From contig NZ_PZZM01000001.1 in the NCBI RefSeq assembly GCF_003046175.1, positions 3,117,001-3,181,000 of the forward strand: 64,000 nt of DNA. The letters run 5' to 3'. Under the pieces are notes generated by a model that made no database searches, was not told the origin of the DNA, and saw only the letters and a program-made list of their open reading frames with translations. The position numbers were made by a program, and so were the translations under genes. Positions 1-64,000 of the stretch are shown in pieces; position 1 is the stretch's first letter, and each line of letters opens with the position of its first letter. Origin of the DNA: Bosea sp. 124 (GTDB taxonomy: Bacteria; Pseudomonadota; Alphaproteobacteria; Rhizobiales; Beijerinckiaceae).

Positions 1-321
1 CGCGCCACCCTGGAGAAGGTCGTCGCCAGCGCCACCCTGCAAGACATCGTCGCCGGCACCGCCGAACAGGGCGTCATCGCCGGCGCTTCCGCTGAGAAAA
101 TCGTCACCCTGTTCGCCGAAGAGGACGTCGTCGCCCTCGTCGCCGAACAGCGCGTCGTCGCCGCTGTCGCCGAAGAGAACATCGTCGCCCTCTTCACCAA
201 ACACCGAATCGTTGCCGCCTCCGCCGTGCACGACGTCATGTCCTGCTCCGGCGAAGATCACGTCACTGAATCGACTTCCCACTAGAAAGTCGTCGAAAGC
301 ACTTCCTTCGATCGTAGCCAT
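1..321 (-). CDS. RTX-repeat calcium-binding secreted protein, N-terminal part (cut by window edge)
   Basis: Reading the minus strand from an ATG at 321-319 gives 107 codons open to the window edge. The start is preceded by a near-perfect Shine-Dalgarno (AGGAGGTGA) six or so bases upstream. After about ten residues (MATIEGSAFDDFLVG) the protein is built of GGxGxDxx-type nonapeptides such as GEEGDDVLFG and GGAGDDVLQG, the calcium-binding beta-roll repeats of RTX exoproteins. Such proteins leave the cell through type I secretion using a C-terminal signal, which here would lie outside the window. The next genes on the same strand side encode exactly such an exporter (647-3759), so this is its probable substrate. 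Unusually, the repeats start almost at residue 1, with no N-terminal catalytic domain. Any enzymatic domain would have to follow beyond the edge. Confidence 0.85.
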   Translation of the reverse strand, partial: MATIEGSAFDDFLVGSRFSDVIFAGAGHDVVHGGGGNDSVFGEEGDDVLFGDSGDDALFGDEGDDVLFGEQGDDFLSGSAGDDALFGGAGDDVLQGGAGDDLLQGGA

Positions 322-646
322 TCGTCACCTCCTCGGCGATCTGAGGGTGCCCACGAAGCGCGACGACTGAATCGCCGCACACCGGATCTGGCACCATTCC
401 GACGACGCACATGCGGCACGTCATCGCTCGACGAGTGAAAGAGTACTCGATATATGCAGTGCAGCAAGCATTTAATTCTGACAATTTTGCGACGCACAAT
501 AATTTAATCTTCATTTCACAGAGATAATACTGATAGCTTCAAACGAATTAGTATCGAAATTCGAAATATAAACTCGGACGTAGTTAAGCCGAATGCTGCG
601 CAAGCCCGAGAGCGCGGGGGCTATCTTACTGATTCAATGGGATGAA
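322..646. other. Gene-free stretch upstream of the RTX gene
   Basis: No convincing gene. The stretch 440-600 is clearly more AT-rich than the flanking genes, as expected for the promoter region of the RTX gene transcribed leftward. The right end holds a small inverted repeat at the end of the type I secretion adaptor gene (listed separately). Confidence 0.6.
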
Positions 647-650
647 TCAG
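629..650 (-). terminator. Inverted repeat overlapping the end of the secretion-adaptor gene
   Basis: CTGATTCA (629-636) and TGAATCAG (643-650) form a perfect 8-bp stem with a 6-base loop. It overlaps the stop codon of the adaptor gene at 647-649. No T-run follows on the minus strand, so it is only a candidate terminator or mRNA-end structure. Confidence 0.3.
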
Positions 651-2002
651 TCCTCGCGGAAGGCGCGATTGAAGCTGTCGGTGAAGGGCGAGAGCAGGTA
701 GTCGATCGCACGGCGGGACCCGTTCACGATCAGCACCTCGGCGGTCATGCCGGCGTGGAGCGCGATTTTATTCTCGCGAAGGCTCTCAGGTTTGATCTCC
801 GCGCGCACGACGAAATAGGCAATGTTGGTTTTCTCGTCGACGAGCTGGTCGGGGGCGACATAGGTCACCTGCGCCAGCAGCGGCGGCAGGAGCCGCGAAT
901 TGAACGCCGTCAGCCGGATACGCGTTTCCGCCCCGACGCGGATGACGTCGATGTCGCGGGGGTCGACCTTTGCCTCGACGATCAACGGCTCCTGCTCGGG
1001 CACGATATCGAGGATGGATTCGCCGGCCGCGATCGCGCTGCCGGCCGTCCTCATCCGGATGTTCGCGACGATACCTTCCTGCGGGGACAGGACGACGAGC
1101 CGGCGCAGCACGTCCTCCGCCTGGACGATCCGTTCAGTCACCTCCGAGAGTATGAGCTGGCTCTCCTGAATCTCCCGGGCCACCTCGTTCTGGCGCTCGA
1201 GAGTGATCGAGAGAATCTCGAGATTGGCGCCGGCCACGGCCTGCTCGGCCTTGGCCTTCCGCGCAGCATTCTCGCCAGCACGGCCGGTGAGTTCGCTCTG
1301 TTTGGTCTGTAGCTCCACGAGCTGAGTGCGCTTGGCATAGCGCTTCTCGTAGAGTTCCCCGATCACGCGGGTCTCCTCGTCGATCAGCGTGCGCTGGTAG
1401 CGTATGGCGTCGATCTGGGCCTGGAGCGCTTCGGCTTCCGCCTGATGCTGCTCGATGACGCGCTGCTGGATGCTGATCTTGCCGCCATAGACCTGCGTGC
1501 GCGTCTTGAAGAGACCGCGCTCGGCGCGAACCACCTCGCGCGCGATCGGCGTCCGATCCCGCTCGATATCGTCGGGAAAGTCGATCTCCGTCGCATTGGC
1601 CTGTTCGGTCCTGAGCCGCGCCAGCTTCGCCTCGAGCCCGACGCGTTTGCCTCGGAGCTGCTGCAGCTCGGCTCCGGCGCGGGCATCCTCGAGCCGCAGC
1701 AGCGGCTCGTCCTTGACGACGCGCTCGCCCTCGGCCTTGAGCAGCATCTTGAGGACGCCGCCTTCGAGATGGCTCACGGTCTTGCGCTTGCTGTCGACGG
1801 CCACCACGCCGCTCGCCACCGCGGCATTGTCGAGCCTCGCCGTCATCGCCCAGGCGCCGAAGCCGCCGAAGCCGACGCCAATCGCCGCGACCCCGGCCAG
1901 AACCAGGCTCCGCAGGGAGGGCTGGCGCTCGTCCTCAGGTTCCGGCAATGCCGACAATGCAAGGGCGCGGCCCTGCAGCGTGACCAGTTCCCGCCCCGTC
2001 AT
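647..2002 (-). CDS. HlyD/PrsE-type periplasmic adaptor of a type I secretion system
   Basis: Membrane-fusion protein of 451 residues that would bridge the inner-membrane ABC exporter and a TolC-like outer-membrane channel. Visible are a short cytoplasmic N-terminus, one transmembrane helix around residues 30-52 (LVLAGVAAIGVGFGGFGAW), a biotinyl-lipoyl-like start (GVVAVDSKRKTVSHLEGG), a long Glu/Gln/Lys-rich coiled-coil hairpin (about 95-280) and a C-terminal beta-barrel ending with LHAGMTAEVLIV. This is the classic TIGR01843/HlyD layout and length. The start ATG at 2002-2000 overlaps the TGA of the ABC exporter gene in an ATGA arrangement, which both fixes the start and implies translational coupling. 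The matching outer-membrane partner may be the TolC homologue at 20555-21967. Confidence 0.93.
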   Translation of the reverse strand: MTGRELVTLQGRALALSALPEPEDERQPSLRSLVLAGVAAIGVGFGGFGAWAMTARLDNAAVASGVVAVDSKRKTVSHLEGGVLKMLLKAEGERVVKDEPLLRLEDARAGAELQQLRGKRVGLEAKLARLRTEQANATEIDFPDDIERDRTPIAREVVRAERGLFKTRTQVYGGKISIQQRVIEQHQAEAEALQAQIDAIRYQRTLIDEETRVIGELYEKRYAKRTQLVELQTKQSELTGRAGENAARKAKAEQAVAGANLEILSITLERQNEVAREIQESQLILSEVTERIVQAEDVLRRLVVLSPQEGIVANIRMRTAGSAIAAGESILDIVPEQEPLIVEAKVDPRDIDVIRVGAETRIRLTAFNSRLLPPLLAQVTYVAPDQLVDEKTNIAYFVVRAEIKPESLRENKIALHAGMTAEVLIVNGSRRAIDYLLSPFTDSFNRAFRED

Positions 2003-3759
2003 GCCGTCACCTCGCGAATGGCACTGGATGCCGCCGGAGCCGGGGGCCTGGCGGCCGGGTCCATCTCGACGAGGCCGCCCGGCGTGATCATCCCGGCGAT
2101 TGCGGAGCGCGGCCCGAACTGCTGGACGCGGCCCTCCCTCAGCACGAGAATCTTGTCGACGACCTGCATCACGGAAGGGCGGTGGGCGATCAGCATCACG
2201 ATCGCGCCGGCCTCCCGCGCCGCGGTGATGGCGCGGATCAGGCTCTGTTCGCCCTCGGCATCGAGGTTGGCGTTGGGTTCGTCGAGCACGATGAGCCGGG
2301 GCATGCCGTAGAGCGCACGCGCGAGCCCGATGCGCTGACGTTGGCCGCCCGAGAGCTTGAAGTCGCCATCGTTGACATGGGTATCGTAGCCGAGCGGCAG
2401 CCGCCCGATGAGCTCGTGAACGCCCGCGATGCGGGCGGCCTCCAAGATGGCGTGCGGATCGGGCTTGCGCAAACGCGCGATGTTCTCGGCGATGGTCCCG
2501 TTGAGCAGCGAGACCGACTGCGGCAGATAGCCGACCATCGCGCCGAAGGAGCCACGCTCCCAGAGATAGACATTGTGGCCGTCGAGATAGATCCCGCCGA
2601 CATTCGGCTTGAGCACGCCGACCATCAGCCGGGCCAGGGTCGACTTGCCGGCGCCCGACGGGCCGACGATGCCGAGCACCTCGCCGGGCTGGAGCGTGAA
2701 GGATACGCTCTTGATCACCGTCTGCTCCGAGCCCGCGGGGGCGAAGACCACGCGATCGACGACCAGTTCGCCCTGTGTCGGTGGCGTCGGTACTGTCTGG
2801 CGTTGTGAGGTTCGCGACTGCAGCAGCTCCTTGACCCGGTTCCAGGCGGTCGCCGCCAGCACCCATTGGCGCCAGTCGGCGATCATCGAATCGAACGGCG
2901 CCAGCAGGCGGCCGAGCAGGATGCTCGCGGCCATCAGTGTGCCGGCCGTCACCTCATTACGGATGATCAGGACCGCGCCGGTGGCGTAGATCGCAAGCTG
3001 CATCGTCATGCGCGAGGACCGCGTCAGCGCGGCGATGAATTTGCCGCGCCGCGTGCCGATATCGAGATGCTCGATCATCGCGAGTTGCTGGCTGCGCCAG
3101 CGGGTGGCGAGCGCCGGCAGCATGCCCATCGCCTCGATCGTTTCGGCATGGCGCAAGCTGGCGCCGACGTCGTTGATGCTGGCGACGCCTTCCGCATTGG
3201 CCTCCTTCAGCACGCGCCGCGTCAGCACGTCGGAGAGCACGCCGAGCACCAGCAGGATCACCAGCGAGACGATGCCGACGAGGCCGTAAACCGGATGGAG
3301 GGCGAAAAGCACGGCGAGGAAGATCGGCGACCAGGCGGCCTCGAGCGGCGTCGCGATGGCGGAACTCGCAATGAAATAGCGGATGTCGTTGAGGTCGCGG
3401 ATGGCCTGCGTCGCCTGTCCGGAGCCGTGCTCCAGCGAGGCGCTGACGGCCGCCTGCAGCGCCGGCAGGTTGAGCTGGCGCGCAAAAATGCTCGCCATCG
3501 TCTGGAAGGTCAGCGAGCGGATGAACTCGATCACGCCGTACAGGACGAGCCCGATGACCGCGATGACGAGCAGCATCGTCAGCGTGTCATAGCTGCGGCT
3601 GACGACGACGCGGTCCTGCACCTGCATCATGAAGAGCGGCACGATCAGAAGCAGGAGATTGACGAACAGGCTGAGGAAGCCGGCGTAAGCCAGGCCTCCC
3701 GCGAAAGAGCGCTGCAGGCCACGGATCAGCACGTCCGGCGCCATTGTCTTCGCCTTCAT
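1999..3759 (-). CDS. PrtD/PrsD-type type I secretion ABC exporter (permease fused to ATPase)
   Basis: A 586-residue half-transporter that recognises and exports RTX-type substrates. The membrane domain (about 20-300) carries six predicted helices. The nucleotide-binding domain follows, with Walker A GPSGAGKS (366-373), signature LSGGQ (469-473), Walker B LIVLDEP (489-495) and the H-loop His in AHRP (526). There is no N-terminal C39 peptidase or C39-like domain, which places it in the PrtD/PrsD class rather than with HlyB. In rhizobia PrsDE systems export EPS-cleaving glycanases and other RTX proteins (family knowledge). Here the gene sits between an RTX gene and glycosyltransferase genes, which fits that role. 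An internal ATG at codon 6 is an alternative start. Confidence 0.94.
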   Translation of the reverse strand: MKAKTMAPDVLIRGLQRSFAGGLAYAGFLSLFVNLLLLIVPLFMMQVQDRVVVSRSYDTLTMLLVIAVIGLVLYGVIEFIRSLTFQTMASIFARQLNLPALQAAVSASLEHGSGQATQAIRDLNDIRYFIASSAIATPLEAAWSPIFLAVLFALHPVYGLVGIVSLVILLVLGVLSDVLTRRVLKEANAEGVASINDVGASLRHAETIEAMGMLPALATRWRSQQLAMIEHLDIGTRRGKFIAALTRSSRMTMQLAIYATGAVLIIRNEVTAGTLMAASILLGRLLAPFDSMIADWRQWVLAATAWNRVKELLQSRTSQRQTVPTPPTQGELVVDRVVFAPAGSEQTVIKSVSFTLQPGEVLGIVGPSGAGKSTLARLMVGVLKPNVGGIYLDGHNVYLWERGSFGAMVGYLPQSVSLLNGTIAENIARLRKPDPHAILEAARIAGVHELIGRLPLGYDTHVNDGDFKLSGGQRQRIGLARALYGMPRLIVLDEPNANLDAEGEQSLIRAITAAREAGAIVMLIAHRPSVMQVVDKILVLREGRVQQFGPRSAIAGMITPGGLVEMDPAARPPAPAASSAIREVTA

Positions 3760-4081
3760 TCAGATCTCCGGATCGAGGGCCCGCAGTTGGGCAAGGAGCT
3801 GGTGCAGAGCAGAGTCTGCCGCCAGCCAATTGGCAGGTTGACACGCCAGTCATGGCAAGACAATGACAGATCATCATCCTGTAAGATCCGGTTAATATCG
3901 ACAATTAAGGCAAAAAAGCGAAACAATTCAAAAGTCGAAACAGTTCGTTTGGATGAGCCTGTCGATAAAATCTTTAAATCTCGCGACCGGAGGTGGCATG
4001 TGCTTTGCGTGTAGGCTAATCCTCGGGTGTGGGATTCGTTCGGGTCGGGGTTGCCCATTTTGATAGCAGGCGGAGTAGGAA
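3760..4081. other. Divergent promoter region between the exporter and the MarR-type regulator
   Basis: No gene seen. The segment 3840-3990 is AT-rich and presumably holds the leftward promoter of the secretion operon and the rightward promoter of the regulator. A sigma-54-like element lies at 3994-4009. Confidence 0.5.
3994..4009 (+). promoter_or_regulatory. Candidate sigma-54 (-24/-12) promoter
   Basis: TGGCATGTGCTTTGCG matches the consensus TGGCAC-N5-TTGCA at most positions, with exact GG-N10-GC spacing. It lies 73 bp upstream of the regulator ATG on the same strand. I did not identify an upstream activator site, so this remains a pattern match. Confidence 0.35.
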
Positions 4082-4705
4082 ATGCAGTCCAAGCCGCATA
4101 GCAGCGACCAATTCCTGGACAGGATCTTGAACGGCCATCACCACAGAGGCGCTGAACCACCGCCGGACGCGGATGTCGCATCACCGCGCATAGCGGTCTC
4201 GCCGCTCGATCTCGCGCGAGTCATCGAGCGGGTCAGCCGGCGGTTTCTCGACTATATGCGGCTGGAACTGACCAAGCTCGGCGTGGACGACATCTCGCCC
4301 TCGCAGGTGATGGTGCTGCTCACGATCGGGCAGGGCGAGATCGCGGTCCGCGATCTGCTGGACCGCGGCCATTATGTCGGCTCGAATGCCTCCTACAACC
4401 TGAAGCAACTGGTGGAGAGCGGCTATCTCGAGCGCGGAGCCTCGCCACGCGACCGGCGGCTGGCGCGCATATCGCTTTCCCCCAAGGGGCAGATGCTCTG
4501 CGAAAGACTGCGCCTGATCGATGATTCGAGCCCGTTCGGCCAGAACCTCGAGTTCAATGCCGAGGCCGATCTTCAGACGGCTTACGACACGCTGCGGCGG
4601 CTCGAGCAGTGGTGGAGCGATTCGTTGCGTTTCGGAGGCGTCCTGCTCGCGTCATGCATGTCCTATTCGTTCATCGTTCCGGATCTGGTCAATTCGCTCG
4701 GCTGA
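4082..4705 (+). CDS. MarR-family winged-helix regulator (LdtR/ExpG-like)
   Basis: A 207-residue DNA-binding protein. After a Pro/Ala-rich leader of about 40 residues comes a MarR-like core: helix LARVIERVSRRFLDYMRLEL, then ISPSQVMVLLTIG and the recognition region GSNASYNLKQLVESGYLERG, followed by the wing SPRDRRLARISLSPKG. The GSNxSYNLKxLV segment is typical of the rhizobial LdtR/ExpG(WggR) group, some members of which control exopolysaccharide or envelope genes (family knowledge). It is divergent from the type I secretion genes, so it could regulate them and the following glycosyltransferase. The last 24 residues (from about FGGVLLAS) overlap the next gene and look hydrophobic and unrelated to the family. 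The natural C-terminus may have been extended by drift of the stop codon. Confidence 0.85.
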   Translation: MQSKPHSSDQFLDRILNGHHHRGAEPPPDADVASPRIAVSPLDLARVIERVSRRFLDYMRLELTKLGVDDISPSQVMVLLTIGQGEIAVRDLLDRGHYVGSNASYNLKQLVESGYLERGASPRDRRLARISLSPKGQMLCERLRLIDDSSPFGQNLEFNAEADLQTAYDTLRRLEQWWSDSLRFGGVLLASCMSYSFIVPDLVNSLG

Positions 4706-5868
4706 TCGCGCGCCTCGTTGCCGAGGGCGCCGATGTCACGCTGGTGACCGAGCATGCGGCGCCCGCACAGGCGGGTGTCAGGCAATTGACCTATGCGGTC
4801 GGACGATCGACCACGACGCATGCCGGGCTGGCGGCGACGGATTATCACATGCGCACCGGCGAGGCCGTCGCCGGTGTGCTGCGGCGGCTTGCCCGCACCG
4901 ACCCGCCTGATGTCGTCATCGGGCATATCGGCTGGGGCGGCTTGCTGTTTGCGCGCGATGCGCTGCCGGCCGTGCCGCTGATGGGCTATTGCGAGTACTA
5001 CTACAACAGCGCGGGCTCCGATCTCGACTTCGATCCGGACGCTGCGATCTCCGATGCCGAACGCCACCGCATCCGCATGCGCAACGCGGCGCAGTTGCTG
5101 ACGCTGGAGACGCTCGACGCGGCCTATGCGCCGACCCGGTGGCAGCAGCAGCAGTATCCTGCGCATCTGCGCCAGCGCATCGCGGTCTGCCATGACGGCA
5201 TCGATTCGAACGCCTGCCATCCCGATCCGGACGCCATCTTGCGCCTCCCCGATGGTCGCGTGCTGCGACATGGCGATCCGGTCGTGACCTTCGCGGCCCG
5301 CGATCTGGATCCCTATCGCGGCTATCCCCAGTTCATGCGCGCGGCTGCGCTGGTCGCGGAGCGATATCCCGATGTGCTGTTCGTGACCGTCGGCGGGGAC
5401 GGGCCGGGCTATGGCCGGGCGCGGCAGGACGGGCGCTGCTGGCGCGAGGTGATGCTGGCCGAGACCGGGCTGGCGGATCGCATGGTCCACATTCCCTGGC
5501 TCGCGCCCGACCAGTTGGTCCGGCTGTTCCAGGTCTCGGCGGCCCATGTCTATCTGAGCGTGCCGTTCGTCCTGTCCTGGTCGCTGCTGGAGGCGATGGC
5601 CTGCGGCGGCCTGATCGTCGGCTCTGATACGCAGCCGGTTCGGGAGGTGATCACCGACGGCGTCAATGGCCTGCTGGCACCGTTCCACGACACGACTGCG
5701 CTGGCGCGCCGGATCGAGGAGGCGCTGCCCGGAGGGGCGATGCTGGGCTCGCTGCGCCGCGCCGCGCGCGCGACCATCGTCTCGCATTATGAGCGCGAGC
5801 GCTGCATCGACCGCCAACTCGGCTGGATCGCACGGCTTGTCGAGCAGAGCGAAGCTCTGTCTGCCTGA
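4654..5868 (+). CDS. Glycosyltransferase family 4
   Basis: About 404 residues of a GT-B fold retaining glycosyltransferase. The N-terminus MHVLFVHRS followed by GQFARLIARLVAEGADVTLVTE is the usual first Rossmann strand and helix. The C-terminal half holds VTFAARDLDPYRGYPQF, VGGDGPGYG and the donor-binding region SWSLLEAMACGGLIVGSD with the E-x7-E type arrangement. I chose the ATG at 4654 because the fold starts there. A GTG at 4609 in the same frame is possible. It begins 52 bp inside the upstream regulator gene, so the two are co-transcribed. Its sugar donor cannot be told from sequence, but its place in a polysaccharide island suggests a role in repeat-unit assembly. Confidence 0.88.
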   Translation: MHVLFVHRSGSGQFARLIARLVAEGADVTLVTEHAAPAQAGVRQLTYAVGRSTTTHAGLAATDYHMRTGEAVAGVLRRLARTDPPDVVIGHIGWGGLLFARDALPAVPLMGYCEYYYNSAGSDLDFDPDAAISDAERHRIRMRNAAQLLTLETLDAAYAPTRWQQQQYPAHLRQRIAVCHDGIDSNACHPDPDAILRLPDGRVLRHGDPVVTFAARDLDPYRGYPQFMRAAALVAERYPDVLFVTVGGDGPGYGRARQDGRCWREVMLAETGLADRMVHIPWLAPDQLVRLFQVSAAHVYLSVPFVLSWSLLEAMACGGLIVGSDTQPVREVITDGVNGLLAPFHDTTALARRIEEALPGGAMLGSLRRAARATIVSHYERERCIDRQLGWIARLVEQSEALSA

Positions 5869-5880
5869 CGAAGCGCCGCG

Positions 5881-6189
5881 CTACTGGAGAGTGGCGTAGC
5901 CGGCTTTGCGGAAGGTCATCGCCTCGGTGATCACGCGGCCGGAACGCACCGGGCGAAGGCCCGCTTCTTCCCAGCCATCGGCCGCCATCAGGCGCGAGAC
6001 CATGCTATGCAGGCGTCGGAGGTGGTCTTCGCGGTCATCGTCGAGCCAGTTGCCCCACCATTCCTCGATCAGACGGATCAGAGGCTCCAGCGGCGGTGCG
6101 CCGCTTTCCGCGGCGTATTGCAGCGCCGCGTGGCCGGCGGGCGATGAAATGACCTCCCAGATCTGGAGAGGTTCTGTGCCCCTCAACAT
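5881..6189 (-). CDS. Small conserved-looking hypothetical protein
   Basis: A 102-residue acidic protein starting MLRGTEPLQIWEVISSPAG and ending KAGYATLQ. The ATG at 6189 has an AGGGA element upstream at suitable distance. The pattern of a short N-terminal helix (IWEVISSPAGHAALQYAAE), a charged middle rich in Trp/Asp/Glu and a C-terminal strand resembles small uncharacterised rhizobial proteins, but I cannot name a family. It ends 12 bp from the convergent glycosyltransferase gene. An upstream ATG at 6231 would add 14 residues without a better ribosome site. Confidence 0.55.
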   Translation of the reverse strand: MLRGTEPLQIWEVISSPAGHAALQYAAESGAPPLEPLIRLIEEWWGNWLDDDREDHLRRLHSMVSRLMAADGWEEAGLRPVRSGRVITEAMTFRKAGYATLQ

Positions 6190-6424
6190 CGAACTTGATC
6201 CCTGTTCGCTGAAGCCGCCTTCTGCGGCCACTGGCTGTTTGCCACACTACGCGCCATGCGGCTAAGTGGATGCCGGATTTTGCTGAATTATTTCTCGACA
6301 CGATTGCGTAGCGAGCCAGGCTTTCGTGAAGCTGACGGCGACCGGTCCGCAGCCCGATCAAGCGCCCCGCCACCTCCGCGGGTTCGCATCCTCTCCATCG
6401 GCTCGACAGAGCTCCCCCGGCAAG

Positions 6425-7525
6425 TCAGCGCATGCTGATCCGCCGGCTCAGATCGTGAGAGGGCTTTTCGACATGGCGCCAGAAGCCATAGGCGCTGGCG
6501 ACGCAAGCGGCGACGATCAGCACCAAAATCGCCGCATCAGCCAGGATCGAGACGCCGAGCAGCTTGTGCCCGACATATCCTGCCGCGCCGGTGACAGGAT
6601 TGTGGATGAGATAGAGCGAGTAGGAGATCATCCCCAACCATGGGCCGAGCGGGCTTGCAGGCTTGCGCTGCGCCAGGCCGGAGAGCGACGTCAAAAGCAA
6701 TATGGCCGCCGTGATCGCGCTTGCGAGCATGAACGGATCGCGGCTGGCCACCATGGCGGCGAACAAAAGCGCGCCTCCCGCGCGCGCCCAACCATGCTCG
6801 ACGCCCTTGTAAGCCATGACGCCCGCGAAGAAGGCAGCCCAGAGATCGAGGAACAGGCCGGGCCTGAAATCTGCCAGGCCGCCGACAGCGCTGGCCACCG
6901 CCAGGGCGAACATGACGCCCCACAGCGCCGGTTGCCAGAGCGCGCGCCGGGACGCGATCACCAGAAGGCAGGCGAAGAACAGATAGAACTGCACCTCATA
7001 GGCGAGCGTCCAGTAGACGACGTTGATCACCGGGGTGGCGAGGATCGTCTGCAGGTAGACGATATGCGCCAGGAGCGTGCTGCTGTCGGGCAAGGCGTAG
7101 GGCTCGTGCTTCACCCGGGACGAGAGATAGCCCATCGCCAGAACGAACAGGATGGACGCCCAATAGGGGGGATCGAGCCGGATCGAACGACGCAGCGCGA
7201 ACTTGCCGAATGTCCACCAGGACAGGGGCATGTCGCGCAGGCTGTGGGCGATGACAAAGCCACTCAGCGCAAAGAAGATCGCGACCCCGAAATGGCCCCA
7301 CCGGAAAAGAACATCGCCCAGCCACGCCGGCATCGTCGCAACCAGCCGGCTGATATGGCCGCCTTCCTCCGCGTGGAACAGCACCACCCACATCGAGGCG
7401 ATGCCGCGCATCGTTTGAACGAGGGGGAAATGCGTCCCCCGGCCGATGCGGGACTTCGGGGCGAGCGTTACCTGTGCTGGCGCCGGTTCTGCTTCCTTCG
7501 CCTGCGCTTGCTGTCCTCCGTCCAA
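6425..7525 (-). CDS. Membrane acyltransferase, family 3 (OafA/ExoZ-like)
   Basis: A 366-residue polytopic protein with about ten hydrophobic helices. It transfers acyl groups, usually acetyl, succinyl or longer chains, to sugars or lipids at the membrane. Hallmarks are the R-x10-H motif near the N-terminus (R40 ... H51 in TMRGIASMWVVLFH), FFALSGFVIAHS and the R-x-x-R-L-x-P-x-Y-W segment (RRSIRLDPPYW). The start is a TTG at 7525 supported by an AAGGAG about nine bases upstream. It lies 119 bp downstream of the polyketide synthase on the same strand, which makes an operon likely. This raises the idea that the PKS product is its acyl donor, though ordinary O-acetylation of the polysaccharide is the simpler reading. 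Confidence 0.9.
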   Translation of the reverse strand: MDGGQQAQAKEAEPAPAQVTLAPKSRIGRGTHFPLVQTMRGIASMWVVLFHAEEGGHISRLVATMPAWLGDVLFRWGHFGVAIFFALSGFVIAHSLRDMPLSWWTFGKFALRRSIRLDPPYWASILFVLAMGYLSSRVKHEPYALPDSSTLLAHIVYLQTILATPVINVVYWTLAYEVQFYLFFACLLVIASRRALWQPALWGVMFALAVASAVGGLADFRPGLFLDLWAAFFAGVMAYKGVEHGWARAGGALLFAAMVASRDPFMLASAITAAILLLTSLSGLAQRKPASPLGPWLGMISYSLYLIHNPVTGAAGYVGHKLLGVSILADAAILVLIVAACVASAYGFWRHVEKPSHDLSRRISMR

Positions 7526-7644
7526 TGCGGCGCGCTCCTTCTCTCGTGCATGGCATCGCGACCCTTGCCCCGGGATCGGGCCATCGCCCTGCGCGTTCGG
7601 CGGCTGGCCAACGACGTCGAAACGCGGAGCGATTTCTCGGTGAT

Positions 7645-10600
7645 CTACTCCGCGGCTCGAAGGAGTTGGGGAAGCGTCATGTCAGCATGGCGCAAGGCCG
7701 TGCGCATATGCTCGGCGACGACGCGGACATGCGGCTCGAGGACCATGCTGTCATGGTTGCCTGGGACCTCGGTGATGGTCAGCTTGTCGATATAGGGCGT
7801 CCAGCCATTATCCTTGGACACCAGGTTGCGCACGTCGTTCAGCTCGCGCCCGGCAGAGATCTTATACCGGACATCAAGCTTGGGCCGCAGCAAGAGACAG
7901 TCGGTGCGGATCGGCTTGACCTGATAGGCCCACAGCGCTCGCAGGAACGCCGCTTCGATGACGGCATTATGAAACTGATCCGCAGCGGCGGTATTTCCGC
8001 CCTTGCGCTTCCTGCGCAGCTCCATTTCCCATGCGATCCGTGACTTGATCCAGTTCGCGACGAAGGAGCCTTTCTGGCGCCGCGCATCCTGCAACTTCAT
8101 CGACAGGCGGTCCGGGAGGGACAGGGTGACGCGCTGGGGCAGCGGCGTATCCAGCAGGATCACGACAGAAGCGCTCTCGCCGGCTTTCTCCAACTGCTGG
8201 GCTATCTCGTAGGCGACCATGCCGCCCCCCGAGAAGCCGCCAATGCTGTAGGGCCCGACCGGCTGCACGGCCCGCATTTCGGCCAGATAGTCCCGCGCCA
8301 TTTCCTCGAATGTCTCGTGCGGGCTTTCGCTGCCGAAGAGACCCTTCGCCTGCAGGCCGTAGACCGGCCGATCCTGGCCGATATGCAACGCCAGATGCCG
8401 GAGGTTGAGGATGTTCCCGAACATCCCGGCGCAGATGAAGAATGGCCGCCCACCCGATGCCGGGCCGCCACTCATCGGAACCAGATGGGTATAGCGCGTC
8501 GCGACGATGGCCGGTCTCGGGCGCGCGGTATCTGCGGCGTCGGCTGTGTTCGTCGTCACGCCGGACTGTTCCAGCAGCGCGGCGCATTTGGCGATGGTCG
8601 GAGCCTCGAACAGCACCGATATCGGGAAGTCGACCGCATATTCCGCCTTGATCATTCGAAACAGGCGCACTGCGATCAGCGAGTGCCCGCCAAGGTCGAA
8701 GAAGTTGTCGTTCGCGCCGATTCTCTTCACGCCAAGGAGCTGGGTCCAGAAGCCCGCGAGCGTCGTCTCGATCCCGGCCGCCGGCTCGGCATAATCGACG
8801 TCGCCTTCGGGGCGTTCAAAGCCACCATCGGGAGCTGCAGCCGGTTCGTTGTGACGGACCGGCTTCATCAGCATGTGCAAGTCCATCGAACTGACGACGA
8901 CCTGCGGCAGGTCGGTCGCGATCGCGCGGAAGAATGCCTCGAGCCCTTCTGCAGGACGAATTCCCTGATCGACGAGCTGTGCGAGTTGCTGCTGGGCAGG
9001 CGACAGGTTGTCCTGCGCGGGCTTGGCCCGCTTCATTCCGTGCACGTGTTCGATGGCCGGGCGCCGCTCGGCAGCGCCCGCCGCTGCGAACGACTTGCCG
9101 ACACGCCTTATGGTGAAATCGCTCGCTTCCATGAGGACCGAGCCGTCAGGCCTCGCGATGACGATGTCGAATGTCGCGTAGTCGTCACCGAGGTCCTGGC
9201 CGGGCTGGATGCGGGCCCAGCTCAGAATGCGCTGCGGCAGCGGGCCATGATACCGGATCTGCCCATAGCCGGCCGGGACCCACAACGATTCGGCCGGGTT
9301 GTAATCATCGATCAAGCCCATCGCGAAGCCGGTCGCGATGTCGAGCAAGGCGGGGTGGGCGAGGTAGCCCGCTTCGAGGTCGCCCTTGAACGCTTCGTCG
9401 AGTTCAAGCTCGGCCAGCTTTTCGCCGACACCATGGCGGATTGCCGTCAGCACGCTCCAGCGTGGACCGAAGCGCAAATGCTCTTCCTGTGCGGAGCGCA
9501 GCTTGCCGCCGACCGCACTTTCGTCCGAGCTGTGGCTGCGCTCGATAATGGCCTGGACGTCCAGGGCTGCAGGGCTGACGGGCGCCGCCTGGACGATGGT
9601 GGCTTCGGCGTGGACCTGCCTCGCGCCATCGTCGGATTCGCTGTGGACCGTCGCCGACAGGCGGCCTGCGCCTGCCGGTGCGATCTGAATGACGACGCTG
9701 CGCGTTTCGTCGTCGGCGATGGGCAGCGGGGCAAGGAAGCTGAGTTGCTCGAGTTCGATGGCGCCGGCGAAGCCAAGCTCGCGAGCAGCCTGGATCAGCA
9801 ATTCGACATAACCCGTCCCTGGCCAGACGGCTTCGCCCGACTTCAAGCGATGCTGGTCCAGAATCCAGTGGCTTCCGGGACCGCATGTCAGTTCGAGTCG
9901 GACCGATCCATTGGGTTCGGAGCGACGGAAATCGATCAGCGGCTGCGCAACCGCCACGACGTCTGAATCATCTCGTCTGACGGAACTGTCGATCTCGCGC
10001 GCCGCGAGTCCGATTTCATTCCATACGCCCCATTGCAGAGCCAGAACGCGCCGATGCGCGCGCATGGCATCGCTTTGAGCCACGGCATTAAGATAGGCAT
10101 TGGCCGCAACGTAGTCGATCTGGCCCGCCGGAGCCGTTGCCGCGCTGGTGGAGGAGAACAGCACGACGATATCGAGCTTGCGATCGCCCAGGGCCTCATT
10201 CAGCACCTCGGTGCCATAGACCTTGGGCGCCAGAACCGTTTCGAGATCAGCGGTCGATTTCATCTCGACAAGGTTGTCTTTGATGACGCCGGCCGTGTGC
10301 AGAACGCCGTCGAGCACTCCAAATACGGTTTCCGTCTCGGTGACGACATGCCTCATCTCGTCGATGTTCGTGACGTCGCCTTGCATGTAGACGGCCTTGC
10401 CGCCGGCGTTCTCGATCGCGTGAATGGCTCGTATCGCCCGGGCGACACGGCCCATTCGCAGTGACTCGGCTTCAAAGGTGCTCCACGTTTCGCGCGGCGG
10501 CAATTTCATGCGACCGACCAGGACCAGGCGCGCCTGGAAGCGCTCGGCGAGCCCCTGAGCAAATGTAAGAGCGAGATCGCCGAGTCCGCCCGTGATCAGA

Positions 10601-13600
10601 TAGACGCCGTTTGTCTTGAAGGGAGACTTGTCGGCTTCCGCGGCGTCCAGACGGATCTTGTCGAAACCGTGCAGCCAGCGACGGCCCTTCCGGTATGCGA
10701 CGACTTCGCTCGATGCCTCTGCGGCCGGCCCCCTGGCCGCCGTGGTCAGATCGTCCCAGAGGAGATCGAACCAATCCGGCATGGCGCGCTTGTCGCCTGA
10801 AAGGGCAAGTGCCAGCGATTTCAAACCGAGGCGCCTCGCCTTCGAGGCGGCCCCATCATATGGGAGATCAATCGCCCGCACCGAGAGGTTCTCGTATTCC
10901 TTCGGCAACACCAGAACGGCGCCCAACACGGTCGACTTGCCCGGATAGCGGACATTCTCGTCGCCGACCCGCTGCATCCCGTTGGTGATGACGGTCAGGG
11001 CAATGTCATTCGTAATGTCTGCCTGGCTCAACGCACGGGCGAGGTGAAACAGCGTGTAGAATCCGCGTTCCTGATTCTGGTGAAAGAAGCTCGATCCAGG
11101 GCGATGGGCTTCATCAGCGGTATAGAGCCACAGATTGACGATATGATCCGGCAAGCAGCCATCAGCAGCGAGATGGCCGAGCAGGCTGTCAAATCCCTCC
11201 TGGCCGTCTTCCGGACAGAGCACATAGTTCGTCTGATCCAGGCGCCGGAAGCTATCCCCCACCGCGACAGCGACAACGTCATGACCGAGCGACTTCAATC
11301 GGACGCTTAACTCGCGACCCAATCCGGCGTCGTCCATGAAGATCAGCCAGCTCGTCTTGACCGGACCGACGCCGACGCGCACCGCCGGGACCGACTGTGT
11401 CCAGGTGACCCCATATCCCCACTCCGCCAGGTCTTCGAGCTTGCGCGGGAGCTCGTCCTGAGAAGGCTGTGCCGAAGCAGCCACGGGCTCGATGAAGTAG
11501 GGCTGCTGGCGGAAGGCATAGCTCGGCAGGGCCACCCGCCGGGCGGAGCCCTTGCTCCACAGCCGCGTCATATCGACCGGCAGACCCAGAGCCCAGGCCG
11601 CCCCCAGAGCGCCAAGCAGGTGAATGTGGTCGTCGACCGGCTCGTCGGCGTGCGGCAAGCTGTTGACGATCTGGTTCTGGTCGACAGAGCCCTGAGCCTT
11701 GATCAGCGACGACAGCGTCTTTCCCGGACCCACTTCGATAAACACACGCTGGGGGTCGGCGATGCGACTGATGCCCTCGGCAAACCGGACCGTCGAGCGC
11801 AGGTGCCTGACCCAATAGGTCGGATCGCGCGCCTGGTCGGCCGTCAGCATCTCTGCGGTGAGGTTGGAGACGATCGGGATTGACGGCGAGCGCAGCGGAA
11901 TCGAGCGTACGAAAGCCTCGAAGCGGCCGAGGATGGGCTCCAGCATGCGCGAATGAGCCGCGATGTCGATCGCCACGGGTTGGGAATCGATCCCGAGCGC
12001 GGCGAGCTGTTCGGCGAAGCGGTGGAGCTCGACCTTGGTTCCCGAAACGACGCAGAGTTGCGGTGCATTCACGGATGCGATGTCGAGCTGGGGCGGCAAA
12101 TGCGCCTTGAGGTCCGACTCGCTCAGCGGCACGCTCAGCATGCCTCCGCCCGAAACCTCGTCGAAGAGTTCTCCGCGAATTCTGACGAGGTTGACCGCGT
12201 CACGGAAACTGAAAACGCCGGAGATACAGGCCGCGGCGTTCTCGCCCATCGAATGGCCGATGAGAACGGAAGGCTTGAGGCCCCAATCGATCCAGAGCCG
12301 CGCCATCGCGATCTCGACGATCAGGATCGCGGGCAATTGGATCGACGGCCTCTGAAGAGTGCTGGCCTGGTCCGGCGTCGTCGCAAACCAGGCGCTTCGG
12401 ATTTCCTGGGCGGCGTCAGCTGTAAGGTACCCCAAGCCCTCGTCGACGATCGCCCGAAAGCGTTCATCCTTGCGGTAGAGCGCTCGCGCCATGCCGGCAT
12501 GCTGCGCGCCACCGCCCGGGAACACGAAAGCAGCCTGAGCTGCACCTTCCAGCGCACGGCGACTGGAGCCCCGGCGCGATGACGAATCGCGACAGATCGC
12601 GATCGCGTCATGGCGCCCCGAGACGGGAATGATCCTGCGGCTCTCGAAATGCTTGCGCCCGGCAAAAAGCGTGAAGGAGGCGTCCGTCAGCGAAAGGGCC
12701 GGATCGCTCTCCAGCGCGTCGGCAAGCCGCTTCGCGGCCTCATCGAGCGAGTGCTTGTTGCGCGCAGACAGGACCAGAAGCGCAGGCTGATCGTCGCGCT
12801 CGCCGGCCGCCTGCGCCGCGGCGATCGCGGGCGGCGACTGGATGATGGCGTGCGCGTTCGTCCCGCCTACACCGAGCGAATTGACCGCCGCGATGCGGAG
12901 GCCATTCTGCGGCTGCCAGTCGTGAAGGGCGTCGTTGACGAGGAAGGGGCTCTCCGCGAAATTGATCGTCGGATTGGGCTTTTCATAGCCGAGGGTCGGC
13001 GGAATCAGGCCGCTCTTGACCGTCATCGCCGCCTTGATCAATCCGATGACGCCGGCGGCGGTGTCTGTGTGCCCGATATTGGTCTTCACCGAACCGATCC
13101 GGCAGAAGCCGCGGGATGTCGAGCTGCGGCGGAACGCCTGCGTCAGCGCCTCGACCTCGATCGGGTCACCCAGATATGTGCCGGTGCCATGACATTCAAC
13201 ATACCCGACCTGATCGGCGCTGATGCCGGCCAAGGCCTGAGCCTCGATGATCGCGGCGGCTTGGCCGGTCACGCTGGGAGCAAGATATCCAGCCTTGCTG
13301 GCGCCATCATTGTTGACAGCCGTCGCCTTGATGACGGCGTGGATCGGATCGCCATCGCGAATGGCGTCTGCGAGCCGCCGCAGCACGACCGTGCCGACGC
13401 CGCTGCCGAAGACCGTTCCTGCCGCCCGGTGATCGAAGGCGCGGCAATGCCCGTCCGGCGACAGAATTTCGCCGTCCTGATAAATATATCCGCGCCGATG
13501 CGGAAATTCGATCGTGACGCCGCCCGCGAGCGCCATGTCGGACTCGCCGCTCAGCAGGCTCTGGCATGCATAGTGAACGGCGACGAGCGAACTGGAACAC

Positions 13601-14127
13601 GCAGTCTGGACGTTGACGCTGGGGCCCCTCAGATCGAAAAGATACGAAACGCGCGTCGAGAGGAAATCTTTGTCATTGCCGGTGTGGCGCAGCAGAAACA
13701 TGCCGACCTGATCAACGAGCTGGCGATTGCTGCAGACATTGAAGTAGAAATAGCTGCCCATGCCGCAGCCGGCAAACACGCCAACCGGGCCTTCAAACGA
13801 ATCCGGCATTCTGGTTGAGTTCTCGAATGCCTCCCAGGCGCATTCGAGAAAGTTCCGATGCTGCGGATCCATAATGGCCGCTTCCTTGGGACTGACACCG
13901 AAGAACTCGGCGTCGAACATCTCCATGGCAGGCAGCGGGGCAGCGCGCGGCACATAGTGAGAATTGCGCATGCGTGCTGGCTCCTCGCCGGCCGCCAGCA
14001 GCGCTTCCTCGCTCAATGTTTCAATCGACTCGCGCCCGGAAACCAGGTTGTCCCAGAACTCGGACAGCGATCGGGCGCCGGGCGCCCTAACTGCCATGCC
14101 GATAATGGCGATATCATTCTGGTCCAT
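7645..14127 (-). CDS. Type I polyketide synthase, one module: KS-AT-KR-DH-ACP-TE
   Basis: 2160 residues. Ketosynthase (1-430) has active-site TACSSS (C177) and the two His motifs HGTGT (H313) and NIGH (H353). Acyltransferase (530-870) has FVFPGGG and GHSMG (S626). Its specificity region reads AAHS rather than the usual HAFH (malonyl) or YASH (methylmalonyl). Ketoreductase (about 900-1365) has TGGLGDL at 1179 and a Ser-Tyr-Asn set (SSTS ~1325, Y1339, N1343). A hot-dog dehydratase (1400-1680) follows with H1426 in QHRLKSGEAVWPG and D1596 in HPALLD. The carrier domain has GGHS (S1816). A thioesterase closes the protein, with GFSGGG (S1966), D1993 and H2125 in GNHDS. Every catalytic residue is present, so it should be active. 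The KR-before-DH order is not the textbook one. A single module with its own TE suggests one extension or iterative use. Neighbours are an acyltransferase and EPS genes. Confidence 0.95.
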   Translation of the reverse strand: MDQNDIAIIGMAVRAPGARSLSEFWDNLVSGRESIETLSEEALLAAGEEPARMRNSHYVPRAAPLPAMEMFDAEFFGVSPKEAAIMDPQHRNFLECAWEAFENSTRMPDSFEGPVGVFAGCGMGSYFYFNVCSNRQLVDQVGMFLLRHTGNDKDFLSTRVSYLFDLRGPSVNVQTACSSSLVAVHYACQSLLSGESDMALAGGVTIEFPHRRGYIYQDGEILSPDGHCRAFDHRAAGTVFGSGVGTVVLRRLADAIRDGDPIHAVIKATAVNNDGASKAGYLAPSVTGQAAAIIEAQALAGISADQVGYVECHGTGTYLGDPIEVEALTQAFRRSSTSRGFCRIGSVKTNIGHTDTAAGVIGLIKAAMTVKSGLIPPTLGYEKPNPTINFAESPFLVNDALHDWQPQNGLRIAAVNSLGVGGTNAHAIIQSPPAIAAAQAAGERDDQPALLVLSARNKHSLDEAAKRLADALESDPALSLTDASFTLFAGRKHFESRRIIPVSGRHDAIAICRDSSSRRGSSRRALEGAAQAAFVFPGGGAQHAGMARALYRKDERFRAIVDEGLGYLTADAAQEIRSAWFATTPDQASTLQRPSIQLPAILIVEIAMARLWIDWGLKPSVLIGHSMGENAAACISGVFSFRDAVNLVRIRGELFDEVSGGGMLSVPLSESDLKAHLPPQLDIASVNAPQLCVVSGTKVELHRFAEQLAALGIDSQPVAIDIAAHSRMLEPILGRFEAFVRSIPLRSPSIPIVSNLTAEMLTADQARDPTYWVRHLRSTVRFAEGISRIADPQRVFIEVGPGKTLSSLIKAQGSVDQNQIVNSLPHADEPVDDHIHLLGALGAAWALGLPVDMTRLWSKGSARRVALPSYAFRQQPYFIEPVAASAQPSQDELPRKLEDLAEWGYGVTWTQSVPAVRVGVGPVKTSWLIFMDDAGLGRELSVRLKSLGHDVVAVAVGDSFRRLDQTNYVLCPEDGQEGFDSLLGHLAADGCLPDHIVNLWLYTADEAHRPGSSFFHQNQERGFYTLFHLARALSQADITNDIALTVITNGMQRVGDENVRYPGKSTVLGAVLVLPKEYENLSVRAIDLPYDGAASKARRLGLKSLALALSGDKRAMPDWFDLLWDDLTTAARGPAAEASSEVVAYRKGRRWLHGFDKIRLDAAEADKSPFKTNGVYLITGGLGDLALTFAQGLAERFQARLVLVGRMKLPPRETWSTFEAESLRMGRVARAIRAIHAIENAGGKAVYMQGDVTNIDEMRHVVTETETVFGVLDGVLHTAGVIKDNLVEMKSTADLETVLAPKVYGTEVLNEALGDRKLDIVVLFSSTSAATAPAGQIDYVAANAYLNAVAQSDAMRAHRRVLALQWGVWNEIGLAAREIDSSVRRDDSDVVAVAQPLIDFRRSEPNGSVRLELTCGPGSHWILDQHRLKSGEAVWPGTGYVELLIQAARELGFAGAIELEQLSFLAPLPIADDETRSVVIQIAPAGAGRLSATVHSESDDGARQVHAEATIVQAAPVSPAALDVQAIIERSHSSDESAVGGKLRSAQEEHLRFGPRWSVLTAIRHGVGEKLAELELDEAFKGDLEAGYLAHPALLDIATGFAMGLIDDYNPAESLWVPAGYGQIRYHGPLPQRILSWARIQPGQDLGDDYATFDIVIARPDGSVLMEASDFTIRRVGKSFAAAGAAERRPAIEHVHGMKRAKPAQDNLSPAQQQLAQLVDQGIRPAEGLEAFFRAIATDLPQVVVSSMDLHMLMKPVRHNEPAAAPDGGFERPEGDVDYAEPAAGIETTLAGFWTQLLGVKRIGANDNFFDLGGHSLIAVRLFRMIKAEYAVDFPISVLFEAPTIAKCAALLEQSGVTTNTADAADTARPRPAIVATRYTHLVPMSGGPASGGRPFFICAGMFGNILNLRHLALHIGQDRPVYGLQAKGLFGSESPHETFEEMARDYLAEMRAVQPVGPYSIGGFSGGGMVAYEIAQQLEKAGESASVVILLDTPLPQRVTLSLPDRLSMKLQDARRQKGSFVANWIKSRIAWEMELRRKRKGGNTAAADQFHNAVIEAAFLRALWAYQVKPIRTDCLLLRPKLDVRYKISAGRELNDVRNLVSKDNGWTPYIDKLTITEVPGNHDSMVLEPHVRVVAEHMRTALRHADMTLPQLLRAAE

Positions 14128-14461
14128 AAAAGGTCACTCGTCATCATTTCGGGGGGCGACAGCCGCCATATAATGAAGGCCTCTACGGTACCCCAAGTCC
14201 CGTGATCGATACACCCCTGTACCAAGTTCTGCGGATTAAATTTGGATTTGGTTACCTTGCTGTCTGGTCACGCTCGAGGGTCGAGATGTTCTGTAAAAGA
14301 TATGGCTCCCGTCGCTCAGATGCCCCGTTGGCAAACTGCGTTGCAATTCAAGCGCATTATTACCGCGAGCGCGTCGTTGTCTTTACTGCGGAACGCCGTC
14401 CGGTCGCTTTGGGCCGGTTCGAACGGACTCGCTCCCGATTTAGCACTGGATGTCGTTGATC
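14128..14461. other. Gene-free stretch upstream of the PKS
   Basis: No gene recognised. It should contain the promoter of the leftward PKS-acyltransferase operon. I see no strong hairpin or known operator. Confidence 0.5.
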
Positions 14462-15265
14462 TCAGGGTTTTGTCATTTCAGGCTCTCGCGTTCCGCCATG
14501 CCTCAGATCGTTCACAATCGCTCCGAATACGAGGCGAGAATCGACGAAATACCGGCGGAACATGCGCCGCGGCTGCTGGCCGAAGCGCCAAAGCCACTCG
14601 AGGCCGACCTGCTGCATCCAGTGCGGTGCGCGCCGAAAGGTCCCTGCGTGAAAATCGAGTGCCGCCCCGACCGAAAGACAATATGCATCACCAAGTGCGT
14701 GGCGATGGCGATCAATCCAGATTTCGGATTTCGGAGCTCCCACCCCGAAAATGATGTGCGTTGCTTGCAGAGCCGAAATCTGCGCAACGAGCAATTCGCT
14801 GGCGGCCGGATCAGATTCGAAGCCGAACTCCGGCACATGCAGCGCAAATTGCGATGAGTCGAACCCTGCCTCGACCAGGCGCGTCCGCAGTATTTCGGCC
14901 GTGCGCTCACTCGGGGCGACAATGAAGGGCTTATGCCGCGAGGCATCCAGTCTTTGAAAAACGATCGGAAAAAGGCTGGCCCCGGTCACTCGCTCCTTGA
15001 TCCCGATTCTGCGAAGACGCGCATACAGGAGGATCGGCATGCCATCGATGGTGGCCTTCCAGGCATTGCGATAAGCTTGGCGGAAGGCTGCGTTGCGGCG
15101 AAGATTGACAACGTGGTCGACGTTCATCGTGACCAGGTGCTTGAGACCTGCGCCCTTCGGGAGCACGGGGCCGCAGAGTTCATCCGCGATCTCGTGCGTG
15201 GATTCGCAACTGAACGTGATCCCGAACATGGGCGAAGAACGCAATTGGCCAGTCATTTTGTTCAT
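14462..15265 (-). CDS. WecG/TagA/CpsF-family glycosyltransferase (GT26)
   Basis: About 267 residues. GT26 enzymes add the second sugar (for example ManNAcA or a hexose) to an undecaprenyl-linked sugar, acting at the inner face of the membrane. Typical motifs are TMNVDHVVNLRR, IDGMPILLYARL, the GxGAPKSEIW segment and a C-terminal GLEWLWRFGQQPRRMFRRYF. The start at 15265 (MNKMTG) lies 14 bp past the upstream stop. A longer version beginning at 15301 would overlap the upstream gene by 23 bp and has no visible ribosome site. It probably forms an operon with the SGNH-like gene and works after the WcaJ-type transferase encoded at 16846. Confidence 0.9.
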   Translation of the reverse strand: MNKMTGQLRSSPMFGITFSCESTHEIADELCGPVLPKGAGLKHLVTMNVDHVVNLRRNAAFRQAYRNAWKATIDGMPILLYARLRRIGIKERVTGASLFPIVFQRLDASRHKPFIVAPSERTAEILRTRLVEAGFDSSQFALHVPEFGFESDPAASELLVAQISALQATHIIFGVGAPKSEIWIDRHRHALGDAYCLSVGAALDFHAGTFRRAPHWMQQVGLEWLWRFGQQPRRMFRRYFVDSRLVFGAIVNDLRHGGTREPEMTKP

Positions 15266-15278
15266 CCCGGCTTCTGGG

Positions 15279-16472
15279 TTACTTGCTGTTGGGAGACGCA
15301 TTGTCGAATTTCAAGAATGGGTTCTCAGGACTCTCCGCTTGATAGATTCGTGACCACTGGCGCCCGATTTTCCATTTCGTATAGCGCGAGCGGAACCAGC
15401 TCATGCTTTTGTCCCAATCCGATCGGAAATAGTATTCCAGCGAGGCGGCCATAAAGCCTGCTTCGATGTAGTCGCGACATTCCTTTGACCCCATCCCGGT
15501 GCGATCGAGAGGGTGATGTCGAACAAATTCATCGGCTATGGCGCTCAATTCCTGTCTGGCTTCAGCGTCGATGCCGGGAAAAGCAATGTCGGGTGGGCTG
15601 ACCTCGCGAAACAGATACCGGAACGCGACGGACGCCACATAGTAGTTCCCGACCGGACTGAGGTGGACGTCATCGTCAAAAATGACGGCCAGTCTGTCCG
15701 CAGGTGCGCGCCCGGCAACGATGCGGAGCGATCTTGGGGCGATGAGCCGTTCGGCCAGCGCCGCGAGCGCCAGGCCCATCGGCATCGACGCGATCCGATC
15801 TGGCCTGCGGTCCCGCTCAAGCGATTGATTGACCGTATTGACGATGCATCGCCATACAGGCGCTGCTGCCAGCTCATAAGCAATCCAGCGCTCGGGCGAT
15901 GATTTGTTGTCGACGGACAGCCAGGGTTCGAAGAACAGGGTTCTGCCCTTCGGGTTGGCCTGAATGAAGCGGTCGTGAAGCTTCCGCAGGCTGATCAGGG
16001 TATCCTGCCAGACCAACGAACCAAGTACACCGTGCTGTTCGGTTACAACCAGCGTATCGAGGGCGCGGCCGTCCCCGGGCCTGGTCGCGAACTCGACCAT
16101 TGGATCGGCGACGCGCCCCCATCGATCGACGCCGTGTCGATAGGGCGTCCCCTGCGCGCTATGGTCGAGCCCATCACGGCGATGCCGGATCGAGGACCCT
16201 TCAAGATATTGCAGATTCCAGGCCAGATCGACGCCTGCCGCAACCGACATTTCGTCGAGAATCCGCAGCATCGCCGGATTCGTCAGACTATGCCCCGAAA
16301 CATACAGCCGTCGCTTCATGTCCTGCGAGGCCCGCTCGTCCTGTGGTGTTGACGTTGGTGGGATCGTATCGGCGGCCTTGCTTGCCGTAACGTCAGTCAT
16401 AAGAACGAGGCTGCCGCAAAGTATCATGTTCCGAAAGAAAGCGGCACAAATCACGCCTGTCACAATTGCCAC
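15279..16472 (-). CDS. SGNH/GDSL-like hydrolase, possibly a polysaccharide esterase
   Basis: 397 residues with a hydrophobic N-terminal segment (FFRNMILCGSLVLM) that could be a signal peptide or anchor. The true start may be the internal Met of MILCGS. The mature part opens with YVSGHSLTNPAML, which resembles block I (G-D/H-S-L) of SGNH hydrolases. A block-V-like D-x-x-H appears near residue 275 in DDDVHLSPVGNYYVA. Those two blocks would supply the nucleophile Ser and the Asp/His pair. I could not place the Gly and Asn blocks with certainty. Family members remove acetyl groups from exopolysaccharides, which would fit next to an acyltransferase and glycosyltransferases. Assignment is from motifs only. 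Confidence 0.6.
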   Translation of the reverse strand: MAIVTGVICAAFFRNMILCGSLVLMTDVTASKAADTIPPTSTPQDERASQDMKRRLYVSGHSLTNPAMLRILDEMSVAAGVDLAWNLQYLEGSSIRHRRDGLDHSAQGTPYRHGVDRWGRVADPMVEFATRPGDGRALDTLVVTEQHGVLGSLVWQDTLISLRKLHDRFIQANPKGRTLFFEPWLSVDNKSSPERWIAYELAAAPVWRCIVNTVNQSLERDRRPDRIASMPMGLALAALAERLIAPRSLRIVAGRAPADRLAVIFDDDVHLSPVGNYYVASVAFRYLFREVSPPDIAFPGIDAEARQELSAIADEFVRHHPLDRTGMGSKECRDYIEAGFMAASLEYYFRSDWDKSMSWFRSRYTKWKIGRQWSRIYQAESPENPFLKFDNASPNSK

Positions 16473-16845
16473 CGAGTTTCAGATCAACCACTACTTATTG
16501 CATACTGCCCGGACCTATCCGCATCGAATAGCTCGGAAAATTACATCGAAACGAATGTGAGTCAAATTGTTAGACGCCCAACATGCGCTCTACGAGCTAA
16601 AATGACGATCTTTTGGCTTTGTGATTAACGCTCGTCGCGAGAGTCGAGGTCGCGTGTTGTGATGGCACGGCAGCGAGCATGCCCTAACGTCAACGGGCTT
16701 GAACGGCGCGACTGTGTTCGGCGAGACTCGCGATCGCCACCGTGGCATTAACGTAACTCGGGGATAATTTTCACCGATGAACCTCGGTATCGTTGATGGC
16801 CCCTTTAACGATGTGTTAACGTAAGTTGACTGCGCCGGGGCTGAC
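16473..16845. other. Divergent intergenic region before the initiating transferase gene
   Basis: No gene seen. It is AT-richer than its surroundings, with several TTAACG-type words, including two identical TTAACGTAA copies (listed separately). Confidence 0.5.
16748..16824. promoter_or_regulatory. Two TTAACGTAA copies upstream of the sugar-phosphate transferase
   Basis: TTAACGTAA occurs at 16748-16756 and again at 16816-16824. A partial copy, TTTAACGAT, lies between them near 16804. The second copy is 22 bp before the ATG at 16846. Similar GTTAACGAT words occur at about 51231 (inverted) and 51904. This may be a regulator operator, but no factor can be assigned. Confidence 0.35.
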
Positions 16846-18294
16846 ATGAGTGTCTTAAATTCAAACGAAGTAACACCTCATGTTGTGCGAGTTGATCGCG
16901 ATCGGATGCGGCTGAGCTATGAGCATGTCCAGACGCTCGCCTTCTCTATCGACGTTATTTTGATCGTTGTCGCTAGTATATTTTCGGGTATTATCTATCA
17001 TTTGGTTATTTTCTCCACTTCTGGAGATATTATTCAATACACTTCATTTGGATTTTTGACGGCAATAATATTTACATTTTCTAATCATTTTAGATCTTTG
17101 TATGCCGGTCAGGAGCTTCTGGATTTTCATAAACAGGTCCGGAGCATATTGTTTAATATAATACTTACTTTTTTCGTTTTGACATCTATTGCGTTCAGCC
17201 TGAAGATTTCGGTCTTGATATCCCGCGGCTACGTCGGGTTGTTTTTCTTCGCGACTTTGCTGAGTCTGGTGGTCAGCCGTGCGGTCTGGCGGCATTTCTT
17301 GCACATCGCCCTGGATCGTGGGTTGTTCGTGCGGCGTCGGATATTGGCTATATGCGAAGATGATCGTGATCTGGCTGGCCCTACGATCACCGAGCTCCGC
17401 CGTTATGGGCATATGCCGGTCAGTACGCTCAACATTCCTGCCGGCGACGTATCTCAGGAAGACATCCATGGCCTTATCCGGCAGGCTGCGACGGCTTCCC
17501 AAAATCTATCGATCGACGAGATCGTCATTGCTATTTCGATACATCGACTCAAGATCGTAACCCAGCTTGTCGAGGAGCTTCGTTCACTGCCGCTGCCGGT
17601 GCGGTTCGCGTTCGACGGTGCGTCAGCCGAGGTGATATCGCGGCCGGCGCACCAGTTGGGCGGCATCCTGTCGTTCCAGGTGCAGCGGCACCCCTTGAGT
17701 TTTTCGGAAAGCGTCCTGAAACGGTCGCTCGACATCGTCGCGGCATCGGCAGCGCTCATTGCTCTTGCGCCGACGATGCTGCTGACGGCGGTTGCCATCA
17801 AGCTGACCAGCCCGGGGCCGGTGTTGTTCAAGCAGATGCGCTTCGGGGTGAACGGGAAGCGGTTCCAGATCTTGAAATTCCGAAGCATGTCGGTCTTGCC
17901 GGAGGGCGCGGATTTCAGGCAAGCATCCAGGAACGATGCGCGCGTTACCTGGGTCGGCAGAATCATTCGCCGGACCAGCATCGACGAGTTGCCGCAGTTC
18001 TGGAACGTCTTGCGCGGCGAGATGTCGATCGTCGGCCCGCGCCCGCATGCGGTCGCTCACGACGAGGCCTATGAAAGCCTGATCCAGCGCTATGCGATGC
18101 GACGATTCATGAAGCCGGGACTTACTGGTTGGGCGCAGGTCAATGGCAGTCGGGGTGAAACTCCGAACGTTGAAAGCATGGTGCTGCGGGTTCAATATGA
18201 CCTGTGGTACATCGATAACTGGAGCATCTGGCTCGATGCGTCGATCATGTTCCGAACTCTGTTGCTACTCTGCAATCCAAAGGACGTTTACTAA
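16846..18294 (+). CDS. Undecaprenyl-phosphate sugar-1-phosphate transferase (WcaJ/ExoY superfamily)
   Basis: 482 residues. Starts exopolysaccharide repeat-unit assembly by moving a hexose-1-phosphate from a nucleotide sugar to undecaprenyl phosphate. The N-terminal half has four hydrophobic helices plus a Rossmann-like CoA-binding-type domain (VRRRILAICEDDRDLAG). The catalytic half starts with KRSLDIVAASAALIALAPTML and contains SPGPVLFKQMRFG, FQILKFRSM, SIDELPQFWNVLRGEMSIVGPRP and KPGLTGWAQVNGSRGE, all diagnostic. The length matches the large WcaJ/PssY form. The 5' third is visibly AT-richer than the rest. It is the obvious first enzyme for the glycosyltransferases scattered through the window. 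Confidence 0.95.
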   Translation: MSVLNSNEVTPHVVRVDRDRMRLSYEHVQTLAFSIDVILIVVASIFSGIIYHLVIFSTSGDIIQYTSFGFLTAIIFTFSNHFRSLYAGQELLDFHKQVRSILFNIILTFFVLTSIAFSLKISVLISRGYVGLFFFATLLSLVVSRAVWRHFLHIALDRGLFVRRRILAICEDDRDLAGPTITELRRYGHMPVSTLNIPAGDVSQEDIHGLIRQAATASQNLSIDEIVIAISIHRLKIVTQLVEELRSLPLPVRFAFDGASAEVISRPAHQLGGILSFQVQRHPLSFSESVLKRSLDIVAASAALIALAPTMLLTAVAIKLTSPGPVLFKQMRFGVNGKRFQILKFRSMSVLPEGADFRQASRNDARVTWVGRIIRRTSIDELPQFWNVLRGEMSIVGPRPHAVAHDEAYESLIQRYAMRRFMKPGLTGWAQVNGSRGETPNVESMVLRVQYDLWYIDNWSIWLDASIMFRTLLLLCNPKDVY

Positions 18295-18409
18295 TTTCCC
18301 AATAATGTAGAAATTCAAGTCGACGTGGCGGCGCACTTGCGGATATTCTTCTGTTTCGGTGGTGTTTATCTGCTTCGTTCAAAAGCGAGTTGGTGCGTAG
18401 GAAATGGCA

Positions 18410-18994
18410 ATGTCGGGGACAATCGTCGATTGCACCACGAGCAAGACGAGTGACGCAGTCAGTTTGTATCGCCGCACCATGGGGCGCCTCGCCGGCGGGG
18501 TCGCGGTGATCCTGTCAGGCACCCGGGAGGCGCCGGTCGGAATGACCGTCAATTCACTGGTTTCCGTGAGTCTGAATCCCTTGCTGCTGCTGTTTTGTGC
18601 CAGACTTCATAGCGCGACGGCTGCAGCGATTGCCCGCAGCGAGGTGTTCTCGGTGAACATCCTGACGGAAGGGCAGATCCGCGCGTCGGTTCATTTTTCG
18701 GGAAAGCACGCGGATTTCGACACGGCCGACCTTCAGGCTCGTGACGAGCATATCTGGATGAAAGACAATGCAGGCACGATGCTTTGCCGTGTCGAACGCA
18801 TCCATCGCGCCGGCGATCACGACATTATCATTGGCCGGGTCGACGACGTCATCGCCGGAAGCGAATTGCCGGCGCCGCTGATCTATCATGAAGGGCAGTA
18901 CTATTCACTCGGAAGCGCCTGCGCGCTTCCCGAGCGTGGAGACAGCAGGGCGCTTCGCCTGTCCGTCCCGGATGGTTATGAAGGCCGTCCATGA
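18410..18994 (+). CDS. Flavin reductase (HpaC/DIM6-like), likely FMN supplier of a monooxygenase
   Basis: About 194 residues of the flavin-reductase-like split-barrel family, which uses NAD(P)H to make free reduced FMN or FAD. Family features are the opening LYRRTMGRLAGGVAVILSG, MTVNSLVSVSLNPLLLLFC, the FSVNIL strand and ...FSGKHADFD. The start at 18410 is favoured because TAGGAA lies six bases upstream. An ATG at 18404 is too close to it. Its end overlaps the following GT2 gene by 4 bp (ATGA), so it is translationally coupled to a polysaccharide gene. The only FMN-dependent monooxygenase I see in the window is the luciferase-like domain of the NRPS at 40674-45299. That domain needs free reduced FMN, so this may be its trans-acting partner (inference). 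Confidence 0.88.
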   Translation: MSGTIVDCTTSKTSDAVSLYRRTMGRLAGGVAVILSGTREAPVGMTVNSLVSVSLNPLLLLFCARLHSATAAAIARSEVFSVNILTEGQIRASVHFSGKHADFDTADLQARDEHIWMKDNAGTMLCRVERIHRAGDHDIIIGRVDDVIAGSELPAPLIYHEGQYYSLGSACALPERGDSRALRLSVPDGYEGRP

Positions 18995-20043
18995 CTGAAC
19001 TCGGTTCATGTGCGCCCCATCGTCGCGACGATGATTCGACCGCGCCGGGAACTGAGCATGGCGGCGCGCCTGCGCGGTCGGTCGGCATCGTCATCATCGG
19101 CCGGAACGAAGGACAGCGGCTTGTCGATTGTCTGGCGTCGGTCGCATCGGCGCATGCGCCAACCGTGTATGTCGATTCCGGATCGACGGATGGCAGTGTC
19201 GCAGCCGCACAGGGCGGGGGCACGGCCATTGTTCGTCTCGACATGTCCCGGCCGTTCACTGCCGCTCGCGCGCGCAATGCAGGGTTCCGCGAACTGATCG
19301 GCATTTATCCCGATCTCGATTTTGTTCAGTTCGTCGATGGCGATTGCGTGCTCGACCCGCGCTGGATCGGTGCCGCGGTCGATTTTCTGAACAGCCGGCC
19401 CGACGTCGCGCTGGTTTTCGGGCGGCGGCGCGAAATGCATCCGGATGCGTCCATCTTCAACGCGATGTGCGATGAGGAGTGGAATGCTCCCGTCGGACAG
19501 GCGCTTGAGTGCGGTGGCGATACCCTGATCCGGGGCGACGCCTTCAAGGCGGTGCAGGGCTTCTCGGACACGCTTATCGCGGGCGAGGAGCCGGATCTGT
19601 GCGTTCGGCTGCGAACCAATGGCTGGAGCATCTGGCGGTTGGACGCGGAGATGACCCGCCATGACGCCAATATCACTCGCTTTTCGCAGTGGTGGCGACG
19701 GAGTGTGCGCGCGGGCCACGCATTCGCAGAGGTCTCCCGCCGCCATGCGGGCTCGGAATTCGGGATATGGAAGCCCAGCCTGGTCCGCGCTGTCGTCTGG
19801 GGCGGGCTGCCCATTGTGGCCGTCGCTGCCGCTTTGCTCTGGCATCCCGTCTTTGTCATGCTTTTGGGGCTCCTGCCCCTCCAGGTGATCCGACTGGGAT
19901 TGAGGCGACCCGAGGGGGCAAAGGAGCGGTGGGCCCACGCCTTCTTTTCGGTGTTGGGCAAATTCCCGGAATTCCAGGGCGTTGCGAGATTTTATGCCTC
20001 CCTTCTCCGAAAAGGGGACAGGACCATCATTGAGTACAAGTGA
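18991..20043 (+). CDS. Glycosyltransferase family 2
   Basis: 350 residues. The GT-A fold starts near residue 31 with VGIVIIGRNEGQRLVDCLASV, continues with VDSGSTDGS and carries the metal-binding DxD as VDGDC (D116, D118). ARARNAGF is the usual acceptor-side helix. About 240-330 holds one or two hydrophobic helices (VVWGGLPIVAVAAALLW, VFVMLLGLLPLQVI), so the enzyme sits at the membrane. The ATG overlaps the flavin-reductase stop (ATGA). It probably adds a sugar to the lipid-linked repeat unit begun by the WcaJ-type enzyme. Confidence 0.92.
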   Translation: MTELGSCAPHRRDDDSTAPGTEHGGAPARSVGIVIIGRNEGQRLVDCLASVASAHAPTVYVDSGSTDGSVAAAQGGGTAIVRLDMSRPFTAARARNAGFRELIGIYPDLDFVQFVDGDCVLDPRWIGAAVDFLNSRPDVALVFGRRREMHPDASIFNAMCDEEWNAPVGQALECGGDTLIRGDAFKAVQGFSDTLIAGEEPDLCVRLRTNGWSIWRLDAEMTRHDANITRFSQWWRRSVRAGHAFAEVSRRHAGSEFGIWKPSLVRAVVWGGLPIVAVAAALLWHPVFVMLLGLLPLQVIRLGLRRPEGAKERWAHAFFSVLGKFPEFQGVARFYASLLRKGDRTIIEYK

Positions 20044-20554
20044 TTTGTCAGTACGGATCCACCGGATCGATCCGACGCGTTGATCCTTAAGCCGCCTTTT
20101 CGCTGTTTCGACGCGTTGGAGCGCGGCGCTCCCGGAAATCGGGACGAGTGAGAACGCCTGAAGCCGTTGACACGAGACGGCCGCGCCATGTTCGCAAGAC
20201 AGCGACAGAAGGCGGGCGGGCGTAGCTGGCCTCAATCGCGCATCAGGTTGGCATCTTTCGAGGAGCGATCCCGATTCTTGTCCCGGCAGAAATCCGGCGT
20301 CTGAGAATGCTGCCGGACACAAGGCCATATCGGTGTTTCTCTCCCTGCTCTCTGCGAGGGATTTGCGCTGGCGTTGAGAATTCTGATGATCCTGTGACGA
20401 AATTTGGCCGGTTGTGGCATATTTGCGCTAGGCTTGTGCGACATACGATGCGTATCGCTATGGTGGTGCCTGTCCTAGCGTGATCTAGTTCGGGTGATGA
20501 GCCAGTGGCCGGATTCCATGCCATGGGTGCTTCGATCGTCTGGGTGGAGCTCAA
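20044..20554. other. Gene-free stretch before tolC-like gene
   Basis: About 510 bp without a convincing gene. There is a 12-bp palindrome CGGATCGATCCG near 20069 and the word GACGCGTTG twice within 40 bp (about 20076-20120), neither interpretable. A 70-codon minus-strand frame at 20232-20444 lacks a ribosome site and family resemblance. Confidence 0.45.
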
Positions 20555-21967
20555 TTGACCAGTTACAGGTTCTTGAAGCTGCTGAAGTGCTTGGCTGATC
20601 GCCGCCGTGTGATCGCCGCCTTCGGCCTTGCGCTTGTTTCGGGCGTTTCGACGTCTGCGTTGTCGCAGACGATGGATGCGGCTTTGTCGCGGGCGTATTC
20701 GGGCAATCCGACGCTGAATGCGCAGCGCGCCTCGGTTCGCGCCACCAACGAGAACGTGCCGCAGGCGCTGTCGGGCTATCGGCCGCGGATCACGGCCTCG
20801 GCCGATATTGGCGCCAGCATCACCGATTCGAACCTCCCGGGCCTCGGGAGCGCGACCTCGCGGCTCGGCCCGCGCGGCGCCGGCGTGCAGATCGACCAGA
20901 ACATCTTCGACGGCGGCAAGACGCGCAGCTCCGTCGGCCAGGCCGAATCGCAGGTGCTCGGCGCCCGCGCGGCCCTGCGCAACACCGAGCAGAACGTCCT
21001 GCTCGATGCCGCGACCTCCTATATGAACGTCTTGCGCGACACCGCGATCCTGACGCTCAACCGCAACAACGTCGAGGTTCTGGAGGAGCAGCTGCGCCAG
21101 ACGCGCGACCGCTTCCAGGTCGGCGAGGTGACGCGCACCGACGTGGCCCAGGCCGAGGCGCGCCTGTCGCAGTCGCAGTCGCAGGCGATCCTGGCCGAAT
21201 CGAACCTCAAGACCTCGATCGCGCGCTACCGCCAGAATGTCGGCGCCGAGCCGAAGCAGCTCGCGCCCGGCCGCCCGGTCGAGAACCTTTTGCCGAAATC
21301 GCTGCCGGCCGCGCTCAACGGCGCGCTCGTCGGCCACCCCGCCATCATCGCCTCGCTGCATGGCGTCGATGCGGCGGAGCTGCAGGTCAAGGTCACCGAG
21401 GCCGATCTCTATCCGGTGCTCGGCGTGCGCGGCCTCGTGCAGCAGCGCTACGACGTCACCAGCTTCGGCGACAACCGCACCTCGGCCAGCGTCGTCGGCA
21501 CGCTGACGATCCCGATCTACGAGGGCGGCCAGGTCTATTCGCGGACGCGGCAGGCCAAGGAGACCGCCGGCCAGCGCCGGATCGAGGTCGACAGCCAGCG
21601 CGACACGGTGCGCGCCGCGGTGGTCTCGGCCTGGGGCGCGCACGAGGCCGCCAAGGCCCAGATCGTCGCCGCCCAGGCCCAGGTCCAGGCGGCGGAGACC
21701 GCCCTCGCCGGCGTGCGCGAGGAGGCCAAGGTCGGCCAGCGCACCACGCTCGACGTGCTCAACGCCCAGCAGGAGCTGGTCAGCGCCCGCTCCACCCTGG
21801 TGACAGCCCAGCGCGACCGCGTCGTCGCCTCCTATGCCGTGCTCTCCGCCATCGGCCGCCTCTCTGCCGAAACCCTCAGGCTCAAGGCCGAGGTCTACGA
21901 CGCCAGACGGCACTACGACCAGGTCAAGGGACTCCTCTGGGGAACGCAGACACCAGACGGACGGTGA
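20555..21967 (+). CDS. TolC-family outer-membrane channel of type I secretion
   Basis: 470 residues. Begins with a TTG preceded by GGTGGAG. An N-terminal signal sequence (RRVIAAFGLALVSGVSTSALSQ) precedes mature MDAALSRAYSGNPTLNAQRA, the standard first helix of TolC proteins. Repeated elements NLxLL-like helices and beta strands (IDQNIFDGGKTRSSV, LTIPIYEGGQVYSRTRQAKE) mark the two structural repeats. The last helix (RTTLDVLNAQQELVSARSTLV) is diagnostic. The gene is strikingly GC-rich with regular codon use, more so than its neighbours. It lacks an adjacent ABC/MFP pair, so it likely serves the system at 647-3759 and perhaps drug efflux as well. Confidence 0.95.
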   Translation: MTSYRFLKLLKCLADRRRVIAAFGLALVSGVSTSALSQTMDAALSRAYSGNPTLNAQRASVRATNENVPQALSGYRPRITASADIGASITDSNLPGLGSATSRLGPRGAGVQIDQNIFDGGKTRSSVGQAESQVLGARAALRNTEQNVLLDAATSYMNVLRDTAILTLNRNNVEVLEEQLRQTRDRFQVGEVTRTDVAQAEARLSQSQSQAILAESNLKTSIARYRQNVGAEPKQLAPGRPVENLLPKSLPAALNGALVGHPAIIASLHGVDAAELQVKVTEADLYPVLGVRGLVQQRYDVTSFGDNRTSASVVGTLTIPIYEGGQVYSRTRQAKETAGQRRIEVDSQRDTVRAAVVSAWGAHEAAKAQIVAAQAQVQAAETALAGVREEAKVGQRTTLDVLNAQQELVSARSTLVTAQRDRVVASYAVLSAIGRLSAETLRLKAEVYDARRHYDQVKGLLWGTQTPDGR

Positions 21968-22969
21968 TCAGGAATCGGCTGGCCCTTCTTTCCGGTCGCA
22001 CAGAATGGGTGGTGGGCCAGGGAGCTTCGGCAACAGGTTTGACACGGCCGCCGTGCCGTGAAGACATGACGATCCGGCAGCGCGCGCCACGTCGAACCGA
22101 GCTTACTCATTCGTCGTGCCGTCGAGTGGCTCGATCGTCGCGATCTCGCGTTGCCATCACCACCGTGAAATCACCTGACAGGCGGATGTCTCGTCGCCTT
22201 GGTTCAATGAGCGAATTCAAAGTCTGTTGCCGACATCAATCGGATAATGTGCCGAATCTGGCGCGTTTTTCGAAGTCTTATTTATTCGATTTCTCGACAA
22301 TACTCAGATTTTTCCGCATCAGCCCAGCGTTCTTTTTCGGGTTATCGCTCGTCTCCTTGTCTTCCGCAGGTGACCTCGGAGTGGGGGATGCTAATTTCAG
22401 TGCGATCTGCCGGCGGAGCTGCTCCCTCCTGGCGTAGTGGGAGATCGAAAATGGCCGTTTCATTGAATTCGTTTCCTGCGCCGCGTGCGTATAACGGGAG
22501 AGCGTCGAAATTGTTGCGTCATGCATTTGGATGAGGCGACGTCTCGTGCCGAGACCGAGCGGATTTTGCATTACGGCCGCCATGGCGGCAGGTCTCGCCG
22601 ATCGACACAAGGATGATGCGCTGGAGTGGCCGGGAAGGGGCATTGGATGGCCAGGTGACGAGAGGCCTTCGAGGCTTGCCGTAAAATGCTCAGATCCGTA
22701 GCGGCCGCCGGAGGCCAATAAAGTGATTGCGGTGGTTGCCGGCCCTTGTTCAAGCGCCAAGCATCGTGTTTCCAAACTCACCGCGGCACATTTTTCACCT
22801 CGGCGCAGACTGGTGAACTGCGTGTTACGCGGCAAAAGATGTGGGGGGCGGACGTAAGGAGAGCCGGCTGGCGCTTGGAAGTTACTATATTTCGAGTTGA
22901 GCTAAACCATTGGTAGATTTGGATCTCTGGCTCGAATAGTATCAATCGGGGCGCGGTTTGAGGGCGTTG
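21968..22969. other. Long gene-poor stretch between tolC-like and GH9 genes
   Basis: About 1 kb with lower GC than its flanks. I see only one possible small gene (22278-22463, minus). The last 100 bp are AT-rich and should contain the GH9 promoter. No repeat or RNA gene recognised. Confidence 0.45.
22278..22463 (-). CDS. Possible 61-residue basic protein, unrecognised
   Basis: Starts MKRPFSISHYARREQLRRQI and ends KNLSIVEKSNK. It is rich in Lys/Arg. AGGAAAC lies upstream of the ATG at roughly nine bases, a fair ribosome site. No family recognised, no neighbour on the same strand within 1 kb. Could equally be chance. Confidence 0.3.
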   Translation of the reverse strand: MKRPFSISHYARREQLRRQIALKLASPTPRSPAEDKETSDNPKKNAGLMRKNLSIVEKSNK

Positions 22970-25726
22970 ATGATGTTTCGCGTTGCATTCATGCTCATTC
23001 TGGGAGCGTGCATCCTGAGTTCGGCGGCCCGAAGTGCCTCACTGCCGGAAGTCCATGAGATCACGATCGCGACGCCGGACACGATCAGCATCGAGATCAG
23101 GGATCCGCCGTTCAAGCCTGGCGCCATCGTGCCGCTGTCGTCGCCCGCGGGGTCTCGCGGCGCCTGGATCAATCAGGCCGGGGAGTGGGGGCTCGTCGTC
23201 GGTCGGCAACGGACACACCTCCGTCGTGCCGATATCGCTCCGGAAACCTATCTGGACCGAGCGGTGATCGATCGCGCCGGTGACTATGGTTCGATTGGCC
23301 AGCGCAAGGTCGTCAGCGTCTATCGGAAATCCGTGCCCTATGATTCCGGCATGTGGCGAGGGTCGAGCGGCGAAACAGCCTTGGGGGCCAGCTTCAAGCA
23401 TTATGTGTATCTCAAGCTGGATGGGCCGTTAGCGCAGGGCGATCACGTCATCCGCTGGCCGGGCCAGCAATTGCCGGAGACGCGCTTCTCCTACAACGAA
23501 CGGCAGACCCGCGCATCGGCAATCCGGGTGAACCAGAACGGCTATGCGCCCATCGATGAAGGCAAGATCGCCTATTTGTCGCTTTGGCTGCCGGGCGCGC
23601 CCGATGAGGGGGCGGTCGACTATCGGCGCTACGGGGTCAAGGACTTCGAGATTCTCGATGCCGATGGCTCGGTCGCCTTTTCAGGCAATGTTACGCTCGG
23701 CCGGTCGCCCCGGGATCCAGAAGAGGGCACGGGATTGCCCGCCGGGCTCATCGATTATCCGAGCGTTGGAAGACCTGGCCTGCGTCCCGCCAGCGTCTCA
23801 CGGCAAAATCCGGTCACCTTCAGGGCTCCCTCGCATGGCCTGAAAGACAATCAGCTCGTCGCCCTGGCCGGCTTCACCGGCGCGCTTGCGAAGCTCAATG
23901 GAACCGCGACCATCGCGAATGTGACCGCGAACGAGTTCTCGCTCGTCGATGTCGAGGGCCGGGCGCTCGCCGAGGTCAGCGGCCAGATCGGTACCGTCGC
24001 ACCGATCAATCGCGCGAACCGATCCGGAACCTTTGTTTTTCGCATCGACTTCTCGCGCTGGCGGCCGGACCGCGAAGGCAACTACCGGGTCCACATCCCA
24101 GGCCTCGGAGTCTCGGACGCGTTTCGCGTTGCTGAGGATGTGTGGTCGCTGGCTGCCAGAACGGGCGTGGCGGGCCTCTACAACCATCGTAGCGGCATTG
24201 CGATCGATGGGCGCTTTGGTTACCGGCGGCCCATTGCCTTCAAGCCCGGTCCCGACTTCCCGATCTATCAGAGCAAGTTGCCCTTCGTCTTCAGCATCGA
24301 GAGCGGCTTCGGCTCCGTTCCGTTTTCGGCGGGCACGTCGGCCTCCTGGCTCGAAGGGCCGGCGGAGGCAGCCAATCTTTGGGGCGGCTATATGGATGCC
24401 GGGGACTGGGACCGCCGCATCCAGCATATCGAGGTCAGTTATGCACTGATGGATATGTTTGAACATGCCGGAGCGCGAGCGAGGTCGATGCCCCTCGGCA
24501 TTCCAAAATCCAGCGAAGTCCTCAGTTCAACGACCTATGCAGGCAGTGACGATCTGCCCGATCTGCTGCACGAGGTGATCTGGAACATGGACTTCTACCG
24601 TCGGATGCAGTTGCCCGACGGTCGCGTCCGTGGCGGTATCGACAGCGCCGAGCACCCTGTTCTCGGCGAGCCCAGCTATCTCGAGAGCCAACTTGTCTTT
24701 GTCTACGCGCCCGACCATGTTTCCGGCTTTCGTTATGCGGCGGCGGCTGCCAAGCTGGCGCGGATCCTTTCGGGTCTCGGCAAGGCGGATTTGGCCAAGC
24801 TCTATGCCGACAGTGCAGCCTCTGCCTGGCGCGCTGCGGAAATCGGCTACGAGGCACCCGATAAATTCTACGCCGATGCCCTGGAGGCCGCGAGAAAGAC
24901 CAATACCGGCGATGTCATCAACTGGGCGGCCAAGAAGGCGGATATCCAGGCTGTCGCCAAGACCTACCGGGTCGCGGCGGCAGCGTCGCTTTACCGATTG
25001 ACGGATGACCAGGCGCTTCGACAGATATTCGAGAGCGCCTGGGCCGAGGGCCTCGATGTGGTGTCACAGGGGGATGGCGCCTGGGAGTACGTCAATCTTC
25101 CCGCAGGCAAGGCAAATGGCCAGGTTCAACAATCGATCAAACAAGCCTTCGCCCGCTCGGTTGACTATATTCTCGCTCCGCATTCGACGGCGACCTACAT
25201 GAGTTTGAAGAACGCCTATACACCGGCCGGTTGGGGGCAGGGGTTGGCGCCGGATTACAACGCTTTTCAATTGTTGGTGCGAGCTCATGTCGTCACTGGA
25301 AACCGCCTTATATTGCAGGCGATGCAATTCGGGTCTGCCCATATACTTGGGGCAAACCAGGTCGGTCTGAGCTTCACCACCGGGCTGGGAACGCGAAATG
25401 TCAGACACCCGCTGCATGAGGATCATCGCGCCATGGGCGTGGACGCCCCGCGGGGCATAACGCTGTATGGCTGGGCGCCGCAGTCGATGACATCCTTCGA
25501 CTGGCTCTTCGGCGAGGAGTGGGCGCCCCTGTCGGATACGGCCCAGCGGGGCGGCGTGCCCTATAAACGAGTCGCCCCCGACCGCCTGGCCTTGCCGTTC
25601 TACGAATATCTGATCGAGTATCCGGGCGTCGTCGTGCAGCAGGAATATACGATCCATCAGAGTATCGGGCCGAGCGCTGCCCTGTGGATCTACCTCTACG
25701 GCATCGAGAGGCCGAAGATGCAGTGA
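22970..25726 (+). CDS. Secreted glycoside hydrolase family 9 (endoglucanase-like)
   Basis: About 918 residues with a signal peptide (MMFRVAFMLILGACILSSAARSAS). The middle region (roughly 160-400) resembles the immunoglobulin-like CelD_N domain that precedes GH9 catalytic domains (AIRVNQNGYAP...KIAYLS). It is interrupted at about 277-333 by a segment with the FCCH-like pattern VTFRAPSHGLKDNQLVALAGFTG ... LNGTATIANV. The catalytic domain has GGYMDAGDWDRR near 470-481, where the GH9 nucleophile-activating Asp sits. It also has FTTGLGTRNVRHPLHEDHR and, near 890, EYTIHQS with the probable acid Glu. GH9 enzymes cut beta-glucans. In this island it may trim the secreted polymer. A GAGGG ribosome site favours the ATGs at 22970/22973. 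Confidence 0.88.
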   Translation: MMFRVAFMLILGACILSSAARSASLPEVHEITIATPDTISIEIRDPPFKPGAIVPLSSPAGSRGAWINQAGEWGLVVGRQRTHLRRADIAPETYLDRAVIDRAGDYGSIGQRKVVSVYRKSVPYDSGMWRGSSGETALGASFKHYVYLKLDGPLAQGDHVIRWPGQQLPETRFSYNERQTRASAIRVNQNGYAPIDEGKIAYLSLWLPGAPDEGAVDYRRYGVKDFEILDADGSVAFSGNVTLGRSPRDPEEGTGLPAGLIDYPSVGRPGLRPASVSRQNPVTFRAPSHGLKDNQLVALAGFTGALAKLNGTATIANVTANEFSLVDVEGRALAEVSGQIGTVAPINRANRSGTFVFRIDFSRWRPDREGNYRVHIPGLGVSDAFRVAEDVWSLAARTGVAGLYNHRSGIAIDGRFGYRRPIAFKPGPDFPIYQSKLPFVFSIESGFGSVPFSAGTSASWLEGPAEAANLWGGYMDAGDWDRRIQHIEVSYALMDMFEHAGARARSMPLGIPKSSEVLSSTTYAGSDDLPDLLHEVIWNMDFYRRMQLPDGRVRGGIDSAEHPVLGEPSYLESQLVFVYAPDHVSGFRYAAAAAKLARILSGLGKADLAKLYADSAASAWRAAEIGYEAPDKFYADALEAARKTNTGDVINWAAKKADIQAVAKTYRVAAAASLYRLTDDQALRQIFESAWAEGLDVVSQGDGAWEYVNLPAGKANGQVQQSIKQAFARSVDYILAPHSTATYMSLKNAYTPAGWGQGLAPDYNAFQLLVRAHVVTGNRLILQAMQFGSAHILGANQVGLSFTTGLGTRNVRHPLHEDHRAMGVDAPRGITLYGWAPQSMTSFDWLFGEEWAPLSDTAQRGGVPYKRVAPDRLALPFYEYLIEYPGVVVQQEYTIHQSIGPSAALWIYLYGIERPKMQ

Positions 25727-25912
25727 GCCCGGTTCTCTGCGCTGACGGAGTCGTTCGGCCTCCGGCCATGTCAGCCGGCTACATTTTCCGGCATTGCGGT
25801 CAAAGATCGGTGCCGTAGCTCTCAACGCAGCTCCGGCATGACGCCGGCCGAACGTTTCCAATGCAAGGCACTTTGGCCAGATCACTGGCAGGCCAAAATT
25901 TCCGGAGCTGTT

Positions 25913-27250
25913 ATGCTTTTGTCATCACGAAATATAATCAGAGGCGTCGGCTGGACGACAATTTTATATTTCATTGCTGTTGGCTTTCGCTTTGTCTCCA
26001 GCGTGATCCTGTCGCGATTGCTGGCGCCGAACATCATGGGCATGATGGTAATCATCAATACCATCCGCCTGGGCGTGGAATTGTTTTCCGATATTGGCAT
26101 CGGCCAGAACATCGTTCAGAATAAGAACGGCGGTCGGCCGACTTTTTATAATACGGCGTGGATTATCCAGATTGCCAGGGGATTTTTTCTCAGTTCAATT
26201 TTGTTCTTATTCGCCAGAACGTTTTCGGAATATTATCAAGTCGACGACCATATGATCCAGGCGGCTTCTCTTAGCCTTGCCTTGGCAGGTTTCATGTCGA
26301 CATCGATATATCTGATGCAGCGCCATCTCAAAATTGTTCAGTTGTCCGTGTTTGAATTGTCTCAAGAGGTGATGGCAAGCACGATAGGAATCATTGCAGC
26401 TATAATTAATCCATCGATATGGTCTCTGATTATTGCTGGAGTCATTTCGACGGCTATTCGGGTTATCCTGACGCATTTTCTTCCCGGCGCAGGGCAAATG
26501 CTGATCTTTTCGAAGAAGCATGCGGGAGAGATATTTTCGTTCGGGAAGTGGATATTCTTGTCGTCCCTGCTCATGTTCATGAGTTCGAATTTCGATCGTT
26601 TGTTTCTTGGGCAGGTCGCGCCCCTCGCCATGCTGGGCGTCTACGGGATCTCGCGGGCCATCGCCGATCTGCCCAGTGTCCTGGTCAACAGACTGAGCCA
26701 TTCACTGGTGTTTCCCGTTATCGCCTCGGCCCGCACGGTGCCTCGCGCGGAGGTCCGCGCAAGGCTCTCGCGTCTTCGCCTGAAACTACTCGCTGCCGCG
26801 GCCATCGCACTGGCGGCGGGGATCAGCGTCGCGGATCTCGTGGTCCATGTGATCTACGACGACAGATATCTCGATGCCGGCTGGATGCTGATCGTGCTGC
26901 TCAGCGGCGTGTGGCTTTCGATCCTCGCCAGCCTGAATGAGTATAGCCTCCTTGGATTGGGGCGCCCGGTCTACGGCGTCATCGGCAACACACTGAAGCT
27001 GGGCGCTCTCATTTACGTGCTGCCTCACGCATTTGCCCAATACGGCATGTTCGGGGCGGTGGTCGGCATCGCGATGGCCGATTTGCCTCGGCTTTGCATT
27101 TTGTTGTTTGGTCAGTTTCGCGAGCGATTTTCCTTCATTCGACAAGATATCGCCACGACGATTCAGCTCGCGCTTTTCATCGTGATTTTCTCGGCTGTCC
27201 GCTATTATTTCGGGTTCGGCACGCTGCTCGACACTTTGCCTATCCGATAG
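25913..27250 (+). CDS. Wzx-like lipid-linked oligosaccharide flippase
   Basis: About 445 residues with 12-14 hydrophobic helices in the MATE/MOP (polysaccharide transporter) pattern. The opening SSRNIIRGVGWTTILYFIAVGFRFVSSVILSRLLAPNIMGMMVI is characteristic, as are SDIGIGQNIVQ and FGKWIFLSSLLMFMSSNFDRLFLGQ. It would flip undecaprenyl-linked repeat units to the periplasm for polymerisation. The ATG at 25913 has GGAG five bases upstream, while a longer frame to 25838 adds non-hydrophobic residues. The first half is AT-rich compared with the second half. Confidence 0.92.
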   Translation: MLLSSRNIIRGVGWTTILYFIAVGFRFVSSVILSRLLAPNIMGMMVIINTIRLGVELFSDIGIGQNIVQNKNGGRPTFYNTAWIIQIARGFFLSSILFLFARTFSEYYQVDDHMIQAASLSLALAGFMSTSIYLMQRHLKIVQLSVFELSQEVMASTIGIIAAIINPSIWSLIIAGVISTAIRVILTHFLPGAGQMLIFSKKHAGEIFSFGKWIFLSSLLMFMSSNFDRLFLGQVAPLAMLGVYGISRAIADLPSVLVNRLSHSLVFPVIASARTVPRAEVRARLSRLRLKLLAAAAIALAAGISVADLVVHVIYDDRYLDAGWMLIVLLSGVWLSILASLNEYSLLGLGRPVYGVIGNTLKLGALIYVLPHAFAQYGMFGAVVGIAMADLPRLCILLFGQFRERFSFIRQDIATTIQLALFIVIFSAVRYYFGFGTLLDTLPIR

Positions 27251-27733
27251 AATGCCGGCGGCGGGGCTTTCAGCCGGTTGCCCGGCGCGCGCAACGTCAT
27301 CCCTATCCGCTTGGCGTTGCGCGGTTGGTGTTCGATGCCGGCCTCCGCCAGCGCGTCTCGCCAAAAGATAAATTTTTCCAAGTTCTAGAACGCGAACGCG
27401 TCTCACGCGACCAAACGACATAACGGTTGTGGAGGCGATACATCATGGCTCCGGAAGGCATGACGTGATGTTTCGAAACAAGCGAACCTTACAGTGGCGG
27501 ACCGGCAGCCTGAGGCTTGCGTCGGTTGGCGCATCCGTGGTCACTATCCTATGGTGGTGCGGTTTGATCTGGGTCGCTCAGCGACCGATCTGGTTCTGGT
27601 AACGAAGGTCAATGGTCGTGACTGGCACGTGTTTCGGCAGTTCAAGCCTTTGCTTCGTCGGCTGGCGCAGCAAATCTTGGTGCGTGGGCCTTCAAACATC
27701 CGAAACACAGTCGATGCTGCGCTCGGAGGCCCG
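27251..27733. other. Gap before GT2 gene, possibly with a leader peptide and small membrane protein
   Basis: Starts with a GC-rich segment followed by an AT-rich piece around 27365-27390. At 27431 a GGAGG precedes an ATG at 27445 that encodes only seven codons (MAPEGMT, stop TGA 27466-27468). That stop overlaps the ATG of the small frame listed at 27468. Confidence 0.4.
27468..27602 (+). CDS. Possible 44-residue single-helix membrane protein
   Basis: Reads MFRNKRTLQWRTGS, then a hydrophobic, Trp-rich segment (ASVVTILWWCGLIWVAQ), ending PIWFW. Basic N-terminus plus one transmembrane helix is the pattern of small membrane proteins. The ATG overlaps the stop of a seven-codon leader that has its own GGAGG. 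It is 131 bp upstream of the glycosyltransferase start on the same strand. An alternative is that it is a frame-shifted remnant of a longer N-terminus of that enzyme. Confidence 0.33.
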   Translation: MFRNKRTLQWRTGSLRLASVGASVVTILWWCGLIWVAQRPIWFW

Positions 27734-28936
27734 GTGATCACACTCTTTTCTGCCGTCGTCACCTTGGCAGCCGTCATGCTGTCCGCGCTCGCCTTGATGT
27801 ACTGCTTGCAGGCGCTTTTGGCGATTTTGCCGATGCGAGGCGTGGTTGCGCCGGTGCGGGCGGAAGGCGAGAGGGGCCGGGTGGGCATCGTCGTTCCAGC
27901 GCATAACGAAAGCGCGGGCATTGGCGCGCTTCTGGCGATGTTGCGCGAGCAGTTGCGAGAGGGGGACCGGCTGATCGTCGTGGCGGATAATTGCACCGAC
28001 GACACGGCGGCGGTGGCGCGAAGCTTCGGAGCGACGGTGCTCGAGCGGGAACACGAGACCGAGCGCGGCAAGGGCTATGCCCTGGATCACGGCGTCCGAT
28101 TTCTCGAGCGCGATCCGCCTGAGATCGTCGTGTTCCTCGATGCGGACAGCCTGATCGAGAAGGACACATTGTCGGTGCTGGCCGAGACCTGTCACAGATT
28201 GGGCCGGCCTGTGCAGGCGAAATATCTGATGACGCCGCAAGCGGGCTCCCGCATCGACGCTCCGGTCGCTTGCTTCGGCCTGCTCGTGAAGAACCATGTC
28301 AGGCTTCTCGGTCTGCGCAAGCTCGGCGTGCCCAGCCATATCACGGGCAGCGGCTTCGCCTGTCCCTGGGGCGTCATCCGGGATGTCGAGCTCGCCAATG
28401 GCCATCTCGCGGAGGACAAGAAGCTGGGGCTCGATCTGACGGTCGCCGGTTACCCGCCCTATTACTGCGAGGACGCAGCGGTCTGGAGCGACGTGCCCTA
28501 CACGGCCAAGGGAACCAGGACCCAACGCGATCGCTGGGAGAGAGGCCATCTGTCGCTGGTGCGGGCCGCCCCGCGCTACATGCTGGAGGCCTTCAGGCAT
28601 CGGGACGCCGGCTTGTTCCTGCTCGCGATCGACACGGCCGTTCCGCCGATGTTCCTGCTGATTTTCGTCCTGGCCATCACGGCACTGGTTGCCTTGCCGA
28701 TCGCCTTGTTCGGCGGAGCCATTCTGCCGTTCTGGATCGCCTCGCTGACCTTATGCCTGGTTCTTCTATCGACGGTGGCCATCTGGTGGATGCTTGGCCG
28801 GAGCTTGCTGCCGGTGCGGTCCCTGCCGGGACTGTTGCCATTCGTTGCGTCCAAGATCGCGATCTACGCCGGAGGCGCACTGAGGTCCTCGGCTGGGCAA
28901 TGGATCAGGACCGACCGCAGCAAAGGGGAGAACTGA
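27734..28936 (+). CDS. Processive-type membrane glycosyltransferase family 2
   Basis: About 400 residues. A hydrophobic N-terminal helix (AVVTLAAVMLSALALMYCLQALLA) precedes the GT2 domain, which starts GRVGIVVPAHNESAGIGALL. It carries ADNCTDDTAAVA, RGKGYALDHGV and DxD as FLDADSLIEKD. Residues around RDRWERGHLSLV match the acceptor-site R/QxxRW pattern of membrane synthases, followed by three or four C-terminal helices. The GTG start at 27734 is chosen for the GGAGG four bases upstream. A frame open from 27494 lacks this and adds an unrelated leader. Could build a linear polymer or add one residue to the repeat unit. Confidence 0.88.
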   Translation: MITLFSAVVTLAAVMLSALALMYCLQALLAILPMRGVVAPVRAEGERGRVGIVVPAHNESAGIGALLAMLREQLREGDRLIVVADNCTDDTAAVARSFGATVLEREHETERGKGYALDHGVRFLERDPPEIVVFLDADSLIEKDTLSVLAETCHRLGRPVQAKYLMTPQAGSRIDAPVACFGLLVKNHVRLLGLRKLGVPSHITGSGFACPWGVIRDVELANGHLAEDKKLGLDLTVAGYPPYYCEDAAVWSDVPYTAKGTRTQRDRWERGHLSLVRAAPRYMLEAFRHRDAGLFLLAIDTAVPPMFLLIFVLAITALVALPIALFGGAILPFWIASLTLCLVLLSTVAIWWMLGRSLLPVRSLPGLLPFVASKIAIYAGGALRSSAGQWIRTDRSKGEN

Positions 28937-29003
28937 CGCGTCGGTCCGCTGTGTCGCAGCTCCGGCGCCCGACGCGGCAGCGCGGTGGTGCGCAACTGGA
29001 GAC

Positions 29004-30212
29004 CTATGCCGCTTCGCTCAATCGCGATTGCGTAAACAGCCGATGCATCTGCTGCGTGCTCGTGGCCGGATCATGCATCTGGCCGACCTGGCGCCAGCCG
29101 GCTTCGCCCATCCGCTCCGCCGCGCGATGATCTGACAGGATGGACTGGATGGCATCGGCGAAGGCGGATGCGCTGCCAGGCCCGACCAGACGACCGTTGA
29201 CACCGTCCAGCACCAGCTCCGGTATTCCCCCGACATTGGTTGCCGCAACCGGGCGCTTCTGCGCGAAGGCTTCCATCAGGGCGATGGGAATCCCTTCGCC
29301 ATAGCTTGCGAGCACGGCAAGGTCGGCTTGCGCGATGTGTTCACGCACCTCTTCCGGCGTCCGGATTCCGACCATCGTAACGGCGCTGTCGAGCTCGGCC
29401 TGGGCGATCCGTTGCCGGATTTCATCGTCGAGCGGCCCACCGCCAACCAGCGTACATGAGAACGGGAACCCCCGCCGTTTCAGGATCAGCAGCGCGGCAA
29501 TGAGAATATCGTGCCCCTTCTCCGGCGAAAGCCGGGCGACGCAGACGATGTGGTTGCTGCCGGGAAGGGGCGGGATGATGTGCTGTTCCGGCAAGGCATA
29601 GCCGCACCGGACAACATGGATCTTGTCGGCTTCGGCCGCTCCGACGTTGTCGACCAGAAGCCGCTGGCCAAACTCACTGATGCAAACGGCGAAGGCGCAT
29701 TCGCGCACCTTGGCGGGATGGCGAAAGGCCTCCGGCTCATTCAGATCGATGCCGTGGAAGGTGATGCTGAACGGCAGCCCTGCAAGCTTGGCCGCGATCA
29801 TGGCCGTGTTCGAGCCTGCGTTGCCGAAATGGCAGTGCAGATGCGCTGCGTCCGCGCTGACGATCCAATAGGCGAGCAGGATCGCCTCCGCCCAGTAAGC
29901 CATCCATTTGAATTTGCTGCGGAGGCCCTTGGCCCCCGACACGGCATCGACGAATGTCGAACACAGGGTCAAAGGTCGCGTGAAGCAGGCCCAGATCACG
30001 GCGGCCACGAACGAAAAGACGGCAGGCGGGACCAGCCAGCGGGTCTTGCTGTGTTCGTCCCTGGCCGTCTCGTCGACGATGTGGTGGTCCTTGGGGCGCC
30101 TCACCGAAAAGCGCAATACCTCGATGCCCGTCTCCTCCAGAGCGCGTATTTCGCGCTCGATGAAGGTGTGGCTCGGGCTCGGGTAGTGGCTCACAAGATA
30201 AGCGACCTTCAC
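29004..30212 (-). CDS. Glycosyltransferase family 4 (WcaL/EpsF-like)
   Basis: 402 residues. Opens MKVAYLVSHYPSPSHTFIEREI, a common start for exopolysaccharide GT4 enzymes. The donor domain has VCVARLSPEKGHDILI, VGGGPLDDEI and the E-x7-E motif in EGIPIALMEAF. HCHFGNAGSNTA and FHGIDLNEPEAF lie in the acceptor half. It overlaps the upstream deacetylase gene by 4 bp (ATGA at 30209-30212). Closely similar in layout to the enzyme at 49371-50609, suggesting duplication within the island. Confidence 0.92.
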   Translation of the reverse strand: MKVAYLVSHYPSPSHTFIEREIRALEETGIEVLRFSVRRPKDHHIVDETARDEHSKTRWLVPPAVFSFVAAVIWACFTRPLTLCSTFVDAVSGAKGLRSKFKWMAYWAEAILLAYWIVSADAAHLHCHFGNAGSNTAMIAAKLAGLPFSITFHGIDLNEPEAFRHPAKVRECAFAVCISEFGQRLLVDNVGAAEADKIHVVRCGYALPEQHIIPPLPGSNHIVCVARLSPEKGHDILIAALLILKRRGFPFSCTLVGGGPLDDEIRQRIAQAELDSAVTMVGIRTPEEVREHIAQADLAVLASYGEGIPIALMEAFAQKRPVAATNVGGIPELVLDGVNGRLVGPGSASAFADAIQSILSDHRAAERMGEAGWRQVGQMHDPATSTQQMHRLFTQSRLSEAA

Positions 30213-31204
30213 GGCCTTGATCCCCGGTTGAACAGGCGCTGGGCCAGGCCGCTGATCTCCATGCGGAAAAGACCGTCGGACGGGAGGCCGCGACGGTCAC
30301 ACAAGCGCTGTTGGCTGATGAACCAGCGCTTCAGCGTAAAGCGCTCGAGCGCGTGCGGATCGTTGACCCCCTCCCTGACGGAGGTCGCATAACCGTAACC
30401 CGCTGCGGTCGTGGCCCGGGCGACGCGGTCGTCGCAATCTCCGTTCGGATAGCAGATGCCGGTTATGGCTTGTCCGGTGATCGCTGCGAGGGCGGCGCGC
30501 GACTGCTGCAGTTCGTTCGTCAGCGTGCGGTCGTCGCATTGCGGCAGCAGCGGATGCGTCATCGTGTGCGAGCCGATCTCGTGCCCTTTCGAGACCAGCT
30601 CCCTGAGCTGGGGCGAGGTCATGATCCGGTCCACGGCCGGAATGGCGACGGCGCCCGCTTGCCTTTGCAGCTCCGCAACCCAATCCTCTCGCTGCGACGG
30701 CGAAAGCTGCTTTGCCTTCGACATCGCCTCGCGGGCATTCGATGCATCCAGCATGAGATCCCGTTGCGCCAATGCGTTCCACGCCAGTCCCGCCCGGTCA
30801 TACCAAGGCACGATATCCGTATCGACCAGTCCGGCGACGACAAAGAATGTCGCCTGGATACCGTATTCCTGAAGGATGGGGGCGGCCAGAAGACAGTTGT
30901 CCTGATAGCCGTCGTCAAATGTGATCGCAGCGAGCGGGCGGCCGGTGCCGCCACCCTCGATCTGTCGCAAGGCCTTCTCCAGCGGCAAGACCGTATAGTG
31001 CTGTGTCAGCAGCCGGCAATGTGTGCGCAGAACATCAGGTGTCACGACCAGGTCGGGGTCATGATAGGCACTTCGCTGGGGCTCGGGCAGGACACGGTGA
31101 TAGCAAAGGATCGTGAGATGGCCGCGAAGGCTCGCCTCTCGGCGTGTCATAGCACCCGATCCGGCGACCAGGCTGGCGATCGAATCCCGTAATCGCGCTT
31201 TCAT
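30209..31204 (-). CDS. Polysaccharide deacetylase (carbohydrate esterase 4, NodB-like)
   Basis: About 331 residues. NodB-fold metal-dependent deacetylase that would remove N- or O-acetyl groups from sugars. Motif 1 appears as ITFDDGYQDN (catalytic Asp pair). Motif 2 is IGSHTMTHPLLPQC (S/THxxxH metal ligands). Motif 3 is around GICYPNGDCDDRV. Just inside the start ILCYHRVLPE marks the usual first strand. No clear signal peptide, so the enzyme is probably cytoplasmic or membrane-associated. I start it at 31204 (MKARLRDS). A frame open to 31366 adds 54 residues with no family resemblance. It is coupled to the following GT4 gene. Confidence 0.9.
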   Translation of the reverse strand: MKARLRDSIASLVAGSGAMTRREASLRGHLTILCYHRVLPEPQRSAYHDPDLVVTPDVLRTHCRLLTQHYTVLPLEKALRQIEGGGTGRPLAAITFDDGYQDNCLLAAPILQEYGIQATFFVVAGLVDTDIVPWYDRAGLAWNALAQRDLMLDASNAREAMSKAKQLSPSQREDWVAELQRQAGAVAIPAVDRIMTSPQLRELVSKGHEIGSHTMTHPLLPQCDDRTLTNELQQSRAALAAITGQAITGICYPNGDCDDRVARATTAAGYGYATSVREGVNDPHALERFTLKRWFISQQRLCDRRGLPSDGLFRMEISGLAQRLFNRGSRP

Positions 31205-31809
31205 CGTCGCCCGCTTTGTCCTGGCTCGCCATCGGGCCGCGTTGAGACCGTGCCGATCGGCGCCATCGCGAACCATCGTAGAAGGCCGCCGCGCTGCTGT
31301 CGCCCAGCTTCCGAGGTTTTGCAATGCAGCATTATTCTCGAACATCAATGGCGCGCATGCAACCACTATCGATATTTTTCCCTAGCGTTCCTGCCGCATA
31401 CGGCGAATGACGAGCCATATAACAATGGCGTAGATCGGAATTTGATTCGCTTGTCGCGAAATTATACAGAGCCGGCGCCGGTATCTTTGAACAACCAGCT
31501 ATTATTAAAGATAAAATTCAGTCAATACGACTCGTTCGCGGCGATATTTAAGGATGTCCTATAAATGTACTGCTTCATGTTTCGTGTCACTTAATTGACT
31601 GACGCTGAGGCGGTCGCGATATCGCCGGCCTAGAGTACAGGATGACGTAACGTCATGCTGATGAAATTCCCGAATTAAAACAACGTCCCTCTACGAAAAT
31701 TAAGGAAAACTTCACTTATGGCTTGCCTGAGAGCTTAAGAAGGCGTTAATTCCCGGCGAGGGCAGCGATGGCCGTTTGCCCCATTATGGGACGCACAGGG
31801 AAGCATCCA
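31205..31809. other. Intergenic region upstream of the curli operon
   Basis: About 600 bp, AT-rich between 31330 and 31740, no gene recognised. Contains the perfect palindrome at 31642-31656 (listed). Should hold the promoters of the leftward deacetylase operon and the rightward curli operon. Confidence 0.5.
31642..31656. promoter_or_regulatory. Palindrome ATGACG-N3-CGTCAT, candidate operator of the curli operon
   Basis: ATGACGTAACGTCAT is a perfect inverted repeat with a 7-bp arm around a central A. It lies 154 bp upstream of the curlin start. The same outer arms with a different centre recur at 50898-50912, also between genes. No regulator is known to me for this exact site. Confidence 0.45.
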
Positions 31810-33078
31810 ATGAAAAAAATGACGGTTTTGGCGCTGGCGCTGGCCAGCTCGACGTCACTCGCTCATGCGGCGGGCAACGAATCGGTGATCGGCCAGATCG
31901 GCGCCGAGAACAGCGCTGTCGTCGGCCAGCTCGGCGGCAACAACAAGCAGGGCACCCTGCAGGCCGGCTACAAGAACTCCGCCACGACCTCGCAGACGGC
32001 TGCCGGCTCCAACACCAATGAATCGGGCATCGGCCAGATCGGCGCCCGCAACGTCGCCGAAGTCGGCCAGACCGGCGGCAACAACCGCCAGGGCACGCTG
32101 CAGGTCGGCGTCCGCAACTATGCCGTCACCTCCCAGACCGGCGTCGCCACGGCCGGCCGCCTGAACACCTCGGGCACCGCGCAGTTCGGCTACAAGAACG
32201 TTTCGCTCGTCGGCCAGACCGGCGGCAACAACGACCAGACCACCGTGCAGATCGGCTCCCGGAACCGTTCGGTGACCGGCCAGGAGACCAACAAGCTCGG
32301 CGCCACGAATGGTGCTGGCACGCTCCAGATCGGTTCCAAGAACGACGCGACGACCTCGCAGGTGTCTTCGGGCACGGCGAAGGCGGCTGGGCCTTTGAGC
32401 TTCCTTCAGGCTGATGGCAAGGGTGGTGAAAACAACGCCACGACCGTTCAGATCGGCCGCGGCAACGTTGCCGTGACCGGGCAGGCCAGCATCGGTGCCC
32501 CCGGGTTGATTGGCGTTGGTGCGACTCGCGGCGTCGACAACAATGCCGCCACGCTGCAGGTCGGCCGCGAGAACTTCGCTTCGACCTCGCAGAGCGGCGC
32601 GCGTCCGCAGGTTCTCCCGGGCACCTCGAACGACTCGTTCATCGGCCAGTTCGGCGCCGGCAACGTCGCCCTCGTCGGCCAGACCAATGGTCTCAACGGT
32701 CAGGCGACCGTGCAGGTCGGCTCCAAGAACTCGGCGATCACCACGCAGTCGAACGTCTCCGCCGTCACCGGCCTGACGCAGAACGCTGCGGCGACCTTCC
32801 AGGTCGGCGCGCGCAACTACGCCAACACGACCCAGGTTGCCAATCCGCTGAGCCTCGGCGTGAACGGTTCGCTGGTCGCGCAGATCGGCGCCGACAACTC
32901 CGCGGTCGTCGGCCAGACGGGCCTTCAGGGCATGATCGGCGCCAACCTGCAGCAGACCATCCAGGTCGGTGCCGGCAACTTCGCCTCGACCTCGCAGATC
33001 GGCAGCAGCTCGGTGAGCAACTCGTCGGTGACGGCGCAGTTCGGCTACAAGAACGTCTCCGTCGTCTCGCAGAAGTAA
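31810..33078 (+). CDS. csgA: Large curlin (CsgA-like major amyloid subunit)
   Basis: 422 residues with a signal peptide (MKKMTVLALALASSTSLAHAAG). The mature protein consists of some 18-20 curlin-like strand units of the form Q-x-G-x-x-N-x-A, for example IGQIGAENSAVVGQLGGNN, TLQIGSKNDATTSQ and VQVGSKNSAITTQ. Pro/Gly-rich loops such as KAAGPLSFLQADGKGG are inserted between some repeats. This is nearly three times the length of the Escherichia coli CsgA. The ladder of Gln and Asn is what stacks in amyloid fibres (family knowledge). The ATG at 31810 fits the signal peptide; an in-frame ATG at 31768 does not. Codon use is strongly biased, as expected for an abundant secreted protein. First gene of a csg operon. 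Confidence 0.93.
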   Translation: MKKMTVLALALASSTSLAHAAGNESVIGQIGAENSAVVGQLGGNNKQGTLQAGYKNSATTSQTAAGSNTNESGIGQIGARNVAEVGQTGGNNRQGTLQVGVRNYAVTSQTGVATAGRLNTSGTAQFGYKNVSLVGQTGGNNDQTTVQIGSRNRSVTGQETNKLGATNGAGTLQIGSKNDATTSQVSSGTAKAAGPLSFLQADGKGGENNATTVQIGRGNVAVTGQASIGAPGLIGVGATRGVDNNAATLQVGRENFASTSQSGARPQVLPGTSNDSFIGQFGAGNVALVGQTNGLNGQATVQVGSKNSAITTQSNVSAVTGLTQNAAATFQVGARNYANTTQVANPLSLGVNGSLVAQIGADNSAVVGQTGLQGMIGANLQQTIQVGAGNFASTSQIGSSSVSNSSVTAQFGYKNVSVVSQK

Positions 33079-33086
33079 GCCATCCA

Positions 33087-33116
33087 GGAACGGCGGGCCT
33101 TCCGGCCCGCCGTTCC
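33087..33116 (+). terminator. Perfect 13-bp hairpin just after the curlin gene
   Basis: Arms GGAACGGCGGGCC (33087-33099) and GGCCCGCCGTTCC (33104-33116) with a TTCC loop, nine bases after the curlin stop. No T-run follows, so it may act as a partial terminator or as an mRNA-stabilising structure that raises major-curlin expression relative to the downstream accessory genes. Confidence 0.6.
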
Positions 33117-33147
33117 ACCTCGTTCTCGCGCAAAGCGGAATGTGGCG

Positions 33148-33543
33148 ATGCTGTTCAGGTCATTCCTCCCCGTCTCGATCAGATCGGCGGCCGTTCTGGG
33201 CGCCTGTCTCGCCTCATCCCCGAGTCCTGGTGTCCCGATGAAGCCACTGCCGACCGATGCGGAGCTGCAATGCCAGATCCGGGCCGAGAATACCGGCTCA
33301 GCTTTGCGCCTGCAGGCGGTCGCACGCTCGCAGTCGCCGGCATCCGGGCAATATCGCCTGTCCATTCTCAAGCAGAACGCGAGCGGCACGAGCCAGAACA
33401 TGCAGAGCGGCAGCTTCTCCATCGGCCCGGGCCAGGAGCGTGTGCTGACCACCGTTCTGCTCGAGCAGGCTGCCATCGGCCATTACGAGGCCTCGCTGTC
33501 ACTTGAATCCGATCACGGGAGCATTTCATGCACTTCGCCCTGA
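33148..33543 (+). CDS. csgH: CsgH-like periplasmic curli chaperone/inhibitor
   Basis: 131 residues with an N-terminal signal sequence (FLPVSIRSAAVLGACLASSPSP). The mature part LQCQIRAENTGSALRLQAVARS...SGQYRLSILKQNASGTSQNMQSG...GHYEASLSLESDHGSISC fits a small all-beta, CsgC-like sandwich with a conserved Cys near each end. CsgH is the alphaproteobacterial counterpart of CsgC, which blocks premature curlin polymerisation in the periplasm. It lies directly after the curlin gene, and its end overlaps the next gene by 16 bp. GTG at 33142 is an alternative start two codons earlier. Confidence 0.85.
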   Translation: MLFRSFLPVSIRSAAVLGACLASSPSPGVPMKPLPTDAELQCQIRAENTGSALRLQAVARSQSPASGQYRLSILKQNASGTSQNMQSGSFSIGPGQERVLTTVLLEQAAIGHYEASLSLESDHGSISCTSP

Positions 33544-34040
33544 CACCCCGGTTTACGCGGTGCCTGGTCGGCGCTGTGGCAGCGCTCATGGCACAGGGGC
33601 TTTCGTTCTCCCCCGCCGCTGCCGAGTCGGCCTATGTCGAGCAGAGCCAGGCTGGCGCTCGGCTGCCTGTCCACGCACTTCCGATCGCCAATTCCCATTC
33701 CGGCGTCGTGCCGGCGGGCCGGTCGGGGCCGGCCATTCCCCGTGTTGCCCCAGAGGCAATCGCGGCGGCTGGCCGAAACTTCGCTCAGACAGTGCAAATT
33801 GGTAACTATAATCAGGTCGCGCAAATACAAAATGGCGCGAATAATCAGTCTGCCGTTGGTATTATCGCAGGAAATGCTAATAATGTAGGCGTGTTGCAGG
33901 GTGGTAACAACCTACGTTCGAATCTCGTGCTACTTAATACGCAAGGATTGTCGGTAGGGGTCATTCAGCCAAATGGATCGGCCCCAGTTAATATGCTGAT
34001 TGCCAGGTTGCCGAATGGCGGTTTGTTGATCAAGCGATAA
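33528..34040 (+). CDS. Minor curlin, possible CsgB-like nucleator
   Basis: 170 residues. Signal peptide (FTRCLVGAVAALMAQGLSFSPAAA) is followed by about 65 residues of non-repeat sequence. Then come four or five curlin-type units (QTVQIGNYNQVAQIQNGANNQSAVGIIAGNANNVGVLQGGNN) and a C-terminus ending in basic residues (LPNGGLLIKR). A short repeat array with a basic tail is what CsgB nucleators have, in contrast to the long array in the major curlin. It overlaps csgH by 16 bp and is followed by csgF and csgG. Base composition of the repeat part is less GC-rich than the rest of the operon. Confidence 0.8.
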   Translation: MHFALTPRFTRCLVGAVAALMAQGLSFSPAAAESAYVEQSQAGARLPVHALPIANSHSGVVPAGRSGPAIPRVAPEAIAAAGRNFAQTVQIGNYNQVAQIQNGANNQSAVGIIAGNANNVGVLQGGNNLRSNLVLLNTQGLSVGVIQPNGSAPVNMLIARLPNGGLLIKR

Positions 34041-34082
34041 TGATTTGGCGGTAGAGTTGTGAAATTCAGTGGGAGCACAGCT

Positions 34083-34379
34083 ATGGCGTTACGGACTGTG
34101 GCTATTGTTACGATGATTGGCTTTCTCGCGAGTTCTGCGGCTGTCCATGCCGGCGAGCAGGTCTATCGCCCCACCAACCCGACCTTCGGCGGCAACGCTC
34201 TCAATGGCAGCTTCCTGCTGTCGACGGCGCAGGCACAGGGCAAAGGGGCCAAGTCGGGCCAGCAATCTCCGGATCTCTCAGGCCTGACGGGCGCGCTCAG
34301 CGGCATTGGCGGAGCTGGCCAGGCACCCGTCGTCGTCATCGGCGGCAATGGTCTTCCGGTCGTCCCCGCGTCACCCTGA
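34083..34379 (+). CDS. csgF: CsgF curli assembly factor
   Basis: 98 residues. Signal peptide ends at about HAGEQ. The mature start VYRPTNPTFGGNALNGSFLL is the signature of CsgF, whose N-terminus inserts in the CsgG pore and forms a second constriction. GKGAKSGQQSPDLSGL continues a disordered middle region. The protein is shorter than the gammaproteobacterial form. The C-terminal domain that tethers CsgB appears reduced to a Gly/Val-rich tail. ATG at 34083 has GGGAG seven bases upstream and gives the right signal peptide; a GTG at 34059 is less likely. Confidence 0.88.
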   Translation: MALRTVAIVTMIGFLASSAAVHAGEQVYRPTNPTFGGNALNGSFLLSTAQAQGKGAKSGQQSPDLSGLTGALSGIGGAGQAPVVVIGGNGLPVVPASP

Positions 34380-34431
34380 GATTGTGGCGCCGCTAGAAGC
34401 GCCAACTCAGCCCAAATAGGTTTCACGGTCC

Positions 34432-35364
34432 ATGAAGCGTATATCATTACAGACGGTTGGCGCGATGGCACTCGCGCTCGCCGCAAGCGGTTGCGTGCTT
34501 TCAGGTACGGCGAGCGATCCCATCACGCAGCCGGCCACGATGGTGCCCGATACGAAGACGGGCGTCGTTCTCGATCGACTGCCGCCCCCGGCGCAGAAGC
34601 TCGACGTCGCCGTCTACAGCTTCCCGGACCTGACCGGACAGAACAAGCCGAACGACAATTTCGCCGAATTCTCGCGAGCTGTTACCCAAGGTGGCAGCGC
34701 GATCCTGTCCGATGTCTTGACCAAAGCCGGGAACGGCGCCTGGTTCAACGTCATCGAACGCAATGACTTGCAGCCGCTTCTGCAAGAGCGGCAGATCATT
34801 CAGAACACCCGAACGGCTGTCGAGGGCAAGCGTGCTCAGGGCCTTCCGGCCCTGCGTTTCGCCGGAATTTTGCTGCAAGGCGGCCTGATCGGCTACGACA
34901 CCAATGAGACGACCGGCGGCATCGGGGCCAATTACCTCGGCATTGGCGGAAGCACGCAATATCGTCAGGATGTCGTAACCGTCGCGTTGCGGGCCGTGAG
35001 TGTTCAGACCGGGCGCGTCGTGGCGTCGGTGACGACGACAAAGACGATCTATTCGGTGCTGGTCCAGGGAAGCGCGTTCAAGTTCGCCAAGGTCGATCAC
35101 ATTCTGCAGGCTGAGGCCGGCTTCACCAAGAATTCGCCGGCAACGCTCGCCGTGCGCGAAGGCATTCAGCTGGCGGTTTATTCGCTGATCTTCGAAGGCG
35201 TCAAAGCGAAGCTCTGGGATTTTGCTGATGTCCCTGCTGGAATAGCTTTCATGAAGGCGCTGGATGAGCAGAAGAAGGCCGTGAATTTCGATATGGTCAG
35301 CACTCAGCCGGCTTCGACGGCCGCGCTGCCGCCTCCGCCCGTGCTGACGAAGGGCGCGCTCTAG
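34432..35364 (+). CDS. csgG: CsgG outer-membrane curli secretion channel (lipoprotein)
   Basis: 310 residues. Lipoprotein signal with lipobox LAASGC (Cys21). The body contains KLDVAVYSFPDLTGQNKPND, GAWFNVIERNDLQPLLQERQII and the transmembrane-hairpin region GGIGANYLGIGGSTQYRQDVVTVALRAVSVQTGRVV, all close to CsgG. CsgG forms a nine-fold pore that exports curlins. The extra tail after WDFADV is Ala/Pro-rich. No csgE or csgD is seen nearby. Last gene of the five-gene csg operon. Confidence 0.95.
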   Translation: MKRISLQTVGAMALALAASGCVLSGTASDPITQPATMVPDTKTGVVLDRLPPPAQKLDVAVYSFPDLTGQNKPNDNFAEFSRAVTQGGSAILSDVLTKAGNGAWFNVIERNDLQPLLQERQIIQNTRTAVEGKRAQGLPALRFAGILLQGGLIGYDTNETTGGIGANYLGIGGSTQYRQDVVTVALRAVSVQTGRVVASVTTTKTIYSVLVQGSAFKFAKVDHILQAEAGFTKNSPATLAVREGIQLAVYSLIFEGVKAKLWDFADVPAGIAFMKALDEQKKAVNFDMVSTQPASTAALPPPPVLTKGAL

Positions 35365-35391
35365 GCCTCATTCAGAGCCTTGGATCCACCT

Positions 35392-35407
35392 GAGCCGGTG
35401 ACGGCTC
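35392..35407. terminator. Short hairpin between convergent csgG and lipoprotein genes
   Basis: GAGCCG (35392-35397) and CGGCTC (35402-35407) with a GTGA loop, located 28 bp after the csgG stop and facing a convergent gene. No T-run, so only a candidate bidirectional terminator. Confidence 0.35.
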
Positions 35408-35470
35408 GGGGGATTTGGACTGAATACGTTTTCTCGATCGATGCAGGCAATCCCGTTGCTGTCGCCGTGC

Positions 35471-35794
35471 TTATCGCGTCGGCGGGCGGGCTTGCTGCGT
35501 TGCTGTATGACAGGCGGGGTCTGTGGTGTTTTGCTGACCGCATGTCAGGGGCCGGTCTGCCGATCCCGCAACGGGCCCGCTGGAGCCCACCGGCTTGATC
35601 CGCGTGCTCGGGGCGCCTTCGTTGCCCGAGAATATACGACCTTGGGCCTGATTGATCTTGGCTTCCGCTGAGCTCGCGCCGTGGCGGACAGGGCGAGCTT
35701 TCGCAACGTCGACGCGCCGAACCTCGACTTGCTGCGCGCAGCCGCCAAGGCAGCAAACCAAAAGCGCGGCTGTGCTGAGCGTCATTCTTCGCAT
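35471..35794 (-). CDS. Small putative lipoprotein
   Basis: 107 residues with a type II signal (MRRMTLSTAALLVCCLGGC) whose lipobox LGGC predicts lipidation at the Cys, followed by AQQVEVRRVDV. The remainder is polar, with a possible disulphide between Cys residues in LTCGQQNTTDPACHTA. No family recognised. It faces csgG and could be an unrecognised curli accessory factor, or a spurious frame. The signal sequence is the best evidence that it is real. Confidence 0.45.
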   Translation of the reverse strand: MRRMTLSTAALLVCCLGGCAQQVEVRRVDVAKARPVRHGASSAEAKINQAQGRIFSGNEGAPSTRIKPVGSSGPVAGSADRPLTCGQQNTTDPACHTATQQARPPTR

Positions 35795-36054
35795 TGGGAA
35801 GTCCCCAGGGCTCTACCTAGAATAGGTTGTCCCGATTCAATCCAGCAAAATCCAAGACGCCGCTGCATTTACATTTTACCATCATAACGGTGTTGGCCCC
35901 GGGCGCTAGTGTATCTTTGCCGCATTGTTGTCGCAGCGTCATGTCGAGGCTCGACTTAGAACGCGTCGACGCAACGTCCGGGAATTTCGATTCTAAAGCT
36001 TTGTTTACTCCTGCTGTCGATATCTGGAGGTGGTTTTGTCATCGAGGTGCCGCC

Positions 36055-36402
36055 ATGCTCAGGCTTATCATGCTGCTTCTGGCTGGGTATGGAGCGCAGG
36101 CGACCATATCGCCCGGGCTGGCCAGCGAGGCGTTCATCCCACAGCTTGCAATGGGGAAAGCCCAGAGCGCCATCGCATCGGCACGCCTGGCCACCGCGGC
36201 CTTGCTGAGCACCCCGATCCCCGTCAAGCGCCTGGCGGACATCCAGCCCCGCCAAGGCGCTCAGGGCAGCGAGAATTATTCGTTTGTTGCCCAAACGGGC
36301 GCTTTCAACAGTGCTTCGATCACCCAGCAGGGGCATGCGAATTCTTCGGTGGTGACGCAGCAAGGCCAGAGCAACATCGCGCGTGTCGTCCAGACGCGGT
36401 AG
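36055..36402 (+). CDS. Small distal curlin-repeat protein
   Basis: 115 residues. Signal peptide MLRLIMLLLAGYGAQATISPGLAS is followed by about 50 non-repeat residues. Three curlin-type units then close the protein: YSFVAQTGAFNSASITQQGHANSSVVTQQGQSNIARVVQTR read in sequence. GAGGTG lies five bases before the ATG at 36055. It lies 690 bp past csgG, separated from the operon by a convergent gene, so it has its own promoter. It might be a second nucleator, a fibre cap or an adaptor linking fibres to the surface. Confidence 0.75.
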   Translation: MLRLIMLLLAGYGAQATISPGLASEAFIPQLAMGKAQSAIASARLATAALLSTPIPVKRLADIQPRQGAQGSENYSFVAQTGAFNSASITQQGHANSSVVTQQGQSNIARVVQTR

Positions 36403-36522
36403 CAGCGGCTCTCTGCGGGGCTTCGAATCACGCGTGGGCGGAGCGAGCGCCGGCACGCTGGCTGCCTTGATGAATCCATTGGCGTGGTCGGCAAAAGCCG
36501 TCAGCCGATCCCGCACGCACCG

Positions 36523-36966
36523 CTAATGCGCGACCATGACGCGCAGGGAGCCGATCTTCAGTTCGGTGTCATCATCGTCGATCAATGCGCGAACGCTGAT
36601 GAGGCCCGGCCCCTCGATCTCCAGCGGTGTGAACACAAGGCTCGCGGCTGCGACAATGAATTTCGGCGTAGCCGGCACATCGCCCAGCTCGTCGATGAGC
36701 CGGCCCTGCTCGGCCTGACCCGGAGCCTCGATCCGTTCCGTCACAATTGGCTCGGCATGTCCAGGAACATAACAGCGCGCGAGGATGAGCCTGAACGGCT
36801 GGCTGGCGGGAGAGAGTATATGAAGATGGACACAGAATTTCGGTAAAATGAAAGGGAAGGAGGCCGGCACAAACATCACTGAATTGTAACAACCAATGAA
36901 GCTGAGTTTCCCACCTACTTCATTGCGGATGTCATCGCAGAATATCGAGTATCCGTACCTATCCAT
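36523..36966 (-). CDS. Hypothetical protein resembling DUF6941
   Basis: 147 residues beginning MDRYGYSIFCDDIRNEVGGK, then LSFIGCYNSVMFVPASFPFILPKFCVH. The opening resembles, from memory, the uncharacterised DUF6941 family (Y-x-I-F-C-D-D-I-R-x-E-x-G-x-K). The rest alternates strands, suggesting a beta-sandwich. The start at 36966 excludes a longer leader that overlaps the upstream gene. Last gene of a four-gene leftward run with the toxin-antitoxin-like pair. Confidence 0.65.
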   Translation of the reverse strand: MDRYGYSIFCDDIRNEVGGKLSFIGCYNSVMFVPASFPFILPKFCVHLHILSPASQPFRLILARCYVPGHAEPIVTERIEAPGQAEQGRLIDELGDVPATPKFIVAAASLVFTPLEIEGPGLISVRALIDDDDTELKIGSLRVMVAH

Positions 36967-36970
36967 CGAT

Positions 36971-37375
36971 TTATTTAGCGGTTGCACGCGAAATGATGCG
37001 GACTTGCGGGCGAGAGGGCAGGGTGGAGCTGTGAGCCATAGCGCCAACCACCGTCAGCGTGTTGCCGCTCATCGTCGATGTTTCCGCAACGCTGTTCTGG
37101 CCCGGCTTCGCCTCGCGGGGTTTCAACTCAAATGTGATGTCCCGGCCCAAGGCCCAGGCGAGATCGGAAATCGCACGGAGAGTCAGGCCTGAATTGCCGG
37201 CAAGCTGGCTGTTGAGTTCGGATCGAGGCACTTTCAGCTTTTCCGCAAGCTCCTGCTGCGTGACGCCGTTCTGCTTTTCTTCGGTCAGTGCTTTCAGAAG
37301 TTCGTTCCGAACGCCGCCTATGAAGCGGCTCGCCTGGGTTGCTCTGGCGCCAATGTCAAAGCGAAAGAACTTCAC
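36971..37375 (-). CDS. XRE-family DNA-binding protein, likely antitoxin
   Basis: 134 residues. The helix-turn-helix covers GVTQQELAEKLKVPRSELNSQLAGNSGLTLRAISDLAWALG, a classic Cro/XRE domain, followed by a strand FELKP and a polar tail. It overlaps the upstream HigB-like gene by 20 bp, so the two are translated together. In HigBA-type modules the toxin comes first and the XRE antitoxin second, as here. It would bind the toxin and repress its own promoter. Confidence 0.75.
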   Translation of the reverse strand: MKFFRFDIGARATQASRFIGGVRNELLKALTEEKQNGVTQQELAEKLKVPRSELNSQLAGNSGLTLRAISDLAWALGRDITFELKPREAKPGQNSVAETSTMSGNTLTVVGAMAHSSTLPSRPQVRIISRATAK

Positions 37376-37850
37376 TGGGATCGGTTCCCTTCACGCAAAG
37401 TGTGTCCACAAGCCCCAGTTGGCGTCGCAGGCGTCTGATCTCGATACGGTAGCCTCGGTAAAGATCGTAATCCTTGACCCTGTCGGCCCAATCCCCAAAA
37501 ACTGCGACGAAACAGTCCTTTTCCAGGAACCAGCCAAATATCCTGATGTCGGGCGTCTTCAGTTCCCATACGGCATGAGTCTCTGCCCGAATAAAGCGGA
37601 ACTGTCGAGAATAAACAAGCGACCTTCCGCTAATGAAGGTGTGGAACAAATGCTCGAGCTGCTCAGCAGGGGATAAATCCGCAGCGAGAAGAGAGCTTTC
37701 GCCCGCTTCGAGCCGTTCTTGAAGCCAATTAACGAAGTTCTCAGTTCCATAGAGCAGGCGCAATGGCTGCTCGCTTACCCTTAGGTTAACTTCAATGGGG
37801 ATAATCGAGCCAGCGGCAACGAGATCGGCTATGGCTGCCATCGATGTCAA
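37356..37850 (-). CDS. RelE/HigB-like protein, likely toxin
   Basis: Up to 164 residues from a TTG at 37850 or 161 from the ATG at 37841. The core ETHAVWELKTPDIRIFGWFLEKDCFVAVFGDWADRVKDYDLYRGYRIEIRRLR fits the phage Gp49-like/HigB fold: an ELKTPDxRxF strand, a hydrophobic strand and a final basic helix. Family members cut ribosome-bound mRNA. The N-terminal 70 residues are not typical, making this longer than most HigB toxins. It shares overlaps with the genes on both sides (4 bp and 20 bp). Confidence 0.65.
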   Translation of the reverse strand: MTSMAAIADLVAAGSIIPIEVNLRVSEQPLRLLYGTENFVNWLQERLEAGESSLLAADLSPAEQLEHLFHTFISGRSLVYSRQFRFIRAETHAVWELKTPDIRIFGWFLEKDCFVAVFGDWADRVKDYDLYRGYRIEIRRLRRQLGLVDTLCVKGTDPSEVLSL

Positions 37851-38203
37851 CGAATCGCGAATGTCACAGGATCCTCTCCCATGACATCGACGGCTGACCG
37901 GCGCTCCATGGGATGAAGAGCGCTATCGGCGCAAGCCAGATCCGGCTGCGCAACGTCGAGCTCGATTCTGTACGACATCATCATCACCCCCCGGTTGTAG
38001 CAATGCGCATGCCAGAATAGCCGTATTGGCATATCGGCGGGAAGCGTGCCGAAGATGTTTGCGAACGTATCTGCGGCACGTGGGAGCTCCTCATGCTCGC
38101 GGGGTCCCAAGGCTGCAACGGGGCGGGATCCATCGCTCGAGGCACAGCGTTGCCCATACCGCGCCGGCGACAGGATCACGAATTTGCCACCATGGTTGGA
38201 CAT
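37847..38203 (-). CDS. Hypothetical protein upstream of the toxin-like gene
   Basis: Up to 118 residues. The C-terminal half (MPIRLFWHAHCYNRGVMMMSYRIELDV...) looks more protein-like than the first half, so the start may lie near 38032. The stop overlaps the TTG of the toxin-like gene (TTGA), which supports co-translation. No family recognised. Could be a third member of the module. Confidence 0.4.
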   Translation of the reverse strand: MSNHGGKFVILSPARYGQRCASSDGSRPVAALGPREHEELPRAADTFANIFGTLPADMPIRLFWHAHCYNRGVMMMSYRIELDVAQPDLACADSALHPMERRSAVDVMGEDPVTFAIR

Positions 38204-38395
38204 CGATCATCCCGATGGCTCGCCCGGGCGCTTCGGGGTGCCGGCTCCGAAGCGCGTTTTAACCGGCAGGTCCATTCCGACACGATTTCTTAACCCTGAC
38301 CGCTGTACCCTTAAGATAGGGCGCTTGGATTGGGCTCAGGGCCATCGCCGCCTATCGCAGAGCGGCTGCTTCCGATTTTCACTCAGGAGGTCTGA

Positions 38396-38626
38396 TTGCT
38401 TATCGCGATTGCACTATTCGTGGTAGGCTTCGCGATCAGCCTGACGGCCCGCGTCTTCGTTCTTGTGCCGGTTTGTGCCTTTGTCGTTATCGGCTTCCTG
38501 ACCGCGTGGTGCATCCTGGGCGAACTGGATGGGTTCCGCGTCGCGGTTCTGATTGGTTATATCTTCGCGCTCAATACCGGCTACGTGGTTGGTGCTGCGG
38601 TGGGGCAGGGCGCCAGCAGTTCGTAG
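38396..38626 (+). CDS. Small two-helix membrane protein
   Basis: 76 residues, almost entirely hydrophobic, with two transmembrane helices (IAIALFVVGFAISLTARVFVLVPVCAFVVIGFL and VAVLIGYIFALNTGYVVGAAVG). The start is a TTG with CAGGAGG seven bases upstream, a strong ribosome site that supports translation. Function unknown. It stands alone, converging on a glycosyltransferase gene. Confidence 0.6.
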   Translation: MLIAIALFVVGFAISLTARVFVLVPVCAFVVIGFLTAWCILGELDGFRVAVLIGYIFALNTGYVVGAAVGQGASSS

Positions 38627-38677
38627 GAAACACCACCATCGGACGATGCAGTCGGGTTCGGGCGCCTTCACGATAAC

Positions 38678-39973
38678 TCAGGCGTGCCGCGCAATCAGTT
38701 CGGCGCGCTCCCGGTACAGCTTTTCCTCGTCGTAGAGCCGGCCGGAGCGGGCCGCGTTGCGCACCAGTTCGGCTAGCCGCGATCGGTCGGCATCAAGGTG
38801 GACAAGCGAGGCCCCGAGAGCGGCGACGTCGTCAAGCGGCGAGAGCATTCCGCCGCCGCCGTTCTGGACCAGCCCTTCCGGATAGCCGCCGGTGTAACCG
38901 ACGATCGGGCAGCCCGATACGAGCGCCTCGATGAGGCAGCGGGGGGATTCCTTGGTCTTGTGGCAGAACATGAAGATGTGGCTGCTGCGCATGGCCTCGA
39001 GGATCGTGGCGCGATCGCCGACATATCCCGGCAAGGCGACATATTCGGAAATCCCGAGCTTCTCAGCCAATTCTTTCATCTCGGGCAGCAGCGGACCGTC
39101 GCCGAGCCAGCAGGCTTCGAAGGACAGGCCGGCCTGTCTGGCCGATGCCAGGGCGTGAAGCCAATCGAGCGGCCCCTTCATCACCGCGGCTCGTCCCACA
39201 TAAGTGACGCGCAGCTTCTGGCCGTTCAGGATGCCATCGATTTTTTCGTCGAGCCGGGGAGTCTCGATGAAATCGCTGGGCTGCGTGTGCACGTCGTAGA
39301 CGCAGGCGGGATTGGAGGCGTAGGGCGCATAGGCCTTGAACGTGTCCATTCCCTGCAACAGGGCCAGCGAGCTTCGTCCAAGCAGGTAGCGGTGGTAGGG
39401 AATCATGAGGGGCAGGGTGAGCCTCTCCTTGATCTGCCGCCGCAATGGCAACTCCGGGAGCGCGTTGCGGATCACATCCTGCTCGACGCGATCGAACCAG
39501 ATGGCAAATTTCCGGCCTTGCGACCTCGCTTCAAGCGCGGCGATGGCTGCCCAATCGCCCACCAGATAGCCCACGGTGAAGGAGAGGTGGTCGGCCCTTC
39601 GAATTTCGGCTGCCAGAAGCGCCCGCGTTTGCCTGTAATTCGCGACGAAAGTCCCGACACGATAGGCCAGCGGCAACGGCACGAAGCGGATTTGCGCGCT
39701 GCAGGGCAGGTCGACGACATCGAGCCATGTCGCGGAGGTCGCATCCTCGGACGCATCCGCCAGCGCGATGCCGGCGAATGTGACGGTCTCGAAATGCTCG
39801 GCCCATCGGCAGATGCCGGCACAGGTCTGATCATCGAGCCGCAGGCCGCGTGGCCCCTGCCGCAGCCGAACCGCCGTGACCAGCAGCAAATGTCCCTTCG
39901 CGCCTGTAGGCGGGGCCGCGCTGTCTCGATCGTCGCGGTGCGTGGGAGAGTGCGCGTCAAGCCCGGTCGTCAT
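38678..39973 (-). CDS. Glycosyltransferase family 4
   Basis: 431 residues. After a polar leader the fold starts GHLLLVTAVRLRQGPRGL. The C-terminal domain has VTYVGRAAVMKGPLDWLHAL, WLGDGPLLPEM and the donor motif KESPRCLIEALVSGCPIVGYTGGYPEG, typical of GT4. It ends in a helical tail (RLYDEEKLYRERAELIARHA). Stands alone between the small membrane protein and the divergent NRPS, with its own promoter in the gap at 39974-40673. Confidence 0.9.
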   Translation of the reverse strand: MTTGLDAHSPTHRDDRDSAAPPTGAKGHLLLVTAVRLRQGPRGLRLDDQTCAGICRWAEHFETVTFAGIALADASEDATSATWLDVVDLPCSAQIRFVPLPLAYRVGTFVANYRQTRALLAAEIRRADHLSFTVGYLVGDWAAIAALEARSQGRKFAIWFDRVEQDVIRNALPELPLRRQIKERLTLPLMIPYHRYLLGRSSLALLQGMDTFKAYAPYASNPACVYDVHTQPSDFIETPRLDEKIDGILNGQKLRVTYVGRAAVMKGPLDWLHALASARQAGLSFEACWLGDGPLLPEMKELAEKLGISEYVALPGYVGDRATILEAMRSSHIFMFCHKTKESPRCLIEALVSGCPIVGYTGGYPEGLVQNGGGGMLSPLDDVAALGASLVHLDADRSRLAELVRNAARSGRLYDEEKLYRERAELIARHA

Positions 39974-40673
39974 CTACGTCACCTCTTGGCACGGGGCAGC
40001 ATTGGAGATGGTCCAGCGCGGTGGAAAACCGTGTCACAGTCATAGGCTTTTGCAACCACTGCAGGTCGCCTGCTCCGGGGCAATGCCACTTGCGCGCGTA
40101 CCGAATTATCCTGTGCCAATCGAGCAAACGGATTGAGAAAGGTCAAAGACAAACGAGTCTTTCTGATCTTAAACGGCCGTTGGCGGCTGTTATTCGGGAT
40201 CAACTGCAATGCCACGTACAACGAATGTGATCAGCTCGCCAAGCGCAAACCAAATTGGCAACAATTCCGCATCTATAGTCTTTGCCTTAACATCATTCGT
40301 ACGACGGCGCGGGCTGTAGATGGTTAACCAAAAGTTGACGAAACGCCAATGTGTTTCGTCGAGGTCTTGATTTTCGCCTTGTGGAGTGGATCATGACGTG
40401 TGAGTTCGGTGCTGCCGTAAAGGTCGGCGGCATCACTCTGGGATAGACGAAGTGCTACCGAGGCGGGGGGCTTCAAAACGGCCTCGGTCGGGAGGCACGA
40501 AGCCATCATCGGACTTGCAACCTGGTCCGATGTCGGATTGACGGATGTTTGAGGCCATGCCGCCGCGATTTGTCGCATGTTGGCGTGATGTTTGAAGAAG
40601 AAATCGATTGGTCGACCGCAGTTCGATCTGCGCATCATTCTGACGCAACCGCATAATCGAATTGGTACATCGC
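39974..40673. other. Divergent intergenic region before the NRPS
   Basis: About 700 bp of moderate GC with no convincing gene. A 17-codon frame at 40393 (MTCEFGAAVKVGGITLG) has a GGAG upstream and might be a leader peptide, but nothing else supports it. AT-rich words around 40310-40340 could be part of the NRPS promoter. Confidence 0.4.
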
Positions 40674-43600
40674 ATGCTCAAAATGACATCCGTTCTGATG
40701 GGCGAAGAATCTCTCCTGGTCCAGTGCGCCGAGATTCTCGTCGGGCGCGGTCATGGCATTCAGGCGATCGTATCCAGCTCGGTCTCGGTCCGGAAATGGG
40801 CCGAGGAGCGGAAGATCACGGTCGTCGAGCCGGATCATGGCTATGAGAGCGTCCTCTCGCAGCTCGACTATGACTGGTTCTTCAGCGCATCCAATCTGCG
40901 CATGGTCCCGGACGGCGTTTGGAAGCGCGCCCGACACGGAGCCGCCAATTTCCATGACGGCCCCTTGCCGCGATATGCGGGCCTGAATGCTCCGACATGG
41001 GCCCTGCTGGCGGGTGAGACGCAATACGGCATCACCTGGCACTCGATGGTGGAGGCGGTCGATGAAGGTGACATCCTTGTTCAGATCACCTTCGACGTCG
41101 ATGAGCACGACACCGCGTTGACCCTCAATACCAAATGCTTCGAAGCGGGAATCGACGGATTTCTGTCCCTGGTCCAGCAAATCGAAAGTGGGTCGCTGGC
41201 CCCGAGGGCGCAGAGCCTGTCTGAACGGACCTATTTTCCAAAGTTTCGGCTGCCGGAGGCTGCGGCGACACTCCAGTTCGATGCAACGACCGATCAGGCC
41301 GAGCGGCTGTTCCGCGCGCTCGATTATGGCAGCGGCTATCGAAATCCGCTGGCCTTCACCAAGGTCCTCATTGCCGGGAAGGCCTATAATATTGGCCGGT
41401 TGACGCGCGATGACAGCGTCGCTGGCGCGGTGCCCGGGCAGGTCGTCGAAATCAGCGACGGCAGTGCCGTGATTGCGACGCGCGACGCGGCGGTCAGAAT
41501 TGCCGATCTGACGGATGAGTACGGGACGACCGTCGAGATCTCGTCCGTGCTGAGCCGGGGGCAGAACCTGGCCGCGATCGAGCCGAGCCTCGCGACTGAT
41601 CTGACGACGCTTTCAATTGGCCTCGCGCGTTGCGATGCCTATTTCAGGCGCCAACTGCGCTCGCTGCAGGATCTCGACCTGCCATGGTTCGATCGCAGTG
41701 CCGACCTAGCGCCCGCCGGACGCAAGAGCTTGCCTGTCGCTACGCCTTCCGGCCTGGCGACCAGCGCAGTTGCCATTGCCTTTCTCGCCTATCTCTCGCG
41801 CGTCGCCTCCCAGGATGCATTCGGTATCGCCTACGGCAATGACGAGTTGCAGGGCCGGGCAGCGCGCTTTCCTGGCTATGTTGTCCCGACCATGCCTTTC
41901 GTCGCTCGTTTCCTGGAAAAGGATACGGTCGCGTCACTGGTCGAGCGGGCTGATGCCGAATTTGCGACATTGCGGGCGAAGCTGGGGCAATCTGGTGATC
42001 TCATTGTCCGCAACCCCGATCTGACCGCAACGCGATTGTCGGTCGGGCTTTACGAGGGAGCCTCCGGAGACAACCTGCTCGGCTTCGAGAGCTCGATTCT
42101 CATTCTGGCTCTTTCGCCAGGGAACAAGGGCACCCTGATCTACGATCCGGCCCGGATCAGCGCGGCGGGAATGGAATCGCTCGCGGCGGGCTTTGCGGCG
42201 TTCCTGGCGGAATTCGCCGCCGACGGAAGCCGTGCCATCGCAGAGCTGGCGATGTTGGGCGAGGCGGAGCGAAGGCTGGTCCTGTTCGACCACAACCGTT
42301 CGGAGCGCGATTACGATCGCGAGATCTGTGTCCATCAGTTGATCGAGCAGGCCGTCGACCGGACCCCGGACGCAATCGCGCTCTGCTGCGACGACGAGGA
42401 GATCAGCTTTGCGGAGCTGGACCGGCGCGCCAACAAGGTTGCGCATGAACTGATCCGGCTTGGGGTTCGCCCTGGCGCGCTGGTCGGGCTTTTCCTGCCG
42501 CGGTCACTGGAACTGGTGATCGGGGCGTTCGCGATCCACAAGGCTGGCGCGGCCTATGTTCCGCTCGATCCGGCCTATCCGGCCGATCGCACGACGATGA
42601 TGGCGCAGGACAGCGATCTGTCGGCGATCATCTTCAACCAGGAGTCACTGCACGCGATCCCTCACTGCGATGCGCAGCGATTGGACATCGATGCCGTCAT
42701 CAACGGCGGGAGCCCGATCGAGCGCCCGCATCTGAGCATCGCATCGAGCGAACTGGCTTATGTGATCTATACCTCGGGTTCGACCGGCCGTCCCAAGGGC
42801 GTGATGATCGAGCACCGGAACGTCGTCAATTTCTTCGTGGGCATGGATGAGCGGATCCGCCGGGACGACCGGCAACAGCCGGTGTGGCTGGCCGTGACGA
42901 GCCTGTCGTTCGACATCTCGGTGCTGGAGCTGTTCTGGACACTTGCGCGCGGGTTCAAGGTCGTGATCAATATGGACGCGTCGCATCGACGCGCCCTGCC
43001 GAAGAAGCGGGCCGCCGGGGCTATGGATTTCAGCCTGTTCTACTGGGGCAACGACGACGGCGCGGGTCGGTTGAAATACCAGTTGCTGCTGGATGGCGCG
43101 CGTTTCGCCGATACGCATGGCTTCAAGGCCGTGTGGACGCCGGAGCGTCATTTTCACGCTTTCGGCGGCCCCTATCCGAATCCTGCCGTCACCGGCGCCG
43201 CCGTGGCCGCTGTGACGCGGAACCTCGAGGTCCGCGCCGGGAGTTGCGTGCTGCCCCTGCATCCGCCGGCGCGCGTGGCCGAGGAATGGGCGGTCGTCGA
43301 CAACCTCAGCGATGGGCGCGTCGGGCTGGCCTTCGCGTCCGGCTGGATGCCCGAAGATTTCATTCTGAGACCCGAGAATGCGCCGCCCAACAACAAAGCG
43401 GCTCTCTTTCGCGACATCGAAGTCGTCAGGAAGCTCTGGCGCGGTGAAGCCGTGCCGTTCGACATGGCAGGCGGCAAGACGATCCAGATCGTTACGCAGC
43501 CGAGGCCAGTTCAACCGGAGCTGCCAGTATGGGTAACGACCGCCGGCAACCCGGAAACCTATCGGGAGGCGGCGCGGGTCGGCGCCCATGTCCTGACCCA

Positions 43601-45299
43601 CCTGCTTGGTCAGTCAATCGATGAGCTGGCCGGGAAAATCACGATCTACCGGGATACGCTGAGGGAGTGCGGGCATAACCCGGACGACTTCACCGTCACG
43701 CTCATGCTCCATACGCTGGTCGGCGAAGATCGTGAACAGGTCCGGGAGCTGGCGAGGGAGCCGATGAAGGCTTATCTTCGCAGCGCGGCTGCGTTGATCA
43801 AGCAATATGCTTGGGCGTTCCCTGCGTTCAAGAAGCCGCAGGGCGTCACGGCACCCTTGGATATCGACCTGCAATCGCTTGATGCAGATGAGATGGACGC
43901 CATCCTCGAATTCGCATTCCTGCGTTATTTCGACGACAGTGGGCTGTTCGGTACGGTGGAGGATGCGCTCGCTCGTGTCGCGGCGTTGAAGGCGATCGGC
44001 GTCAATGAAGTGGCCTGCCTGATCGATTACGGGGTCGCCTCCAGCACCGTCATGGAAGGCCTGTCACCACTTGCCGACGTGGTTGCCCGCGCCAATGAAA
44101 GCGCTCCGGCCCAGGTCGAGCCTGAGCGCGATCTTGGTCTCGCCGGTCTCATTCGCCATCATCGCGTCACGCATATGCAGGCGACGCCCTCGATGATGAC
44201 GATGATCATGATGAACGACGAGGATCGTGAGGCGCTCTCAAGCGTGCAGCATCTCTTCATCGGCGGCGAGGCTCTGCATGGCTCGCTGCTGCGGCAGATC
44301 AACCAGGTGACGAAGGCCTCGGTTGAAAACATGTACGGGCCGACCGAGACGACGATCTGGTCGTCGACGCAGCGGGCCGCACCGACCGATGGCGTCGTTC
44401 CGCTCGGCCAACCCATTGCGAATACACAGCTTTACGTGCTCGATCGCCATCAGTCGCCCGTGCCGGTTGGATGTCCCGGCGAGCTTTTCATCGGCGGTGA
44501 TGGTGTTGCGCGTGGTTACCTCAAGAACGCCGGGCTGACCCAGGAACGCTTTGTCGAGAATCCATTCGTCCCGGGGCAGAGGATGTATCGCACCGGCGAT
44601 CTCGTGCGCCGCGATCCCGGTGGCACGCTGAGTTTCATCGGGCGGGCGGATCACCAGGTCAAGGTTCGGGGTTATCGCATCGAGCTGGGCGAGATCGAGG
44701 CGCAGCTCGGCCAGGTTGCGGGCGTGTTGGAGGCGGTGGCCATGGCACGGGAGGATCAGCCGAACGATGTGAGGCTGGTCGCCTATCTCCGCTTTGCCGG
44801 TGAGCCCGTACCGGACGCGAAGCTGCGGGTTCATCTTGCCGCGACGCTTCCGGAATTCATGATCCCGGCGCATTTCGTCGCGATGGCGGCCTTCCCGCTG
44901 ACGCCGAATGCGAAGGTCGACAGGAAGGCCTTGCCGCGGCCTGACGAGGCGCGTCGCGCCCAGGCGCCGACACCGTCACCCGCCGTCGAGCTGAGCGGCG
45001 ACCTCGAGCCGGCAATCGCCGATGCTTTCAAACAGTTCCTTGGATTGGAACGCGTCAGCACGGGCGATAACTTCTTCAAATTGGGAGGCCATTCCCTGCT
45101 TGCGGTGCAGATGCATCGTCACTTGAAGGCGACCTTGGCGCCAAGCCTGACGATTACAGACCTTTTCCGCTTCCCGACCGTTGCCGGATTGGCCGAGCAC
45201 CTCAAGGGCAGCAGCAAGGCCTCTGACCAGCTCGGGCGGGTTGCCGATCGCGCGGCGATGCGACGCAACGCGATGAATCGAGGCTCGCTTCGCTCTTGA
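40674..45299 (+). CDS. NRPS: formyltransferase - partial C - adenylation split by luciferase-like monooxygenase - PCP
   Basis: About 1541 residues; numbering here counts from an in-frame TTG at 40662. Residues 8-290 are a methionyl-tRNA-formyltransferase-like domain with NFHDGPLPRYAGLNAP (N96, H98) and DEGDI (D137). Residues 315-525 look like the back half of a condensation domain without the HHxxxDG motif. The adenylation domain begins near 555 (A3 YTSGSTGRPKG at 703, A4 LSFDISVLELFW) and is interrupted from about 785 to 1145. The insert is an FMN-dependent luciferase-like monooxygenase (MDFSLFYWGNDDG, FKAVWTPERHFHAFGG, LAFASGWMPEDF). The adenylation domain then resumes (A5 NMYGPTETT at 1223, A8 VRGYRIELGEIE, A10 NAKVDRK). 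A PCP follows with LGGHS (S1478). This is the MupA/Atu3671 class. No thioesterase is present, so release must occur elsewhere. A PPTase gene overlaps its end. Confidence 0.93.
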   Translation: MLKMTSVLMGEESLLVQCAEILVGRGHGIQAIVSSSVSVRKWAEERKITVVEPDHGYESVLSQLDYDWFFSASNLRMVPDGVWKRARHGAANFHDGPLPRYAGLNAPTWALLAGETQYGITWHSMVEAVDEGDILVQITFDVDEHDTALTLNTKCFEAGIDGFLSLVQQIESGSLAPRAQSLSERTYFPKFRLPEAAATLQFDATTDQAERLFRALDYGSGYRNPLAFTKVLIAGKAYNIGRLTRDDSVAGAVPGQVVEISDGSAVIATRDAAVRIADLTDEYGTTVEISSVLSRGQNLAAIEPSLATDLTTLSIGLARCDAYFRRQLRSLQDLDLPWFDRSADLAPAGRKSLPVATPSGLATSAVAIAFLAYLSRVASQDAFGIAYGNDELQGRAARFPGYVVPTMPFVARFLEKDTVASLVERADAEFATLRAKLGQSGDLIVRNPDLTATRLSVGLYEGASGDNLLGFESSILILALSPGNKGTLIYDPARISAAGMESLAAGFAAFLAEFAADGSRAIAELAMLGEAERRLVLFDHNRSERDYDREICVHQLIEQAVDRTPDAIALCCDDEEISFAELDRRANKVAHELIRLGVRPGALVGLFLPRSLELVIGAFAIHKAGAAYVPLDPAYPADRTTMMAQDSDLSAIIFNQESLHAIPHCDAQRLDIDAVINGGSPIERPHLSIASSELAYVIYTSGSTGRPKGVMIEHRNVVNFFVGMDERIRRDDRQQPVWLAVTSLSFDISVLELFWTLARGFKVVINMDASHRRALPKKRAAGAMDFSLFYWGNDDGAGRLKYQLLLDGARFADTHGFKAVWTPERHFHAFGGPYPNPAVTGAAVAAVTRNLEVRAGSCVLPLHPPARVAEEWAVVDNLSDGRVGLAFASGWMPEDFILRPENAPPNNKAALFRDIEVVRKLWRGEAVPFDMAGGKTIQIVTQPRPVQPELPVWVTTAGNPETYREAARVGAHVLTHLLGQSIDELAGKITIYRDTLRECGHNPDDFTVTLMLHTLVGEDREQVRELAREPMKAYLRSAAALIKQYAWAFPAFKKPQGVTAPLDIDLQSLDADEMDAILEFAFLRYFDDSGLFGTVEDALARVAALKAIGVNEVACLIDYGVASSTVMEGLSPLADVVARANESAPAQVEPERDLGLAGLIRHHRVTHMQATPSMMTMIMMNDEDREALSSVQHLFIGGEALHGSLLRQINQVTKASVENMYGPTETTIWSSTQRAAPTDGVVPLGQPIANTQLYVLDRHQSPVPVGCPGELFIGGDGVARGYLKNAGLTQERFVENPFVPGQRMYRTGDLVRRDPGGTLSFIGRADHQVKVRGYRIELGEIEAQLGQVAGVLEAVAMAREDQPNDVRLVAYLRFAGEPVPDAKLRVHLAATLPEFMIPAHFVAMAAFPLTPNAKVDRKALPRPDEARRAQAPTPSPAVELSGDLEPAIADAFKQFLGLERVSTGDNFFKLGGHSLLAVQMHRHLKATLAPSLTITDLFRFPTVAGLAEHLKGSSKASDQLGRVADRAAMRRNAMNRGSLRS

Positions 45300-45964
45300 C
45301 GATCCAGGACGTCCTCCCGTCGGTGTTCGACCGACGGGCGGCAGCGGTCGCAGTGCCGATTACCGCCGACCTGGTTTCCCTGCTGCGCGTCGAAGAGCGC
45401 GAAGGCATCAGGGGGGCTGTGCCAAAGCGCCAACATGAATTCGCGGCCGGGCGTCGGTGCGCGCATCTGGCGATGGCGCAGCTTGGATGTCCGGCCGCGC
45501 CGGTTGCGGTCGGCGATGACCGTGCGCCGATCTGGCCTGAAGGGCTTGTCGGCAGCATCAGCCATTGCGAAGCGTGGGCTGCTGCCGTCGTCGCACGAAA
45601 GGCCGACGGCATCCGCTCCATAGGGCTGGATCTCGAACCCGCATTGCCCCTTCCGCAGGATCTGGTTCAAACAATCCTGCGGCCGGAGGAGTGTCTTGCG
45701 CTTGGATTATTGCCCGTGGAGACGCAGTTGCAATGCGCGCGGCTGATATTCTCTGCCAAGGAAGCGTTCTTCAAATGCCAGTATGCGCTCACCGGAGCCT
45801 TTATTGATTTCCAGGCTGCAGCGATCAGCCTTGACCTGGCACGGCGCTCATTTCGCGCGGTGCTGACCGGCGCGGTCGGCGCATTTCCGGCAGGGCACAG
45901 CTTTGACGGCCGCTTTCACTGCGACGCTCCGATCATGGTGACCGGCGTCACGCTCGAGGCGTAA
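45296..45964 (+). CDS. 4'-phosphopantetheinyl transferase (EntD/Sfp-type)
   Basis: 222 residues. Attaches the phosphopantetheine arm to carrier proteins. Visible are GSISHCEAWAAAVVA, the Mg-binding IGLDLEPA (D and E) and FSAKEAFFKCQ, whose Lys-Glu completes the site. EntD-like layout and length. The TTG start overlaps the NRPS stop (TTGA at 45296-45299), so the enzyme is made together with the NRPS. It could also activate the PKS carrier domain at 7.6-14.1 kb (S1816). Confidence 0.9.
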   Translation: MTIQDVLPSVFDRRAAAVAVPITADLVSLLRVEEREGIRGAVPKRQHEFAAGRRCAHLAMAQLGCPAAPVAVGDDRAPIWPEGLVGSISHCEAWAAAVVARKADGIRSIGLDLEPALPLPQDLVQTILRPEECLALGLLPVETQLQCARLIFSAKEAFFKCQYALTGAFIDFQAAAISLDLARRSFRAVLTGAVGAFPAGHSFDGRFHCDAPIMVTGVTLEA

Positions 45965-46043
45965 CGCCGGCACCGATGCGCTTGCCGTTACGGGCGGTGG
46001 TCGATCCGTATCGTTGAAGCGAGTGCAGGTTCTGCCAGGCCAA

Positions 46044-47741
46044 TCATCTCAGGCTTGGCAGGCTGGCGAAGTCCTGGCCCTGAACACTCTTCTTCCTGAG
46101 CCGGATGAAATCGAGTTCGCGCGATGGGATCCATCTCATGCTTCCCATATCGATCTTGTTCAGGATGCAGCCGATGAGCTTGGAATGGACCGGGTGCGCC
46201 ATCGACAGCCCGACCTGCATATGCTCGACGCTGACGTTACCCCACCCTACGACGAGAAGAATGCCGTCGATGAACTTCGTAGCTGCCCGGATATCACCCG
46301 GCATCGTCAGGGGAGGGAGGTCGAAAATAACGTAGTCGTAGGTTTCCCTCGCACCGGCTATCAGGTTCGGCATCTTGTCGAGCCATTCGAGCGACTTCAT
46401 GCCGTGCTTTGCGCCGGACGGAAGGAAATGAAGTCCCGTTTCCTGATCAATCTTTACAAACTTGTTCAGGTCGGACTGCCGTCCGGTTCCATATTCGATC
46501 AGACCGCGCTCTTCGGCCAGGCCAAAGCGCCTCGACAGACCCGCGGTGTAGATATCGCCGTCGACCAGCAAGGTTCTTTTGCCGGCTGTCGCGAGAGAGA
46601 TGGCGAGATTGCTCGCGATCGTCGTGCAGCCTTCGCCGCGAATGAGCGATGCCACTCCGATGACCTGAAACTTGCCGCCTCGCAGGTTTTCATCCGATGC
46701 GAAGCGCGCGTTCCTGAGCGTGTGCCACAGCTCGTTCTGCTTGACCGCCTTGATCGCGCAGAGAGCCGCAGGCGGTATTTGAAACGCTCCTTTCAGAAGG
46801 AGTTCCTTGTTGGGCTTCGCCTTGGTGGCGCTCTTGTTGAGCAGCGGCATCACCGGAACCACCCCCAGGAAGGGCGAGCGCGTGGCTTCCGCTGCCTGCT
46901 CCGGGGTCCGCACGCTGCGATCGAGAAAAGCCATCACCAGGGCAAAGGTGACGGCGGCTGCGCCGCCGAGGATGCCGGCGACCGCGATGATGAGGATGCC
47001 GCGTACATTGCTTTTGTCGGCGGGCGGCATGGCCGCAGCGATGATGCGGGTTTTTGGACCCACCTCGCGCAGGCGTTCACGGAGCCAGCTGCTGCCGGAC
47101 TGTGCCGCATCGATGCGCGCCATGTTCTGGTCGACGATGTAGGCACGAACGATATCGTTCGTGATCCGGGCGGCCTGATCGGCGTCAGGTGCTGTGAACT
47201 TCAGTTCGACGACATTGCTAAGGGAAACCCGTTCGGCCGAGAGGCCACGCTGCACCATCTTCAGAGCGGCTGCCTTGGGATCGCTCATCGCTCCCGCAAC
47301 GCCCGCATCGGGCGGGCGGGGCGCGAACATCATGCCGAGTTCGCCGATGATTGCAGAAAGCCCACCGCCGCGACTCTCCTGCGGCTGATCAGGCAATTTG
47401 AGATTGTCGACGACAGCCAGGGCGATGCGCTCGGAGCGCATGATCTGAATCTGCGTCTCGATAAAGGTCGGATCGAGTTGGGTCTCTGCAAAAAAAGCGT
47501 CGTCGCGGCTGAACGTCAGGCGCAGGTTGGTCAGTTGAAGATGCGCCGTTGCCGTGTAGGTCGCGGGTCGCGTCAACACAAAGATGATAGCGAAGGCCAC
47601 TGCGACCAGACTGATCAATGCGATCAAGCGCTTGAAGCGGAACACTGTTCCAAGCATCCAGCGCAAGCTGAATTGCGAGGGCGCCGCCACCTCGTCATCG
47701 AAGGGAGTCTGAGGCGAATGGATGTTGGTGATATTCAACAT
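46044..47741 (-). CDS. Wzc/ExoP-like polysaccharide co-polymerase with degenerate kinase site
   Basis: 565 residues. Controls chain length and export in Wzx/Wzy systems. N-terminal Wzz-type membrane domain: TM1 about 37-57, periplasmic part with PTFIETQIQIMRSERIALAVVDNL, and TM2 about 247-270. The P-loop domain is BY-kinase-like with Walker A' LLVDGDI (391-397) and Walker B VIFDLPP (471-477). However, the Walker A reads GEGCTT (369-374), so the phosphate-binding Lys is Cys372, and no Tyr cluster exists at the C-terminus. The periplasmic region is also short, lacking the long coiled coil. It is therefore probably a structural co-polymerase, not a kinase. Three bases separate its ATG from the stop of the upstream export gene. 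Confidence 0.9.
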   Translation of the reverse strand: MLNITNIHSPQTPFDDEVAAPSQFSLRWMLGTVFRFKRLIALISLVAVAFAIIFVLTRPATYTATAHLQLTNLRLTFSRDDAFFAETQLDPTFIETQIQIMRSERIALAVVDNLKLPDQPQESRGGGLSAIIGELGMMFAPRPPDAGVAGAMSDPKAAALKMVQRGLSAERVSLSNVVELKFTAPDADQAARITNDIVRAYIVDQNMARIDAAQSGSSWLRERLREVGPKTRIIAAAMPPADKSNVRGILIIAVAGILGGAAAVTFALVMAFLDRSVRTPEQAAEATRSPFLGVVPVMPLLNKSATKAKPNKELLLKGAFQIPPAALCAIKAVKQNELWHTLRNARFASDENLRGGKFQVIGVASLIRGEGCTTIASNLAISLATAGKRTLLVDGDIYTAGLSRRFGLAEERGLIEYGTGRQSDLNKFVKIDQETGLHFLPSGAKHGMKSLEWLDKMPNLIAGARETYDYVIFDLPPLTMPGDIRAATKFIDGILLVVGWGNVSVEHMQVGLSMAHPVHSKLIGCILNKIDMGSMRWIPSRELDFIRLRKKSVQGQDFASLPSLR

Positions 47742-47744
47742 TAC

Positions 47745-49043
47745 CTATCTCGTCACGAAAGACTTATCCAGGGAGCCGAAACGCTCTTTAGCCGGAGGCT
47801 CGGAACCCGGCTGCGAGCTTCGGCGCTGGCTTGCCGGTGAGGCCGACCGAGCGGTATCCTGCGGACGGAAAACCTTCAGAATGTCACCAGGCAGAATGCG
47901 GGTGGTCTCGGTTGCCTGCAATTCTCTGATTTCTTCGCCAACGGGCCTCAGGATGACGAATGTAAATTTCGCGTCCGAATCCGTTTCGTCGGCATTGCTC
48001 GGCGCAGAGCTCATTGCCATCGAACCCGCGATCAGCCGGCTCGATGTCTCGAACCGCTCATCGAGTTCCTTCACCTGAGCGAGAATCGTGTGCAATTCGG
48101 CCAAGGCTGCGCTCTGCCGATCATCCTGCAAAGCCGACCGCTGCGACGCAATCAGGTTGATCTGCTGGCGGGCGCGCAGGACAGCGGTCTCAAGCTCCCG
48201 CTGTTCACGCTCGATTTGTGCAACCGTCCGTTCGAGAGGCAGGATACGCGGTGCCGGAGCAAGCCCCCGCGCGATCAGACCGCGGGTTTCCTCGAGTTCG
48301 CGCGCGACCGACTCTTTCTGCTTTTCGGCAGCCTTGGACTGCGCCTGAATGGACACGATCTCGCGTTCGAGGAGGATTACGGACTCGCCATAGGCCTTGA
48401 TCTGGTTCCGGTGCCGTTCGATCCTCGCGTTGAAAATGCCGCGCTCTTCGTCGATGAAGCGTGACGACGCGGCGACACCTTCGGCGACAGGCAAGGCCTC
48501 GAGGCCTGCAGCCTCCGCCTTGAGACGCCATTCTCTGGCCGCGAACTCGTTACGCTTCACCAGCACCGTGCGCAGGTCGCCGCGGCCGGTGATCGAGTCG
48601 CGCTCGAAGCCCCAGTCCGAGGTGCGGGGTGGACGATATATGCCGCCGGCAATCGTCACCGCATTGAGCACGACCATTTGGGGGCGATAGGCGTATTCAC
48701 CCGGGCGCTCGACCCCGCCCAGGATATAGAACGGTCGGTATTGCGCGACAGAAACTGCCGTATCAGGCAATTCGAGGAGCTGAGCCTTTGCTTTGATCGC
48801 CTCTGCGATCCGGCTGGCCAGTTCACCGGAAGCCAACCCCGTCGCAGGGACGTCGCCGATCATGGGGAGTGTGATCTTTCCGTCGGGGCCGATCGCGAAT
48901 TCGCCAGTCAAGACCGGCCATTCGTGCACGTGAATGCGAAGTCGATCCTGCACGCCAAGACGATAGGCGCCCTCTTGAGCGCGGACAGCTTCTGCCTGGA
49001 AAAGGCCCAGGGTCAGAAAAATCATGCCTGCTTTCGTCTGCAT
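47745..49043 (-). CDS. ExoF/Wza-type polysaccharide export protein with coiled coil
   Basis: About 432 residues. Signal peptide (MQTKAGMIFLTLGLFQAEAVRAQ) precedes the polysaccharide-export domain YRLGVQDRLRIHVHEWPVLTGEFAIGPDGKITLPMIGDVPA. An SLBB-type segment follows (PFYILGGVERPGEYAYRPQMVVLNAVTIAGG). A long coiled coil (about 180-330, rich in Glu/Gln/Arg) and a C-terminal SLBB-like strand pair ending PGDILKVFR complete it. This is the ExoF layout known from rhizobia, where the coiled coil may replace the periplasmic part missing in the adjacent co-polymerase. No lipobox, so not a Wza lipoprotein. The start at 49043 is set by the signal peptide. Confidence 0.9.
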   Translation of the reverse strand: MQTKAGMIFLTLGLFQAEAVRAQEGAYRLGVQDRLRIHVHEWPVLTGEFAIGPDGKITLPMIGDVPATGLASGELASRIAEAIKAKAQLLELPDTAVSVAQYRPFYILGGVERPGEYAYRPQMVVLNAVTIAGGIYRPPRTSDWGFERDSITGRGDLRTVLVKRNEFAAREWRLKAEAAGLEALPVAEGVAASSRFIDEERGIFNARIERHRNQIKAYGESVILLEREIVSIQAQSKAAEKQKESVARELEETRGLIARGLAPAPRILPLERTVAQIEREQRELETAVLRARQQINLIASQRSALQDDRQSAALAELHTILAQVKELDERFETSSRLIAGSMAMSSAPSNADETDSDAKFTFVILRPVGEEIRELQATETTRILPGDILKVFRPQDTARSASPASQRRSSQPGSEPPAKERFGSLDKSFVTR

Positions 49044-49370
49044 TCCCGTACGGTTCCTCTGGGGCGTCTGCGGTCCTTCCTTTATGGAATTGCGCATGAT
49101 GTTTTATAGACGGAACCGGGAAGCGAGCAAAGGCGTCGAGCTGGTTTAATAGGAGTTTATGGTCAACGCTGCACAGATGGTTATCGAACGTTACCGTACT
49201 CTTCGCCGGCGCGAGGTGTGGCTTGTCGAGAGACGGTTATCGAAATTCGCCCTGGCGAAAACTGCGTGGTGCCGCCGGAATCTCGTGGATTGCGGTCGAG
49301 GTCGTCCGTCGCCCGTTGATATTCTCCGGCCGATGTCCCCGCCTTGCGAGAGGGATCTTGGGCCGTGTTC

Positions 49371-50609
49371 TCATGTCCGGAATGTCCGAACTCTTTCTCG
49401 CGCATTTACAGCGGCATCCTTGAAGAGCTCGGAAAGCCGTTTTCCCAGAAAATCGCGATCATGTAGACGTTCAACCCGCAGGCGACCCTCATGCCCCATT
49501 GATTGAATTTCATGGGACGGCGCCTTCAACGCGGCCGTCATGGCGCTCAGCAGTTGTTTCATGTCTCCTGGAGGAACCAGCCAGCCGCACTTCGCGTCAA
49601 CTAATTCGGGGATTCCGGCTATTGTCGTCGATATGACCGGTCTTTCCATCATGAAGGCCTCCATGATCACCACGGGAAGACCTTCAGCATAGCTCGGCAA
49701 TATCAGCGCCCGGCTGGCCGAAATCAGCTCGCGAACCTGGCTGTTCGTCGCCCAGCCCATCAAAGTGACTTCATTCTGGACGTTGTGAAGGGCGATCTGT
49801 TCCTCGATGTCGGCCCGGCTTTCGCCGTCGCCAACAAGGATCATTCGGATGGAAGGAAATTCAGTCCGGAGTGCGGCAACGACGCTCGGCAGATGGACCT
49901 GACCTTTTTGCGGGCATAGTCTCCCGACGCAGACAAATGTCTGATTTTCTGCAGATGCCGGCTCGGTCATCTTGAATTCAGCGATGTTGATGCCGCAGCG
50001 CGCGATCTGAATCTTGCCGGACATGCCATTGCTCCCGGACACTCGGTTGAGCGTCTCGCGACAATATTCCGATATGGCGACGACAAAGGCGGCATTCTTT
50101 ATCTTCGCTTTAAAATTCTGCTTTTGCGGAGACAAGAATTCGTCCGGTCCATGAGCGGTAAAGCTGTAGCTCGGCCCCCCGATCAGATGTGATAGCATTG
50201 CGACTGCGGTCGCATTGTTGCTGAAATGGGAATGAACATGAACCGCGCCGATACGTTGTGCCGTCTGCCTGAGCGTAAAGGCTTGGATGAGATACGCAAT
50301 GTGACGAACCCAGTTACGAGGGTCGGCGCGCGTAAGAGAATACCATGTCGGTACGGCGCGCAAAATACCGAATGGATTCAGAAAAATTTCTTTTGCCGCA
50401 GATACTATCAGATTTCTGATATTACCGTCGAGCAGGTATTTTGTCTTATTTCTTTCCCCGATGTCCTTTTTGTCGATGAGTTCGCCTTTGAAATGGCGCA
50501 CCGACAGCCTTGTCACCTCCATCCCGAACTTCTCGATCGATTCGATCTCGTTTCTGATGAACGTACCGCTTGGTACGGGATAAGTGTTGAGCAGATAGAT
50601 AATTTTCAT
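49371..50609 (-). CDS. Glycosyltransferase family 4 (WcaL/EpsF-like)
   Basis: 412 residues. Starts MKIIYLLNTYPVPSGTFIRNEI, nearly the same opening as the enzyme at 29004-30212. HVHSHFSNNATAVAM and FTAHGPDEFLSPQ are in the acceptor half. VCVGRLCPQKGQVHL, VGDGESRADIEEQ and the E-x7-E motif EGLPVVIMEAF are in the donor half. Noticeably AT-richer than most of the window, which hints at separate acquisition. A frame open to 50660 adds 17 polar residues. Alone on its strand, with a 650-bp upstream gap containing a palindromic site. Confidence 0.92.
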   Translation of the reverse strand: MKIIYLLNTYPVPSGTFIRNEIESIEKFGMEVTRLSVRHFKGELIDKKDIGERNKTKYLLDGNIRNLIVSAAKEIFLNPFGILRAVPTWYSLTRADPRNWVRHIAYLIQAFTLRQTAQRIGAVHVHSHFSNNATAVAMLSHLIGGPSYSFTAHGPDEFLSPQKQNFKAKIKNAAFVVAISEYCRETLNRVSGSNGMSGKIQIARCGINIAEFKMTEPASAENQTFVCVGRLCPQKGQVHLPSVVAALRTEFPSIRMILVGDGESRADIEEQIALHNVQNEVTLMGWATNSQVRELISASRALILPSYAEGLPVVIMEAFMMERPVISTTIAGIPELVDAKCGWLVPPGDMKQLLSAMTAALKAPSHEIQSMGHEGRLRVERLHDRDFLGKRLSELFKDAAVNARERVRTFRT

Positions 50610-51267
50610 GGGCGGATCATCAAGATAAGCGTCGTTTTTTTGATGGAGGCTTACGATCATCGAACTGACATACTGGGCTCAAGTTTGGATTTTATTATAA
50701 TTTTGTCTATCGCATTCGCAATGGGAGAATGTAATAAATAAAAGGTAAATCGGGGCGAGGCCGCGCCTGCGGCACGCTGTCCCTCAGGGCACCCTGCTTG
50801 ACGCCTCTCGGGCATCACGGCCCCTCACACTGTCCAATCTATCTGGATGGGGCGGAGATGGCTCGCAAAATTGCAAGTTGACAAACAATCCGGGAATATG
50901 ACGTTGCGTCATAGCGCTGCTAGATTTTGCCCGGGCGGAGGAGGCGAGCCTTGCACGATGGCGTTACGATCAAGGCCGTTTGGGTGCGGGTCGGGATTGT
51001 TGTCCTGCTCGCGGCGATCTGTGGAGCGCCGTTGTTCAGAGCGATGTAGGATGATCTCCCAACGCAGTTCGGTCCAGGAAGAGGCCAGGAGCGCAATGCG
51101 ATCGCTCGTTGCGCGCGTTGAGCCGCCTTGCTGACTCGTTCGTTCGGTGTGGCTGAACCGCATGTTCGGTTTTGCCGGCCGCAGCCGGCGAGATGCTCCC
51201 TCCAAGCTCGCCTCCGACGACGGATATTATCGTTAACATCGCGTTTCCCTGCTGCTAGGCTGACGCA
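50610..51267. other. Gene-free stretch upstream of the GT4 gene
   Basis: About 660 bp. AT-rich near 50650-50740, then GC-rich. Contains the ATGACG-N3-CGTCAT palindrome at 50898-50912 and a GTTAAC word near 51231. No gene recognised. Confidence 0.45.
50898..50912. promoter_or_regulatory. Palindrome ATGACG-N3-CGTCAT, second copy
   Basis: ATGACGTTGCGTCAT has 6-bp perfect arms identical to those of the site upstream of the curli operon (31642-31656). It is 289 bp upstream of the GT4 start at 50609 on the minus strand. Candidate shared operator. Confidence 0.42.
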
Positions 51268-51504
51268 ATGGAAGCCTTCATCTTCGAGCCACGGGCTGCG
51301 TGGGCCAGCATCATGCTGCTGCTGGCAGGCGCCTTGTCGTTTTTTGGATTTCTCGGTTGGCGTCATGAGGCTCGTGCGGTCGCAGAACTTGTTGAGCCGC
51401 CTGAGACAAAGCATCAGGCGGCGGCCCGCATCAAGATGGAGGCGCGCCATCCTCCCAGGGGGTTTGCCGGGATCGCGGAGCGCCTGAAGAAGCGGGCAAG
51501 CTAG
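51268..51504 (+). CDS. Possible 78-residue membrane-anchored protein
   Basis: Starts MEAFIFEPRAAWASIMLLLAGALSFFGFLGW, a single hydrophobic helix, followed by a charged tail ending KKRAS. No strong ribosome site and no family recognised. Composition is protein-like but the call is tentative. Confidence 0.35.
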   Translation: MEAFIFEPRAAWASIMLLLAGALSFFGFLGWRHEARAVAELVEPPETKHQAAARIKMEARHPPRGFAGIAERLKKRAS

Positions 51505-51910
51505 AGCATCGATCTGGTGCTGCAGAATGCCGGCATTCCGCGAAAGCCGGCAGATTTTGGATTCTCGGATAGCCTGCAGGTCAGAATGGCGGTGCGACAG
51601 CACGGGTGACGGTCGCGGAGCGCGTGGTGTCGATCCTGACGCAGCCCGGCTTTGGTCCTTCGCCGGCGGGTCCAAGGCCACGGTGTGGTCTAAGATGTGC
51701 AACTGCTCCAGCGGATGAAATCGTTCCAAGGCGTTTCGTGCTGCCCATGGCCCTCGGAGCCTCCCTCCCTCGCAGGCCGTTGCGGAGCGCAAGGGGCGCG
51801 ACAGCGTGGATTGGCGATTGCGAGGGCTGACGCGATCCATCCCTAGCGACCGCCATCTCCATAATACATATTGCAAGCTGACCTAAGGGGCGATTATAGA
51901 TAGGTTAACG
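51505..51910. other. Gene-free stretch
   Basis: About 400 bp in which I see no gene, strong hairpin or repeat. Confidence 0.4.
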
Positions 51911-52132
51911 ATGCGTTGCGGCGCCCATAGGTCTATATTAATGCGCGCGAGTGTGCCCACCATCAATCGCCGTCGGAGCCGTCCGGTTTTGGACGCTGTA
52001 ATCCCTTTGGATGGTGTATTGCATCGCTCGCTTCCGACAATCTATGCTGCGTTGTTCCTTGTCTGGCTGGGATGCTGGGTGTTGGCCGCTGCCTGGTTGA
52101 GTTGGCAACTGATTGCTTCGCTCACGGCGTGA
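51911..52132 (+). CDS. Possible small membrane protein
   Basis: 73 residues at most. Basic N-terminal part (NRRRSRP) and one hydrophobic helix (IYAALFLVWLGCWVLAAAWLSW). A GTTAACGATG word lies just before it. No ribosome site or family seen, so it may not be a gene. Confidence 0.25.
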   Translation: MRCGAHRSILMRASVPTINRRRSRPVLDAVIPLDGVLHRSLPTIYAALFLVWLGCWVLAAAWLSWQLIASLTA

Positions 52133-52342
52133 CGTGCGTGATCCAACGCTGAGCGCATGTCGCACCGGATGAGCGGTGGCCGGATCGTCGCCTACTTGTT
52201 GCTGGGGCAAAACGTGTCGGCCTTCGAATGACCGGGTCGGCGATCGCTGCAGGCGTTGGGCTTCGCGAGTGTTACGGCGTGTATTCAGGACAGGAGCGCC
52301 CGCTCCATGGCGCGATGGCCGCTCCAATGCCGCAACAGCAAG

Positions 52343-53680
52343 TTAGCCCAGTGTACGCAATGCCTTGCCTCTGAATGGCTCCGAGTCTCGCACGCGCCGC
52401 ATCGAGCGAACTTTGGCGGCTGAGCCAAATATGATGCCGGCAGTAATGCCAAAGAGATACTGAACGCCCTTTCCGAAGAAAATGTACTCGAGAAAGGAGT
52501 GAAGGCCGACGATCAAAATCGCGATACCGCAGCCGAGCAGGAGGTCGCCAACCCGGCTCTGTCGTGCCAGCCAGCCATAGCGGAATGCGGTGTAGAAGGG
52601 CATTAGCAAGATCAGGACAAAGCTGACCATTCCGAAGTAGCCCGTTTCCGCAGCGGCGAGCAGATAAGCGTTGTGAACGATGTTGTTCAAATTGCCTTCA
52701 AAGGGAATGACTCCGGCTCGTATGGAGTAACCGGCGTTCTTGGCTTCATTGACATAGTGGTTCGCGCCGACGCCCATCGGGCGATCATTCAAGATCATCA
52801 GCGCGGCTCGATTGAATGCGGCTCGTTCGTTGTACTCGGCTTCATCAAGCGGGGTGGCTTCGAAGCGCGCCTGAAAGGACGTTGCCGCGACCGGCGCCAT
52901 CGCAACCGCGCCGAGAATGCAGATCAGCGCAATCTTTGCCTTGTGCGAGGTCCAGCGCCGCAGGAACGATATGCTCATACATACCACCAAGCCCAGCACG
53001 ATGAAGCCCAATGCCGCGCGCGAGGCGATCAGAGCTGCGATCAGCATGCCGGTGACGGGGATCAAGGCGAATTGTAGCCGGCGCAAGCCAGCGAGGAGAA
53101 GCATCATGTGCGGGAAGACGACGAAATGAGCGGCAAGGCCAAGCGTGTTCTGGTGAATAAACGTTCCCGTGGGCTGGATCATATGCTGACCCCAGCGTTG
53201 CCACGAAATCACAAAAATCTGGATTACGAGTCCAAGCGCCATGCCCTTGAGAAGTTCGGCGGATACGGCCTCGTCCACGGAGGCGCGTGCAACAACTATA
53301 ATTAAGAAGTAGACTTTTGCGTACTGAAAAAGATAGAATGCAGACGCCATCGGCTCGTCGGCCTGCTGAAACGATATCAATATCGCGATAAAATACAGTA
53401 TGAACGGAAAATGATAATTGATCCCATCTTTTGGCTTCTTCGAGATAATAAATAGAGCTGCCACTATTAAATCGATAATTGAAATTTCAATCCCATAGAC
53501 ATAACCAAACCACTTGTTCCCCCACGAGATCAGGCCGATGTCGATATGCACGGCCTGAATGAGGAACGGCAGTATTCCGACAGCCGTCCAAGCGTATTTC
53601 TGGATGACAGGTGCGCTTCGCATCAGTAACGACAACGGAAAAATCCCGGCGAGGGCAATCAGCAATGAGACGTATTTCAT
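52343..53680 (-). CDS. O-antigen ligase/Wzy-family polysaccharide polymerase
   Basis: About 445 residues with eleven or so hydrophobic helices. The large periplasmic loop and the following helix carry RPMGVGANHYV ... VHNAYLLAAAETGYFGM, the conserved Wzy_C/WaaL segment. It would polymerise lipid-linked repeat units delivered by the Wzx-like flippase at 25913. The start at 53680 (MKYVSLL) has GGAGG 11 bases upstream; a frame open to 53731 adds a polar leader. AT-rich like the downstream glycosylation genes. Confidence 0.87.
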   Translation of the reverse strand: MKYVSLLIALAGIFPLSLLMRSAPVIQKYAWTAVGILPFLIQAVHIDIGLISWGNKWFGYVYGIEISIIDLIVAALFIISKKPKDGINYHFPFILYFIAILISFQQADEPMASAFYLFQYAKVYFLIIVVARASVDEAVSAELLKGMALGLVIQIFVISWQRWGQHMIQPTGTFIHQNTLGLAAHFVVFPHMMLLLAGLRRLQFALIPVTGMLIAALIASRAALGFIVLGLVVCMSISFLRRWTSHKAKIALICILGAVAMAPVAATSFQARFEATPLDEAEYNERAAFNRAALMILNDRPMGVGANHYVNEAKNAGYSIRAGVIPFEGNLNNIVHNAYLLAAAETGYFGMVSFVLILLMPFYTAFRYGWLARQSRVGDLLLGCGIAILIVGLHSFLEYIFFGKGVQYLFGITAGIIFGSAAKVRSMRRVRDSEPFRGKALRTLG

Positions 53681-54008
53681 TGGCTCGGTTGCCTCCAGAT
53701 ATCGCTGATCGTCGACGCCGTGCAGCGCCATACTACGGGCAGCGCGATAAGGCGAGCGCGGCTCATGGTGGCTTACGGTCAGCGCGTTGATATTCAGTTT
53801 CCGGTAGGCTCCAGGATCTCGGCATCAATCCTGCGGACCTCGAGCGCCAACCGCCGAAGGTCGCAGCGCTGGTATTCGGCTTGCGGCAGATATCGAGAGC
53901 CGGCGCTGCCTCCTCAGCCTGGCGTGGAGCGAATGAGGCGGCGGCCCTCGTCCTCGAAAGCTCGGCACAAACGATGTCGCCGGCCGAGCAAGCGCTGCGG
54001 CTCAAGCG

Positions 54009-54704
54009 TCAATTTTTCCGGTAGATCAACGCAATATTGGATGAAAACGGGCCCAGCGGCAGCCCTGTGAAAACGACTTCCGGTTTCCGGGCCAGAGGCC
54101 ACTCGCCGAGCAAGGTTTTCCTGCTGATAAAGTCGACGTTCTCGACATGGGTCCAATGATCATATCGCGTTCCCGCGAGCACGCGTCGAAAGAGGCTGGG
54201 AGCGTAGTGCAGCAGCGGAATGCTGGTGTGATGCTCAATCGGGAACCAGCGGTTCGGAACCGTCATGAAAAGCGACCGCGCGACACGGAGTTGTTCCTCG
54301 AGGAAGGCAATCCGCTGCGCGGCGCCGCCGACATGTTCCAGCACGGCGTTCGAGCAGACGATATCGAACGTATCGTCAGCGAATGGAAGAGGTTGATGAG
54401 GTTCGATCTGTCGGTAGCTGACGAGAGGATAGCGCTCCTGAACCGCCGTTCCCGCCCCGAGCCCGGCACATGTGATATTCTGCGCAAACGGGTAGTTCTT
54501 CTCAAGAAAATTTGCCCCGTCGTTCTCATCATCCGAGACGCCAACATCCAGAATTCTGGTGCTTTCGGCCGGTTGCATCTTGCTCATGAACAAGTTGAAC
54601 ATCGACATCCTCGCCTTCACGAGGAGGCCCATAGCCGTTCCCGTAGAAACGCCGTCGCGATAATAGACGGCATCGATATTTTCACGCTTCTCCAGTGCAG
54701 CCAT
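54009..54704 (-). CDS. Class I SAM-dependent methyltransferase
   Basis: About 231 residues. Motif I is read in TRILDVGVSDDENDGANFLEK. The later motif is PLPFADDTFDIVCSNAVLEHVGG, a Methyltransf_11-type post-I and motif IV region. The C-terminal half (FMTVPNRWFPIEHHTSIPLLHY) is typical of enzymes near glycosyltransferases, which methylate sugars or lipid carriers. The first Gly-rich loop is DVGVSDD rather than the usual DxGxGxG, a deviation worth noting. The start at 54704 follows the GtrA stop by 15 bp. Operon with GtrA and GT2. Confidence 0.8.
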   Translation of the reverse strand: MAALEKRENIDAVYYRDGVSTGTAMGLLVKARMSMFNLFMSKMQPAESTRILDVGVSDDENDGANFLEKNYPFAQNITCAGLGAGTAVQERYPLVSYRQIEPHQPLPFADDTFDIVCSNAVLEHVGGAAQRIAFLEEQLRVARSLFMTVPNRWFPIEHHTSIPLLHYAPSLFRRVLAGTRYDHWTHVENVDFISRKTLLGEWPLARKPEVVFTGLPLGPFSSNIALIYRKN

Positions 54705-54718
54705 TATATTTCGCCTTT

Positions 54719-55120
54719 TCACTTCTTGCCGGTGCTGCGAGCGCCCGAAAAAACCAGGTTGTCGTAAAGGAGGAAATTGACGACCAATCCGGACGCAGCT
54801 CCGGCCACATAGGCCGGAAGGTGATACCACACCGCGTCAAAACGAGAGATCGGATAGGCGACAGCGAGGTTCGCCAACGCACCGATGCTGCTGGCGGCAA
54901 GGTAGCGCAGATACTCCACCGTTACATTGGCGAGCTTCCCCGAACGAAATGCCAGTGTGCGATTCAACTGCCACGTCACGGTCGCTGCAAGGAGCGAGGC
55001 AAAGACGCGAGCGGGGACGAAATCAACCTGAAGCCATACGGTCGAGCAGAAGAACGTGGCGGCATCCACGACAAAGCCCACGACGCCGACACTCAGGAAA
55101 AAGCCCGCTTTCTTAAACAT
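54719..55120 (-). CDS. GtrA-family membrane protein
   Basis: 133 residues, four transmembrane helices (FLSVGVVGFVVDAATFF, RVFASLLAATVTWQLNR, LRYLAASSIGALANLAVAY, PAYVAGAASGLVVNFLLYDNLVF). The motifs ATxTWxLNRTLAF and VNFLLYDNLVF are diagnostic. GtrA proteins help flip or handle undecaprenyl-linked sugars together with a GT2 enzyme, here encoded 10 bp upstream. Confidence 0.9.
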   Translation of the reverse strand: MFKKAGFFLSVGVVGFVVDAATFFCSTVWLQVDFVPARVFASLLAATVTWQLNRTLAFRSGKLANVTVEYLRYLAASSIGALANLAVAYPISRFDAVWYHLPAYVAGAASGLVVNFLLYDNLVFSGARSTGKK

Positions 55121-55129
55121 GTTCTTGGT

Positions 55130-56119
55130 TCAAGGCGCGCGAAAGCCGAGATAGTGCAGTCGCTTGAGCTCGCGGCGTCCGGTCGTAACCGTGTCCAGGA
55201 TCAAGCCGCATACAAGGCACAGCATCGATGTCAACATCATGCCAGTCGCGAGGACGGCTGTTGGCAAACGAGGCACCAGGCCGGTCGAGATATATTCGAC
55301 AACAACCGATGCGCCGAGCGCGATGCTGCCGACCGCAATTACGCTTGCAATGAATGCAAAGAAGTAGAGCGGGCGCTCCTCCTTAACCAGGAGCCCAATC
55401 AGGCGCAGGATTCGAAACGCATCGCGAAATGTCCGCAGTTTGCTCTCCGAGCCCTCCGGTCGTTCGCCGTAGGGCGTTTCGACCTCGGATACAGGCATCC
55501 GCAGTTCGAGTGCATGCACGACGAGTTCCGTCTCGATCTCGAACCCGGCAGACATGGCTGGGAACGATTTCACGTAGCGACGCGAGAACGCCTTGTAGCC
55601 GGACAGCATGTCACGTGTCGCCGTGCCGAAAATCAACCGCACCAGGCCTGTGAGCAGTTTGTTGCCGAAAGCGTGCCCTGGCCGGTAGGCATCGGAGGAT
55701 CGCGCCGTCCTGGCGCCATTGACCATGTCGTAGGGCCCTTCGAGCAACTCTGCGATGATCCGTTCGGCGCTGGGCGCATCGTAGGTATCGTCGCCGTCCG
55801 CCATAAGGTAGATGTCCGCTTCGATGTCACTGAACATCCGCCGGACCACATTGCCCTTGCCTTGACGTCGCTCGGTCCTGACGATCGCTCCAGCAGCTTT
55901 GGCTACTGCGGCGGTGTCATCCTTCGAATTATTGTCATAGACATAAATGTCTGCTTGCGGGAGCGCTTCCTTGAAATTGCGCACGACGTTGCCGACCGTT
56001 GCCGCTTCATCATAACACGGAATCAGGATGGCAATCCGTAGTGTGTCGGCACGGGTTGCGATGGCAGGCACCGCCGGCGCAGCAATGTCGGTAGTGTGGA
56101 TCGACATGTCCAAATCCAT
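55130..56119 (-). CDS. Polyprenyl-phosphate glycosyltransferase (GT2, DPM1/GtrB-like)
   Basis: 329 residues. GT2 core LRIAILIPCYDEAATVGNVVRNF, VYDNNSKDDTAAVAKAAGA, RQGKGNVVRRMF and DxD in LMADGDDTYD. SGYKAFSRRYVKSFP is typical of polyprenyl-phosphate sugar synthases. Two C-terminal helices (FFAFIASVIAVGSIALGASVVVEYI, AVLATGMMLTSMLCLVCGLILD) anchor it, as in GtrB. It would make an undecaprenyl-P-sugar used by the GT39-like enzyme next door. Confidence 0.92.
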   Translation of the reverse strand: MDLDMSIHTTDIAAPAVPAIATRADTLRIAILIPCYDEAATVGNVVRNFKEALPQADIYVYDNNSKDDTAAVAKAAGAIVRTERRQGKGNVVRRMFSDIEADIYLMADGDDTYDAPSAERIIAELLEGPYDMVNGARTARSSDAYRPGHAFGNKLLTGLVRLIFGTATRDMLSGYKAFSRRYVKSFPAMSAGFEIETELVVHALELRMPVSEVETPYGERPEGSESKLRTFRDAFRILRLIGLLVKEERPLYFFAFIASVIAVGSIALGASVVVEYISTGLVPRLPTAVLATGMMLTSMLCLVCGLILDTVTTGRRELKRLHYLGFRAP

Positions 56120-56161
56120 CTCGTGCTCCTTCTGTACCTGATCGCTTCTATGATGCAGGTA

Positions 56162-57865
56162 TTATGGCGTATTTCGACCACAGAAATATAAGGTAGCGCC
56201 GATCGCTTCGGCTGATATTCGGCAAGGACCGACAGAACTCTCGACCGCTGAGAGATATGCGCTTCTGTTGTCGTCGTAGAAATCATGGCTGAAGATAAGC
56301 CATATCGCTCTCTCGCCCGTACTATCCCTCCGGAGATCATCGATATACCCAGGGTTTACCTTGTATACCGGCTCATCAATCGATGCTTTTTCCATGCACC
56401 CGCCACGAATGGGCCAAGCCTCAGGGCTGCTGGTGCGATCGAGCATTCCAACCAGCCTGACGGTGGGGCTCGACAGCAGTGAAGCGGCGGGCTGCGCACC
56501 GCAATATACCCAGAGCGGCACTGTCGGGGCATGTGTCGCTATATGAGCGAGAAGTGGACTGAGTTCCTGGTTCTGCCATTTCGCCTGTCGATAAGCCCCG
56601 GCGAAAATGACACTCAGGAACAGCGCCGCCAGTGCACTCGCGGCAATCAGTCGGAGCCTGCGTGACAAGAAGCTTGCGAGGAAGCGCCAGCCCTCTACCA
56701 GGGCAATCGCCGCGACGATCAACGTGACAGGTGCAATGAACAGGAAAAACCTTGCCTGATCGAATGCGATGAGGCCGAGCAGATTGAGAACAATTGATAT
56801 ACCGAACACGGCGATGAATGTGAGGACGAAGAACGTCCCCGCCCGCGCCGCAAGAATTACCATGGCGACGATCAAGCCGGCGCCAATCAACGCTGATGAT
56901 GCATATGCCACGCTTTTGAGCGGGGTTGCCGCTCTTATCGCCGGCTCAATATAGCGGAACCCAATCGGGTCAAGAAGAATGGCGATGAGTCGGATAATAA
57001 TCTTGACGTTATAACCAAATGATTGGTCAAAATCAAATTTTCCTCGATCAAATATATAAGCGTAGCCACTCATGATGTATGTCAGGAGTTGCTTATTGAT
57101 AAGAAAGTAAATCGTGACAATGGCGAGCACGCTCATCGTGCCAGCTATAATGAATCTGGCAGAGAGCGGTCCCGGATACGCCGACGAATTGTGCGGCGAG
57201 ACATCTCGGCGTATTAGGTGAATCAATCTCTGGCTAAACACCCCTGCCAATACGGCGCAGACGATGATCGGGGCTGTATAGGCTGCAAATCCAGCTATGA
57301 TCGAGCAGGCGAAGAATCCGAGATGGGACAACCAATCGTCGCGCTCAACGAGGCGCCACCCACTCAGGAGAACAAGGGTGCTCGCGGAAAATTCAAGGCC
57401 ATACTGCTTTATCTCCGTCGAGTACGCCCATATCAGCGGACTCGATAGAATAATTGCCGTTATCGCGAGCGTATAAGCCAGAGAGTACGTCTTCGAGATA
57501 CCGTATATTATCGCGACTATTCCGATGAGAATGGCGGCGACGCTCACAAATCTCAGCCACCGAACCTGCTCCAGCACCCCGCTGTCGGGCAGAAGCGCTC
57601 GCGCGATCCACATATATCCGACTGGAGCGGCTTGATCATAAAAGGGGAGCGGTTTGGAAAAATCCAATTCCGGCTTGAGAATATTCCATAGCAGCATCGA
57701 TTCATCCGACCATGGGTCTCGCGATGTCGCGTATCCCACTGCGAAGTGAAGAGTCACTACAAACAAAATAATAAGTATAGCAGATAAACCAACGCCTCTC
57801 TGACGTCTGTCCAAGCAATCTTGAGCTGAATTTCGTGCAATTCTTGCCATGTATGCATTGGTCAC
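56162..57865 (-). CDS. GT39/ArnT-like integral-membrane glycosyltransferase
   Basis: About 567 residues with some 11 transmembrane helices and a C-terminal soluble part. Early in the sequence SRDPWSDESMLLWNIL resembles the first periplasmic loop with the catalytic acidic residues of GT-C enzymes. STEIKQYGLEFSASTLVLLSGW is a typical second loop. GT-C enzymes use polyprenyl-phosphate sugars from the neighbouring GT2, forming a GtrA/GtrB/Gtr-like glycosylation trio. The GTG start at 57865 is chosen because AAAGGAG precedes it by eight bases. ATG at 57850 lacks this. Confidence 0.78.
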   Translation of the reverse strand: MTNAYMARIARNSAQDCLDRRQRGVGLSAILIILFVVTLHFAVGYATSRDPWSDESMLLWNILKPELDFSKPLPFYDQAAPVGYMWIARALLPDSGVLEQVRWLRFVSVAAILIGIVAIIYGISKTYSLAYTLAITAIILSSPLIWAYSTEIKQYGLEFSASTLVLLSGWRLVERDDWLSHLGFFACSIIAGFAAYTAPIIVCAVLAGVFSQRLIHLIRRDVSPHNSSAYPGPLSARFIIAGTMSVLAIVTIYFLINKQLLTYIMSGYAYIFDRGKFDFDQSFGYNVKIIIRLIAILLDPIGFRYIEPAIRAATPLKSVAYASSALIGAGLIVAMVILAARAGTFFVLTFIAVFGISIVLNLLGLIAFDQARFFLFIAPVTLIVAAIALVEGWRFLASFLSRRLRLIAASALAALFLSVIFAGAYRQAKWQNQELSPLLAHIATHAPTVPLWVYCGAQPAASLLSSPTVRLVGMLDRTSSPEAWPIRGGCMEKASIDEPVYKVNPGYIDDLRRDSTGERAIWLIFSHDFYDDNRSAYLSAVESSVGPCRISAEAIGATLYFCGRNTP

Positions 57866-58509
57866 ACGGCGCTCTCCTTTCGTCAAGGTGTGTATTGGAG
57901 GGCGTTCTGGAAATGGTTTATATCGCTTCCGTAACTGAGCTGCGACTGACTTTTCATCCAACGAAGCTTCAAATTTTGGTCGGTTTCGCGCGGAATTGCG
58001 CGGCGACGGTGAGATGAGCTGAATAGGCCGCCCGCGTGACAGATCCGGGCGCCGTATGAGGAACGCAGCCGATCGTGGTCATCAGCCAGGTTGAGTTCCT
58101 GATTCTGGCATGGTCGAGGCCGAGGAGCGGGCTTGCATTGCGCAACCTGTCGCGCATGTGGCCGTTAAGCTCTCGCAGAAGCCGCCTAACGTAGCCTTGC
58201 CTGGCGCGAGAAGGGGGCCAGGCGAAACGATGTGATCCTCATCGCCGCTTGATCGATGAACTGGATCTGGATTGCCTTTGTCGGGAGCCGGATCGTGCGC
58301 GGGCGTCCCAAAGCCGGCGGCATATCGCGGGCGCTTTTGCGTCGCCAGCTTGACGGAGCGGCTGGGGATCGAGGCGCGTGAGTGCCGACCGAGCGCTTCG
58401 AAGCCAATGGGTGCGACATCGATGCCGGCCGCCCACTACGCTCTCAATCACTTAACGCAATTTGCGCGCATGCCAGCTGGCGAGGCAACGGCATTTGGCC
58501 CGGGCAATG

Positions 58510-58695
58510 TCACTTCTCATCGTGCACGACTATCCGCCTTTGCAGGACGATGACGCCCGGGACGTTGTCATTCTGCGAGACTGCCGCGAATTCTTGCCCG
58601 TTCTGAGCTTCTTTATGGTCTTTTTCCCGCCGACGCTTGGCGTTGGCGCGTTCCATGATCGCCGCGAAGCGATGCCGCTTTATTCTGCTCGACAT
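58510..58695 (-). CDS. Possible 61-residue basic protein
   Basis: Begins MSSRIKRHRFAAIMERANAKRRREKDHKEAQNG and ends IVVHDEK. Very basic first half, as in small nucleic-acid-binding proteins. No strong ribosome site or family seen. Confidence 0.28.
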   Translation of the reverse strand: MSSRIKRHRFAAIMERANAKRRREKDHKEAQNGQEFAAVSQNDNVPGVIVLQRRIVVHDEK

Positions 58696-58900
58696 GAGAG
58701 GCCCCGTTCAGATTGGCACAAACTGTTCTGGTTTGGATCGGCGTAGACGTGGTGGTTATCCACAGCGCAACTCCGATGCCGGGGCCTCATTCAAACGTTG
58801 GACGAGTGTGCCGCCGAATGCTCCTTGCTGGCCGTTGCTTGACGCTCGGCGGGCTGAGAGCCCAATCCCGAACGCAACGCCGCATCGGCGGCATAGAACG

Positions 58901-58913
58901 CCCCCCCCCCCCC
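58901..58913. repeat. Poly-C tract of 13
   Basis: Thirteen consecutive C flanked by G on both sides, within a stretch where I recognise no gene. Such tracts slip readily in replication and sequencing. Confidence 0.9.
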
Positions 58914-59412
58914 GCGGCGCTGAATGCGACGCGGCCTTTCACCCGAATATCGCTCGCTGCAAACGCGCCAAGCCTCGGGAAGCATCGTGCTGGAAAATCT
59001 GTTCAACCCGACCCGGATCGTGGCGGCCAGCCGCCGGAGCCCGTCACGGCCGGATGATCGTCAGGTCGGGCCCGGAGGATGGGTTCAGCCCGTCGCTAGC
59101 GACAATCCCACAAGGCGCCTACGACGCGGCAGGATCGATCTCGCAGGCGGGCGAAATTGGAGGCGCTGCTCTCCGGCGCTTGCTCTTTGCCCTCGGCCCT
59201 GGCGGAGGTGGAGCCGGCTCCGTCGACCGGCTTGCCTGGCGGTTTCAGGGCCATGCCAAGCCCAGCGCGTCAGTGTCTCCAGTCGCGGTCGGGCGCTTGG
59301 CCGAGCGGCACGCTCATCGCGAAACGGGCTGTTGCCTGCCCGATTTCAACCGCTATGCGCCGAAGGCCCGGTAAGGTGGCCTACGTCGACAATTGAACTC
59401 TTGGAGCGGGGC

Positions 59413-59436
59413 GCGCCGGCCCTCGCGGGCCGGCGC
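59413..59436 (-). terminator. GC-rich hairpin downstream of mucR-like gene
   Basis: GCGCCGGCCC (59413-59422) and GGGCCGGCGC (59427-59436) form a perfect 10-bp stem with a TCGC loop, starting 8 bp after the regulator stop on the minus strand. No clear T-run follows, but position and strength suit a terminator. Confidence 0.6.
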
Positions 59437-59443
59437 TGGACGA

Positions 59444-59878
59444 TCACGCGGCCTTTCGGCGTCCCTTTGGAGTCGCGCTGGCCGCTTTCCGGCCCAGGCC
59501 GATCGCTTTTGCCATCCGCGAGCGCGCCTCGGCGTAGTTCGGCGCGACCATCGGATAATCGGCCGGAAGGCCCCACTTCGTCCGGTATTGCTCGGGCGTA
59601 AGGCCGTATTTGCTGCTCAGATGGCGCCTCAGAGACTTGAACGCCTTGCCATCCTCCAGGCAGATGATCGCGTCCGGCGTCACCGATTTGCGGATCGGGA
59701 CGGCGGGAACCAGCGGAACCGCGGCCGGAGCCTCCGGCTCGCCCCCGAGTTTCAGAAGCGCGGTATGAACGTTGGCGATCAGGCTTGTGAGGTCGGCCGG
59801 CGTGACGCTGTTATTACTCACATATGCCGAGACAATATCGGCAGCTAAGGCAATCAATTCAGCGTCTTTTTCGGACAT
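59444..59878 (-). CDS. mucR: MucR/Ros-type zinc-finger transcriptional regulator
   Basis: 144 residues. Starts MSEKDAELIALAADIVSAYVSNNSV, the N-terminal oligomerisation region of MucR proteins. The C-terminal DNA-binding part reads IICLEDGKAFKSLRRHLSSKYGLTPEQYRTKWGLPADYPMVAPNYAEARS, the Ros/MucR finger with CLEDGKxFKSLxRHL. In rhizobia MucR controls exopolysaccharide choice, motility and symbiosis genes. It may act on the island to its left, though MucR paralogues are common. A frame open to 59950 adds a leader not found in the family. Confidence 0.92.
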   Translation of the reverse strand: MSEKDAELIALAADIVSAYVSNNSVTPADLTSLIANVHTALLKLGGEPEAPAAVPLVPAVPIRKSVTPDAIICLEDGKAFKSLRRHLSSKYGLTPEQYRTKWGLPADYPMVAPNYAEARSRMAKAIGLGRKAASATPKGRRKAA

Positions 59879-60682
59879 GTTTCGAAACTCCGATCTTTTT
59901 GGTGAGATATTGTGCAAGGCCACGCTTCGATGGGTCTCCGAGGCTGGCAAGAAAGCATCCAGGCCGCCGAATCAACGCGAGAACCAGATATGGCTCCATA
60001 TCATCCGATTGTGGCGGGACCGCAAGTTAATGATCGTTAAAATTTTTCAAGATCGGTGCTTGGGGGAACTGTCCAGCGGACGACAATAGGCCGGACCTCA
60101 ACTTCAAAGCGCCTAAATTTTCAACGGAAAGCCGCCCTGAATTGCGGCCTGCGAGATCCGCGCCACGCCTGCGTGGATCATCGACAAGACCACGGATCGG
60201 ATCGTAGTCGATTTCCCTTGAGAGTCCGACCCGCTCCCACCTCGTCCCGCCGAAGGGCGACGTCGTCGACCCCGACAATCCACAAGCGGCTGCGTGAATC
60301 ATCTTCGCCCTGCGATGACGCCGGATGAAGAAATTCGGCTGCTCCAGGCACGACCATCCGAGAAAGCGGCGGCGGCGTGATGTTTTGCATCGTCCCGTTT
60401 CAAAGGCGAGGGGGCGTTCTCGAGGCTCCTCGGCATTCGGCGCGGCTTTCGCGCAAGTCCCGTGCCGCCTTCAGGTTCTCGGTAGTCGAGGGGCGGTGGC
60501 GTAAGCGACTATAATGTATAATAATTTTATCAGAAAGCGCTGGCTGGGGCGGGAGGATACCCAGCCAGCATGCCAAACTGCCGAAATCAACTGAACCTAT
60601 GACCAAAATCAGTTGATTGACGCGATCTTGTGTACCACCATCGTGTCCCAATTCACAAGCGCCGCAGGAACCATAACGACTT
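59879..60682. other. Decayed stretch with transposase remnant
   Basis: About 800 bp. The upstream promoter of mucR lies at 59879-60050 (AT-rich). The rest contains an ISL3-type transposase fragment (listed) and the frameshifted front of a resolvase gene. Confidence 0.5.
60110..60320 (-). pseudogene. Remnant of an ISL3-family (IS204/IS1001) transposase
   Basis: On the minus strand one frame gives LWIVGVDDVALRRDEVGAGR, close to the ISL3 catalytic start (x-GVDDFALRRGxxYGT). A shifted frame then continues IRGLVDDPRRRGADLAGRNSG, which matches the following I-L-V-D-L-E-R-R-R-P-V-D-L-L-P-D-R-S stretch. So about 70 codons of the central transposase survive with at least one frameshift. No inverted repeats or target duplication seen. 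Inactive remnant. Confidence 0.5.
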
Positions 60683-61081
60683 GTGATCCAGTCTGGGCGG
60701 ATCCACTCAGGGGCAGAGGTTCGAAATCTTTTCGAACGTCTGGAGAAGAAGGGCGTCGCCCTTCGCATCTTGTCGTTCGGCGGAGGCACGCTCGACACAT
60801 CGAACGCCACTTCAAAGCTGATCCTGACCGTGCTTGCTGCCACGGCATCCTGGGAGCGCGCGGTCATGTTAGAACGCCAGCTTGAGGGCATCGCCAAAGC
60901 CAAGGCCGAGGGCAAGTACAAGGGCAAGTACAAGGGCCGTGCGCCGACCGCCCGCAAGCAGACCGACACGGTCCGCGCTCTCCATGCCGATGGGGTGAAG
61001 GTCGCCGAGATCGTCAGGCAGGTCGGGATCAGCCGGGCCAGCGTCTATCGATGCCTGGGCCAGAACGCCGCCGTCACGTAG
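60683..61081 (+). pseudogene. Truncated serine recombinase (resolvase/invertase)
   Basis: The frame encodes the back two-thirds of a Pin/TnpR-type recombinase: LFERLEKKGVALRILSFGGGTLDTSNATSKLILTVLAATASWERAVMLERQLEG, then a basic linker (KYKGKYKGRAP). A helix-turn-helix ends it (VKVAEIVRQVGISRASVYRCL). The front part with the catalytic Ser is missing. Just upstream, LGGSTQG-like codons (about 60690-60712) in another frame resemble the LGRSTR segment, which suggests a frameshift near 60715. Not expected to be active. Confidence 0.75.
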
Positions 61082-61208
61082 GGGGTTCTGGCCGCCAGTG
61101 CTGCGACACCGTCGCCAGCAGAAACCGGACGATCAGGCCACCATCACCAGCCTCGCGGAAACGACCGTTTGTGAGAGAGGGAGCAGGGAGCTTCCGCTCA
61201 CATGAAAT

Positions 61209-61421
61209 TCAACGCGGCAGATTAACTACGTTTCCGGTTTTGGGCGATTTCGGGTAACGCTCCGGCTGGGACATGATGGCATCTCTTTCAGTCCGCGCTA
61301 CTGCCTCCAATACTTGCTCAATAGCACGCCGGAGGCGCTCGTCCTCCGGTGCCTCGTCATCAAGGGCGAGGAAGGCGTTAATCAGGAATGCTTTGCATTG
61401 GCGGTAATTGCTCATGCTCAC
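61209..61421 (-). CDS. Small hypothetical protein, helical
   Basis: 70 residues starting MSMSNYRQCKAFLINAFLALDDEAPEDERLRRAIEQVLEAVARTE. Predicted helical and acidic in the middle, with a short basic tail. Composition is protein-like. No family recognised and no same-strand partner nearby. Confidence 0.5.
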   Translation of the reverse strand: MSMSNYRQCKAFLINAFLALDDEAPEDERLRRAIEQVLEAVARTERDAIMSQPERYPKSPKTGNVVNLPR

Positions 61422-62045
61422 AGATTGGGCCGGAACGATGAACGTCCAGGGAACGAATTAAGCGCAATTCGACTAGCTGGCACCGGCGTACCGTGTTCGG
61501 GTACTCACCCATCGAAATCAGATGGTCCAGCTACGCTCAGCCAGGCTGCGGAGGATCAGCGTCAGGGCCGTAAAAATGGGCTCTTTCGAAGCCCCCTGGA
61601 GGTCCGTTTGCAGGGGCTGGCTCAGGGGCGCGCGACGATCAGGGACGAAAAAAAGTAGCGGGAGGCGTCCGGTGACCGGACGAACGGGGAGGTACGAATC
61701 CACCGAGAGGACCTTACATTCCTCGACCGGCGAGCCGCTGGGACGGTGAGCATATCATTTGGGACGTTGCGCATAGAAACGGCGAAGCGTGACGTGCAGC
61801 GACATGTTCATGCGTCCAGGTGCGACTGGCAAGGTCGGGATGATCAGACGGCCGACCGTCTATCTGAGGTGGCACAAATCAGAGTTGGCGAGAATCTTGA
61901 CGCAAAGTGCCGCATCGCTGAATTTGGGTTCGATCGTCAGACACACTCAGTTTTGTCCGCACGACTGATCATGCTCAACTCGGCATGCTACGGCGACGAG
62001 TCCCCGCCGCACTTGGGTCTCCACCGACAGCTTGGGAGGACGGCC
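61422..62045. other. Gene-free stretch before mscL
   Basis: About 620 bp. A GTCCGG-TGA-CCGGAC inverted repeat near 61667 and otherwise nothing I can interpret. A frame open upstream of mscL from 61746 shows no family resemblance. Confidence 0.4.
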
Positions 62046-62495
62046 ATGTTCGAGGAATTCAAGAAATTCGCTCTTCGCGGTAACGTTGTCGATTTAGCGG
62101 TAGGCGTGGTCATCGGAGCCGCGTTTGGGGCGATCGTCGCTTCGTTGGTGGCCGACATCATCATGCCCATCATCGGCGCGGTGACGGGAGGACTGGATTT
62201 TTCGAATTATTATGCGCCGCTTTCATCCAAGGTGCAGGCCGGTCTTAGCTACGCCGACGCCAAGAAGCAGGGGGCTGTACTTGGATATGGGCAGTTCATT
62301 ACAATAGCGCTTAATTTCGCGATCGTCGCATTCGTGCTGTTTATCGTTATCCGGGGCATGAACAAGATGAAGCGGGCCGAGGACGCCAAATTGGACGTAC
62401 CCAAAGCTCCCGAGATTTCGGCAGATGTTAAGTTGCTGACCGAAATCAGGGATCAAATGGCAGCGTTGAATGCCAAACTTGTCGGACGATCCTGA
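62046..62495 (+). CDS. mscL: Large-conductance mechanosensitive channel MscL
   Basis: 149 residues. Opens [44 protein letters not shown], which is the conserved N-terminal helix and TM1 of MscL. TM2 is [24 protein letters not shown]. The C-terminal bundle is [13 protein letters not shown]. It opens under osmotic downshock to release solutes. The ATG at 62046 has GGGAGG six bases upstream, so the longer open frame before it is not part of the gene. Confidence 0.97.
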
Positions 62496-62536
62496 CGTGA
62501 TCGCTGATTGCATGTCTGTTCAGCCGGAGATTACGC

Positions 62537-63343
62537 TTGGTCGAGACCGCACGACACGACGCCTGGAGCGCGGGAGATAGTTGCGACCGCTACATGGGCC
62601 GATGGAGGCGGAAGATTGCGCCGCTGTTCCTCGATTGGTTCGACCCACCTACCGGTTTGGACTGGCTAGATGTGGGGTGCGGGACCGGCGCGCTTTCCGC
62701 TGCCATTGTCGCTCAGTGTTCGCCGAAAAGCGTGCTCGCCATCGATCCGTCTGAGGGCTTTCTCCAGACCGCGCAGGCGGCGCTCGCGGATGAGCGCATA
62801 CAGTTTCGACTAGGGGACGCCCAAGCCCTACCAGCAAAGCCGGGAAGCGTAGACGTGATCGCCTCCGGGTTGGTTCTCAACTTCGTGCCAGATCGTACCA
62901 AAGCGCTTAGCGAAATGCGGCGCGTCGGGCGTCCGGGTGCACTGATCGGGTTTTATGTCTAGGACTATCCCGGCGGCGGCATCGAGTTCATGCGAGCTTT
63001 TTGGCGGGCTGCGATTGAACTCGATCCGAAGGCCCTCGACCTGATGGAAAGCAGACGCTTCCCGTTCTGCACCCCGGAAGGGCTAACAGCCCTGGTTAAG
63101 GATGCGGGACTGGATGTTCTCGGTCATGCGCCGATCGAAGCTCCTACGGTGTTCTCGAACTTCGACGACTACTGGCAGCCGTTCACGCTGGGAGCAGGCC
63201 CAGCGCCGGGCTACTGCATGAGTCTTGAGCCGGATCACCGGGAGCGTCTGCGGCAGAAACTCGATCAGACATTACCCCGTCAAGAGGACGGATCAATACG
63301 GCTGAGGGCGAGAGCATGGGCTTTGAAGGCCAGCGTCAATTGA
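62537..63343 (+). pseudogene. SAM-dependent methyltransferase interrupted by an in-frame TAG
   Basis: Class I methyltransferase of about 268 codons from a TTG at 62537. Motif I LDVGCGTGALSAAIV, motif II-like VLAIDPSEGFLQTAQAAL and VDVIASGLVLNFVPD are intact. The frame stops at TAG 62960-62962 inside GFYV-stop-DYPGGGIEFMRAFW and then continues without any shift to 63343. Family members usually have Trp there (GFYVWDYPGG), so a single TGG-to-TAG change explains it. It is a recent nonsense mutation, a suppressed amber codon or a sequencing error. The second half starts with a usable ATG at 62990 but would lack the SAM site. Confidence 0.85.
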
Positions 63344-63469
63344 ACCGATTTCGATTTGGAGGGCTGCGCGCGGCGCAGGCTGGGGGGCCACCATCCTTGA
63401 TCCGATTTTCAGGCGGTGGCTGAAAGGAATGGTGATACGCTGGCGTTGTAGTCCGCCGGAGAGTCATTC

Positions 63470-63730
63470 ATGACCCAAGAGCAGAGGGCTGGGTTGGCGC
63501 GGTTGATGCTCTGTTGGCCGGAAGGTCGTGCTGCGCTCCGTCTTATGAGCGCTTCAGACATTCCCCTGTTGGACCTTTGCGAAGCCTACAACCTAGCTTG
63601 CAACGCCGCCGCTTATTGGTCGAAATCGAATTCTGCAAACGCGGCCGAAATTGCCGATGAATACCGCTCGCTCGTTCCCGAAATCGAAGCCGAGGCTCGT
63701 CAAAGGGTGAATGGGCCGCGTGGTTCCTGA
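63470..63730 (+). CDS. Small hypothetical protein
   Basis: 86 residues starting MTQEQRAGLARLMLCWPEGRAALRLMSASDIPLLDLCEAYNLAC and ending with polar residues. Largely helical by eye, with regular codon use. The ATG has a GGAGA-type element upstream. No family recognised. Confidence 0.55.
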   Translation: MTQEQRAGLARLMLCWPEGRAALRLMSASDIPLLDLCEAYNLACNAAAYWSKSNSANAAEIADEYRSLVPEIEAEARQRVNGPRGS

Positions 63731-63837
63731 TAAGTTCTCCTCCTTTCCGCAGGGCGGGGTCGGAATTTAGATTTTTTCCAACGTGTGGAAACTTTCCTCC
63801 GCTGCGACGTTTTTCATGTCGTTTATGGGAGGAGGAC

Positions 63838-64000
63838 ATGACATCGAGTAATCGATCACACCGCCCTCTGGATGCTGGCGAGAATATAAGGCCAGCAGAA
63901 GCAGACGCTTCGACCGGCCAATCAGCGCCCGTTCATGAAGGTTCTTTTGCTTCAGTATTGTGGATAGTCATGGTGTTATGGCTGGCATTGCTCGGGTTTG
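63838..64000 (+). CDS. Start of a membrane protein (cut by window edge)
   Basis: ATG at 63838 directly preceded by GGGAGGAGGAC, a very strong ribosome site. 54 codons are open to the edge: a polar N-terminus (MTSSNRSHRPLDAGEN), then SFASVLWIVMVLWLALLGF, the beginning of a transmembrane helix. The rest is outside the window, so no family can be named. Confidence 0.6.
   Translation, partial: MTSSNRSHRPLDAGENIRPAEADASTGQSAPVHEGSFASVLWIVMVLWLALLGF

What the first reader, a model, noticed from the sequence alone, without database searches (positions are those of the whole stretch)
40674..45299. NRPS that starts with a formyltransferase and carries a luciferase-like monooxygenase inside its adenylation domain
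Seen directly: formyltransferase motifs at the N-terminus, adenylation motifs A3-A4 before and A5-A10 after a complete FMN-dependent luciferase-like domain, then one PCP. The insertion lies between A4 and A5. Known: MupA/Atu3671-type domains occur in a few natural-product enzymes, including an Agrobacterium one. Inferred: the enzyme activates one amino acid, formylates it and oxidises it on the carrier. That would be a rare starter unit.
Basis: partly seen in the sequence, partly recalled or inferred. Interest (0 to 1): 0.78.

Follow-up and report, generated by a model that had tools for sequence, protein, structure and literature searches.

The report
Formylating, oxidising glycine starter synthetase
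A bacterial assembly-line enzyme that looks built to load glycine, cap it with a formyl group and oxidise it; it is inherited together with one partner polyketide synthase, often inside gene clusters for surface polysaccharides, and its product is unknown.

Summary
Predicted substrate is glycine: code DILQFGMIWK, 9 of 10 positions as in published oxidase-interrupted Gly domains, and DILQxGM[IV]WK in 30 of 30 aligned proteins. It accompanies the NRPS in 30 of 31 relative loci or their genomes and 16 of 16 second-sample loci; identity matrices of the two proteins correlate (r 0.94). In Alphaproteobacteria the pair sits in exopolysaccharide loci (15 of 16 second-sample loci, 0 of 20 control windows). 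Best reading: a two-protein assembly line loads glycine, formylates and alpha-hydroxylates it, adds one malonate unit, and a thioesterase hands a small acid to polysaccharide assembly. Glycine, partnership and locus are well supported; chemistry and attachment are inferred. The protein is widespread, not rare; no title or abstract listed in ten paper searches describes the pairing or its polysaccharide link.

The parts
40674..45299 (+). NRPS loading module: formyltransferase - condensation C-lobe - A(LLM) - PCP
40674..41552 (+). formyltransferase domain; N96, H98, D134 in 30 of 30 aligned proteins (window included)
41628..42299 (+). C-terminal lobe of a condensation domain, no catalytic lobe or HHxxxDG-type motif
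   Evidence: profile A8 matches 8hlk_A 201-463, E 1.1e-15; PF00668 in 8 of 30 members at E<=0.1, best 2.9e-5, none in the window's own member; motif search empty
42282..42974 (+). adenylation domain, first half (A1-A4)
43029..44081 (+). LLM, FMN-type luciferase-like monooxygenase (TIGR04020), inserted between A4 and A5
   Evidence: 49% identity to PuwE oxidase domain 6ket, sequence E 9.9e-109
44136..44984 (+). adenylation domain, second half (A5-A10), code DILQFGMIWK
45012..45203 (+). PCP, Ser1478 in 30 of 30 aligned proteins
45296..45964 (+). phosphopantetheinyl transferase, overlaps the NRPS stop by 4 bases
7645..14127 (-). partner type I PKS, KS-AT-KR-DH-ACP-TE, 2160 aa
6425..7525 (-). membrane acyltransferase (Acyl_transf_3), 119 bp downstream of the PKS on the same strand; candidate for attaching the product (inferred)
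15279..16472 (-). SGNH-like protein of unknown function (GHS near the start, DxVH near the end; reading of the motifs is mine), found in several relative EPS loci
   Evidence: no Pfam, NCBIfam or PDB match of its own
18991..20043 (+). GT2 glycosyltransferase whose relatives recur near the pair
16846..18294 (+). priming sugar-phosphate transferase (Bac_transf) of the EPS locus
25838..27250 (+). Wzx-type flippase (Polysacc_synt_3)
38678..39973 (-). glycosyltransferase upstream of the NRPS, found beside it in several relatives
46044..47741 (-). Wzz/Wzc-type co-polymerase and kinase
47745..49097 (-). Wza-type polysaccharide export protein
52343..53731 (-). Wzy-type polymerase / O-antigen ligase family (Wzy_C)

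Best explanation
The gene is the loading half of a two-protein hybrid NRPS-PKS that makes a small acyl group for an exopolysaccharide. Shown by sequence: an A domain with a glycine code, an inserted FMN-type monooxygenase, a formyltransferase with its N-H-D triad, one PCP, an adjacent PPTase, and a one-module PKS with its active-site residues that is inherited with the NRPS. Inferred: glycine is adenylated and loaded on the PCP; the formyltransferase formylates its amino group from formyl-tetrahydrofolate; the LLM alpha-hydroxylates the glycyl carbon, as reported for myxothiazol and melithiazol; the PKS ketosynthase takes the N-formyl-hydroxyglycyl starter (or the glyoxylyl thioester left if the carbinolamide breaks down), adds one malonate unit, reduces and dehydrates it; the thioesterase releases a four-carbon acid that is put on the exopolysaccharide, perhaps by the acyltransferase or the SGNH-like protein of the locus. 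The condensation lobe has lost its catalytic half and is probably a structural spacer.
Against: No product or activity is known. In non-alphaproteobacterial loci EPS homologues are rare (2 of 11) and neighbours include other NRPS, thioesterase and varied genes, so the pair does not need an EPS locus. In this window PKS and NRPS lie 26.5 kb apart. One genome with the NRPS (G062, from L021) gave no PKS at E<=1e-50. In L069 the PKS part is fused into a large NRPS/PKS and only 35% identical. No gene is shown to attach the product. The DH motif is spaced HxxxxGxxxxP, one residue longer than the canonical HxxxGxxxxP (recalled), in all 21 PKS, so dehydration is uncertain. One search does not separate co-inheritance from shared species history, and several genomes of the second sample are close kin.
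Confidence: 0.5

Rival explanations
1. The same two proteins make a free, secreted small molecule (metallophore, signal or antibiotic) and merely share a locus with exopolysaccharide genes.
For: Outside Alphaproteobacteria the pair mostly lacks EPS neighbours and some loci add further NRPS modules or thioesterases; one alphaproteobacterial locus (L069) and one second-sample locus (G410) have none of the EPS families; the eLife survey PMC12971057 (passages and section 19) reports FbnE-like monooxygenase hits in clusters lacking other metallophore genes.
Against: 15 of 16 loci against 0 of 20 control windows. Four rhizobial plasmid loci of formylating NRPS that appear LLM-free have no EPS-type glycosyltransferase, flippase or export gene listed within 20 kb, though in three of them one side is filled by the NRPS itself, L075 has a trehalose-6-phosphate synthase, and the plasmid gene tables are incomplete. 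In two Ruegeria, Parasedimentitalea and Paracoccus a GT2 gene lies between PKS and NRPS with gaps of 14 bp or less or overlaps.
Confidence: 0.27
2. The LLM hydroxylates nitrogen, giving N-formyl-N-hydroxyglycyl (a hadacidin-like hydroxamate) that makes the polysaccharide metal-binding.
For: Formyl group and glycine on one module; flavin monooxygenases make hydroxamates (recalled).
Against: Known relatives act on carbon: PuwE (49% identical) is predicted to give a 2-hydroxy acyl group (PMC4219810 passages); the myxothiazol and melithiazol domains hydroxylate the glycyl alpha carbon (PMC10204066 passages).
Confidence: 0.07
3. The PKS works iteratively and makes a lipid-like carrier or anchor for the polysaccharide, comparable to what is recalled for rhizobial RkpA.
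For: One-module PKS in a polysaccharide locus; KR before DH, an order recalled from iterative synthases; weak PfaA match (322 bits, cut-off 1010).
Against: No ER family among the 15 Pfam matches; a glycine starter module is inherited with it; the best NCBIfam model is a general type I PKS, itself below its cut-off (930 of 1740 bits).
Confidence: 0.1

Closest known systems
Oxidase-interrupted Gly adenylation domains of myxothiazol and melithiazol synthetases (gene names MtaG, MelG recalled)
   Same: Flavin monooxygenase between A4 and A5 of a glycine A domain (PMC10204066 passages); published oxidase-Gly code DILQLGMIWK (PMC12283262 passages, pathways not named there in what I saw) against DILQFGMIWK here.
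   Different: There the module is late and breaks the chain to give an amide; here it is the first module, preceded by a formyltransferase and followed by a PKS.
LgrA initiation module (linear gramicidin)
   Same: Formyltransferase-A-PCP at the start of an assembly line; PDB matches.
   Different: LgrA has no LLM and no condensation lobe between F and A (recalled); its partner is an NRPS condensation domain (recalled).
PuwE oxidase domain (puwainaphycin, 6ket)
   Same: Closest solved LLM, 49% identity.
   Different: Separate domain between PKS and NRPS modules, not inside an A domain (PMC4219810 passages).
FbnE of fabrubactin
   Same: Flavin monooxygenase proposed to make alpha-hydroxycarboxylates (PMC12971057, section 19).
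   Different: Siderophore cluster; architecture and sequence not compared here.
Wzx/Wzy exopolysaccharide loci of Alphaproteobacteria
   Same: Priming transferase, flippase, polymerase, Wza, Wzc and glycosyltransferases around the gene.
   Different: Carry an NRPS-PKS pair and PPTase; no description among the papers listed (0, 20 of 30, and 0 listed).

Membership tests
TIGR04020 natural-product LLM | score above curated cut-off | tested here: met
   481.9 bits against 244.45
Oxidase-interrupted Gly A domain (myxothiazol type) | LLM inserted between A4 and A5 | tested here: met
Oxidase-interrupted Gly A domain (myxothiazol type) | glycine specificity code | tested here: met
   DILQFGMIWK, 9 of 10; GrsA numbering recalled
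Oxidase-interrupted Gly A domain (myxothiazol type) | late module whose product is cleaved to an amide | tested here: not met
   formyltransferase N-terminus and no PF00668 match in the genome, so no upstream module seen; cleavage itself not testable
Oxidase-interrupted Gly A domain (myxothiazol type) | alpha-hydroxylation of glycyl thioester | not testable with these tools
   needs enzyme assay
Formylating NRPS initiation module (LgrA type) | N-terminal formyltransferase with N-H-D triad before A-PCP | tested here: met
   30 of 30 aligned proteins; fold
Formylating NRPS initiation module (LgrA type) | formylates aminoacyl-PCP | not testable with these tools
   needs assay
Formylating NRPS initiation module (LgrA type) | passes product to an NRPS condensation domain | tested here: not met
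   no PF00668 match in genome; companion is a PKS
Type I cis-AT PKS module | KS, AT, KR, DH, ACP, TE with active-site residues | tested here: met
   (21 of 21; DH motif spacing differs)
Exopolysaccharide Wzx/Wzy locus | priming transferase, flippase, polymerase, Wza, Wzc | tested here: met
Fabrubactin-type siderophore pathway | other metallophore genes in the cluster | not tested
   no dedicated search made

The most novel reading that the evidence does not exclude
Formyltransferase and LLM together turn glycine into a glyoxylyl thioester starter: formylation makes the amide that, once alpha-hydroxylated, falls apart into formamide and a PCP-bound aldehyde, as the myxothiazol module does at the end of a chain. 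The PKS extends it and the thioesterase places an aldehyde-bearing four-carbon acid on the exopolysaccharide, where it could cross-link amino sugars (the locus also has a polysaccharide deacetylase) and make a self-curing adhesive.
Probability: 0.1. Interest if true: 0.87.

Novelty: new variant of a known kind. Interest (0 to 1): 0.62.

Why it matters
If right, an assembly line of the natural-product type supplies a building block of bacterial surface polysaccharides, using a protein pair conserved from Anaerolineae to Alphaproteobacteria. It would give a defined test of what formylation plus flavin oxidation of a carrier-bound glycine produces, and would point to an undescribed non-sugar substituent in the EPS of soil and marine bacteria, relevant to biofilm and attachment.

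Tried and rejected
Rejected: that the ORF is a chance frame or frameshift fusion (29 full-length relatives align end to end). Rejected: that the condensation lobe is a working C domain (no HHxxxDG-type motif in the first 560 residues; no PF00668 match in the window's own segment, or in the genome).

Led nowhere: no solved or curated relative for the 15279-16472 family; one weak DUF4886 match (E 0.095) in 1 of 7 members. The fabrubactin paper is not held.

Counts and what was left out. One search used 30 proteins, the window's included. One search used 31 loci: 24 of the 42 and 7 plasmid loci (L067 left out as a near copy of L062; L022 and L037 are close to each other and both counted). Not used there: L040 (4-kb contig) and L051 (NRPS split over two ORFs), which also match the F region, and the F-less, truncated or distant loci L043-L048 and L052-L061. 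In L039 the NRPS frame is broken or shortened. Annotated regions were fetched for 8 of the 17 plasmid records that cover 80% of the query. One search looked at L043-L060 under a script rule that asks for one BLAST piece spanning the LLM; loci that gave no such piece are not counted. One search scanned 59 neighbours, 57 from 10 non-alphaproteobacterial loci and 2 from L036 (Rhodobacteraceae); only the first 25 of 69 families were shown. Second sample: searches hit 26 genomes including the window's own; flanks of 18 of the other 25 were fetched. Left out: G369, G551 (very long frames), G370 (like G280), G375, G731, G755, G793 (short frames or contig ends). Of the 18, G592 and G280 have the LLM but, under the rule (one piece over 35% of the query), no NRPS, PKS or EPS match; the counts use the other 16. 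Three of the 16 flanks were shortened to under 36 kb in all by contig ends besides G531 (36.4 kb). The 20 control windows were placed by me at round coordinates in 10 genomes.

Full report
Observation. The ORF at 40674-45299 (+) is real and has the claimed parts. No HHxxxDG-type motif lies in the first 560 residues, so the formyltransferase seems to stand where the catalytic lobe would be (inference).

Substrate. With GrsA numbering (recalled) the code is DILQFGMIWK. In 30 of 30 aligned proteins, the window's and 29 relatives, it reads DILQxGM[IV]WK; N96, H98, D134 of the formyltransferase and Ser1478 of the PCP are also present in all 30. One search gave 12 further rows: two (L049, L050) are already counted, one is truncated before the later code positions (L046), one is no A domain (330-aa ORF of L048), and the remaining eight, F-less or truncated, read DILQxGM[IV]W with K last except A in L047. 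PMC12283262 (passages seen) states that four Gly-activating domains with an oxidase share DILQLGMIWK. PMC10204066 (passages) states that in myxothiazol and melithiazol the flavin monooxygenase lies between a4 and a5 and hydroxylates the glycyl alpha carbon, and that cleavage leaves an amide and a glyoxyl thioester.

Partner. 7645-14127 (-) is a type I PKS, KS-AT-KR-DH-ACP-TE. Its KS, AT, KR, DH, ACP and TE residues are kept in 21 of 21 proteins compared, though the DH motif has one extra residue in all. The genome has no PF00668 match, and its only other AT match is in a 316-residue frame that looks like FabD (reading mine). KS-only genes were not searched for. Among 31 relative loci the PKS is within the fetched stretch in 22 and partly at the end of L031; of the eight others, seven genomes have a full-length homologue elsewhere (46-74% identity) and one, G062 (from L021), has none at E<=1e-50. 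For 33 pairs the NRPS and PKS identity matrices correlate at r 0.94, reached by 0 of 2000 permutations. That fits co-inheritance, but is partly owed to species history. The NRPS tails often end in a short basic stretch, possibly a docking element (inference). The patchy distribution suggests transfer or loss.

Setting. The window is an exopolysaccharide locus: priming transferase, flippase, Wza, Wzc, Wzy and several glycosyltransferases. In 20 alphaproteobacterial loci, 19 have at least one homologue of these families (L069 has none), against 2 of 11 elsewhere (L035, L026). Annotated plasmids agree: Aminobacter (2), Shinella, Ruegeria (2), Paracoccus, Parasedimentitalea; Aliiroseovarius is weaker, with glycosyltransferases only at the far end of the stretch. 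In the second sample 15 of 16 have two or more EPS families within about 20 kb on either side (G410 has none) and 0 of 20 control windows have any (Fisher p 2.9e-9; kinship among genomes makes this optimistic). Formylating NRPS on four rhizobial plasmids that appear LLM-free (my reading of match coverage) have no EPS-type gene listed, though in three of the four one side is filled by the NRPS itself and L075 has a trehalose-6-phosphate synthase. In two Ruegeria, Parasedimentitalea and Paracoccus a GT2 gene lies between PKS and NRPS with gaps of 14 bp or less or overlaps; it is not shown to be the counterpart of the window's GT2 at 18991. In this window a membrane acyltransferase follows the PKS on the same strand, and an SGNH-like protein (15279-16472) recurs in related loci; either could attach the product. 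This is inference.

Mechanism. Loading of glycine is well supported. Formylation rests on intact catalytic residues and precedent (LgrA). Alpha-hydroxylation rests on the insertion site, code and LLM family shared with the myxothiazol-type modules. Single extension by malonate rests on the one-module PKS; the AT motif reads AAHS and its extender choice is not settled. Attachment to EPS rests on gene neighbourhood only.

Novelty. Each domain is known, and A4-A5 oxidase insertions in glycine domains are known. The combination F plus condensation lobe plus A(LLM) plus PCP as a starter, its regular PKS companion and the EPS setting were in no title or abstract listed. Subscription papers are mostly not held, and Atu3671 itself could not be checked. 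I rate it a new variant of a known kind.

Noticed in passing
window 31768-33078 and 34432-35364: Curlin-repeat protein and a CsgG homologue: a curli-like amyloid system beside the EPS genes.
   Followed up: no
window 22958-25726: Glycoside hydrolase family 9 protein found inside related EPS loci (Aminobacter, Hyphomicrobium MAG, others).
   Followed up: partly
window 15279-16472: Conserved protein without Pfam or NCBIfam match, with GHS and DxVH motifs that read as an SGNH hydrolase.
   Followed up: partly
L072, L073, L074, L075: Rhizobial plasmids carry formylating NRPS that appear LLM-free, some very large and several amid insertion sequences.
   Followed up: partly
L027, L029, L050: In Anaerolineae the NRPS-PKS pair is followed by a further gene matching the NRPS.
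   Followed up: no
P0022: A 56% relative is labelled Leptospira interrogans in the source; possibly a mislabelled record.
   Followed up: no
L064, L069: XrtD/VPLPA-CTERM exosortase genes lie near the pair in two Rhodobacterales plasmids.
   Followed up: no
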